A stretch of DNA of 35,195 nucleotides from Minisyncoccota bacterium (GTDB lineage: Bacteria; Patescibacteriota; Microgenomatia; UBA1400; PJMF01). The stretch lies in the NCBI GenBank assembly GCA_029881675.1, contig JAOUMD010000010.1, forward strand, positions 1 through 35,195, read 5' to 3'. A program made the translations under genes and the position numbers. This document shows, piece by piece, positions 1 to 35,195 of the stretch (positions within the stretch are counted from its first letter, which is position 1; every line of letters starts with the position of its first letter). Under the pieces are notes generated by a model that saw only the letters and a list, made by a program, of their open reading frames with translations, did not search any database and had not been told where the DNA came from.

Positions 1-1
1 T

Positions 2-703
2 CATAGCACAAGAATGTATCGTTGGACAAAATCTGCCCCAATTAATTCAACCTTGCAAGTAGATATTCAATCTCTTTCTTTTCAAATAACAACAGATTAC
101 TTATCTAGACCAGAGTTATTATCTAACCCAAATTTACCAGATAATTTTGAGGCAGTAACAATGGTTAAGAGGTTCCTTAGAAGAGTAGAAGATGCTGAAG
201 ATATTGCTACAGCCTCAGGAGAAATTGTTTTTCAAAAGTCACTTGGTGGTGATTTAGCAGAAGCTGTTTCATATTCAGATGCTGATTTTATTTCAGTAGA
301 TATAAATAGAACCCCAATTGACGATAGGTTCAGAATGTTTACTCCAGAGGGATATAAAGGTACAGTTCATGCTGTTGTAACAGGTGCTCTACAAGGCAAT
401 GATGGTTTAGTTCACTTTGAGAATAATTATCATGATGTTGATTACGACCAAGTTCATACTTATCCACTTAGATCTCCAAGAAGTGCTTGGAATATCTTAA
501 AGTCAGGTGAAGGTTATATAGCTGGGTATGAGGGAACTGGACAAGCAGTTATTAGAACAGTTCAATTAGCTTACTATGATGACTTTGAAGAACAGGAATA
601 TTTACAACCTATTTATGTCTTTGAAGGTGATGATGGACTGATTGGGTATGTTAGTGCAATTGATCCAATGTATGTACAAGCTAAGGGTAAGTTAACTAGA
701 TAA
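2..703 (+). CDS. Unknown protein, C-terminal part (5-prime partial)
   Basis: The reading frame is open to the left edge, so the ATG at 14 is probably internal and only the C-terminal 230 or so residues are visible. I see no known catalytic motif. The last 40 residues (EYLQPIYVFEGDDGLIGYVSAI) have the alternating pattern of an extracytoplasmic beta domain, and my impression is that such tails occur in membrane-anchored CPR proteins. No membrane segment lies in the visible part. An intrinsic terminator follows 28 nt downstream. Function unknown. Confidence 0.75.
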   Translation, partial: HSTRMYRWTKSAPINSTLQVDIQSLSFQITTDYLSRPELLSNPNLPDNFEAVTMVKRFLRRVEDAEDIATASGEIVFQKSLGGDLAEAVSYSDADFISVDINRTPIDDRFRMFTPEGYKGTVHAVVTGALQGNDGLVHFENNYHDVDYDQVHTYPLRSPRSAWNILKSGEGYIAGYEGTGQAVIRTVQLAYYDDFEEQEYLQPIYVFEGDDGLIGYVSAIDPMYVQAKGKLTR

Positions 704-730
704 TTTTTTAATTTGGGTATAAATAACATT

Positions 731-760
731 AAAGCTCCGGTTTGTGAGTGGAGCTTTTAT
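731..760 (+). terminator. Intrinsic terminator after the partial gene
   Basis: AAAGCTCC and GGAGCTTT form a perfect 8-bp stem around an 11-nt loop, ending in TTTTAT. It lies just after the stop at 703 and fits rho-independent termination of that gene. The U-tract is short. Confidence 0.7.
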
Positions 761-778
761 GTGTGTAAAATTTGTTAG

Positions 779-892
779 TTACTGGTTCATTGCCTGAATA
801 GGAATGTCCCCTGTAGAGATCATTATGATAGTTACTAGAATTAGTACTATCACAATAAATACTACAAATTGGATTGATCCTTGGCCATTCAT
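779..892 (-). CDS. 37-aa single-pass membrane micro-protein
   Basis: This ORF is too short for the supplied track. It reads MNGQGSIQFVVFIVIVLILV... and ends QAMNQ. About 20 uninterrupted hydrophobic residues (8-27) form one clear membrane helix with short polar ends. It sits in a 311-nt space that otherwise has no convincing gene. The 67-aa plus-strand ORF covering the same bases looks like its shadow. No strong ribosome binding site is visible; GAGAAAG lies about 8 nt upstream of the ATG. Function unknown. It could be a small membrane regulator or simply a hydrophobic chance ORF. Confidence 0.45.
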   Translation of the reverse strand: MNGQGSIQFVVFIVIVLILVTIIMISTGDIPIQAMNQ

Positions 893-999
893 GTTGACAG
901 CTTTCTCTAACAGAAATGAAGAAGATATTATGATCCTGTCTGGTAGAAAAGTCAATATACTTAGGTTTCTAGACCATTCTTCTATCTACTCCTACCTCC

Positions 1000-1008
1000 T
1001 GATATAAT
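1000..1008 (+). promoter_or_regulatory. Extended -10 promoter of gltX, leaderless
   Basis: TGATATAAT is a perfect extended -10 element. Only 6 nt separate TATAAT from the gltX ATG, so transcription should start at or beside the start codon. No convincing -35 box is visible. Confidence 0.7.
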
Positions 1009-1014
1009 CCCACT

Positions 1015-2451
1015 ATGACAAACACTCCCGTAAGAACAAGAATGGCTCCTAGCCCTACTGGTGAACTCCATGTGGGTAGCTTTAGTATTATTTTAAAGAA
1101 CTATGCTTTTGCAAAAAAACATGGCGGTCAATTCGTCCTTAGAGTAGAAGACACAGATAAAGTAAGAGAAGTTGAAGGTGCTGGAGAAAGGCTATTAAAC
1201 ACTATTAAAGCCTATGGCTTAAGTTGGGACGAAGGTCCTGATGTAGGTGGTCCTCATGCTCCATATACTCAATCAGAAAGATTAGATTTATATGTAGAGA
1301 AAGCTAATGAATTAGTAGAATCTGGTCATGCATATCATTGTTTCTGTTCTAGAGAAAAGCTAGAAGCAGTTAGAGAAAAAGCTAGAGAAGAAAAGAGACC
1401 GCCTAAGTATGATCGTCATTGTCGTAATTTAAGTAAGGAAGAAGTAGTCAAGAAACTCTCTGAGAATGGTGAGTTTGTCATCAGGCTAGCTGTGCCAGAT
1501 AATCGTAGTATTGTTTATACAGATTTAATCAGAGGAGATATTGAAGTTAATTCAGATATTATTGATGATCAAGTTTTATTAAAGTCAGATGGTTTCCCAA
1601 CTTATCACTTAGCTGTGGTTGTTGATGATAATGATATGGAAATTTCTCACATTATGCGTGGTGAAGAGTGGTTAAGTTCTACTCCAAAGCATATCTTGTT
1701 ATATGAAGCCTTTGGTTGGAAACCTCCAGTATTTGCTCACATCCCAATTTATCTTAACCCAAATGGTAAGGGTAAAATGAGTAAACGTAAGGGCGATGTG
1801 TCTGCTCAAAGCTTTTTAGATAAAGGATATTTACCTGAAGCATTACTTAACTTCTTTATGATTCTTGGATGGACTCCAAAAGATCAACGAGACATTATTT
1901 CTTTGGAAGAATATGTTCAAGAGTTTGATCCACAAGATATATCCAAGAAGTCTGTGGCATTTGATATAGATAAATTAAATTGGCTTAATGGAGTATATAT
2001 CCGTAAGATGTGGGACGAGAATCAAGTCGATTTAGTTACTAGATTAGAAAAGTTTACACCAACTGATTTCCCTCAAGCTAAATTAGATCAAATTCTACCT
2101 CTTATTTATGAAAGATTAGAAAAATTATCTGATATTGAAGAGTTATCTGATTTCTTTTATAGAGATATAAAAGTAGATAGATCCCTATTACTTAAGAAAG
2201 CTGATAAAGAACTAGTTTCTAAGCAATTAGACGAGTTATATGCTGGTCTCAATGAAATAGAGTGGACTACTAGTGAGATTGAAAAAGTAGTTAGAAGTAT
2301 TCAAGAAGAGCATGATTATAAAAAGAACCAGTTCTTTATGATGGTTAGAATTGCAGTTACAGGTAAGAAAGCTACCCCACCACTATTTGAAACAATCGAA
2401 GTTCTGGGTAAAGATTTAACTCTAAGAAGACTGAAATTAGCACTAACATAG
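1015..2451 (+). CDS. gltX: Glutamyl-tRNA synthetase
   Basis: This class I synthetase charges tRNA-Glu with glutamate in the cytoplasm. In bacteria lacking GlnRS it also misacylates tRNA-Gln for GatCAB amidation. Residues 11-22 (APSPTGELHVGS) contain the HIGH-class signature, and KMSKR at about 254-258 is the second ATP-binding motif. A CxC...C group between them resembles the zinc-binding insert of E. coli GluRS. The length of 478 aa is normal and the C-terminal anticodon-binding helical domain is present. The start is fixed by the -10 box only 6 nt upstream. The CDF transporter gene follows 25 nt after the stop and may be co-transcribed. Confidence 0.96.
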   Translation: MTNTPVRTRMAPSPTGELHVGSFSIILKNYAFAKKHGGQFVLRVEDTDKVREVEGAGERLLNTIKAYGLSWDEGPDVGGPHAPYTQSERLDLYVEKANELVESGHAYHCFCSREKLEAVREKAREEKRPPKYDRHCRNLSKEEVVKKLSENGEFVIRLAVPDNRSIVYTDLIRGDIEVNSDIIDDQVLLKSDGFPTYHLAVVVDDNDMEISHIMRGEEWLSSTPKHILLYEAFGWKPPVFAHIPIYLNPNGKGKMSKRKGDVSAQSFLDKGYLPEALLNFFMILGWTPKDQRDIISLEEYVQEFDPQDISKKSVAFDIDKLNWLNGVYIRKMWDENQVDLVTRLEKFTPTDFPQAKLDQILPLIYERLEKLSDIEELSDFFYRDIKVDRSLLLKKADKELVSKQLDELYAGLNEIEWTTSEIEKVVRSIQEEHDYKKNQFFMMVRIAVTGKKATPPLFETIEVLGKDLTLRRLKLALT

Positions 2452-2476
2452 TATTCATAAATAACACTTTTTAGTT

Positions 2477-3346
2477 ATGACTCTAAAAGAAGCTGCTGCA
2501 ATACGGGCTGTTAAATATAGCATCTTAGCAAATATTGGTTTGGCTTTGATTAAGTGGTTCTCTGGTATTTTTGGTAATTCTTATGCTTTGATTGCTGATG
2601 CAATTGAATCGACTTCTGATGTCTTTTCCTCCATATTAGTACTTTTAGGACTAAACTATTCAACTCTACCTCCTGATGAAGATCATCCTTATGGTCATGG
2701 GAAAATTGAGCCTTTAGTGACTTTTTTGGTAGTTGGTTTTCTGGTAGCCTCAGCTTTATTGATTGCTCACGATAGTATTCAAAATATTCAGACCCCTCAT
2801 GACCTTCCAAAACCATGGACACTAATTATTTTGGGTGCAATTATCATTTGGAAAGAAATTTCATATAGATTAGTTATTAAAAAGAGTAAGGAGACAAATA
2901 GTTCATCTCTAAAAGCTGAAGCTTGGCATCATAGAAGTGATGCGATTACTTCAGTTGCTGCTTTTATCGGAATAGTTTTTGCTCTTTTCCTAGGTGAAAA
3001 CTTTGCAGCAGCAGACGATTATGCTGCTTTATTTGCTTCAGGATTTATTTTATATAATAGCTATTTAATTTTCAGACCTGCCTTTGCAGAACTAATGGAT
3101 GAGAATGTCTACGATGAGTTAACTCAGAAAATTAGAGAGGAATCAATCAAAGTAAGAGGAGTAAAAGGTACTGAAAAATGTCATATTAGAAAGACCGGAA
3201 TGAGTTATCACTTAGATTTACATGCTTTGGTCGACGGAAAGATCAGTGTTGCTAAAGGACATAAAATTTCTCATAATCTTAAAGATAAACTGATAGAGTA
3301 TATTCCAGAGTTAAGACATGTAACTATTCATATTGAGCCAAGTTAG
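2477..3346 (+). CDS. Cation diffusion facilitator (CDF) family transporter
   Basis: This inner-membrane antiporter exports divalent metal ions in exchange for protons. The N-terminal 200 residues hold about six membrane helices. The family signature HPYGHGK follows TM2. In TM5 the metal site is HHRSD (HxxxD). In TM2 the equivalent reads ESTSD (ExxxD, about 44-48), where the usual first ligand is His or Asp, so metal preference cannot be assigned safely. Residues 210-289 form the cytoplasmic ferredoxin-like CDF domain ending in a His-containing strand (VTIHIE). The length of 289 aa is typical. No nearby metal regulator is visible. Confidence 0.93.
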   Translation: MTLKEAAAIRAVKYSILANIGLALIKWFSGIFGNSYALIADAIESTSDVFSSILVLLGLNYSTLPPDEDHPYGHGKIEPLVTFLVVGFLVASALLIAHDSIQNIQTPHDLPKPWTLIILGAIIIWKEISYRLVIKKSKETNSSSLKAEAWHHRSDAITSVAAFIGIVFALFLGENFAAADDYAALFASGFILYNSYLIFRPAFAELMDENVYDELTQKIREESIKVRGVKGTEKCHIRKTGMSYHLDLHALVDGKISVAKGHKISHNLKDKLIEYIPELRHVTIHIEPS

Positions 3347-3418
3347 ATTTTGTATATTTTTCCCCTAATAGTTATTCCATAAGTTATTAATCTACTTAAG
3401 AAATTATTCTTTAATTTT

Positions 3419-3427
3419 TGTTATACT
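3419..3427 (+). promoter_or_regulatory. Extended -10 promoter of the orphan pair
   Basis: TGTTATACT ends 11 nt before the ATG at 3439. The preceding TTTAATTTTTG is repeated almost exactly before the gene at 29907. The predicted leader is 0-5 nt. Confidence 0.6.
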
Positions 3428-3438
3428 GACATATATCA

Positions 3439-4377
3439 ATGTCACCAAAGAAGAATAAATCCCCTAAAGTAAATAAGCTGCGCATGTTTTATGCCGGCCT
3501 AAAAGATCGCTTTCATAAGACTCACTTTGAAGCTAGTGATTGGTTAAATCAGAAAGGAGTTGATGTTGATACTCTCAAGCAAGCAGGTAAGAGTGCTATT
3601 ACTGCTACTACCTTAGCAGGTGCTGTTATTACTTCAAAGCCAGTTGATGCCCAAATGACTGAGCAAATTTTAGGTATTAATTCTAAGAAAGAAGAGAAGT
3701 TAGTTGCTCAAGTTACCTTAGAGGAACATGATGAGATTATAAAGAAGATGTCAGACTTTGTAAAAAGACCACCCGGTCATTTAGAGAGTGAAGATGAGCT
3801 ATATTTAGAGCAACAAATCAGTGATATGCTGGGATTTGAAGTTACTGCAGAACTTGAAGGACATAGGTTGAATCATAGTATTGGCATTATGGGTGGAGAG
3901 CAACATTTGAAGAGATTCCCAACAGATACTCTTAGTCAACATGATGAATATAGGCAGGCAGGAATTGCTCCAGCTCGTGGAGCCTTTGGTTGGTTTACAG
4001 AAGGTGGAGAGTTAACAGGGAAAGCAATCGAAAGAGAAAAGTACTATTTTGCAGTACAAACATTATATCTTCCTGATTGGAATTCAAACTATAAAGACCT
4101 TAAACCTTGGTATAAATACCGTAAGATGGTCGCTATAAATCCTGTTGATGGTATGGCTGTAGTAGCTGTTGTTGGTGATGCAGGTCCTGCCCAATGGGTT
4201 GGAAAACAATATGGTGGTTCACCTGAGGTTATAAGAGAAGGTAAAATTTGGAGTAAGGAAGCAAGGGGTAGAGTCATTTTAATGTTTGTTGATGACCCTG
4301 AAGATAAGGTGCCTCTTGGATCAATTGATATTAATGAATATAAAAAGCAACTTGCACAGGGACAAGAAGAAAAATGA
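3439..4377 (+). CDS. Conserved protein of unknown function (DAGPAQW/GGSPEV type)
   Basis: The protein has 312 aa. Residues 1-40 are basic and polar. Residues 52-72 are small and hydrophobic (SAITATTLAGAVITSKPVDA) and could be a membrane anchor or signal-like helix ending near an Ala-x-Ala-like site (PVDAQ). The C-terminal half carries a dense run of conserved-looking motifs: APARGAFGWF, YYFAVQTLYLPDW, WYKYRKMVAINP, VVGDAGPAQWVGKQYGGSPEV and FVDDPEDKVPLG. I have the impression of such orphans in CPR genomes, but I know no assigned function. An extracellular beta-barrel or hydrolase-like domain is possible. It overlaps the next gene by 4 nt (ATGA), so the two are translationally coupled. Confidence 0.85.
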   Translation: MSPKKNKSPKVNKLRMFYAGLKDRFHKTHFEASDWLNQKGVDVDTLKQAGKSAITATTLAGAVITSKPVDAQMTEQILGINSKKEEKLVAQVTLEEHDEIIKKMSDFVKRPPGHLESEDELYLEQQISDMLGFEVTAELEGHRLNHSIGIMGGEQHLKRFPTDTLSQHDEYRQAGIAPARGAFGWFTEGGELTGKAIEREKYYFAVQTLYLPDWNSNYKDLKPWYKYRKMVAINPVDGMAVVAVVGDAGPAQWVGKQYGGSPEVIREGKIWSKEARGRVILMFVDDPEDKVPLGSIDINEYKKQLAQGQEEK

Positions 4378-4682
4378 AAAATGTTTACTATGCACCACTA
4401 GTTAGATGGGAAATTGTAGAAGAAATTATTCTCCTGGCAGATCCTGATGATAGACAAGAAGTCCAGAAGTTAGTAATAGGCTCTATTGATCATATCGTTA
4501 TGGAAACAGTTTTGTTGCATTTGGATAAAGAAGATCATGAGGAATTTTTAAAGAAAAGCCATGAAGCTTACCATGACCATTCCTTATTAGATTGGATTAA
4601 GAGTAAAGCACATGGAGTTGAAGAAGCAATCCAGAGAGCTATTAGAGACACTAAATCTTCAATCAGATCAATTTTAGAATAG
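4374..4682 (+). CDS. Small acidic helical protein, DUF5663-like
   Basis: The protein has 102 aa with no membrane segment and is rich in Asp, Glu and His. The segment DDRQEVQKLVIGSIDHIVMETVLLHL followed by EDHEEFL resembles the DUF5663 pattern (an amphipathic helix, then an acidic DxxEF), a small CPR-associated family of unknown function. I place it there by memory only. It overlaps the stop of the upstream orphan by ATGA, so the two are made together and may interact. A bidirectional terminator follows 39 nt downstream. Confidence 0.75.
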   Translation: MKNVYYAPLVRWEIVEEIILLADPDDRQEVQKLVIGSIDHIVMETVLLHLDKEDHEEFLKKSHEAYHDHSLLDWIKSKAHGVEEAIQRAIRDTKSSIRSILE

Positions 4683-4715
4683 ATTTATCTTAGATAGTTG
4701 GATATTAATATAATC

Positions 4716-4744
4716 AAAAACCCACTCCTAAGAGTGGGCTTTTT
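4716..4744. terminator. Bidirectional terminator between convergent operons
   Basis: CCCACTC and GAGTGGG pair around a CTAA loop, with A-tracts on the left and T-tracts on the right. It can end both the plus-strand orphan pair and the minus-strand pilin transcript, whose stop lies at 4763. Confidence 0.85.
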
Positions 4745-4762
4745 AATTCTTTACTATAGTTA

Positions 4763-5236
4763 CTAGCGAGTAGCAGAAATTACTACACCTAACTCAGCAG
4801 ATGGAGCGGTAACAGTAACTCTATTATTTGCAGCACTAGTGACAATGGTATAACCAGTGTCATGAGCAGCAGCACAGGCAGCTTCATCAATAGCTCCAGC
4901 AGTTGTTGGATCTGCAGGAAGTGCAGCTAAGTAGTCAGTGACAAGAAGTGCACAAATGTTAGCGCCTGTATCAGAGATATTAGCAGCTGTTGTAGTGATA
5001 CCAGCAGGTAATTGACCAGCATTATCAGCAGCATACTGATGTACAGCATTTAAGATTGCATTAACATCACTACTACGTTGAGTGTTATTAGCTTGAGCGA
5101 ATTGTCTCGCAGGGTTAATAGCGATCAAAACGATTGCTAAAAGAATGGCTAAGATACCGATTACGACCAAAAGTTCGATCAAGGTAAAACCTTTTTGTTT
5201 AATTCTCTTACTAAGAGAGGCAGGCATAATTTTCAT
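4763..5236 (-). CDS. Major type IV pilin (prepilin)
   Basis: This is the probable main subunit of the pilus fibre. Residues 1-15 are a basic leader ending KQKG, followed by the prepilin-peptidase site and hydrophobic helix FTLIELLVVIGILAILLAIVLIAI; Glu5 of the mature chain is present. The C-terminal globular part is Ala/Thr-rich, with two Cys (NICALL and EAACAA) that could form the usual disulphide loop. Mature length is about 141 aa, normal for a pilin. It lies last in the pilus locus, but it has a consensus promoter and an AAGGA ribosome binding site 4 nt before the ATG. That suits a highly expressed structural protein. Confidence 0.9.
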   Translation of the reverse strand: MKIMPASLSKRIKQKGFTLIELLVVIGILAILLAIVLIAINPARQFAQANNTQRSSDVNAILNAVHQYAADNAGQLPAGITTTAANISDTGANICALLVTDYLAALPADPTTAGAIDEAACAAAHDTGYTIVTSAANNRVTVTAPSAELGVVISATR

Positions 5237-5271
5237 TTAATCCTTTTTTTACTAATAATTTAGTTCCATCT

Positions 5272-5301
5272 AGTATAGATTGTTTTTGACGAGAGAGTCA
5301 A
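5272..5301 (-). promoter_or_regulatory. Canonical sigma-70 promoter of the major pilin
   Basis: On the minus strand TTGACT (5296-5301), an 18-nt spacer and TATACT (5272-5277) give a near-consensus promoter. The expected leader is about 29 nt and carries the AAGGA site. It lies in the 86-nt gap after the PilM/LytR_C gene. Confidence 0.8.
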
Positions 5302-5322
5302 CTCTTTATTTAAAATGACAAG

Positions 5323-6447
5323 TTAATTATTTGCTGAAGTAGTAATAACGGAATCATAGTCTATCTGATCATTTTCCTGGATAGTATATTCTTGTCCAAT
5401 ACTTTCGATACTTTCTAGGATGATTGCTCTGACTGAGCTAGGAACACTGGGAGAAAAGATTACTGATGTTTTTCCAGAAGTAATAGTTTTTGCATTTCCT
5501 ACCGTGATGTTGTCAAATCCAGCATCTTCTAGTCCTTCTTTGACAATTCCAGCTTGGCCAGTAATACCAGATCCATTAAGGACTCTAATCTCATAAATAT
5601 CAAAGTCTATTGTTTCTTCGGTAGCTTCTTTTTCTTTAAGGTCTGCTTGGGCAGAGTCCGTCGCTGATTTATTGTCATTAGTATTACTTATGATGGAAGA
5701 AGGTGGTTGTGCTGTTTGGTTTTGTTGTTGCTGATTAATTAGTTTTTTATCTTGTTGTGCACGATTATAATTAAAGATAAGGGCAAAGATAAGGACAATA
5801 ATAAGAAGTCCAAAAACAACACTTAAGATAACTAAACGTTTTCTGTCTTCTGGTGCAGGAGCATCTTTCTCAATTCTGAGAATAGTTTTCTTTGGTTTTA
5901 TATCTAAAAGATTATAGTTAGTAAATTTAGGAACAGCACTCAGAATAGCTAAACCTTCTTTGGTGGTACAGTTTTCTCCTTCTACCATGCCTTTGATTAC
6001 TAAGTCAGGTAAAATCATACTTACATTAAGGTTAAGCTTTTTTAGAGAGTTAAGGATAGGCTCATAGAAACCTCTGTTTATGGCAACTACTTCTAGTTTT
6101 TTTCCAAACTTAAATTGTTTGATAAAAATGTCATCAAAGGGAATTAATTCTGAGAATTTTTCTATTTGTGCTTCTTGTTCTAGGGGATCTTTAATAGTAC
6201 TTTCAAGACTTTTGTGAAAGTAAGTACTTTTATTTAAGATAATAGTTACTTGAGCACTTTTTAATCCAGATTCATCAATAATTTTTGTAAGAGCTTTATC
6301 TAGTTTATAGGTATTTATTACTTCTAAGTCTTTGATAATATCAGTAGTGAGTTGTAGTTCAAAGGATTGGTCTTGATGAGCACGACAAAAAAAGATCTTA
6401 TTACGATGGACAAAAATGATCAGTCGGTTAGTCTCTGTAGGGCTCAT
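5323..6447 (-). CDS. PilM-like N-terminus, transmembrane helix and LytR_C domain
   Basis: The protein has 374 aa. Residues 1-180 look like a divergent actin-fold PilM/GspL-type cytoplasmic domain (alternating strands such as LIIFVHRNKIFFC and VTIILNKSTYF), a weak assignment. Residues 205-227 form one strong membrane helix. A Gln/Asn/Ser-rich linker follows. Residues 284-365 (YEIRVLNGSGITGQAG...FSPSVPSSVRAIIL) match the LytR C-terminal domain (LytR_C), with its VLNGSG signature. The topology would put PilM-like inside and LytR_C outside, linking pilus assembly to the cell surface. It sits 1 nt after the PilX-like gene, within the operon. Confidence 0.72.
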   Translation of the reverse strand: MSPTETNRLIIFVHRNKIFFCRAHQDQSFELQLTTDIIKDLEVINTYKLDKALTKIIDESGLKSAQVTIILNKSTYFHKSLESTIKDPLEQEAQIEKFSELIPFDDIFIKQFKFGKKLEVVAINRGFYEPILNSLKKLNLNVSMILPDLVIKGMVEGENCTTKEGLAILSAVPKFTNYNLLDIKPKKTILRIEKDAPAPEDRKRLVILSVVFGLLIIVLIFALIFNYNRAQQDKKLINQQQQNQTAQPPSSIISNTNDNKSATDSAQADLKEKEATEETIDFDIYEIRVLNGSGITGQAGIVKEGLEDAGFDNITVGNAKTITSGKTSVIFSPSVPSSVRAIILESIESIGQEYTIQENDQIDYDSVITTSANN

Positions 6448-6448
6448 A

Positions 6449-6856
6449 TTATGATATTTCCTTCCAAGAATTTACGGTAAGAATGCTATCTACATATGTA
6501 GTAGTTATTTCTAGTTTTCTAGAAAATTCTCCCAAAACTGCTTGGACTATAATGGTTTTTTCACCATTTCCAGTGACAGTAATAGTAACAGTAGCATTAT
6601 CTACTATTAGTATTTCTCCAGTATAGCTAGGATCGCGTAGTAAAGACAAGATAGCATTTTCTGCTCCACTTTCTGCTGCAGAGATGGTGATAGAGCTTTG
6701 TTGGAGATTTGAGCTAGCTCTAGTGTTATCTATCACCCAGGAAACAGCTGTAGTACTAATGATAATTCCGACTACAGCTACAACTAAAAGAGTTACTAAT
6801 ATATAGCCACCTTGTTGGCTATTTTTTAAACTATTAGTTTTATTATTATTTTTCAT
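6449..6856 (-). CDS. PilX/GspK-like minor pilin
   Basis: The protein has 135 aa. A polar N-terminus (NSQQGGY) leads into the hydrophobic helix ILVTLLVVAVVGIIISTTAVSW. The helix continues into TISAAESGAENAILSLLRDP, the A-x-S-G-A-E-x-A pattern common in PilX/GspK-type pseudopilins. The Glu at +5 is missing here (YILVT), as is usual for GspK-like tip pseudopilins. It probably lies at or near the pilus tip and primes assembly. Gaps to its neighbours are 1-2 nt. Confidence 0.78.
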   Translation of the reverse strand: MKNNNKTNSLKNSQQGGYILVTLLVVAVVGIIISTTAVSWVIDNTRASSNLQQSSITISAAESGAENAILSLLRDPSYTGEILIVDNATVTITVTGNGEKTIIVQAVLGEFSRKLEITTTYVDSILTVNSWKEIS

Positions 6857-6858
6857 AT

Positions 6859-7380
6859 CTATCTTGTCGCTGCAAAGAAATTATATTCCCTAGACTCTAT
6901 TTTTCCCTCTGACTCATTTTGGCTGACAATTTGTGTTTCAGCTTGTATCCCATTTTTACCACCTTCATTTCCAAGTCTTGTTACATTAAAGATGGTCATA
7001 TTTACATCTTTGTTGTTGATAGCATAAGTTCCTGTACTATCAGTAAAAGACAGTTTATTGTTAATGATTTGATAGGTAACAGTTTGTCCATCAATTACCA
7101 GTTGAAGGGTGGTAGAACTATCTCCAAGCAGGGCGGGTTCAATAATCTCTTGAGCACGATTGATGTCATAAGTAAGGCGAGAAATCATATATCTACCATC
7201 TCGCTCTACACTTGACGTTTTTTCTGCTTCACCACGGATATTAATCACAGAGGCAAAAAGTCCAGTAATAATTATTAAGATGATCATAGATAAACCCATG
7301 TACATTAGGAGTTCAACTAAACTAAAACCACTTTGTTTGTTTCTAATTTTTTCTAGTAGTGCATATGATTTATTTATCAT
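6859..7380 (-). CDS. Minor prepilin (GspJ-like)
   Basis: The protein has 173 aa. The leader KIRNKQSG is followed by the processing site and helix FSLVELLMYMGLSMIILIIITGLF, with Glu5 retained. The remainder is a small beta-rich domain with no cysteines. The order after pilC (H-like, I-like, J-like, K-like) mirrors type II secretion and type IV pilus minor pilin operons, so a role in priming or tip assembly is likely. Specific subclass assignment is by position rather than by diagnostic residues. Confidence 0.82.
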   Translation of the reverse strand: MINKSYALLEKIRNKQSGFSLVELLMYMGLSMIILIIITGLFASVINIRGEAEKTSSVERDGRYMISRLTYDINRAQEIIEPALLGDSSTTLQLVIDGQTVTYQIINNKLSFTDSTGTYAINNKDVNMTIFNVTRLGNEGGKNGIQAETQIVSQNESEGKIESREYNFFAATR

Positions 7381-7383
7381 TGA

Positions 7384-9294
7384 TTATGGCGAGTAATTAA
7401 CTCTAATTTCTTCAAAAGAGGGTGATGAACCAATATTGTTTGTAGAAAAATATGCTTTGTATCTAAAACATTGACCAGGATTTTCATAACCTATTCCATT
7501 ATTATCTAAAGGTATTGGAGAATCATCAGTGAAGAAGGTAGCCCCAGTGCCATCTGGGCCAATATAATTATAGGTAGAGTTAAGACAGTTTCCAGAAACA
7601 GGATCAGTCACAGCTACCTGATACTTTAGTTCTGTCCCAGCTAGGACTGTATCTATAACTTCAAAACGATTGAATACTACAGAATAATTTGGATCAAAAA
7701 TACTAGATTCAAAAGTACCTTCAGTGGCAAATTGACCACCCGGTCCACCTTCTACAATCTTTAATTCACTAGTACTGTCGCCAGTTAGTACATAAGAATA
7801 AGCGTCTCCATCTGTTTCTAAAATAGCATCAAGGTCATTGACCCCACTATCTATTTCTATTCCACCACAATTGCTTGGATTTGTTTCATTGGTGATATCT
7901 ATAACTTGGTATTCTTGTCCACCAATTCCACCCATGATGATTTTGTTTCCAGGGACAGAGAGAACTGCCTTAGGGTTCATGCCAGATGAATCATAAGAGC
8001 CAATAGTGGATTGATCATTTAATTTACTAGAGGTATCAATGATAAAAAGTTCATTTAAGGAATCAGAATGACTTGTCACTATATAACTTCGTGTTCCATC
8101 AGTACTTACTACAACATCTTGGGCACCAAGTCCATTGACATCTGCCCAAGCCACAATACTTAGATTTGTAGGATCACTAATATCAATAATTTGTAATTCT
8201 GGATTACCATCAATGGCAACATAGGCAAAGTTACCAACTATAACAATCTCTTTTCCTGTCCCAGCTAAGATAACTCCATCTGAATCTAAAAGAGGTCTAG
8301 CTCCATTTTTAGAACTAAGGTCAAAGCTCCATAAAGTATTATTTTGGACAACAAGTCCAAGCTGGTCTGAAGTAACAACACTATCTGCATTTTGTGATCC
8401 TGGTAAAGCCACAGAACCAACTTCAATAAATGGAGTATTTAAGATATCAATGATAATAACTTCAGTTTGGTTATTATCTGCAGCTATATATGCATAGTGA
8501 GATTCAATAAAAACATCGTTGGTTTTATAACCATTAAATTCTCCATCAATCTGAGCTGTTGGAGGATTATCATTACTGATATTTACTTTTGCAATTGATA
8601 CTCCAGAAGCATTCTCTCCTGTTCCAGCAATTAGCTGGTTCTCGATAGCTGATATCGCTTGTGCAACACCTTGTTTGGGTAGATCTAGCTCTGCTGCAAA
8701 ATTTACATCTGGAACACACCAATTAGAACTCCCACCAGCACCTAAGATTATCTCTCCACCCTCACCATTAACTACTGTAGTCCCAGTTTTTTCTCCAAGA
8801 ATAAAGTCACTTTCTGTTGTTTCTATAAAAGCTAAGTTATCTAGATATCTAGTTAGGTATGATTGCGAATATATATTTGAGCTAAAAGGATTATTCCAGC
8901 TAATGGTTACTTCGATTTTCTTTGTTGAAGGATCAAGGTTTCCACTTTGGTTAATAAAGCCATTTTCATCTCTGAATACATCACTAATTACAACTTGTCT
9001 AGTTAGTCCATTTATAACATCTGTTCCAGCAGATAGGGTCCAAGTATTTCCATCCCTATTAGGATGAAATGTCCCATTTGTTGAAAAAAGTGACCAACCT
9101 CTTTCTCTAACAACTTTAAGAATTTCTTCTGTTTCTCTTAGTAATAGTGAAGCAGCAATTCTTTGTTGTTGTTGAGCTCGCCCATCTCTAGTAGCAAGAA
9201 TCCCAGAAAATAATGCAGGCAATAAAATGATTAATAGAGCAGCAGCAAGCAGGATTTCAATTAGTGATTGGCCTTTATGCCCTTTCATAATCAT
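7384..9294 (-). CDS. Giant prepilin with LVIVD-type beta-propeller
   Basis: The protein has 636 aa. A prepilin-like start (GHKGQSLIEILLAAALLIILLPALF, with Glu5) continues into a helix rich in Gln and Arg. About residues 190-530 contain repeats of the form xVIIIDILNTPxxxxVG, LQIIDISDPTNLSIV, LFIIDTSS and YQVIDITNETNPS. These are LVIVD repeats that fold as a beta-propeller. A C-terminal beta domain holds several Cys. A pilin-sized module carrying such a large domain can only sit at the fibre tip, so this is a candidate tip adhesin playing the part PilY1 plays elsewhere. It overlaps the upstream gene by 4 nt. Confidence 0.85.
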   Translation of the reverse strand: MIMKGHKGQSLIEILLAAALLIILLPALFSGILATRDGRAQQQQRIAASLLLRETEEILKVVRERGWSLFSTNGTFHPNRDGNTWTLSAGTDVINGLTRQVVISDVFRDENGFINQSGNLDPSTKKIEVTISWNNPFSSNIYSQSYLTRYLDNLAFIETTESDFILGEKTGTTVVNGEGGEIILGAGGSSNWCVPDVNFAAELDLPKQGVAQAISAIENQLIAGTGENASGVSIAKVNISNDNPPTAQIDGEFNGYKTNDVFIESHYAYIAADNNQTEVIIIDILNTPFIEVGSVALPGSQNADSVVTSDQLGLVVQNNTLWSFDLSSKNGARPLLDSDGVILAGTGKEIVIVGNFAYVAIDGNPELQIIDISDPTNLSIVAWADVNGLGAQDVVVSTDGTRSYIVTSHSDSLNELFIIDTSSKLNDQSTIGSYDSSGMNPKAVLSVPGNKIIMGGIGGQEYQVIDITNETNPSNCGGIEIDSGVNDLDAILETDGDAYSYVLTGDSTSELKIVEGGPGGQFATEGTFESSIFDPNYSVVFNRFEVIDTVLAGTELKYQVAVTDPVSGNCLNSTYNYIGPDGTGATFFTDDSPIPLDNNGIGYENPGQCFRYKAYFSTNNIGSSPSFEEIRVNYSP

Positions 9295-9785
9295 TCTGTA
9301 ATTACTCCTAATTTATTAAAATTATATGTTTCTACTTTTCCAGAATTACTTTGTAGCTGAAATGAAGCTGCAGTTGGGTTAAACCCTGAAATTTCTCCGC
9401 TATTTTGTAAAAAAACGATACTATTAGTAGAAAAATTAATATTTGTAATTGTGTTTGTTGCGGGAAGTTTGATAACAAAATTATCTGTAGCACTTGGATT
9501 GTATGCAGATCCAGTAAATAGTGTATATTGATCACTTTCAAGATAAATACCATAAGAACTGCCATCCCCAGAACCACTAGTATTTCCAGTCATAGCATTA
9601 AATTGTTGTGACTTTAAATCTGAAACAATTGATTGACTCCCAGTAGCAAAACTGGCTGTAGGAATAAGGTTAGAAAGACTGATAGTAGAAATACCAATTA
9701 AGGTGGAAAAAATAGCGATCACAATTAATAACTCAATCAAAGTAAAACCAGCGTTTTTTTTGTTTAGTAAATTAAGTTTTATCAT
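9291..9785 (-). CDS. Minor prepilin (GspH/FimT-like)
   Basis: The protein has 164 aa. The leader NLLNKKNAG leads into the prepilin helix FTLIELLIVIAIFSTLIGISTISL with Glu5, then a beta-rich domain with no Cys. Its start codon overlaps the pilC stop (ATGA), and it overlaps the propeller prepilin at the other end, so translation is coupled through this stretch. It probably belongs to the tip-priming complex. Confidence 0.86.
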   Translation of the reverse strand: MIKLNLLNKKNAGFTLIELLIVIAIFSTLIGISTISLSNLIPTASFATGSQSIVSDLKSQQFNAMTGNTSGSGDGSSYGIYLESDQYTLFTGSAYNPSATDNFVIKLPATNTITNINFSTNSIVFLQNSGEISGFNPTAASFQLQSNSGKVETYNFNKLGVITE

Positions 9786-10828
9786 CTTTGGCCGACTTGA
9801 CCAATCAAGCCATAAATAGGAGCAATAATAGCCATCATCATTCCACCTACTACAACTCCTACAAAAATAAGCATGATAGGTTCTAGTAATGCAGTAACTT
9901 TGTCTAATGATTTACTTACTGTATAGTCCATTTTTTCTGCGATATTTTTCATTGAGCTTTCAATACGGCCAGTTTTTTCTCCAACTTCAATAAGTTTAAT
10001 TGCCACACTAGGAAAGACATTTTTTTCTGTTTTTAAGACTTGTGAGAACTGTTTACCCTCTGATGTTTCTTTTAATGCTTTGTGAATTAATCTTTCAACT
10101 TTCCTCTTTATGATAACTTCTCTAGCTAGTTCCAAAGCATAAACAAAGGGAATCCCAGAAGATAAAAGTAGGTACATACTTCTTGAGAAACGAGTGACAT
10201 CAATTTCTTCCATCAAGCGGGAAATCATTGGTAGTGAGAATAATACTCCAAGGAAAATCTCTCTTTTTTGGTTATAAAGAAAAATCATTAAAATAATAAA
10301 TGCAACAAAACCAGCTGTTAGATATGGCCAATAAGAAAGTAGTGTTTCAGACATGAAAATGAGAACTTTTGTTGGTAAGGGAAGTTCAACTTTAAGTCTT
10401 GAGAAAACACTAGAAATTTTTGGGATAACTACAACCAACATGGTAAAAAGAACCATTACAAAAACGAACATAACAATGATTGGATAAGTTAGGGCTGTTT
10501 TAATTTTATCTGTAAACTCCATTTCTTTTTGGAGGTTTTTGCTTAAATCAACAAGAGTAGTCTCTAAGTTTCCAGCCTCCTCAGAAGCTTTAATTAAATT
10601 AACTGAGATAGAGTTAAAAACTCTAGGAAATTTGGCAAATGTTGTGTGAATGTGATGCCCAGCACTAAGGTCTTTAGTGAGTTGTTCTAAGATTTTTTTT
10701 TGGCCACCTTTGGCATCTTCAAGTAAAGTTTCAATAGCTTCATAGGTAGGAATACCTGCCTCAAGCATAGTTGCTATGTTGGTAATTAGAACAATTTTGT
10801 CGTTTCCAGATATACGTAGTTTATTCAT
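9782..10828 (-). CDS. pilC: Type IV pilus inner-membrane platform protein PilC
   Basis: PilC spans the inner membrane and links the assembly ATPase to the growing fibre. The 348-aa chain has two T2SSF repeats (about 10-130 and 210-335). Membrane helices lie at about 112-137, 160-185 and 315-340 (IMLIFVGVVVGGMMMAIIAPIY, a typical PilC/GspF ending). Both repeats show the ASEEAGNLE / VGEKTGRIE core. It starts 10 nt after pilB, which confirms co-transcription. The length is a little shorter than the usual 400 aa because the cytoplasmic N-terminus is trimmed. Confidence 0.95.
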   Translation of the reverse strand: MNKLRISGNDKIVLITNIATMLEAGIPTYEAIETLLEDAKGGQKKILEQLTKDLSAGHHIHTTFAKFPRVFNSISVNLIKASEEAGNLETTLVDLSKNLQKEMEFTDKIKTALTYPIIVMFVFVMVLFTMLVVVIPKISSVFSRLKVELPLPTKVLIFMSETLLSYWPYLTAGFVAFIILMIFLYNQKREIFLGVLFSLPMISRLMEEIDVTRFSRSMYLLLSSGIPFVYALELAREVIIKRKVERLIHKALKETSEGKQFSQVLKTEKNVFPSVAIKLIEVGEKTGRIESSMKNIAEKMDYTVSKSLDKVTALLEPIMLIFVGVVVGGMMMAIIAPIYGLIGQVGQR

Positions 10829-10838
10829 ATTGATTTAA

Positions 10839-12566
10839 TTACTCTACGGCTTTTGTAACTCTCAAGACTTCTTTTACAGTGGTTAATCCTTGAGAAATTT
10901 TGCTTAATCCATCTTCAAACATAGTAGTCATACCTTCTTCAATTGCTTGCTTGGTGATTGTTTCAGCAGTGGCTTTTTCAGAAACTAAATTTCTAATATC
11001 TTCACTAAGTTTAATAATTTCATAAACACCGACTCGTCCTGAGTATCCACTGTTATGACAGAATTTACATCCTTTGCCTTTGCTGATAATTAACTTGCTT
11101 TTTTTGGCTGATTTTGTTTTGGGCTTTCCTTCTTCAGTTGCAGCATTTACATCAAAGTATTTGCTAACTTTATCTTCAGGGAAGAATTTGAGGAGTTCTT
11201 CACGTGGGGTTTCAACGCCCATCTTACATTTGTCACAAATTTTTCTAACAAGTCTTTGGGCAATGATTAGGTTAACTGTTGAAGCTGCTAAGAAAGGTTC
11301 AACTTCCATATCAAACAGACGAGGTAGTGCTGTGGCGGCATCATTGGTGTGAAGGGTGGAGAATACTAAGTGACCAGTCAATGCCGCATTAACAGCAATG
11401 CTAGCAGTTTCATTATCACGGATTTCACCAACAAAAATACTATCAGGGTCCTGTCTCAAAATTGATCTCAACCCGTTTGCAAAAGTTAGATTTGTTTTTT
11501 CATTAACTTGAACTTGGTTAGCTCCTTGAATTTGGTATTCGATAGGATCTTCTATAGAAGTAATATTTACCTCTCTAGTATTGATGTGTTTAAGGATTGT
11601 ATATATTGTCGTTGTTTTTCCTGATCCAGTCGGACCAGTACAAACAATCATTCCATAAGAGCTTTTGAAAGCTTGAGTTACTTTAGTGAGATCTTTTTTA
11701 CTCATGCCCAAATCAGCTAAGGTAGAAAATTGTGCTTTTGATCTAAGTAAACGCATAACAACTTTTTCTCCGTAGGCGATAGGGAGAATAGAGATACGAA
11801 GATCCAGTCTTTCATCATCAACTTTTGTACTAATCTTTCCGTCTTGTGAAGATAAATGCTCATCAATTCTTAAACGAGACATGACTTTAATTCTTGTCAC
11901 AACACGGTCATGAAGCTCTTTAGAAAGAATTAAAATATCTCTCAAAATACCATCGACTCTAAAGCGAATTAAAAAATCTCTTTCTCTTGGCTCAATATGG
12001 ATATCAGAAGCACCTTCTCTTTGGGCAGTCTCTATTAGAAGATCGATCATTTTCTTGACGGGTGGATCATGAGCGGCTGTAGTAATAATTTGAGAACGGT
12101 CCTCACTCAGTAGATCTTTAAAAAGTTTTTGGTAGTCAGTTTTATAATGGATGAAAGCTTTTTCTAAATCTTTGGCTGTAGCATAATATGCTTCAACCTG
12201 AAGTCCTGTCTTGTGGGCGATCATCTTTAATAGATCAATATTGTCAGGATTGGAAATAGCGACTTTGAGAGTTTTTTCATCCTTATAAAAAACTAAAGAG
12301 CCAGTTCTATGAGCAATTCTTTCTGGAATTATAGCTAAAACGGGAGGAGATAGTTCAACTTTGGAAAGTTCTACAAAAGGAATTTTAAGACTTGTCGCAA
12401 CAAGTTTTCCTAGTTTAAGATCACTAATAACTTTTTTTCTAATTAAGGCTTCTTCTGTACTAATATTCTCTTGCTTTGCATAGGCAATAACTTGATTTAG
12501 TTCAGCCTCAGTAAGGAGTTTGGCTTGAAGAACGATAGTCTTGAGCTTTTCTTTGGGCAGATGCAT
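10839..12566 (-). CDS. pilB: Type IV pilus assembly ATPase PilB
   Basis: This hexameric cytoplasmic ATPase powers pilus extension. The N-terminal 150 residues form the MshEN/T2SSE_N domain. The ATPase core has the Walker A GPTGSGKTTT, an Asp box around SIEDPIEYQ, the Walker B-like DSIFVGEIRD and the His box TGHLVFSTLHTND. A CxxC...CxxC zinc motif (CDKCK and CKFCH) lies near the C-terminus, as in PilB/GspE but not PilT. A Lys-rich insertion (KPKTKSAKKSKL) separates the two Cys pairs. The length of 575 aa is normal. It is the first gene of the pilus operon. No pilT and no prepilin peptidase lie in this window. Confidence 0.96.
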   Translation of the reverse strand: MHLPKEKLKTIVLQAKLLTEAELNQVIAYAKQENISTEEALIRKKVISDLKLGKLVATSLKIPFVELSKVELSPPVLAIIPERIAHRTGSLVFYKDEKTLKVAISNPDNIDLLKMIAHKTGLQVEAYYATAKDLEKAFIHYKTDYQKLFKDLLSEDRSQIITTAAHDPPVKKMIDLLIETAQREGASDIHIEPRERDFLIRFRVDGILRDILILSKELHDRVVTRIKVMSRLRIDEHLSSQDGKISTKVDDERLDLRISILPIAYGEKVVMRLLRSKAQFSTLADLGMSKKDLTKVTQAFKSSYGMIVCTGPTGSGKTTTIYTILKHINTREVNITSIEDPIEYQIQGANQVQVNEKTNLTFANGLRSILRQDPDSIFVGEIRDNETASIAVNAALTGHLVFSTLHTNDAATALPRLFDMEVEPFLAASTVNLIIAQRLVRKICDKCKMGVETPREELLKFFPEDKVSKYFDVNAATEEGKPKTKSAKKSKLIISKGKGCKFCHNSGYSGRVGVYEIIKLSEDIRNLVSEKATAETITKQAIEEGMTTMFEDGLSKISQGLTTVKEVLRVTKAVE

Positions 12567-12574
12567 ACATTACT

Positions 12575-12580
12575 ATCATA
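12575..12580 (-). promoter_or_regulatory. -10 box of the pil operon, leaderless
   Basis: TATGAT on the minus strand lies 8 nt before the pilB ATG. No clear -35 box is visible. Confidence 0.5.
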
Positions 12581-12697
12581 GATAAATTTAAGGCAAGTAG
12601 GAAGGTCTAGTTATGTTGTTTTTTGATAAATAGAAAAAAAATATTAGTGATTGTAATGATTTAATAAATTAAGCAATAATTAATATCAATTTTAGAG

Positions 12698-12703
12698 TAA
12701 AAT
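12698..12703 (+). promoter_or_regulatory. -10 box of ybeY, leaderless
   Basis: TAAAAT ends 7 nt before the ATG, and no ribosome binding site fits in that gap. The region 12581-12697 is otherwise AT-rich filler between divergent genes. Confidence 0.45.
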
Positions 12704-12710
12704 ACCACTT

Positions 12711-13100
12711 ATGATTCGTATTAATTTATTTGTAGGATCCCGCTATCCAGTAAACCGTAAGATGATTAGGGAGAAGGCTCAAGAAGTCTTACTTGCCAAA
12801 GGAATTGATCATATTGAGATTGATATCTCCATTGTTGGTTCTAGAAAAATAAAGAAATTAAATGAATCAGAGTTAAAGCATGAAGGCACAACCGATGTCT
12901 TATCTTTTCCACAACATGAGAAAAATAAATTAGATGATTTTCCTTTGCCCGAGGGAATCCCACCTCATTTAGGTGATATTGTGATTAGTTTTCCAGAAGC
13001 AGTCAAAAATGCTAAAAAGTTTGGTAAGATGGTTGACCAACAGCTTTGTTTCTACTTAGAACATGGCATGATGCACCTACTTGGATACCACCATGATTAA
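12711..13100 (+). CDS. ybeY: YbeY endoribonuclease (short form)
   Basis: YbeY is a zinc-dependent single-strand endoribonuclease needed for 16S rRNA 3-prime maturation and ribosome quality control. The C-terminal EHGMMHLLGYHHD matches the HGxxHLxGYxH metal site with all three His. The central DVLSFP is also typical. The protein stops directly after the last ligand, at 129 aa, so it lacks the 20-30 residue tail of standard YbeY. It lies 82 nt upstream of rpoD in the same direction. Confidence 0.93.
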   Translation: MIRINLFVGSRYPVNRKMIREKAQEVLLAKGIDHIEIDISIVGSRKIKKLNESELKHEGTTDVLSFPQHEKNKLDDFPLPEGIPPHLGDIVISFPEAVKNAKKFGKMVDQQLCFYLEHGMMHLLGYHHD

Positions 13101-13124
13101 AAGGATTGAAGTATCCATATGGTG

Positions 13125-13130
13125 TATAAT
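13125..13130 (+). promoter_or_regulatory. -10 box upstream of rpoD
   Basis: TATAAT lies 52 nt before the rpoD ATG. It would give rpoD its own transcript with a leader of about 45 nt. No Shine-Dalgarno sequence is obvious before the ATG, only CCCCCTTAAATT. Confidence 0.45.
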
Positions 13131-13182
13131 ACCTGAGTAAAAAAAAGTCAAGATAATCATTAATTAGAAACCCCCTTAAATT

Positions 13183-14274
13183 ATGCCTAAAGTACCACAA
13201 GCTATTCTTAATGATATTGAAGAATTAGTTAAGAAAGCCAAATCTCGTGGTTTTGTAACTCAAGAAGAAGTTTTAGATGCCTTTGTAGAACCAGAACTCT
13301 ATATTAGTCTTTTAGATGACTTTTATGACAAAATTACTGTCATGGGTTCAGATATCTTTGAATCTGTTACCCAAGATAAAGAAGAAGATTTAGTCTCTGA
13401 TACATCCAGAGAACTTGAAGTTCTTTCTAGTCTTAAAGCGACCGGTAGTGCTGATCCTGTCAGAATGTACCTTAAAGAAATTGGTCGTATTCCTTTACTT
13501 ACCAGAGAAGAAGAAATTAGATTAGCTCAAAGAGCAGAAGGTGGTGATCTCAAAGCCAAAGAAAAACTTACTTCATCTAACTTAAGACTTGTTGTTTCCA
13601 TTGCTAAAAAATACATTGGACGTGGAATGACTTTCTTAGATCTTATCCAAGAAGGTAATAAAGGTCTTATCAGAGCGGTTGAGAAATATGACTGGACTAA
13701 AGGTTTTAAATTTTCAACTTATGCAACCTGGTGGATTAGACAAGCTATCACTAGAGCAATTGCTGATCAAGCTAGAACAATTCGTATTCCTGTTCACATG
13801 GTTGAAACAATCAACAAATTAATGAGAACAGCACGTAAGTTAATGCAAGAATTAGGTAGAGAACCTACCCCAGAAGAAATTGGTGAGATTATGGATCTTG
13901 ATCCAGATAAGGTTAGAGAGATTTTCAAAATTTCCCAAAATACTACTTCATTAGAGTCACCTGTTGGTGATGGTGAAGATGATTCTGTTCTTGGTGACTT
14001 TATCGCAGACGATAAGCAAACAACTCCTTATGATTCTACCTCTCAACATATGTTGACTGAGAACATTAGAGAAGTTCTTTCTGCTCTTTCAGACAGAGAA
14101 GCTAGAGTCCTTGAAATGAGATTTGGTCTTGAAGGTGGTAAACCTATGACACTTGAAGAAGTTGGTCGTAAGTTTGGTGTCACTAGAGAGAGAATTAGAC
14201 AAATTGAGGCAAAGGCATTACGCAAGTTAAGACATCCAAGTAAGAGAAAAAGACTTCAAGATTTCTTAGAATAA
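13183..14274 (+). CDS. rpoD: Primary RNA polymerase sigma factor (RpoD/SigA)
   Basis: This sigma factor directs RNA polymerase to TTGACA/TATAAT promoters like those seen across the window. Residues 1-40 resemble the start of region 1.1. Region 1.2 is [21 protein letters not shown]. Region 2 contains [12 protein letters not shown] and [17 protein letters not shown]. Region 3 includes [14 protein letters not shown]. Region 4.2 ends [22 protein letters not shown]-like, finishing DFLE. At 363 aa it is a compact group 1 sigma lacking the large non-conserved region of E. coli RpoD. Confidence 0.97.
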
Positions 14275-14313
14275 GTTTTACCTCAATAAGAACTAGAAAT
14301 TTAGGCAATTGAT

Positions 14314-14322
14314 TGTTATAAT
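14314..14322 (+). promoter_or_regulatory. Extended -10 promoter of tRNA-Asn
   Basis: TGTTATAAT lies 26 nt upstream of the mature tRNA 5-prime end. It is the same element seen before 29907 and, on the minus strand, before the CxxC gene. Confidence 0.6.
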
Positions 14323-14347
14323 CAGAGTCTGTTCTTTATATATATAT

Positions 14348-14422
14348 TCTCCGATAGCTCAGCGGCAGAGCAGGAAGCTGTTAACTTCAAGGTCCTAGGT
14401 TCGAATCCTAGTCGGAGAGCCA
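14348..14422 (+). tRNA. tRNA-Asn (GTT)
   Basis: The acceptor stem TCTCCGA/TCGGAGA is a perfect 7 bp. The D arm is GCTC-AGCGGCA-GAGC. The anticodon loop CTGTTAA gives anticodon GTT, which reads AAC and AAT. The T arm is CCTAG-GTTCGAA-TCCTAG-like. The discriminator G and CCA are encoded (14419-14422). The outermost anticodon-stem pair is a G-A mismatch. The last 15 bases also encode the C-terminus of the recombinase on the opposite strand, marking this as the integration site of the adjoining element. Confidence 0.95.
14408..14422. other. Probable attachment site inside tRNA-Asn
   Basis: The 3-prime 15 bases of the tRNA overlap the last codons of the recombinase gene (reading W-L-S-D-stop on the minus strand). 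This places one element junction at or very near here. I found no second copy of the tRNA 3-prime end in the window. Serine recombinases need only a 2-bp shared core, so the absence does not disprove it. Confidence 0.5.
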
Positions 14423-15907
14423 ATTAGAACTTGGTGCATATTTTAGCACTAAGTTAAACGGAAATTTAACCGTATATCGCAGTATTTCATCATCTAAAGT
14501 TACGTTCGAAAGTACTAAGTTTAACAAAGCTCTTTTTTCTAGTGGTTTAGAACGGGAGAAGATGTCAGCAGAGCGTGATCCAATTTCCACCAGATGCGAA
14601 GTCGTCATGTAGTATTCTTTATTGGCTAATTCTAACTTAGCAATTTGCTCTCTTAGATCGTGGATCTTATCTTCATTTTTTTTCTTTATTTCAAGAAAGT
14701 GTTCCATAGTAATATACCCATCTAATTGGTTGTCGTATGCAGTTGTTGTGCGAGTCTCAAATCTTTTTATTTCTCCGTTCAAATGATTAAGCTCTTTTTC
14801 AAAGAAAGAGTTTTTATCTTTGTGAGATTCTTTCAGGGAGCGGGTTATTTCTTCTAGTTTTTCTTTTGGTACTTTGAGGTTATCAAATATATTGAAGAAC
14901 TGTTCGTCTATTGTTGATTCTTTGACGCTTTTAACCTTCTCATGTTTTTTGTGATAGTTGGTGCAATGATAATAAACATGGTGATTATATTTACCACTTT
15001 TTAATTTTCTTTTTTTACGCTCTGGTGTGATTCTACAACCACACTTATAGCAAGTAATTAAACCTCGGTACGCAAACTCTAAGCCAGCGTATTTGAAGGG
15101 TTGTGTTCTTTGATTTCTTTTATTTAGAAGATCTTGGGCTTTTTGAAAAGTCTCATTGTTAATGAATAGTTCGTAATTATGTGAGTATTCTTTGTCTCCA
15201 TGCTCAATGATTCCAATATAAAATTTTTTGGTAAGAATAAAGTGAACCATACTCTTAGATTTGTTGATGTTAAATTTCTTTTTTAGTTTATTGGAAATGT
15301 TGAGGATTGAGTAGTTCTCACTTACGTACCAATCAAAGATTTGTTTTACTACGAGGGAGTTAAACTTATCAGGAACTATCCACTTTTTCTTGCTCTCTAA
15401 GGTGACATTTTTATACCCAAAGGGAGCCATGCCTGGCAACTCACCGTTGTCTAATTTTCTTTTACGCGAGATGCGCTCATCATCTTTAAGCCTGTTTATG
15501 GTTTGTTTTGCTAAAAAAACTTTTAAGTCCCAGTCTTGAATATCTCTCCCAGTGGATTCTTTTGTGATTATGAGTCTGTCATTAACAAAATGGATTTGCT
15601 TATCATATTCTAGTCTCAGGTTATCTAAATCAACAGCATCTCTAAAGTTTCTAGTAATGCGATCTACTCTGTAGGTGATAATTGCAGCAATTTTTTTATT
15701 TTTTCTAACATAATCAATCATTTCATTGAACTTTTTTCTTATTTTTCTATCAGCACTTTCTTGAAAAACGAACTCGTCTTTTTCATCAACTGTAAAACCT
15801 TTTTTTCCAGCATATTTTCTTAAAGCAGGGAGCTGTATTTCTTTTAGTGATAGCCCTTCTTCTTCCTGACGTTTAGTAGAGACGCGGGCTAATATGACTG
15901 CCTTCAT
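14408..15907 (-). CDS. Large serine recombinase (integrase)
   Basis: This enzyme would integrate and excise the element by serine-mediated strand exchange. The N-terminal resolvase domain starts MKAVILARVSTKRQ with the catalytic Ser near residue 10 and an RVDRITRN motif. A recombinase domain with GMAPFGYK follows, then a zinc ribbon (CYKCGCRITPE...YHC), then a long coiled coil of about 370-430, as in large serine integrases. The length is 499 aa. Its final residues (NWLSD) and stop come from tRNA-Asn. The start overlaps the xis-like gene by 4 nt. Confidence 0.93.
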   Translation of the reverse strand: MKAVILARVSTKRQEEEGLSLKEIQLPALRKYAGKKGFTVDEKDEFVFQESADRKIRKKFNEMIDYVRKNKKIAAIITYRVDRITRNFRDAVDLDNLRLEYDKQIHFVNDRLIITKESTGRDIQDWDLKVFLAKQTINRLKDDERISRKRKLDNGELPGMAPFGYKNVTLESKKKWIVPDKFNSLVVKQIFDWYVSENYSILNISNKLKKKFNINKSKSMVHFILTKKFYIGIIEHGDKEYSHNYELFINNETFQKAQDLLNKRNQRTQPFKYAGLEFAYRGLITCYKCGCRITPERKKRKLKSGKYNHHVYYHCTNYHKKHEKVKSVKESTIDEQFFNIFDNLKVPKEKLEEITRSLKESHKDKNSFFEKELNHLNGEIKRFETRTTTAYDNQLDGYITMEHFLEIKKKNEDKIHDLREQIAKLELANKEYYMTTSHLVEIGSRSADIFSRSKPLEKRALLNLVLSNVTLDDEILRYTVKFPFNLVLKYAPSSNWLSD

Positions 15908-16095
15908 GCTTTTCGCCCTTCTTTTTTTACTTTTGATTTTGTGATGAATTCTTCCAGAGTTTCTTTACTAATTCTGTATTGTTTGCCAAATTTATAAGCT
16001 GGGAGTTTACCGTTTTTTGCCCATCTAAAAATGGTCATGTAGCTCATCTTTAGAAGATCAGCGACTTCATACAGAGTATAAAATTTATCATTCAT
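15904..16095 (-). CDS. Excisionase-like HTH protein
   Basis: The protein has 63 aa. TLYEVADLLKMSYMTIFRWAKNGKLPAYKFGKQYRI is the MerR-like winged helix of the HTH_17/excisionase family. It precedes the recombinase with an ATGA overlap, so the two are produced together. It is the natural candidate for the directionality factor that lets the recombinase excise the element, or for a local repressor. Its promoter is clearly recognisable. Confidence 0.88.
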   Translation of the reverse strand: MNDKFYTLYEVADLLKMSYMTIFRWAKNGKLPAYKFGKQYRISKETLEEFITKSKVKKEGRKA

Positions 16096-16105
16096 ATTTA
16101 ACTTT

Positions 16106-16134
16106 ATTTTACATTAATTAACATATTTAGACAA
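16106..16134 (-). promoter_or_regulatory. Promoter of the xis-int operon
   Basis: On the minus strand TTGTCT (16129-16134), a 17-nt spacer and TAAAAT (16106-16111) lie 10 nt before the ATG at 16095. Transcription of xis-int is therefore separate from the upstream rep genes. Confidence 0.7.
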
Positions 16135-16140
16135 CAATCA

Positions 16141-17253
16141 CTAAATATCAAATACCTGAATAGGTCTAAATCTTTCAGTTTCTGAAATAATTTTATTTAT
16201 TAGCAGTTCTTTTTTTTGGTTTACAACGGACTCAGATTTGTTCTTGAATGAGTACCATGCACTTGACCCAGCTGGAAATACTATCTCTCTTGCAGTTCTA
16301 AGATCATGTTCATTGACTATGTTTTGGAAACCGAGGTATTGAAGAAGGAAGCTAGGTTTTAGTTCAGGATTGCTTCTGGCTAATGATAATAGTTGGTCAG
16401 AAAATGGCTTATCATCTTTTTTAGTAAAAATTATTTTTTCTTTTATCTCGTTGAGAGTAAGCAAGCATATTAATTTAGCAACTTTAGTTGAAAATAAATT
16501 GCCAAACGTTGGTTCAATATCCTGATTAATTTTTTTAAGAACAGTACGGATTCTTTTTCGATTATTTAACCGAATTTCCACCCTCAGTACCTCAAAAGGA
16601 GGGCTTTTTCTTTGTTTGAGCTTAACTGTATGAAAAAAATCACGCTGAGGAGCTTTGTCATTGTCAACGCTTTTCTTTGGGCTGATATTTGCTTTTGCTA
16701 GATCTTTCATCTTGTCATAAAAAATTATTTCAAAAGTGTTGGTGCGGTAGCTAAGACTATGACCTTCGTTTCTGTAATCTGCTTGATTTGCATCAAAAAC
16801 TTTACTGATGTTTGCTCTTCTAATTTCATCCATATAGGTGAAAGGAAATGAATAATCAGTTAAGACAAAATTTTTCCCATAATCAATTTTTGAAACAAGA
16901 GAGGTTGAAAGCTGTTCTAGCTCAATCTTCACTCCCATTTCTAGCAATGTGTCTTGGAGCCTATGAAGCACCTTGATAAAATCATCTTCGGAGACTTCAT
17001 CAAGATTGTTGCCAAACATGAGCTTAGGAATTGAAAATTTGATATATAGGGTTCTTTGTATGCCCATAGGTCTAACGTGCTTATAGAGTGTTAGGTTGGG
17101 TCTATATTCTCCTTCTATTTGTTTGTAGTTTTGTACTGATCTTTGATATTGCTTGAAAGAAGCAAGCACAAATTTTGCATTAGGAGTAAATTTTTCAGGA
17201 TCAATAATTTGGAAGTCAGGATAGTTAATCACTAACACTATGGTATCTATCAT
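16141..17253 (-). CDS. Gene II/X-type rolling-circle replication protein
   Basis: The protein has 370 aa. It begins MIDTIVLVI, the usual opening of phage/plasmid replication proteins of the gene II/X (Phage_CRI) group. It carries FEIIFYDKMKDLAK and FEVLRVEIRLNNRKRIR, which match the YDK and LR-x-E-x-R blocks of that family. These proteins nick the double-strand origin and start rolling-circle replication of filamentous phages and small plasmids. I cannot point to the catalytic Tyr with certainty. It overlaps the SpoVG-like gene by 29 nt. It suggests the element has a circular, self-replicating stage. Confidence 0.72.
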   Translation of the reverse strand: MIDTIVLVINYPDFQIIDPEKFTPNAKFVLASFKQYQRSVQNYKQIEGEYRPNLTLYKHVRPMGIQRTLYIKFSIPKLMFGNNLDEVSEDDFIKVLHRLQDTLLEMGVKIELEQLSTSLVSKIDYGKNFVLTDYSFPFTYMDEIRRANISKVFDANQADYRNEGHSLSYRTNTFEIIFYDKMKDLAKANISPKKSVDNDKAPQRDFFHTVKLKQRKSPPFEVLRVEIRLNNRKRIRTVLKKINQDIEPTFGNLFSTKVAKLICLLTLNEIKEKIIFTKKDDKPFSDQLLSLARSNPELKPSFLLQYLGFQNIVNEHDLRTAREIVFPAGSSAWYSFKNKSESVVNQKKELLINKIISETERFRPIQVFDI

Positions 17254-17515
17254 TGTTATTGCTCATTACTTTTTCGTACTTATTTATAATCACTTGTTCT
17301 AATTCTTGGCTTTTGTCTCTATTGATTGGGTGATAAATGTTGATTGATGTGTTTGCCAATTTTTTCGTGGGGAAGGTGAGTCTGTAGCCACCTTCAAGCT
17401 TGGTATAAATACCAATTGATCCAAGGTAAAGCCACTCATCAATTACGCAGCTGGCAAAGGCAATTAAGCCATTATTGGGTTTAACTGGAGTAATTTCTAC
17501 TTCGTTAATTATCAT
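17225..17515 (-). CDS. SpoVG-like RNA/DNA-binding protein
   Basis: The protein has 96 aa. The core EVEITPVKPNNGLIAFASCVID...GGYRLTFPTKK...IYHPINRDKSQELEQVIINKYEKV follows the SpoVG fold in order, including the FPxKK and HPIN signatures. SpoVG proteins bind nucleic acid and tune gene expression in Firmicutes and are also found on mobile elements. The position between a small unknown gene and rep suggests control of replication or rep expression. The overlaps with both neighbours imply one transcript. Confidence 0.78.
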   Translation of the reverse strand: MIINEVEITPVKPNNGLIAFASCVIDEWLYLGSIGIYTKLEGGYRLTFPTKKLANTSINIYHPINRDKSQELEQVIINKYEKVMSNNNDRYHSVSD

Positions 17516-17720
17516 GACTTCTTTCTGGGTAATACTTATCTCGATACTCTAAATCTTCTTTCTTTAGTCGTTGATCTATTTGAGAAAGTAATTCAAAGAA
17601 GGTAATGAGGTTATTTAATTCGTCTTTTTGGGAGAGGGGATTTTCTGTAGAAGAACAGTCAGCATCATTTGGATGTGAAGAATGTTGTTCGCTAGTAGTC
17701 GCTACGTTTTGTGTAAGCAT
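17505..17720 (-). CDS. Small acidic protein of unknown function
   Basis: The protein has 71 aa with no recognisable family. The first 30 residues are polar, probably disordered, and rich in Ser, Asn and His. Residues 32-58 (DELNNLITFFELLSQIDQRLKKEDLEY) should form an amphipathic helix. It overlaps the SpoVG-like gene by 11 nt and appears to be first in that operon. A perfect 8-bp inverted repeat lies 2 nt before its ATG. Confidence 0.6.
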   Translation of the reverse strand: MLTQNVATTSEQHSSHPNDADCSSTENPLSQKDELNNLITFFELLSQIDQRLKKEDLEYRDKYYPERSHDN

Positions 17721-17722
17721 TG

Positions 17723-17753
17723 CACCAAGATTTCGTTACTTGTCTTCTTGGTG
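17723..17753 (-). repeat. Inverted repeat beside the start codon at 17720
   Basis: CACCAAGA and TCTTGGTG pair perfectly over 8 bp with a 15-nt loop. On the minus-strand RNA the stem ends 2 nt before the ATG and would hide the ribosome entry site, so it may control translation of the rep operon, or be an origin stem. Confidence 0.55.
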
Positions 17754-17762
17754 TATCAAAAA

Positions 17763-17803
17763 AAGCCACTAAGAAGAGAATAATTCTCAATCTTATTTGG
17801 CTT
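17763..17803. repeat. Compound hairpin in the candidate origin
   Basis: Outer arms AAGCC/GGCTT enclose AAGA/TCTT and a perfect GAGAA-TAA-TTCTC stem-loop. The arms are interrupted by short bulges. It lacks a T-tract on the minus strand, which argues against a simple terminator for the gp3-like gene. Confidence 0.5.
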
Positions 17804-17951
17804 CTTTATGTCTTATTATGGCTAATTCGCCCGCTCGACTTCTTTAATCCCAACTGAGTAATATAAATATATCACTGCAAAATAGATTGGTAAATAGGCA
17901 AAAAACGTGTATTTTGTTACACAAATATCAGATGCACATAAGAAAATTTTC

Positions 17952-18344
17952 TCATTCCTCCCGACTCCTCATTAGAGTTAGAGCGTCAGCCAACAACTCA
18001 GGAGAAATGTTTGAAAAGTTGTTTTGACTGCTATCTACTAGTGGTTCTTTCTCTCTCATTCCATGACTTGCTTTGAGTAAAAACATGGAGAATCTAGTGT
18101 TGTAGTTACCTTGAAGACCATTGGTGATAAGTAGCTCTCTCTGTGCATCTCTGAGATTATCCATAGTCTGCGAAAAATCAGGATATAGCTTCTCCCAGTC
18201 ATAAAGAGTCCTAGTTCCCAGCTTTAGTTTGGCAGAAAGACCCTCAATTGTTGGAAAAACACCCTCTTTTAGACACTTGTTTGTGTAAGTAGTTGCAGCA
18301 GGGGGGATTTTGGGGCTATATTTAGTTGGTCGTCCTCTTTTCAT
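17952..18344 (-). CDS. gp3-like small terminase (DNA-packaging) protein
   Basis: The protein has 130 aa. It starts KRGRPTKYSP, then FPTIEGLSAKLKLGTRTLYDWEKLYPDFSQ, a helix-turn-helix of the kind seen at the N-terminus of phage DNA-packaging gp3/terminase small subunits. NGLQGNYNTRFSMFLLKASHGMREKE is the second hallmark block of that family. Small terminases bind the packaging site of phage DNA. Here no large terminase or structural gene accompanies it. It could redirect a helper phage, as satellite islands do, or act simply as a DNA-binding regulator. The promoter is leaderless (6 nt). Confidence 0.75.
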   Translation of the reverse strand: MKRGRPTKYSPKIPPAATTYTNKCLKEGVFPTIEGLSAKLKLGTRTLYDWEKLYPDFSQTMDNLRDAQRELLITNGLQGNYNTRFSMFLLKASHGMREKEPLVDSSQNNFSNISPELLADALTLMRSREE

Positions 18345-18350
18345 ACTCTA

Positions 18351-18356
18351 AGTATA
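18351..18356 (-). promoter_or_regulatory. -10 box of the gp3-like gene, leaderless
   Basis: TATACT on the minus strand ends 6 nt before the ATG at 18344. It lies inside AACTATACT, whose perfect inverted copy is at 18444-18452 in the opposing hsd promoter. Confidence 0.6.
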
Positions 18357-18384
18357 GTTACTCAAGACGGGATTTGTGTCTTTT

Positions 18385-18408
18385 TGTAGGCATGTAATCA
18401 TTACACAA
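18385..18408 (+). repeat. Split repeat, upstream copy (TGTAGGCAT...CATTACACAA)
   Basis: TGTAGGCAT (18385-18393), then GTAAT, then CATTACACAA (18399-18408). The same words, fused as TGTAGGCATTACACAA, recur at 25715-25730 beyond the cargo operon. The site also contains the palindrome GTAATCATTAC. It sits between the divergent gp3-like and hsdR promoters, where an operator would be expected. Confidence 0.55.
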
Positions 18409-18446
18409 GAGCTATTTAGCTATCTTTCTAATCAAAAGTGGTCAAC

Positions 18447-18459
18447 TATACTCTATAAT
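18447..18459 (+). promoter_or_regulatory. Promoter of the restriction operon
   Basis: Two overlapping candidates, TATACT (18447-18452) and TATAAT (18454-18459), lie 47-59 nt before the hsdR ATG. Unlike most promoters in the window this one leaves a leader of about 40 nt. The leader has only a weak AAAGAAG ribosome site. No clear -35 box, which suggests dependence on an activator or weak basal expression. Confidence 0.5.
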
Positions 18460-18505
18460 GAGGGTAAGTTTTAATAATTAAAGATGTAAAGAAGTAGTAA
18501 ACATA

Positions 18506-20842
18506 ATGCCAGAAGCTAATGCCAGAATTAAAATCAACAAATTACTTGAAAAATCAGGTTGGAGATTAGTTGATTCTGATGAGGGTAAGGCTAGCGTTAC
18601 TGTTGAAGATCATCTAATAGTATCTCCAAATAAAGAAACAGACACACTGGGTGAAGATTTTGAAAAAGCTAAGGGTGGTTTTATTGACTACTTGCTGTGG
18701 GGACAAAATAAAAAACCACTATGTGTATTAGAAGCAAAAAGAAGTTCTATTCATCCTTTAGATGCTAAAGAACAAGCAAGAACATACGCTAATTCTATAG
18801 GGGTAAAGTATGTGATTTTATCCAATGGAGAGTTGCATTACTTTTGGGATATTGAGGTCGGAAATCCTGAAAAAATATATCATTTTCCAAATCAAGAATC
18901 ATTAGAAAAAAATGTTTCTGCTACTAAGGATACAAATGCTCTGGTTAATGAGGTAGTTGGAGATGACTACATTGCTTTAACACAGATGCCAGACTATCAA
19001 CTTGACCCTCGTTGGAAAACAGAGGAAGGAAAGAAAGAGTTGATGGAGAATGAAGGGCTTAGATTTTTAAGGTATTACCAAAAAGAAGCTATAGAATCAT
19101 TGCAACAAGCTATTGCAAAAGGTAAGAAGAGGTTTTTATTTGAGATGGCTACTGGTACTGGAAAAACACTGACTAGTGCAGCACTTATTAAGTTATTTAT
19201 TAAAACAAAGAATGCTTCAAGAGTATTGTTTCTTGTGGACAGATTAGAGCTTGAAAATCAGGCAGAGAAAAACTTTAGGGAATACTTGAGCCCAGATATT
19301 ACAACTGTGGTTTATAAGCAAAATAAAAATAGTTGGAGTAGAGCTGAGGTAGTTGTGACAACTATTCAAAGCATAATGCATGACAATAAGTTTGAAGACT
19401 TATTTAGTCCGACAGACTTTGACTTAATTATTTCAGACGAGGCTCATAGGGCTATTTCTGGAGAGGGTTTAAGTAGAAATGTTTTTGATTATTTCACTGG
19501 TTACAAACTTGGTTTGACTGCGACCCCAAAAGATTATTTGAAAAATTTAACAGATAAAGATCTGTCTGAAAAAGATCAGAGAGAGCTTGAGAGAAGAACT
19601 TTATTTTCTACATACGAAACCTTTGGTTGTAATAGTGGAGATCCAACATTTAGATATGATCTTTTAAGAGGTGTTAATGATGGATTTTTGATCAATCCCT
19701 ACGTATTAGATTGTAGAACTAAGATTACGGCTCAATTGCTTTCAGATGATGGATATGCAGCAGCTAGTGAAAAACAAACAGAAGAAGCGGAGGAAGAGGT
19801 CTATTTTGCAAAGGATTTTGAGAAAAACTTTTTTAGTCCTAAAACAAATCAGCAATTTGCAGAAACATTTTTTGCCAATGCACAGAGAGATTCCGTTAGT
19901 GGAGAAATAGGAAAGACACTTATATTTTGTGTGAGTCAAAGTCACGCCAGAAAAATGGCTCAGATATTAAATCAAATGGCTCATGAGCTATACCCTGGTA
20001 AATATAATTCTGATTTTGCACTTCAAATAACATCTAGTGTAAAAGATGCTCAGCCATTCACTATTAGATTTGCTAACAATAATCTTAATGGTAGAACGGC
20101 TTTTTTACCTGGATATAAATCAAGTAAAACAAGAGTCTGCATAACAGTGGGCATGATGACTACTGGCTATGATTGTTCAGATATTTTGAACATTTGTTTA
20201 ATGAGACCGATATTTTCTCCACAAGATTTTGTTCAGATAAAGGGCAGGGGCACCAGAAAACACCTATTTTCTTATAAGAAAAAGTTAAATGGAACTGAGG
20301 TGGCTGAGCAAAAACCAAAGGAAGAGTTCTACTTATTTGATTATTTTGCCAACTGCGAATACTTTGAGGATAAGTTTCCTTATGACGAAGTTATTGATTT
20401 ACCAAAACAAAGAGAAAAACTAATTCCGACTGGTTCTGATCCAGGTGTTTCTTATCCACTTCCAGACGGTCAAAAAGGGTTTACTCGGTATGGTCTGGAT
20501 CCATTACAAGGTATAAAAGGACTCAAATTAAGTGATGGTGGAATGAGAATAGATAGAGAGCTTTATCAGGCTGTTCAGCGAAAGAAGCAAGATCATGAAG
20601 AGCAGATTAAAAAATCTGATAAATTATGGAGTAAGTTTTCAAGCATTAACCTTATTCCAAAAGAAATTATTGATCAGGTCGAAGATATTTTTTATCTTTG
20701 CACACTCAACGAATCAATACTCAGTGATTTTAGTGCTAAAGAATTTTCCAACTATTCTAGTGATGCGGAGTTGTTTAATAGTCTGAATACTATTGGTGCA
20801 AAATGGATAGAAAATATAACTCATTTCTTAAATAAAGAATAA
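18506..20842 (+). CDS. hsdR: Type I restriction subunit HsdR
   Basis: This is the DNA-translocating and cleaving subunit. The N-terminal PD-(D/E)xK nuclease has GGFIDYLLWG and VLEAKRSS. The SF2 motor has MATGTGKT at about 214-222, SDEAHRAI near 310 and LTATP. The second RecA lobe carries TTGYDCSDILN and FVQIKGRGTRKH. The C-terminal 150 residues are the coupling domain. At 778 aa it is short compared with EcoKI-type subunits (about 1,100) and closer to the EcoEI-like group. It is the first gene of a tight operon, with the HsdM-S fusion 13 nt downstream. Confidence 0.93.
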   Translation: MPEANARIKINKLLEKSGWRLVDSDEGKASVTVEDHLIVSPNKETDTLGEDFEKAKGGFIDYLLWGQNKKPLCVLEAKRSSIHPLDAKEQARTYANSIGVKYVILSNGELHYFWDIEVGNPEKIYHFPNQESLEKNVSATKDTNALVNEVVGDDYIALTQMPDYQLDPRWKTEEGKKELMENEGLRFLRYYQKEAIESLQQAIAKGKKRFLFEMATGTGKTLTSAALIKLFIKTKNASRVLFLVDRLELENQAEKNFREYLSPDITTVVYKQNKNSWSRAEVVVTTIQSIMHDNKFEDLFSPTDFDLIISDEAHRAISGEGLSRNVFDYFTGYKLGLTATPKDYLKNLTDKDLSEKDQRELERRTLFSTYETFGCNSGDPTFRYDLLRGVNDGFLINPYVLDCRTKITAQLLSDDGYAAASEKQTEEAEEEVYFAKDFEKNFFSPKTNQQFAETFFANAQRDSVSGEIGKTLIFCVSQSHARKMAQILNQMAHELYPGKYNSDFALQITSSVKDAQPFTIRFANNNLNGRTAFLPGYKSSKTRVCITVGMMTTGYDCSDILNICLMRPIFSPQDFVQIKGRGTRKHLFSYKKKLNGTEVAEQKPKEEFYLFDYFANCEYFEDKFPYDEVIDLPKQREKLIPTGSDPGVSYPLPDGQKGFTRYGLDPLQGIKGLKLSDGGMRIDRELYQAVQRKKQDHEEQIKKSDKLWSKFSSINLIPKEIIDQVEDIFYLCTLNESILSDFSAKEFSNYSSDAELFNSLNTIGAKWIENITHFLNKE

Positions 20843-20855
20843 TAGAAAGAAAACT

Positions 20856-23282
20856 ATGCTTAATTCGGCTACAAAGAGAAAAATTGACAATGCTAGAGAT
20901 ATTTTGGTTGGTAAAATTCCTATGCCAACTACTCAGGTGGAACAGATAACTTTAGCTCTTATTTATAAATTCATGTCTGACATAGATAAGAAGTCAAAGG
21001 CTTTAGGTGATACCAGCGGTTTTTTTGCAAATGGTTTTGAGAAATATGCTTGGGATAATTTGATGGACAAATCTCTTTCAGCAAGAGATAGAGTCCAGCT
21101 TTATAGTGAAGGTTTGGAGAAGATGAGTAAAAATCCTCACTTACCTCAGTTATTTAGAGATATTTTTAAGAATGCTTTTTTACCATTCAGATCACCCGAA
21201 ACTCTCAAGTTATTTTTAGAACAAATTGACGAGTTTGAATATGATCATAGTGAGGAACTTGGCAATGCATTTGAATACCTGCTCTCAGTAATGGGGAGTC
21301 AAGGTGATGCTGGTCAATTCAGAACACCAAGACATATTATTGATTTTATTGTAAAAGTTGTTGATCCATCAAAAACAGACTCTATTCTTGATCCCGCATG
21401 TGGAACAGCTGGTTTTTTGATTTCAGCATACAAGCATATTAAAGAAAAGGACTTAACAGCAGAAGAGCAGAAGAAGTTAACAGACAATTTTGTTGGCTAT
21501 GACATTTCTCAAGATATGCAGCGTTTAGCAATGGTCAATATGTATTTACATCATTTTCCCAATCCTCATGTTTTTGAATATGATACGTTATCTAGTGAGG
21601 ATAGGTGGGATGATGACTTTGATGTCATATTAGCTAATCCGCCATTTATGACTCCAACTGGGGGAATTAAGCCCCACTCCAAGTTTTCTGTTCAAACTAC
21701 AAGAGCCGAAGCACTTTTTACTAGTTATATTATGGATCACTTAAATGAGAACGGGAAAGCTGGTGTTATTGTTCCTGAGGGCATTATTTTCAAATCTGAT
21801 AATGCCTATAAATCTCTTAGAAAGATGATGATAGACAATAAATACCTTTGGGCTGTAGTTTCTCTTCCGGCAGGAGTCTTCAATCCTTATTCTGGTGTGA
21901 AAACAAGTATCTTGTTTTTAGATAAAAAGATTTCAAAAAAAACAGATAAAGTTTTATTAATCAAAATAAATAACGATGGTTTTGACTTGGGTGCTCAACG
22001 CAGGTTAATCAAGAAGAATGATCTGATTGAAGCAATTAATATAATAAAAAAATATAAAAAGGGCTTGAATAATGGTGAGGATACCAACTTAAATGATAAC
22101 CAATTAGCTCTCCTAGTTGATAAAAAAGAATTTAAGGAAAAAGATTATAGTCTTAGTAGTGAGCTGTATGAGGCAGAAGTCAGCGATCGTTTCTCAAAAT
22201 TTGATTTTGTAGAAATTAATTCTCATATAAATACAATTTCTCCCCCAAAAAAAATTAAGAAGACTGATTTTTTACAAAGGGGTTTATATCCAATTATTGA
22301 TCAATCACAAAACGATATTGCTGGTTTCACCAATGACAGTACTGCGTTATTAGAAGTAAGCAGTCCGCTAGTAATCTTTGGGGATCATACATGTATCGTT
22401 AAATATATTGAAAATAGTTTTGCTCAAGGTGCTGATGGAATCAAGATAATAAGTTCTAGTGAAAATTTATTACCAAAATATCTTTATTATGTTTTGAAAT
22501 ACAAACCTCTTAAATCGAATGGTTACCAGCGTCATTTTTCAAAACTAAAGAGATACAAGATTCCCCTCCCTTCATTGCTAATTCAGCAAGAAATAATTGA
22601 AGAATTTGATAGTTACCAAAAGATCATTGATGGAGCTAAGCAGGTGGTCAATAATTATCAACCAACCTTTGGAATTGAGAATGATTGGAAATTAGTAAAG
22701 TTTTCAGAAGCACCTTTAGACATAATTGACGGTGATAGAGGTGTAAACTATCCTAAAAAAACTGAGTTTACGAATGATGGTTACTGCTTATTTTTGAACA
22801 CAAAAAATGTTAGATCAGATGGGTTTTTATTTGATAATCTTGAATTTATAAACAGGGAAAGAGATGAGAAGCTAAGAAAGGGTAAGTTAAATAGAAATGA
22901 TGTTGTTATTACAACAAGGGGAACCATTGGTAACGTCGGTTGGTATTCATATGAAGTTCCATACAAACACATTAGAATTAATTCTGGAATGATAATTCTG
23001 CGTACAGATGCTAAGGAATTAAATCCTGAATATCTTTTTTATTTTTTACAGAGTGAGTTTTTTAAAAAACAGGTTGATAAAATGTCATCTGGAGCAGCAC
23101 AGCCACAACTTCCCATAAGGACATTAAAAGAAATTATTGTTGCAATGCCATCTCTAAGCACTCAATCAAAAGTTGTTGAAGATATTAAGAGCGATAGTTC
23201 ACTTGTAAAATCAACTCAACTTCTTATTGAAAAATTTGAATATAAAATCAAATTGCGTATCGATGAGATCTGGGGAAAATAA
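20856..23282 (+). CDS. hsdM-hsdS: Fused HsdM-HsdS (N6-adenine methylase plus specificity)
   Basis: The protein has 808 aa. Residues 1-60 are the helical HsdM N-terminus. Residues 130-380 form the methylase, with the SAM-binding DPACGTAGF at about 179 and catalytic NPPF at about 261. From about 425 the chain continues into two target-recognition domains of HsdS type. TRD1 ends with IPLPSLLIQQEIIEEF; TRD2 has RGTIGNVGWYSYEV and ends IVAMPSLSTQSKVVEDI. Both carry the coiled-coil conserved regions. One polypeptide thus replaces two M subunits and one S subunit, so the assembled stoichiometry must differ from classical type I enzymes. The next gene starts 2 nt later. Confidence 0.92.
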   Translation: MLNSATKRKIDNARDILVGKIPMPTTQVEQITLALIYKFMSDIDKKSKALGDTSGFFANGFEKYAWDNLMDKSLSARDRVQLYSEGLEKMSKNPHLPQLFRDIFKNAFLPFRSPETLKLFLEQIDEFEYDHSEELGNAFEYLLSVMGSQGDAGQFRTPRHIIDFIVKVVDPSKTDSILDPACGTAGFLISAYKHIKEKDLTAEEQKKLTDNFVGYDISQDMQRLAMVNMYLHHFPNPHVFEYDTLSSEDRWDDDFDVILANPPFMTPTGGIKPHSKFSVQTTRAEALFTSYIMDHLNENGKAGVIVPEGIIFKSDNAYKSLRKMMIDNKYLWAVVSLPAGVFNPYSGVKTSILFLDKKISKKTDKVLLIKINNDGFDLGAQRRLIKKNDLIEAINIIKKYKKGLNNGEDTNLNDNQLALLVDKKEFKEKDYSLSSELYEAEVSDRFSKFDFVEINSHINTISPPKKIKKTDFLQRGLYPIIDQSQNDIAGFTNDSTALLEVSSPLVIFGDHTCIVKYIENSFAQGADGIKIISSSENLLPKYLYYVLKYKPLKSNGYQRHFSKLKRYKIPLPSLLIQQEIIEEFDSYQKIIDGAKQVVNNYQPTFGIENDWKLVKFSEAPLDIIDGDRGVNYPKKTEFTNDGYCLFLNTKNVRSDGFLFDNLEFINRERDEKLRKGKLNRNDVVITTRGTIGNVGWYSYEVPYKHIRINSGMIILRTDAKELNPEYLFYFLQSEFFKKQVDKMSSGAAQPQLPIRTLKEIIVAMPSLSTQSKVVEDIKSDSSLVKSTQLLIEKFEYKIKLRIDEIWGK

Positions 23283-23284
23283 GC

Positions 23285-24793
23285 ATGAAGCCACTTTCTA
23301 AATCTGACTACATGCTTTTTCTTCGTCATCCAGCATGGCTGTGGTTGAAGAAGTTTGAAAAACATAAGCTCCCACCCGTTGATGATAACTTACAAGCTAT
23401 GTTCGATGCTGGCAATGAGTTTGAGAGCTATGCTAATAGGCTTTTTCCTGATGCAGTAAAACTAGGGTTCAATAACTACAGCGAGTATCAATCTTTGACA
23501 TACAGGACTGAGCAAGAAATAATTAGAGGCACTAAGATTATCTTACAAGGAAGATTGGAAGCCGATGGAATTACCTGTATTTTTGATGTTTTGATTAGAG
23601 TTGGTGATAAAGAGTTTGACCTGATTGAAATCAAAGCTAGTACAAAATCTAAGCCAGAACATGAATATGATTTAGCTTTTCAAATGTTGGTTTTAGAGAA
23701 GGCTGGTTATTCAGTGAGGAACATTTCTGTTATTCATGCCAACAAAGAATATGTGAGAGAAGGTGAGATTGATCCTGTGGGAATTACTTCTATTACTGAT
23801 GTAACAATGGAGGTTAAAGCCCTAAAGAGCACTACAGAACAGCAGTTAATAGAAGCTTTCAAGTTATTGAGTAGTGGAGAATGCCCAGATTTATCTCCAA
23901 GATATGTAAATAGAATAGGTGTTCCTAAAGTTAGGTGGTTTGAGGATTGGATGGAGATATTCACTACCTTGAAGCCCAATGATGATCCTTACAATGTTTA
24001 CAAAATAAGTTATCCAAACGCTGAGCAGATAGGAAAGTTAGAAGATGCTGGTATTACACAACTAGCTGATATTCCAGAAGATATTGCTCTTAGAGCTAAG
24101 CAGATCGCACAGATACAAACAACGAAGACTAATAAAAGGATATTAGAGTTGGATAAAATAAAAGATTTTCTTGATACTTTCCATTATCCTCTCTATTTCT
24201 TTGATTATGAAACTTTTTCTTCGGTGATTCCTCAGTTTGATCTGTGTAAGCCTTACACGGATTATCCATTTCAATACTCGCTTCATGTTTTGGATTCACC
24301 TGATGCTGAGCTTAGACATGTAGAATATCTTCATGCCGATAAGACAAATCCTATGCCAGGTTTACTAAAACAGTTAAATAATGATATTGGTGATAGCGGC
24401 ACTGTTCTCACTTGGAATATGAGTTATGAAAAGGGTTGCAATGATCGTATGGCTGCTTTGTATCCAGAACATGCTGATTTTTTGTCTCAGCTTAACGAAC
24501 GGATTGATGATTTGATGATTCCTTTTTCTAAGATGTGGTTTTTTGATAAGGATTTCTTTGGTAGTGCATCCGTAAAGAAGGTTATGCCAGTTTTAGCTCC
24601 TGAGCTTAGTTACAAAGAACTAAATGTTGGAGATGGTTTATTAGCTAGAAGGATGTGGACTCAGACGGTCTTAGAGGGCAGACATGAGGCTAATAGAGAT
24701 GAAATTATGGATGATTTAAGTAAATACTGCACCTTAGATACTTTTGCGATGGTTAGGATTTATGAGGAGTTAAAAAAGTTGGTTGAAAATTAA
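23285..24793 (+). CDS. DUF2779-family double nuclease (PD-D/ExK plus DnaQ-like)
   Basis: The protein has 502 aa. The N-terminal half has the Cas4/RecB layout: an initial LSKSDYMLFLRHPAWLW, then GRLEADGITCIFDVL...FDLIEIKAST, giving the Asp and the ExK of a PD-(D/E)xK nuclease. From about 300 a DEDD exonuclease fold follows: YFFDYETFSSVIP (Asp, Glu), then VLTWNMSYEKGCNDRM, then YCTLDTFAMVRIYEEL (last Asp). This combination is DUF2779, a family without an established role that I know of. It lies 2 nt after the M-S fusion and 3 nt before the glycine-zipper gene, so it should be made at matched levels with the restriction enzyme. Confidence 0.82.
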   Translation: MKPLSKSDYMLFLRHPAWLWLKKFEKHKLPPVDDNLQAMFDAGNEFESYANRLFPDAVKLGFNNYSEYQSLTYRTEQEIIRGTKIILQGRLEADGITCIFDVLIRVGDKEFDLIEIKASTKSKPEHEYDLAFQMLVLEKAGYSVRNISVIHANKEYVREGEIDPVGITSITDVTMEVKALKSTTEQQLIEAFKLLSSGECPDLSPRYVNRIGVPKVRWFEDWMEIFTTLKPNDDPYNVYKISYPNAEQIGKLEDAGITQLADIPEDIALRAKQIAQIQTTKTNKRILELDKIKDFLDTFHYPLYFFDYETFSSVIPQFDLCKPYTDYPFQYSLHVLDSPDAELRHVEYLHADKTNPMPGLLKQLNNDIGDSGTVLTWNMSYEKGCNDRMAALYPEHADFLSQLNERIDDLMIPFSKMWFFDKDFFGSASVKKVMPVLAPELSYKELNVGDGLLARRMWTQTVLEGRHEANRDEIMDDLSKYCTLDTFAMVRIYEELKKLVEN

Positions 24794-24796
24794 CAT

Positions 24797-25561
24797 ATGT
24801 CAAATAAAAATAAAAAGAAAATTGTTGATCTTGGAGTAGAAACTGGAGTTGGTCTTGCAGGAGCGGGGGCAGGATTTGCTATAGCTGGTCCCATCGGTGC
24901 TTTATTAGGTCCTGCAATTAGCCCAGTAGTTTCTGATTTTTTGAAGAGGGCATTAACTAAAAGAGAGAAAGACAAGATTGAGAAAGTAGCAATAATGGCT
25001 ATTCAGTCAATCAATGAAAAAATATCAAAAGGGTCTAAGCCAAAATTTGATACAAAAAAGAAAAAGGATAAGGCAAAAGAATTATTTGAGGGAGTTCTTC
25101 TAAATGCTAGAGATACTTATGAAGAGAAAAAGCTGCCTTTAATCGCAAATATATTTGCAGTTGCTCCTTTTACAAATTCACCTGTAGAAAATTTAATACA
25201 GGCTTTATCTATAGCTGAGAGATTAACGTATAGACAATTATGTATTTTGACGATAGTTGGTAATAATGGCTATGCAAACAGTCCAATTTTAAGTGATAAG
25301 CAATTTAAGGAACAGCATGTTGATAAGGCTCATGACGAATTTAGAGATGGTATTTATTACGATATTCTTCTAATGATAAACCAAGGAATTCTGGTGCAGA
25401 TGGAATCAGATTTCAGTCATATTTCAGGGATGGTTGTTATAGCAGACATAATACCTCAAAGGCTTAGGTTGTATGCCTTAGGAAGATTGATGTTTAATGC
25501 AATGATGCTAGATTCGATTGAAGAAAAAGATTTAACAGAGATTAGAGAAATTCTAAAATAA
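24797..25561 (+). CDS. Glycine-zipper protein, candidate membrane effector
   Basis: The protein has 254 aa. Residues 12-46 (GVETGVGLAGAGAGFAIAG then PIGALLGPAI) form a glycine-zipper hairpin able to enter a membrane. A charged segment follows (KRALTKREKDKIEKV), then a soluble domain with AKELFEGVLLNARDTYEEKKLPLIANIFAVAPF and IAERLTYRQLCIL. I recall similar two-part orphans near defence genes but cannot name a family. A membrane-zipper head and a sensor-like tail are the architecture expected of an abortive-infection effector; this is inference. It is the last gene of the restriction operon. Confidence 0.75.
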   Translation: MSNKNKKKIVDLGVETGVGLAGAGAGFAIAGPIGALLGPAISPVVSDFLKRALTKREKDKIEKVAIMAIQSINEKISKGSKPKFDTKKKKDKAKELFEGVLLNARDTYEEKKLPLIANIFAVAPFTNSPVENLIQALSIAERLTYRQLCILTIVGNNGYANSPILSDKQFKEQHVDKAHDEFRDGIYYDILLMINQGILVQMESDFSHISGMVVIADIIPQRLRLYALGRLMFNAMMLDSIEEKDLTEIREILK

Positions 25562-25672
25562 TTCTCATTATCTCCATCTAAGCAAGTCTATTGCTTTACT
25601 CCTCGCTGGTACCATCGGGAGTCCCAAAGGTTTTTTAATGAGTGTCCCCGTGGGGTTGTGGTGCGTTGACAT

Positions 25673-25723
25673 ATGCACACGCTTCGGACGGGTGCTGGGG
25701 GCACCCGCCTTGCGTGTAGGCAT
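25673..25723 (+). repeat. Long GC-rich hairpin
   Basis: ATGC plus ACACGC pairs with GCGTGT plus GCAT (a 2-nt AG bulge between them). Inside, CGGGTGC pairs with GCACCCG around a TGGGG loop. All 17 base pairs are Watson-Crick. Its 3-prime arm overlaps the downstream copy of the split repeat. Confidence 0.75.
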
Positions 25724-25730
25724 TACACAA
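25715..25730 (+). repeat. Split repeat, downstream copy (TGTAGGCATTACACAA)
   Basis: This continuous 16-mer corresponds to the two words found at 18385-18408. With the preceding G it forms GTGTA-GGCAT-TACAC, an inverted repeat like the one at 17907-17922. It lies 154 nt after the cargo operon. Confidence 0.55.
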
Positions 25731-25866
25731 CGTTGTAATTAGTACTGGATTTCACTAATAAATGAGCTAATTCTTGGGTAAAATGATTTATTTCCTCGAG
25801 TGAATAGGATAAGGACTGATCTTTGTATCCGTTCCGTAACGAGTCCTGTAGGGGGAGCAAAGTATG

Positions 25867-25892
25867 AAAAGACCCAATGGGGTCTTTTTTTT
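25867..25892 (+). terminator. Intrinsic terminator of the structured stretch
   Basis: GACCC-AATG-GGGTC flanked by AAAA and eight Ts. It is almost the same sequence as the terminator at 26237-26262. Confidence 0.88.
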
Positions 25893-25960
25893 AAGGTATT
25901 GAGTAATTTAGAATATAGTTGTAATGTTTATAGATACATAATAATTAAAGGGAGATAATC

Positions 25961-26152
25961 ATGGTTACAGGATATTGCGTTAAATGTAAGAAAAAAGGTG
26001 TTGAGTTAACTACACCAGGAATTCACAAAACTAAAAAAGGTGGCTTTATGGCTAAAGGAAAGCATGAAGAGTGTGGAACAACTGTTTGTGCAATGATGTC
26101 TAAAGACAATGCCCAAAAAGCATTAGAAGATGGTGCAACAAAAGAGTACTAA
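25961..26152 (+). CDS. DUF5679-like zinc-ribbon protein
   Basis: The protein has 63 aa. GYCVKCKKKGVEL provides CxxC, followed by KKGGFMAKGKHEECGTTVCAMM with further Cys. My impression is that this is the small DUF5679-type protein common in CPR genomes; its role is unknown, perhaps nucleic-acid or ribosome related. It is one of the few genes here with a good Shine-Dalgarno sequence (AAAGGGAG, 6 nt from the ATG), so it is expected to be well expressed. Terminators stand on both sides, making it a monocistronic unit. Confidence 0.85.
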   Translation: MVTGYCVKCKKKGVELTTPGIHKTKKGGFMAKGKHEECGTTVCAMMSKDNAQKALEDGATKEY

Positions 26153-26236
26153 TATTTATTTATAAAACTTTTTTTTAAACTACTCTATTATTTATTGAGT
26201 AGTCCCTAAGTTTATCCATGACGGAGAACTTTGTTT

Positions 26237-26262
26237 AAAAAGACCCAATTGGGTCTTTTTTT
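26237..26262. terminator. Bidirectional terminator after the DUF5679-like and CPBP genes
   Basis: AGACCC-AATT-GGGTCT with A-tract and T-tract on either side works in both directions. It separates the convergent genes ending at 26152 and 26261. A second, T-less hairpin (ACTACTC/GAGTAGT, 26179-26203) precedes it. Confidence 0.88.
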
Positions 26263-27046
26263 ATTTCTTTAATCCAAGATTTATTCCAGACTTTATTATT
26301 ACTCCACAAACCGTTATTAAAAGTAATAAAAAATATATCAGCCCACTTGCATCTGATTGAATTGAAGGAAATATGTAATGAGAGAAATTATAAGTGGTAT
26401 GGAATATCATCATTAGAAAAAGATTCTTATTTGTATTGTTATATATCCACGTAAAAAGAATTGAAATAAGAGTGGTGGATAGGATAAGACCCCAAATTGG
26501 TCTGTTGTAATAAAAACCTTGCTCAGGAATAAAAAATAAAGGGAGATGCCATAGTCCCCAAATTAGTCCAGTAATAATACTGGCAAAGAGAGGATTAATT
26601 TTTGTTTGGAGTGAGTTTTGCAGTATCCCTCTCCATCCATGTTCTTCTTGTAGCGGTCCAGAAGAAACAAAAATAATTAAAAAGACTATTGGAAGAATGA
26701 AAATAGAATAAGGTTCATCTAATTTTGGAATTGGTTGGTTGGTAATGTACAGATATAAGAGTGGCAGTCCAATCATGAGGGGGAAAAGAAAGAGGGTTGG
26801 TAATAACCATTTCTTATTAAAATTCAGATTAAAAGTTTGTTTGAAAAGTTTTATTAATCCTTTTTTCCTTTTAATTATTATGGTGGTGATTAAAGCTGAA
26901 ACTAATGGTCCCCATGCTCCATAGTTTGAGAATTGTGATAACCAAATGAGAAGTGGGTGCGTAATACTAGTGCTATTTAGTAGTGCATCTGGAATCCAAA
27001 GAGCCCATGAAAAAATAAAGGTAATAATTAAATATAAGATAACCAT
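26261..27046 (-). CDS. CPBP family intramembrane metalloprotease
   Basis: The protein has 261 aa with about seven membrane helices. The CAAX-protease/bacteriocin-processing (CPBP, Abi) motifs are present: EEHGWRGIL (EExxxR), then GLWHLPLF and IFHTTYNF, supplying the catalytic Glu pair and His. Bacterial members often process peptides or give bacteriocin self-immunity; the substrate here is unknown. It stands alone, with a leaderless extended -10 promoter and a terminator immediately at its stop codon. Confidence 0.9.
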   Translation of the reverse strand: MVILYLIITFIFSWALWIPDALLNSTSITHPLLIWLSQFSNYGAWGPLVSALITTIIIKRKKGLIKLFKQTFNLNFNKKWLLPTLFLFPLMIGLPLLYLYITNQPIPKLDEPYSIFILPIVFLIIFVSSGPLQEEHGWRGILQNSLQTKINPLFASIITGLIWGLWHLPLFFIPEQGFYYNRPIWGLILSTTLISILFTWIYNNTNKNLFLMMIFHTTYNFSHYIFPSIQSDASGLIYFLLLLITVCGVIIKSGINLGLKK

Positions 27047-27052
27047 GAATCA

Positions 27053-27061
27053 AGTGTATCA
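27053..27061 (-). promoter_or_regulatory. Extended -10 promoter of the CPBP gene, leaderless
   Basis: TGATACACT on the minus strand ends 6 nt before the ATG. Confidence 0.55.
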
Positions 27062-27164
27062 AAGCCCTTGAGTATTTGTAAGTATTTTTTCACTTTATCA
27101 CCAGTTGTTATCCGTTTCTTTCTAAGCTATTCTATTGATTCATATTTAATTAATGAGAGATCAT

Positions 27165-28208
27165 ATGGAATATCGCAAGCTTGGACAAACAAATGAAGAA
27201 GTCAGTGTTATCTGTTTAGGTACTATGAATTGGGGAGAACAAAATACTGAGGTTGAAGCTCATCAACAAATGGATTATTCAGTTACACAAGGGATAAATT
27301 TCTTTGATACTGCTGAAATATATGCAGTTCCTCCAAATAAAAATTCTTATGGAAAAACTGAAGAATTTATTGGCTCTTGGTTTAAGAAGAGTGGGAAGAG
27401 GGATGATATTTTCTTAGCTTCTAAAGTTGTTAGTAGATCTGATAGATATTATGCTCGTGGAGGTGATGAACCTCGGGTAAATAAAGAGCAAATAAAGTAT
27501 GCAATTGAAGGTAGTTTAAAACGACTTGGAGTTAATCATATTGACCTATATCAAGTCCACTGGCCTGATCGTAAGACTAATTTCTTTGGTCCTCGTGGAT
27601 ATACTCATGATGCCAATGATGTTGCAGTAGAGATAGAGGAAACTCTTGAAGCAATGCAGGAATTAGTCAAAGAAGGAAAGATTCGTTATGTCGGTGTTTC
27701 AAATGAAAGACCATGGGGAATAATGGAGTACTTAAGATTATCCAGAGAAAAAGACTTACCTAGGATTGCTAGTATTCAAAATCCTTACAGTTTAATTATG
27801 CGTGGGTATGAAACTGGAATGGCAGAGATGAGTATTAGAGAAAAGGTAAGTTTGCTTGTATATTCTCCATTAGCGATGGGAGTTTTGACAGGTAAATATC
27901 TAGGCGGAAAGATGCCAAAAGATTCTCGTTTTGATTATAGTAAGAGAAACAATGATCACTACAATCCAGAACATGCCCAACCAGCTATTAGGGAGTATGT
28001 GGAGCTAGCAAAGAAACATGGCTTAGACCCTGCTCAAATGGCTTTAGCTTTTGTGAATAGTCGTGATTTTGTGACAAGTAATATTATTGGTGCAAGAACA
28101 ATGGAGCAACTAAAGATAGATATTGCTAGCATAGATATTAAATTATCTGATGAAGTAATTGCTGGGATTGAGGATATTCACTTAAGAATGCCTGATCCAA
28201 TTTCTTAA
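27165..28208 (+). CDS. tas: Aldo-keto reductase, Tas type
   Basis: This is an NADPH-dependent reductase with a TIM-barrel fold. The protein aligns by eye with E. coli Tas along its length: MEYRKLGQTNEEVSVICLGTMNWGEQN, GINFFDTAEIYAVPP, SLKRLGVNHIDLYQVHWP, QNPYSL and HGLDPAQMALAFV. The AKR tetrad is visible as Asp and Tyr in FDTAEIY, Lys in LASKV and His in YQVHW. I chose the second ATG (27165) because the family starts at MEYRKLG and GAGAGA lies just upstream; the track begins four codons earlier. Its physiological substrate is unknown. Confidence 0.92.
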   Translation: MEYRKLGQTNEEVSVICLGTMNWGEQNTEVEAHQQMDYSVTQGINFFDTAEIYAVPPNKNSYGKTEEFIGSWFKKSGKRDDIFLASKVVSRSDRYYARGGDEPRVNKEQIKYAIEGSLKRLGVNHIDLYQVHWPDRKTNFFGPRGYTHDANDVAVEIEETLEAMQELVKEGKIRYVGVSNERPWGIMEYLRLSREKDLPRIASIQNPYSLIMRGYETGMAEMSIREKVSLLVYSPLAMGVLTGKYLGGKMPKDSRFDYSKRNNDHYNPEHAQPAIREYVELAKKHGLDPAQMALAFVNSRDFVTSNIIGARTMEQLKIDIASIDIKLSDEVIAGIEDIHLRMPDPIS

Positions 28209-28214
28209 TTAAAA

Positions 28215-29837
28215 TTATATCTCAACAACAAATCCACCCATCTTCTTAATGAAGTAAGTATCATGAGAGATATATAAAATAGCACCATCATAGTCAACCA
28301 ATGCATTCTCAAGTTCTTCAATTGAGGGTAAGTCTAAGTGGTTAGTAGGCTCATCAAGGATTAATAAGTTTGGTTCATTTATTAACATTTTAATAATTTG
28401 AAAACGGGCTTTTTGACCACCTGATAAGTTTTTTATTTTTTGATTAGCATCTTGGATAGGATTAAATAAATACTGTGACATTAGACTCATTATTTTTTGA
28501 TCAGTAACAGGAATATTTTTTTCTTGATAGCTTATTGCAATTGCATCAGAAAGAGTTAGATTTAAGTATTTTTTATCTATCTCTTGCTGGTATTCACCAA
28601 TTCTTAAATCATTTGATTGTGTTATTTTTCCATTTAAGATTTTTGCAACAGGTTGTTTATTATCTGCTAGAGAAAGAATTGTTTTTACTAGAGTACTTTT
28701 ACCTGCTCCATTTTTACCTTTAATATAGACACGGTCGTTATCTCTGAGTGAAAAATTTACATCTTTAAAAACAGGTTGTTCATACCCCAGAGATAGATCT
28801 CTGACTAATATTCTTTCAATACCATGTTCTCTATTAGAGACCATTTTAATGACAATATTTTTTTCTTTAAATTTATCGTAGGAATCAACTACTTTTTTAT
28901 CTAAATTCTCAACTGAGTCTTGGTCTATCCAGAATGATGGTTTAACTGTTTCTGCTTTGAGCTTTTCATAGTCACGCAGCCAATGATCATAACGTATTTT
29001 CCATGCTTTGCTTTTGGCACGCATTCTTAAACCCCATTGCATTTTTTTCTTGGCTTCTTTGAGTCTATTTAATTGACTGGTGTAGTTTTTGACAGAGCTT
29101 AACGTATTTGAAGAGTTCAATTGAATATAGTGATCATAGTTACCTTTATATGTATCAAGCTTTTTATCTTTTATTTCAATAATCTTATTTACGTACTTGA
29201 GGACATCTCTGTCATGAGTAACTACAATCACAGTTTGTTTAAGTTTTCTCATCCAAGAGATAAATCTTTCTTTACCAAGATAGTCTAAATGGTTTGTTGG
29301 TTCATCAATTAACAATAAGTCTGCTTGAGAGAACATCATTCTAGTCATTTCTACGTACCTTTTTTGACCACCAGAAAGATGTGATAAAGGTTTGATAGAT
29401 AAATCATTAGGGATATTAAAATCAGACAGGGTACTAAGGATAGCAGTTTCAAGATTAAAGAATTTATGTTCTGTAAATTTTTCTAAAATTTCTAAATATC
29501 TATTTACGTTTGTATTTTTCCCTGCTTCAAAATCTTCAAGAATTTTTTTATATTTATGATAGTTGGGGACACTATTAATGATGTATTCCAAAGGTGTCTG
29601 TTCAGAGTGCTCAATATGTTCTTGTTTGGTTAAAGTAATATTAATTCCTTTTGGAGTGATAATATTCCCTTCGTAGTCATGGTCTTCACCACTTAGTATT
29701 TTCAGTAGAGTAGTCTTACCATGACCATTTCGACCAATTAAAGCAACTTTCTCACCAGGCATGATAGAGAAAGATATATCTTTGAAAAGATAGTTAGCAC
29801 CAATGGCTTTGGAAAGGTTAGTAGCATCAATTAGCAT
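28215..29837 (-). CDS. ABC-F family ATPase
   Basis: The protein has 540 aa. Two ABC domains lie in one chain with no membrane segment. Domain 1 has GRNGHGKTTL, LSGGQKRYVEM and LLLIDEPTNHLD. Domain 2 has GKNGAGKSTL, LSGGQKARFQI and LLILDEPTNHLD. The inter-domain linker is basic and helical (KKKMQWGLRMRAKSKAWKIRY), the part that reaches into the ribosomal E site in ABC-F factors. The expected role is resolving stalled or drug-bound ribosomes; the subfamily cannot be assigned by eye. It is transcribed divergently from 29907, with both promoters inside a 69-nt gap. Confidence 0.93.
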   Translation of the reverse strand: MLIDATNLSKAIGANYLFKDISFSIMPGEKVALIGRNGHGKTTLLKILSGEDHDYEGNIITPKGINITLTKQEHIEHSEQTPLEYIINSVPNYHKYKKILEDFEAGKNTNVNRYLEILEKFTEHKFFNLETAILSTLSDFNIPNDLSIKPLSHLSGGQKRYVEMTRMMFSQADLLLIDEPTNHLDYLGKERFISWMRKLKQTVIVVTHDRDVLKYVNKIIEIKDKKLDTYKGNYDHYIQLNSSNTLSSVKNYTSQLNRLKEAKKKMQWGLRMRAKSKAWKIRYDHWLRDYEKLKAETVKPSFWIDQDSVENLDKKVVDSYDKFKEKNIVIKMVSNREHGIERILVRDLSLGYEQPVFKDVNFSLRDNDRVYIKGKNGAGKSTLVKTILSLADNKQPVAKILNGKITQSNDLRIGEYQQEIDKKYLNLTLSDAIAISYQEKNIPVTDQKIMSLMSQYLFNPIQDANQKIKNLSGGQKARFQIIKMLINEPNLLILDEPTNHLDLPSIEELENALVDYDGAILYISHDTYFIKKMGGFVVEI

Positions 29838-29846
29838 GAAGTAGTG

Positions 29847-29852
29847 ATTATA
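29847..29852 (-). promoter_or_regulatory. -10 box of the ABC-F gene, leaderless
   Basis: TATAAT on the minus strand ends 9 nt before the ATG at 29837. Confidence 0.6.
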
Positions 29853-29889
29853 CCTTACAAAGCACTAAAATTTACCCTTTTTTAATTTT

Positions 29890-29898
29890 TGTTATAAT
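29890..29898 (+). promoter_or_regulatory. Extended -10 promoter of the 141-aa gene, leaderless
   Basis: TGTTATAAT ends 8 nt before the ATG at 29907. The preceding TTTAATTTTTG matches that before 3419-3427. Confidence 0.65.
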
Positions 29899-29906
29899 TA
29901 TTTCAT

Positions 29907-30332
29907 ATGACACATAAAAATCATGAAAATTATGATCCTGCATCTATAGAGTTAATTAATCAATTAAAGAAGTTAGAAATAGAAATGAGTGATTCCTTAT
30001 TAATGATAGTTAAAGAACTAGATGTTACAGAGTCTGATGAAATGATTAGTTTACGAGAAAGTTTTGCTAAAAATATAAATCCAGATGATGAAACCACAAA
30101 GAAACTAGCTGATCAATATTTTAGATTAAGTCAAGAAATGACTAAAGATGATAAAAGACCTGAAGCTATTTTAGCTGCAAATATTCTTTTGGTTGTTTTT
30201 AACTTACCTAGACAAAATCAGAGTATTGTTAGTGATTTTACTGAGGCTTTCTATAATGCCGTCGAAATAGCTGAAATGATAGACAGCCCAATCACTAATA
30301 GATCTTTAGATGTACTAAATAAAATCTCTTAA
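29907..30332 (+). CDS. All-helical cytoplasmic protein of unknown function
   Basis: The protein has 141 aa. It is acidic, with no membrane segment, no Cys and no known motif. The pattern (LINQLKKLEIEMSDSLLMIVKEL, then PEAILAANILLVVFNL, then FTEAFYNAVEIAEMI) predicts four or five amphipathic helices. It has its own leaderless promoter and terminator, so it is a single-gene unit, transcribed divergently from the ABC-F ATPase. Confidence 0.8.
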   Translation: MTHKNHENYDPASIELINQLKKLEIEMSDSLLMIVKELDVTESDEMISLRESFAKNINPDDETTKKLADQYFRLSQEMTKDDKRPEAILAANILLVVFNLPRQNQSIVSDFTEAFYNAVEIAEMIDSPITNRSLDVLNKIS

Positions 30333-30357
30333 TTAATCAAAGAAAGTCAAATAAAAT

Positions 30358-30381
30358 AAAAAACCCCCGAAGGGGTTTTTT
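30358..30381. terminator. Bidirectional terminator
   Basis: AACCCC-CGAA-GGGGTT with flanking A6 and T6. It serves the gene ending at 30332 and, on the minus strand, the CxxC gene ending at 30428. Confidence 0.88.
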
Positions 30382-30427
30382 AATAATAAATATTTTATTA
30401 ATTTCTTATTTAAAGAATAAATTAGAT

Positions 30428-30940
30428 TTATTCAGTTTCTACTGCAGTAGCAATAATTTCAGCTACAGTTTTAACTTTAGCTTTTTTTACTTTAGGAGTT
30501 TCTTCACTGACTTTACTAGCTTTAGCTTTCTTAGTAACTTTCTTAGCTTCTTTAGAAGATAAGAGTTCAATAAGTTGGTCTAACTTAGCATTAACTGCTT
30601 TGAATTCTTCTTTATAGCTAACTTGTGGACGATCATTTCTAGGTTTGAAATCATTTCCTCTAGAATTAGATCTTCTATCGTTGTAGTTATCATTACTTCT
30701 TCTATCACCTGAGTTGTTGTCATTGCCTCTTTTTTCGAAACAATCACTACAATATACTGGCTTACCTGATCTAGGGAAGAAAGGGATTTTACAGTTGTTA
30801 TTACATTCTGCACAAACTGCATCATGCATTTCACTTTGACGTGAGTCTCTTGATCCAAAGTCGGATCTTCCTGAGCTTCTTCTATCTGATCTTTGGCCAC
30901 CTCTACGGTCACCACCTCTGTTGTTGTTATAGTTGTTCAT
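30428..30940 (-). CDS. CxxC-x17-CxxC zinc protein with Arg/Gly/Asn-rich tails
   Basis: The protein has 170 aa. Residues 1-38 and 70-105 are low-complexity Arg/Gly/Asn/Asp/Ser runs (RGG-like). In the middle CAEC...PFFPRSGKPVYCSDCFEK has exactly 17 residues between the CxxC pairs, the named CxxC-x17-CxxC domain. An amphipathic helix (EEFKAVNAKLDQLIELLSS) and a Lys/Ala-rich tail follow, ending in an acidic tip. Such proteins are common in CPR and related groups; the composition suggests RNA binding or condensate formation, unproven. It has a consensus promoter and is bounded by a terminator. Confidence 0.85.
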   Translation of the reverse strand: MNNYNNNRGGDRRGGQRSDRRSSGRSDFGSRDSRQSEMHDAVCAECNNNCKIPFFPRSGKPVYCSDCFEKRGNDNNSGDRRSNDNYNDRRSNSRGNDFKPRNDRPQVSYKEEFKAVNAKLDQLIELLSSKEAKKVTKKAKASKVSEETPKVKKAKVKTVAEIIATAVETE

Positions 30941-30977
30941 ATTTTTTTGTTCTAAACCTAATTTAGTTTAAGGACTG

Positions 30978-31006
30978 ATTATAACAGGTTAAGTGTCTTA
31001 TAACAA
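30978..31006 (-). promoter_or_regulatory. Canonical promoter of the CxxC gene
   Basis: TTGTTA (31001-31006), a 17-nt spacer and TATAAT with upstream TGT (30978-30983) form the second-best promoter in the window. The leader would be about 30 nt. Confidence 0.75.
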
Positions 31007-31038
31007 TGGTCTATAGGAGATAGTAGTGGGTCAAAAGG

Positions 31039-32181
31039 TTATTTTTTGAAAAAAATATTGATTTTGTTTTTTAAAATGTCAATATTTTGTCCATTTTCTG
31101 CAGAGACAGTCTCAATTGATAATAAAGTATCTTTGATAAAGTGTTCTTTTATTTTACTTTTCAGTTCTAATAATTTTTCCTTTGTAATTAAATCAATTTT
31201 ATTTAATACAAATATTCTGGGTTGATTTGCCTTTAAACTTTTTAAAATATTTTCTACAACATCAATCTTTTCTAATATTTCAGGATCACTGGCATCAATG
31301 ACATGAAGAAGGAGCTTAGCTTCTAATGATTCTAAGAGAGTGGACTTAAATGAGTCAATCAAGACTGGAGGAAGATTACTGATAAAACCAATAGTATCAG
31401 AGACTAAAATAGGTTGTTTAAAATTAGGAGATTTTAATTTACCTACGACTGTATCAAGTGTAGTAAATAAACCTTTATTCATTTCCTTTTCTTTACCAGT
31501 TAGGGTATTAAAGAGAGTAGTCTTCCCAGCACTGGTATAACCAACAAGTGCTACGGGACCAATACCCATCTCATTTCTTTTTCTGACCCTGTTGTGTTTT
31601 TGTTTAATTAGTTTTTTTAGCTCTTTTTTAATTTTTTGTTGATCTATTTTTATTTGCCTTCTCTCAAATTCAATGTTTGTTTCACCTTTTCCACGGGTAC
31701 CAACTCCACCACCTTGGCGTGATAGCTCTGTTTTTCCTAGACCATATATCCTTGGTCCCATATGGGTAGCTCTGGCTAGTTTGATCTGGAGTTTTGACTC
31801 AACTGTAGTAGCATGTTGGTCAAAGATGTTGAGAATTAAATCAATTCTGTCCCAAACCATAATTTTAGTTGAGACTTCCCAGAGTTCTTTTTCTACACGG
31901 AATAGTTGCCCACTTTTAACCATTCCATTTATTACGACAACATCTATTCCTTCTTCATCACAAAGTTTTTTTAGTTCTTCTACCTTACCTGCCCCAATAT
32001 AGAAATTAGGGTGAGGATGGTCAAGATTTTGAATCATTCTAGTAACAACCCTACCCCCATAGGTATCAATTAGCTGTTGAGTTTCTCTTAATTCAATTTC
32101 TAAATCAATTTTCTTTGATTTTTTTGGAATAACCTGAATTATTAAAAACTTAGGCTGTGTTATTTTCTTATCTTGTCTCAT
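31039..32181 (-). CDS. hflX: GTPase HflX
   Basis: HflX is a ribosome-associated GTPase that splits stalled ribosomes. The N-terminal half has the HflX nucleotide-binding domain with FYIGAGKVEELK and the glycine-rich LSRQGGGVGTRGKGETNIE. The G domain has GYTSAGKTTLFN (G1), the DTIGF switch and NKID (G4). The length of 380 aa is standard without the long C-terminal domain of E. coli HflX. The start is fixed by an extended -10 box 6 nt upstream. Confidence 0.96.
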   Translation of the reverse strand: MRQDKKITQPKFLIIQVIPKKSKKIDLEIELRETQQLIDTYGGRVVTRMIQNLDHPHPNFYIGAGKVEELKKLCDEEGIDVVVINGMVKSGQLFRVEKELWEVSTKIMVWDRIDLILNIFDQHATTVESKLQIKLARATHMGPRIYGLGKTELSRQGGGVGTRGKGETNIEFERRQIKIDQQKIKKELKKLIKQKHNRVRKRNEMGIGPVALVGYTSAGKTTLFNTLTGKEKEMNKGLFTTLDTVVGKLKSPNFKQPILVSDTIGFISNLPPVLIDSFKSTLLESLEAKLLLHVIDASDPEILEKIDVVENILKSLKANQPRIFVLNKIDLITKEKLLELKSKIKEHFIKDTLLSIETVSAENGQNIDILKNKINIFFKK

Positions 32182-32187
32182 GAATAA

Positions 32188-32196
32188 ATCATATCA
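32188..32196 (-). promoter_or_regulatory. Extended -10 promoter of hflX, leaderless
   Basis: TGATATGAT on the minus strand ends 6 nt before the ATG at 32181. Confidence 0.6.
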
Positions 32197-32205
32197 CTTT
32201 GAATC

Positions 32206-32364
32206 TTATTTAGGTCTTCTTGGCATGTGAATCTTAGTAGATCTAAGGTTTCTTTGGGTTCCTGTCGCTTTAAATTGACCTAGCTGACGAAGGAAGTTAT
32301 CAGGAACTACTCTAGCCTTTGTTATCATTGGTTTCTTTTTTTTCTTGGATTTTTGTTTTGGCAT
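32206..32364 (-). CDS. 52-aa very basic protein
   Basis: This ORF is absent from the supplied track. It reads MPKQKSKKKKKPMITKARVV... and ends HMPRRPK. The chain has about 20 Lys/Arg and a central VPDNFLRQLGQFKATGTQRNLR. A TATAAT box (32383-32388) lies 18 nt upstream of the ATG, and the stop lies 24 nt before hflX on the same strand. Such a composition suggests rRNA or DNA binding, like small ribosomal or nucleoid proteins. No family recognised. It could be a first small gene of the hflX transcription unit. Confidence 0.6.
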   Translation of the reverse strand: MPKQKSKKKKKPMITKARVVPDNFLRQLGQFKATGTQRNLRSTKIHMPRRPK

Positions 32365-32382
32365 ATTTTTTTATCTATATTT

Positions 32383-32388
32383 ATTATA
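32383..32388 (-). promoter_or_regulatory. -10 box of the 52-aa gene
   Basis: TATAAT on the minus strand, predicted leader about 12 nt. Confidence 0.5.
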
Positions 32389-32476
32389 CTGCCTAATCAG
32401 TTATTTTTGTTTGCATTTGTATTTTCAGTACCATAAAATAAGTTTATAGAAGTTTGTGTTAGGGAGAGACCTTATT

Positions 32477-32659
32477 ATGAATACTAAAAATATTTCTGTA
32501 CTAACTCTAATCATCGTAGGTATCTATTTTCTAATATTTCATTCTGCTCCATTTCCAATGAGTCATGATGCCATTGGTTTACCCCCCTTACACATTATTC
32601 ACGCTGGATTTGGATTTATTTTATTATTAATTGCAGGATATATATGGAAAAAGAAATAA
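32477..32659 (+). CDS. Small two-helix membrane protein
   Basis: The protein has 60 aa from the second possible start. I chose ATG 32477 over the GTG at 32456 used in the track because GGGAGAG lies about 10 nt before it. Helix 1 is NISVLTLIIVGIYFLIF, helix 2 IIHAGFGFILLLIAGYIW, ending KKK (positive inside). The loop between carries Met and His (PMSHD, LPPLHIIH) and could bind metal. It overlaps the GDCC gene by 16 nt. Function unknown. Confidence 0.6.
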   Translation: MNTKNISVLTLIIVGIYFLIFHSAPFPMSHDAIGLPPLHIIHAGFGFILLLIAGYIWKKK

Positions 32660-32901
32660 TCACCACAGCCAATGTTACATGTCCTTCGTGTGAGCATGTA
32701 CAAACAGCAGAAATGCCCATTGATGCTTGTCAGCATTTCTTTATTTGTCAAAAATGTGAAGAAAACTTAAATCCTAAGGATGGGGATTGTTGTATTTTTT
32801 GTTCATATGGAGATAGTAAGTGTCCACCAAGACAGCGTGAGTTACCAAGTAATGAGCAACAGCAACAGAATGCACAAGAGTCTGCGGATGAAAATGATTA
32901 G
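32644..32901 (+). CDS. GDCC-type cysteine-rich protein
   Basis: The protein has 85 aa. CPSCEHVQTAEMPIDACQHFFICQKCEENLNPKDGDCCIFCSYGDSKCPP matches the small GDCCVxC-domain proteins, which often sit near mercury or other metal transport genes. Nine Cys and a His are available for metal or redox chemistry. The last 20 residues are polar, Gln/Asn/Asp-rich. It overlaps the membrane protein upstream and the msrB start downstream, so all three are co-translated. Confidence 0.85.
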   Translation: MEKEIITTANVTCPSCEHVQTAEMPIDACQHFFICQKCEENLNPKDGDCCIFCSYGDSKCPPRQRELPSNEQQQQNAQESADEND

Positions 32902-33451
32902 AAAAATGAAAATTAAGAAGCTATTTTCTATTTTTATATTTGGTTTAATTTTTGTATTTTTGATGTCATATTTTTTTAGAATGAGGGGATTAGTAAACAA
33001 TAAGTCAATTTCACAACAGCAGAGTCAAATTATTTCAGGAGCATTTGATCCTGAGAAAGTTAAGAGTGATGAAGAGTGGAAAGAAATACTTACCCCAGTT
33101 CAGTTTCATATTTTGAGAGAAGCAGGAACAGAAGTCCCCTATACTGGTCCATTAAATAGTGAAAGAAGAGCAGGGACTTACTTTAGTGTTGGTTGTGATA
33201 AACCCCTCTTTAGGTCAGAACAGAAATACGACTCAAAAACTGGTTGGCCAAGCTTTTGGGCACCTATTAACGATGAAGCTTTGGTCTTGAGAAAAGAAAC
33301 TGCCTTAGGAGATAACAGAATTGAAGTTTTGGATACGTGTGGTGGTCATTTAGGACATGTTTTTGATGATGGTCCAGAACCAACTGGTAAACGTTATTGT
33401 ATGAATTCTGTTGCTTTAAGGTTTGTACCTGATAGCATTGAATTAGATTAA
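32894..33451 (+). CDS. msrB: Membrane-anchored methionine-R-sulfoxide reductase MsrB
   Basis: MsrB reduces R-methionine sulfoxide in proteins. The track starts at 32780, but that N-terminus lies wholly inside the GDCC gene. ATG 32894 (overlapping the GDCC stop) or 32906 is more likely. A membrane anchor (LFSIFIFGLIFVFLMSYFF) precedes the SelR domain: GWPSFW, GGHLGHVFDDGPEPTGKRYCMNS, with the catalytic Cys in RYCMNS. Of the usual two CxxC zinc pairs only one Cys of each remains (SVGCD, LDTCGG), so the zinc site is probably lost. It would act outside the membrane. Confidence 0.9.
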   Translation: MIRKMKIKKLFSIFIFGLIFVFLMSYFFRMRGLVNNKSISQQQSQIISGAFDPEKVKSDEEWKEILTPVQFHILREAGTEVPYTGPLNSERRAGTYFSVGCDKPLFRSEQKYDSKTGWPSFWAPINDEALVLRKETALGDNRIEVLDTCGGHLGHVFDDGPEPTGKRYCMNSVALRFVPDSIELD

Positions 33452-33478
33452 TACCTCAAAAAATATTAGATATTTCTA

Positions 33479-33508
33479 TTGAGAAAGATAACTTATATCT
33501 GGTAGAGT
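33479..33508 (+). promoter_or_regulatory. Promoter of topoisomerase IB, leaderless
   Basis: TTGAGA, an 18-nt spacer and TAGAGT, then 7 nt to the ATG at 33516. The -10 box is weak. Confidence 0.4.
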
Positions 33509-33515
33509 TAATTAT

Positions 33516-34541
33516 ATGGTTATGCCTCAACACAAAGTATATAAAGGGATTCACTACGTTTCTGATAAGAAACTAAAGTGGAAAAGAGAAAAACAGGGAA
33601 CTGGTTTTAGATTTTTAGATAATGATGATAATAGATTGACTGATCAGGAGATTACACGAATAAGAGGCTTGTCGATTCCTCCCGCCTGGATAAATGTCCA
33701 GATATGCCCTGATGAAAAAGGTCACATCCAAGCCATTGGTTATGATTCTAAAGACCGCAAACAATATATTTATCACCCCCAATGGATCTTATATAACCAA
33801 GAAAATAAGTTTGATAGCATGGTTCAGTTTGGTGAGGTCTTGCCAACTTTGAGAGAAGAAGTTGCAGCAAATATGAGACAACATAAGCTAACCAAAGACA
33901 GAGTCTTAGCAACAATAGTTTGGTTACTTGAACACACTTTTATCCGTATTGGTAACAAAGTATATGAGAAAGATAATAAATCATACGGTCTCACAACACT
34001 AAGAGAAAAGCACGTTGAAGTAGATGGAAATAAGATTAAGTTTAGTTTTAAGGGTAAAAGCGGAGTTCATCATCACCATGATATAAAACACCCCAGGGTA
34101 GTTCAAACTATTAAACAATGCATTGAGCTACCTGGATACAAAGTTTTTCACTATTTTGATGAGGATGATAACCTTCAAGTTGTTGACTCAAAAGATGTTA
34201 ATGAATATTTACAAAAAGTAACAGGAGAGGCTCTCTCTGCAAAAGACTTTAGAACATGGGGAGGAACCACTTTAGCTGGTGATACATTAAGTAATTTAGG
34301 TAGTTTTAGTGAGGAAATAACTTTGAAAGATGCTTTTTCTCATACTGTTGATGAAGTTTCAAGTCACTTAGGAAATACCCCTGGTGTTTGTCGCAAGTAT
34401 TATATTCATCCAAAGATATTTTCTAGTTATGAAAAAAATAAGTTAGTTGCCCATTTTGAAGAAATATATAAAAACTATAGACAAAAACCAGGCAAACTAT
34501 CTCCTAGTGAGAGAGCTGTTTGGACTTTAATTCAAAAGTAA
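33516..34541 (+). CDS. DNA topoisomerase IB
   Basis: This is a type IB (eukaryotic/poxvirus-like) topoisomerase relaxing supercoils through a 3-prime phosphotyrosine link. The 341-aa length is that of bacterial TopIB. The N-terminal domain has LSIPPAWINVQICP; the catalytic domain has RIGNKVYEKDNKSYGLTTLREKHV, FSFKGKSG (Lys), AKDFRTWGGT (Arg) and GNTPGVCRKYYIHP with the active-site Tyr. All residues of the pentad region seem intact. It is a monocistronic gene with no partner. Confidence 0.95.
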   Translation: MVMPQHKVYKGIHYVSDKKLKWKREKQGTGFRFLDNDDNRLTDQEITRIRGLSIPPAWINVQICPDEKGHIQAIGYDSKDRKQYIYHPQWILYNQENKFDSMVQFGEVLPTLREEVAANMRQHKLTKDRVLATIVWLLEHTFIRIGNKVYEKDNKSYGLTTLREKHVEVDGNKIKFSFKGKSGVHHHHDIKHPRVVQTIKQCIELPGYKVFHYFDEDDNLQVVDSKDVNEYLQKVTGEALSAKDFRTWGGTTLAGDTLSNLGSFSEEITLKDAFSHTVDEVSSHLGNTPGVCRKYYIHPKIFSSYEKNKLVAHFEEIYKNYRQKPGKLSPSERAVWTLIQK

Positions 34542-34543
34542 AA

Positions 34544-34789
34544 TTAGTTCCAGATGTTACTAATTGATTGATCAACCTCACAGATACATTGATCAGCACT
34601 GAGCGAATTGTGATTATATCTTCTAAAGTTTCCATTGATCTGACTACAATCAGCAATACAGGCATTTTGCCCTGATTGATATAGTTGTCCTTTATATTGC
34701 TTAAGGAAGAAAAATCCTACTATTGCTGCAATTATGCCAGCAGTAATTATTAGCTCTTGGCCATGACGGCTTGAATTAAGTAATTTCAT
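34544..34789 (-). CDS. Small single-pass protein with Cys-rich exterior
   Basis: The protein has 81 aa from ATG 34789. The track starts 11 codons earlier, but that ATG would lie beyond the promoter. MKLLNSSRHGQ is followed by one helix (ELIITAGIIAAIVGFFFLKQY). The outer part has four Cys (NACIADCSQ, QCICEVD), enough for two disulphides. The hydrophobic region begins SSRHGQELI, which weakly recalls a prepilin-like N-terminus. Function unknown. The stop lies 2 nt from that of the convergent topoisomerase gene. Confidence 0.65.
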   Translation of the reverse strand: MKLLNSSRHGQELIITAGIIAAIVGFFFLKQYKGQLYQSGQNACIADCSQINGNFRRYNHNSLSADQCICEVDQSISNIWN

Positions 34790-34799
34790 ATTAGGATTG

Positions 34800-34805
34800 A
34801 TTGTA
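34800..34805 (-). promoter_or_regulatory. -10 box of the Cys-rich membrane protein
   Basis: TACAAT on the minus strand ends 10 nt before ATG 34789. It directly abuts the terminator of the upstream gene. Confidence 0.5.
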
Positions 34806-34808
34806 CAG

Positions 34809-34839
34809 AAAAAAACAGACATTTAAAATAGTCTGTTTT
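34809..34839 (-). terminator. Intrinsic terminator of the 68-aa gene
   Basis: AAAACAGAC/GTCTGTTTT (9 bp, 10-nt loop) followed on the minus strand by seven Ts. Confidence 0.85.
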
Positions 34840-34856
34840 AATTCACTCTAAATGTG

Positions 34857-35063
34857 TTAGTTGATGTTATTAACTTCAGGAGTAATTACAAGAACACTGT
34901 TCGAATAATTATAAAGTTTTATATACTTCATTTTGAGGATAAAGTATTTTTTTATCACAATTAAGAAACTGAAGGTAAGGACAAAAATAAGTATCAATAA
35001 CAAATAAAGAAGTGGAATCTCTTGTCTTAGTAATTCTTTCTTTTTAATCTTTTTTTTGTGCAT
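34857..35063 (-). CDS. 68-aa single-pass membrane protein
   Basis: A very basic N-terminus (MHKKKIKKKELLRQE) keeps the start inside. One long hydrophobic helix (PLLYLLLILIFVLTFSFLIVI) is followed by KK and a 25-residue outer tail. The start is supported by a TAAAAT box 7 nt upstream, and the end by a terminator 18 nt downstream. The unit is thus complete although its role is unknown. Confidence 0.65.
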   Translation of the reverse strand: MHKKKIKKKELLRQEIPLLYLLLILIFVLTFSFLIVIKKYFILKMKYIKLYNYSNSVLVITPEVNNIN

Positions 35064-35070
35064 TACAGTT

Positions 35071-35076
35071 ATTTTA
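35071..35076 (-). promoter_or_regulatory. -10 box of the 68-aa gene, leaderless
   Basis: TAAAAT on the minus strand, 7 nt before the ATG at 35063. The remaining bases 35077-35195 hold no gene I can support; a TATAAT at 35167-35172 may serve a gene beyond the window. Confidence 0.45.
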
Positions 35077-35195
35077 TTTATAACTCAAGTTTAGAGATTT
35101 CCATTGATGAGTGCAACATTGGGTTTTATACAGTTCTGTTTAGTGTTTAATTTTTCTAATAGAGAATATAATCATTGTTATCCACATTAAACTTC

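Follow-up and report, generated by a model that had tools for sequence, protein, structure and literature searches.

What might a 636-residue protein do that begins as a type IV prepilin and continues as a beta-propeller? Its gene, an ATG-started open reading frame, lies in a pilus operon of the window, a stretch of 35,195 nt (contig JAOUMD010000010.1) from a Minisyncoccota bacterium. Here, we propose that it probably serves an accessory type IV pilus as a modular minor pilin, presenting a binding propeller at the tip (features in Table 1).

Prepilin motif and predicted fold

The protein carries a class III leader with Gly-1 and Glu+5, followed by a hydrophobic helix (residues 7-65). The Pfam N_methyl model scores it, taken alone, at 13.9 bits, under the cut-off of 21.2. 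In an alignment of 51 relatives that are 33-52% identical to it, Gly-1 is present in 49/51 sequences and Glu+5 in 51/51, and we therefore regard the prepilin motif as real despite the sub-cut-off score; at +1, 48 of the 51 have Gln in place of the usual Phe. The enzyme needed to process such a leader is encoded in the window's genome by a single Peptidase_A24 gene, on contig C39.

Fold readings are taken only from an AlphaFold2 model built on the 51-sequence alignment (mean pLDDT 90.2, pTM 0.74), as a single-sequence version reached just pLDDT 36.3. The model has a pilin module fused to a non-pilin module, the architecture of a modular type IV pilin. Pfam finds LVIVD repeats in two stretches (E 1.6e-12, 47 bits against a cut-off of 20.2), and in the model they belong to a closed propeller of seven blades (204-516) with a closing strand at 201-203. 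Foldseek places it with seven-bladed WD40 propellers, among them RACK1/Asc1 of yeast (target TM 0.75-0.77, 3.8 A), while sequence searches of the PDB gave no meaningful relative of the protein. Four cysteines (193, 476, 570 and 609) are near-invariant, each being kept in 48-50 of the 51 sequences, and may pair as disulfides 193-476 and 570-609.

An earlier note, made from the nucleotide sequence, had described a type IV prepilin N-terminus with Glu5, about four LVIVD repeats and a Cys-containing C-terminal domain. The first is borne out by the alignment, and the structure prediction that the note suggested as a check returned a closed propeller. The repeats do form a true LVIVD propeller, but the count was low; the C-terminal domain is a predicted beta-sandwich that does contain cysteines, yet two of the four conserved ones lie outside it.

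Table 1. Features of the pilus operon and modules of the 636-aa prepilin, in window coordinates
Feature	Position	Strand	Basis
pilB, assembly ATPase	10839..12566	-	T2SSE 427 bits
pilC, platform protein	9782..10828	-	T2SSF 162 bits
pilH, minor pilin (FimU/GspH-like slot), 164 aa	9291..9785	-	Pfam N_methyl 36.2 bits; synteny
636-aa modular minor prepilin (pilin module at the N terminus, then propeller and C-terminal sandwich)	7384..9294	-	ORF, Pfam, alignment, AlphaFold2 model
Leader and start of mature helix (KG/QSLIE, slash at the cut), residues 1-13; Gly8 precedes the cut, Glu13 is mature Glu5	9256..9294	-	51-sequence alignment
Pilin module, residues 6-160: alpha-1 helix 7-65, sheet strands 74-148	8815..9279	-	AlphaFold2 model
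Linker, residues 161-203: invariant Trp192, near-invariant Cys193, closing strand 201-203	8686..8814	-	alignment; model
Predicted seven-bladed LVIVD-type beta-propeller, residues 204-516, with Cys476	7747..8685	-	Pfam; model; Foldseek
Predicted C-terminal beta-sandwich, residues 517-636, Cys570 and Cys609	7387..7746	-	model; cysteine conservation
pilW, minor pilin (PilW/GspJ-like slot), 173 aa	6859..7380	-	profile matches; synteny
PilX-like minor pilin, 135 aa	6449..6856	-	weak PilX_N match; synteny
Putative PilM/PilN-like membrane protein with LytR_C domain, 374 aa	5323..6447	-	domain match and sequence
GspG/PilA-like pilin, candidate major pilin, 157 aa	4763..5236	-	profile matches

Operon, slot and distribution

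The operon runs on one strand in the order pilB, pilC, pilin, the 636-aa prepilin gene, pilin, pilX, PilM/N-like gene, pilin. It is tightly packed, neighbouring frames mostly overlapping by 4 nt or lying a few bases apart: the 636-aa frame overlaps pilH by 4 nt, pilH overlaps pilC by 4 nt, and 3 nt separate the prepilin gene from pilW. The modular prepilin occupies a fixed second minor-pilin slot after pilH, and this slot is PilV/GspI-like. In profile searches the operon's pilins match both T2SS and T4P models. Downstream of pilX, the 374-aa protein joins a PilM-like N-terminal half to a membrane helix and a LytR_C domain, and by its sequence may possibly be a reduced PilM-PilN fusion.

Full-length relatives were found in 74/374 genomes of the class, and full-length profile matches are present in other classes of the phylum as well. 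Named relatives come from Levybacteria, Amesbacteria and another Microgenomates genome, with the Levybacteria relative (contig of L009, genome G225) belonging to the same class as the window's genome. The order pilB-pilC-pilH-modular pilin-pilW-pilX-...-pilA recurs in nearly all long loci examined, other classes included. At four loci (L076-L079), pilB/pilC lie on the other strand from the pilin cluster or have several unrelated genes between them and it.

Within the window's own family the operon is accessory. In 26 of 27 genomes sampled from this family, PilC is about 30% identical to the operon's PilC, and the operon type itself occurs in this sample only in the window's genome and in G251; G230, from outside the sample, also has it (L077). 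The window's genome holds three PilB/PilC sets. PilT and PilD are each encoded once, at another pilus locus on contig C39. As the sole PilT is encoded there, the operon of the 636-aa prepilin is without its own retraction motor. The same genome has a second accessory pilus operon (L089, contig C29, 422-6008), whose 247-aa pilin in the PilV slot is followed by an enlarged pilin of 395 aa without a recognised extra domain.

Variation of the middle module

Same-slot proteins were compared with three separate profiles, for the pilin, the middle and the C-terminal part. The pilin and usually the C-terminal part are kept, and the middle varies. In L048 the middle matches DUF4082 and Lectin_like above cut-off, as does that of L105 from another class, and the L052 middle, 39% identical to that of L048, is lectin-like by similarity. 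One of two tandem copies in L101 carries the propeller and the second carries laminin-G lectin domains (174 bits). The middle of L049-L054 is unmatched by Pfam; sialidase-like or jelly-roll identities considered for L049-L054 and L060-L062 were judged by eye only and were dropped. LVIVD repeats occur without the C-terminal sandwich in L059, L104 and L106, and in L094 the slot holds a pilin of just 244 aa. Judged from these comparisons, the slot behaves as a carrier with exchangeable cargo, be it an LVIVD propeller, a DUF4082/lectin-like module, a laminin-G lectin or other domains.

How might such variety have arisen? In L043, L044 and L045, a group chosen after its large inserts had been seen, middles are 68-73% identical, against 43-47% for PilC, 34-52% for the pilin part and 47-49% for the C-terminal part; the PilC tree rejects a clade of these three (p-AU 1.8e-7), whereas the middle tree unites them with full support. 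L035/L038 have a weaker form of the same pattern. The reverse is seen between L044 and L068, where PilB/PilC are 75-79% identical and the middles 34%. Identity shifts near residues 190 and 515-530, that is, at the module borders. Across classes, the L096 middle is 43-45% identical to middles of the window's class with flanks at 22-29%, and the sister loci of L096 stay one clade in the middle tree.

Over all pairs the middle is neither more nor less conserved than the flanks (mean difference -0.006). Among 1380 within-class pairs, middle-minus-flank identity has a standard deviation of 0.070 with 27 pairs beyond 0.15, compared with 0.060 and 21 pairs for pilin-minus-C-terminal identity. Because the two scatters are nearly alike in width, we take only the few strongest outliers as exchange; with the mean near zero, a general rate effect does not account for them. 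One further candidate swap, L055/L067 (flanks 70 and 74% identical, propeller 39%), was set aside, as the propeller tree keeps the two as sisters with a long L067 branch; it is better read as probable fast divergence of one propeller.

The earlier note had also pointed to diversifying propeller positions across relatives, and these were not seen: mean column entropy is 1.75-1.80 bits in the helix, pilin sheet, linker, propeller and sandwich alike (1.78 bits in the propeller, equal to that of the pilin part), in a comparison of one genome per species whose scale is above within-species selection. Equal conservation of propeller and pilin is no less compatible with a structural role or an unchanging ligand than with an adhesin. 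In these alignments and trees, diversity in the slot arises by exchange of whole modules and by fast divergence in one pair, rather than site by site. More tentatively, and with the balance somewhat against it, the PilV slot could be an exchangeable tip socket, in which a cassette sits between a conserved pilin foot and the C-terminal sandwich and recombination between lineages near residues 190 and 520 would re-target the pilus to new partner cells.

Tandem modular-pilin copies within one operon were met at L082 (7749-11665), L101 (5369-10151) and L102 (9704-15758). The pilin parts of the two L082 copies are 84% alike, with middles and C-terminal parts at 49-50%.

Proposed role, precedents and alternatives

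In light of these findings, how might the protein work? The leader would be cut by the genome's one prepilin peptidase, whose gene lies outside the operon, and the N-terminal helix and sheet would take the second minor-pilin place, after pilH, in the complex at the tip. The propeller and the small C-terminal sandwich, too bulky for the shaft, would be displayed at the tip, where the propeller would bind a ligand on another cell or surface. Both the tip position and ligand binding are what we infer; lectin-like or laminin-G domains in the same slot favour a binding role. The candidate pilus-tip adhesin of the earlier note is, in this sense, a likely description: a processed-type prepilin, a propeller, a minor-pilin slot, lectin alternatives and the PilX2 precedent speak for it. 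A host cell as the partner is plausible. Some members of the bacterium's group live on other microbes.

The closest known system is PilX2 of the T4P-2 pilus of Nanosynbacter lyticus TM7x, a minor pilin with a heptabladed propeller that is a proposed adhesin needed for normal host binding, its deletion lowering host binding from 10.6% to 4.6% (PMC12206443). Compared by description, both are CPR minor pilins with a seven-bladed propeller from a second pilus system lacking its own PilT. PilX2 differs in having RCC1-type rather than LVIVD repeats, in having no predicted PilD signal where that of the 636-aa prepilin is clear, and in being a PilX by name, whereas our protein sits in a PilV/GspI-like slot. 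TM7x pilins show very low conservation beyond Saccharibacteria (PMC12206443). The carrier-plus-cargo design is known from Streptococcus sanguinis, whose modular type IV pilins PilB and PilC bear a vWA and a lectin module, respectively (PMC8179133, PMC9934059). There, too, a small pilin module bears a bulky one, and a laminin-G-type lectin is also found in the slot studied here; the 636-aa prepilin differs in its propeller in place of vWA and in its extra conserved C-terminal sandwich. PilC/PilY1 tip adhesins likewise place a beta-propeller at the T4P tip through the minor-pilin complex, as we suppose for the 636-aa prepilin. PilY1, however, is a separate non-pilin protein with a propeller of another family, and the 636-aa protein, with its propeller fused to a pilin, has no Pfam match to PF05567.

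We take IPR013211 to be the LVIVD repeat. On that assumption the bare pilin-LVIVD architecture is already known, as a survey lists a Falkowbacteria pilin of 860 aa with 12 IPR013211 motifs of unknown function (PMC8179133). That listing gives the motif only, without fold, slot or exchange. As far as the searched literature shows, in which no paper joined "LVIVD" and "pilin", three findings are new: the fold, the conservation of the slot, and the evidence that middles have been exchanged.

An alternative that we consider unlikely is that the propeller is a PilY1-like structural cap, priming assembly and stabilising the tip complex with adhesion secondary or absent. Its conservation, equal to that of the pilin part, and its fixed position within the minor-pilin cluster would fit such a cap, and PilY1 itself enters a tip priming complex according to work cited in PMC12206443. 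In TM7x, loss of pilX2 also changed how many filaments there were and how long they grew (PMC12206443); a propeller pilin may therefore have a part in priming assembly. PF05567 (PilY1) had 0 matches in 281 genomes of the class, which would suit a cap as well as the tip-binding reading, although control genomes were likewise matchless and the count does not establish absence. Against a cap, related loci have non-propeller middles or a pilin of 244-247 aa (L094, L089), making the propeller dispensable for assembly, and assembly alone hardly explains a middle swapped for lectin-like domains.

It is improbable that the operon makes a T2SS-like secretion pseudopilus or a sensor, whose module would engage a soluble ligand or a substrate undergoing secretion. 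The scoring of its pilins on T2SS as well as T4P models and the GspI/J/K-like slots would suit this, but a secretin and other T2SS genes were not seen in the window operon, and the TM7x precedent is an extracellular thin pilus. CPR bacteria lack an outer membrane, which we count against it as well. Still less credible is a competence pilus whose tip binds DNA in the manner of Thermus ComZ. Such DNA binding is known for large, modular minor pilins sited at tips (ComZ is discussed in PMC8179133), but the ComEC channel (PF03772) was not found in the window's genome (94.6% complete) by a search that matched 10/14 control genomes, which weakens a role in DNA uptake, and the lectin-type replacement modules suggest other ligands.

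Little is known of the means by which CPR bacteria recognise their partner cells, and a conserved minor pilin of a widespread class that would present a binding propeller, and that is uniformly placed in its operon, is a concrete candidate contact protein. Its exchangeable middle is a readable sequence trait, one that could be compared with partner organisms given co-occurrence or physical-association data.

Elsewhere in the window (14408-25561), a serine recombinase with Resolvase, Recombinase and Zn_ribbon domains adjoins rpoD and is followed by a type I restriction set (an R-like helicase and a fused methylase-specificity protein) and a DUF2779 protein; the region looks like an integrated defence island.

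Follow-up and report, generated by a model that had tools for sequence, protein, structure and literature searches.

A probable right junction of an integrated plasmid-like element, with a displaced serine integrase tail, in a Microgenomatia genome

Introduction

Does a strongly folded, apparently gene-free segment beside a defence operon encode a new RNA, or something else? The segment lies at 25562-25900 of a 35,195-nt stretch of a Microgenomatia genome (the window). An initial annotation read it as one unit, a hairpin-dense non-coding segment ending in a terminator. It also proposed that the segment might be an undescribed RNA, belonging to the island or regulating the defence operon.

The segment is three units, not one: a stem-loop block, an attR site with an integrase tail, and a terminator outside the element. 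The sequence gives no clear indication of a new free-standing RNA, and a good indication that the integrase exchanges its own tail at integration. With fairly high confidence, we read the segment as the right junction of a plasmid-like element integrated in the 3' end of a tRNA-Asn gene. Its attP would lie inside the 3' end of the integrase gene, whose tail is swapped on integration, and the block stands beside this tail.

Results

The element and its surroundings

The putative integrated plasmid-like element spans about 14408 to 25858, and its features are listed in Table 1. The protein encoded at 16141-17253 has no Pfam, NCBIfam or clear PHROG match. Its family in these elements is likely the replication initiator. 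A small-terminase/gp3-like protein is encoded at 17952-18344, with no other recognised phage genes in the element. To the left of the island (4763-12566), a type IV pilus-like operon with pilins, an ATPase and a membrane protein was recognised by eye.

Table 1. Features of the element, of its right junction and of the right neighbour (window positions)
Feature	Position	Strand	Basis
tRNA-Asn(GTT), integration target; 3' end forms attL	14348..14422	+	ARAGORN, Rfam RF00005; related integrases end in tRNA-Asn or tRNA-Gln
Large serine integrase	14408..15907	-	Pfam Resolvase 2.9e-12, Recombinase 1.6e-9, Zn_ribbon_recom 3.5e-7
Small HTH_17 protein, candidate directionality factor or regulator	15904..16095	-	Pfam HTH_17 1.4e-14
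Conserved plasmid-type protein, Rep candidate	16141..17253	-	Common to L029
SpoVG-like protein, adjoins Rep candidate as in L029 and G231	17225..17515	-	Pfam SpoVG 4.9e-10
Type I restriction R (cargo)	18506-20842	+	
Fused type I restriction M-S (cargo)	20856-23282	+	
DUF2779/Cas4-like (cargo)	23285-24793	+	
Unknown protein, last cargo gene (cargo total 18506..25561)	24797-25561	+	
Conserved stem-loop CTTTACTC...GGGAG...AAAG, then T-run; left half of block	25594..25639	+	Common to G003, G011, G016, G031, G267
GC-rich hairpins, most of the compound stem of the initial annotation	25640..25713	.	Sequence and length vary among relatives
18-nt hairpin motif GTGTAnnnnTTACAC, right end of block	25714..25731	+	In 6/6 members
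Putative displaced C-terminal integrase tail LPLQDSLRNGYKDQSLSYSLEEINHFTQELAHLLVKSSTNYNVV, then stop	25723..25857	-	Frame join, comparison with relatives
Putative attR core AACGAGTCCTGTAGGGGGAGC	25838..25858	+	Motif recurrence, antisense tail coding
Intrinsic-terminator-like hairpin and T-run	25867..25895	+	Outside attR, before DUF5679 gene
DUF5679 gene, right neighbour	25961..26152	+	Pfam DUF5679 1.3e-6

Composition, folding and coding capacity

The hairpins are real, and the description of the segment as a GC-rich island in AT-rich DNA is borne out. With 64% GC, the 84 nt at 25638-25721 are the most GC-rich of the window, whose mean is 34% (sd 5.7). The lowest-energy 60-nt fold of the 35 kb is at 25661-25720 (-29.5 kcal/mol), and the best one outside the region has -20.8. 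The compound hairpin that had been proposed at 25673-25723 forms in the fold prediction, with about 20 pairs including bulges, around 25673-25726. Its sequence and length are not conserved in relatives. On the plus strand, folding is no better than that of dinucleotide shuffles, both for the whole segment (z -1.2) and for 25588-25735 (z -1.5). The minus strand folds better than its dinucleotide shuffles (z -3.5 and -3.7, respectively).

Neither strand of 25562-25900 has a gene of at least 60 aa. Nevertheless, the segment is not wholly non-coding by origin: its minus strand at 25723-25857 is the reading frame of an integrase tail. An ORF of about 35 codons through the GC-rich part was considered and set aside: the G003 and G011 frames show no convincing alignment. 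Every Rfam family stays below its gathering score in the segment, and even the best matches at E <= 10 fall far short of it. BLAST of the segment against plasmid and phage collections gives no match.

A serine integrase cut at a tRNA gene

The integrase of the window ends inside the tRNA-Asn gene. More precisely, its last residues are ...SSNW followed by LSD, and the stop codon lies in the tRNA-Asn antisense. Homologs occupy the same rpoD-tRNA-Asn locus in G010, G006, G025, G007 and G053. We made a wider search with the integrase of a circular relative, L029, and inspected the C-termini. At least 20 integrases break off at Trp-Leu codons (or their equivalent), antisense to the CCA end of a tRNA. 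This tRNA is mostly Asn, and Gln in three cases. The integrase fragments of G016 and G031 are broken at the same TGGCTC point. A contig of G016 (L111, G016:C8, 5391-7038) carries the closest relative of the window integrase (65%); the break is again at this att point, and IS3-like genes come after it.

Integrases that are not at a tRNA mostly keep their tail. This is the case in L029, in G329b (an internal member of a tandem array), in the second integrase of L033 and in L026. L029 is a 7716-bp contig with an uncut integrase gene of 540 aa. Its ends overlap by 141 bp, which indicates a circle of 7.6 kb. It shares the Rep-candidate and SpoVG-like genes with the window element. The intact gene spans the att site in this circle, and the tandem members G329b and L033 keep their tails; this puts attP within the integrase gene. 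L029 (JAKPQD010000365.1) is labelled Bacteroidota. With a Patescibacteria-type integrase, Rep candidate and SpoVG-like gene on its plasmid, it is probably misbinned. In G329:C3 (about 65570-86924), a single tRNA-Asn has three consecutive serine integrases beside it; the tRNA truncates the one nearest to it, and the middle one keeps its tail.

The probable attachment site and displaced tail

When 52 relatives were searched, short matches fell on two pieces of the segment, apart from each other. The right one, TATCCGTTCCGTAACGAGTCCTGTAGGGGGAGC, occurs again in G020 and G021. G020 has several copies, all in one orientation, in the region after rpoD and tRNA-Asn, as in the window. Likewise, 25818-25858 matches motifs in other Microgenomatia tRNA-Asn hotspots. 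We also scanned one genome per species (84,980 species) with the att pattern. This gave 19 stretches, and contigs that are from Patescibacteria or Patescibacteria-like hold more than half of these. For the matches in Paenibacillus, Flavobacterium, Tepidanaerobacteraceae and Alphaproteobacteria, the context does not fit, and we took them as chance. In viral contigs, the att and block patterns gave nothing, or chance matches in coding DNA.

Read antisense, 25857-25723 is an open frame, LPLQDSLRNGY..., similar to the C-terminal tails of large serine integrases. In antisense, the att motif reads as the beginning of LPLKDLF..., in frame with the bodies of serine integrases (L033, L029 and others). 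In L029, L033, L026 and G329b, these LPLxD... tails join the integrase bodies in frame. When the window integrase is joined at its Trp codon to the 25857-25723 frame, the result is an uninterrupted protein of 540 aa ending in LPLQDSLRNGYKDQSLSYSLEEINHFTQELAHLLVKSSTNYNVV.

The site lies at the end of the element opposite to the integrase gene, which abuts attL (14408-14422 versus 25838-25858). The same kind of att site is found at the ends of related elements (G020, G021, G025, G231, L021, L028 and others). The arrangement with the integrase body at the tRNA and the tail at an att site further right is present in the window, G025, G231, L021 and L028. The tRNA 3' end and attR have only a short common core, GAGC, with partial similarity further left. 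Taken from the sequences, the simplest and most likely account is that 25838-25858 is attR and that attP is inside the integrase gene.

This attR is probably the partner of the window integrase. Old att sites do build up in hotspots, though, and an open frame of 44 codons is by itself nothing unusual, occurring in 6.7% of shuffles. The site at 25858 could instead be the fossil of an older element, the present one ending elsewhere in the hotspot. Arrays of att sites do exist in G020 (three strong), a degenerate att-like stretch was seen by eye after the DUF5679 gene, and DUF5679 adjoins the block in G003 and G011 as well. However, the tail joins the window integrase in frame, and no second att motif is present in the window at up to 6 mismatches; the sole one is correctly oriented. 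We therefore rate a fossil site as rather unlikely and keep the attR reading. With this site as the right junction of the island, the initial annotation was correct in assigning the segment to it.

Other att-like sites were observed in different contexts. In L010 (G020:C49, 1282-13293), a hotspot after tRNA-Asn contains small gene cassettes with at least three strong att-like sites between them, all in the same orientation. It could be either an integron-like array or a fossil record of insertions. In L011 (G021:C2, 3001-3688), the frame of a CPBP protease runs, at the start of the frame, into an integrase tail and att site, as if fused by insertion. In two different families, the att site has a GIY-YIG-like protein immediately to its right, and the two proteins are similar (L112, 12899-13210; L169, 1773-2075).

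The stem-loop block

For the left piece (25594-25641), the first match was in G011 only. G003 was added by a pattern, and G016, G031 and G267 by a covariance model. The block (25594-25731) is thus present in at least six genomes, the window included, with its end motifs in a conserved order and strand. All six have CTTTACT, a strand that reads GGGAG or GGGAC, and a run of four to six T; the 18-nt hairpin motif follows about 28-88 nt later. The GC-rich stretch between the end motifs is the least conserved part, though it holds the hairpin that was most striking at first sight. The covariance model also matched G591, beside a ribosomal-protein-like coding sequence (by eye), and L011, inside a protease gene; both were rejected as chance. 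The matches in G198, G294, G383 and G391 look like chance by eye.

In five of the six genomes (G000, G003, G016, G031 and G267), an att core whose antisense frame is tail-like was recognised by eye 220-270 bp to the right of the block. The tails of G003, G016, G031 and G267, also read by eye, are weakly similar. In G011, the block is directly before DUF5679, with no tail between, and in G003 the DUF5679 gene adjoins it as well.

The left half could be a true small RNA gene (helix, U-run, GC-rich arm and terminal hairpin) acting on the integrase or on neighbours, with attR merely adjacent. The constant order and strand of the end motifs, the minus-strand folding and the hairpin motif at 25714-25731, in which 97% of pair cells form and at most 60% when slid, agree with such a gene. 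However, the changes in this motif are one-sided only. Two-sided compensatory changes are absent from it, and a single pair occurs in a doubtful alignment; with only six sequences, the check for covariation that had been suggested gave no convincing two-sided change. In addition, the centre is not conserved, the plus strand folds no better than shuffles, promoter-like sites in the region are at chance level and Rfam gives no match. A small RNA gene seems to us improbable. The more specific proposal of an RNA regulating the defence operon finds no support in the form given: the right half is an att site with a displaced integrase tail, and the GC-rich centre of the left half varies. Moreover, the gene left of the block is on the minus strand in G003 and G267, so a plain 3' UTR of the defence operon does not account for the block.

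The block might also act as DNA, being a rolling-circle origin, a single-strand origin or the oriT of the element. It is hairpin-dense, the short conserved TTTTTAAT adjoins a stem near the element end, and the element has a Rep candidate. However, this candidate belongs to no recognised family, and the T-run motif is altered in G016 and G031. Furthermore, the block does not accompany a cognate Rep: it is absent from the circular relative L029 and from other elements with the Rep candidate and integrase. An origin is accordingly a reading that we do not expect to hold. We prefer to see the block as a candidate terminator or insulator between convergent transcription of the cargo and of the integrase, although the minus-strand gene to its left in G003 and G267 fits this less well.

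The terminator outside the element

The segment does end in a terminator, as first annotated: a perfect 9-bp stem with a T-run at 25867-25888. Nevertheless, it lies outside the element and serves the far side. Being right of attR, it does not end an RNA of the hairpin region in the circular element. A near-identical second terminator follows DUF5679 at about 26237-26262, and the pair brackets this gene.

Discussion

The events at this locus would be as follows. In the circular form, the serine integrase gene would contain attP within its 3' end. By recombining with the tRNA gene, it would be cut after a Trp codon. The body would remain at the tRNA and gain the short ending LSD from the antisense tRNA. 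The tail of about 45 codons would move to the other end, where it would be read antisense through attR (25857 to 25723). The block, with its T-run on the plus strand between the tail and the cargo, would stop cargo transcripts from running antisense into the integrase gene. The swap of the tail may alter the activity of the integrase, for instance by favouring stable integration. The truncation at the same codons in about 20 relatives, the tail-coding attR sites, the intact gene of the circular relative and the block recurring beside tail and att site are the observations behind this scheme.

The closest analogue in logic is found in archaea. In the 'suicidal' tyrosine integrases of SSV1, pTN3 and pT26-2, attP is in the integrase gene, and integration splits the gene and leaves its pieces at the two ends (PMC8371274). 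Self-disrupting integrases, described on tyrosine recombinases, were stated to be exclusive to archaea (PMC8371274). The archaeal enzymes have their catalytic part in the separated C-terminal piece. In contrast, the serine integrase of the bacterial element retains the catalytic part, which is N-terminal, and exchanges a short C-terminal tail only. The window integrase appears to work like a suicidal integrase, but judged by its domains it is no member of the class, Pfam Resolvase and Recombinase being of the serine type.

The closest bacterial analogue is the integration-dependent immunity of mycobacteriophages. There, attP is in a coding gene, and integration removes a C-terminal extension, which can switch the protein state (PMC9635641). 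However, the gene cut in that system is a repressor gene and the integrase is of the tyrosine type; here, the serine integrase gene itself is cut. Genomic islands at tRNA sites (Islander) integrate at tRNA 3' ends, and displaced fragments mark their ends (PMC4383910). They have a tyrosine integrase and a displaced tRNA fragment, whereas our element has a serine integrase and a displaced integrase tail. In our literature searches, no self-disrupting serine integrase of bacteria came up, although this does not prove that none has been described. Self-disrupting integrases have been described only for archaeal tyrosine enzymes, and the serine version therefore seems to be a new variant.

Integron cassette arrays resemble the hotspots described here in being rows of short cassettes with similar recombination sites between them and a fixed anchor adjacent. 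The hotspots differ from integrons in their serine integrase, their tRNA anchor and their att sites coding for integrase tails; no IntI or attC-type site was seen in them. Tentatively, and with more doubt than confidence, we propose a family of Patescibacteria serine integrases with attP in their own gene. Each tRNA integration would swap the C-terminal tail for a stub encoded by the tRNA, and excision or tandem insertion would restore one. The tail would then be a built-in direction switch. The hotspot would grow as a row of cassettes similar to an integron, with an integrase tail at the end of each and a dedicated stem-loop RNA or DNA element in some.

Serine integrases normally need a separate directionality factor, and directionality is a central question for them. 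If our reading is true, a bacterial serine version that swaps only its C-terminal tail would be a simple way to make integration directional. Likewise, tail-coding att sites would mark the borders of islands in Patescibacteria, a group with poorly mapped mobile elements.
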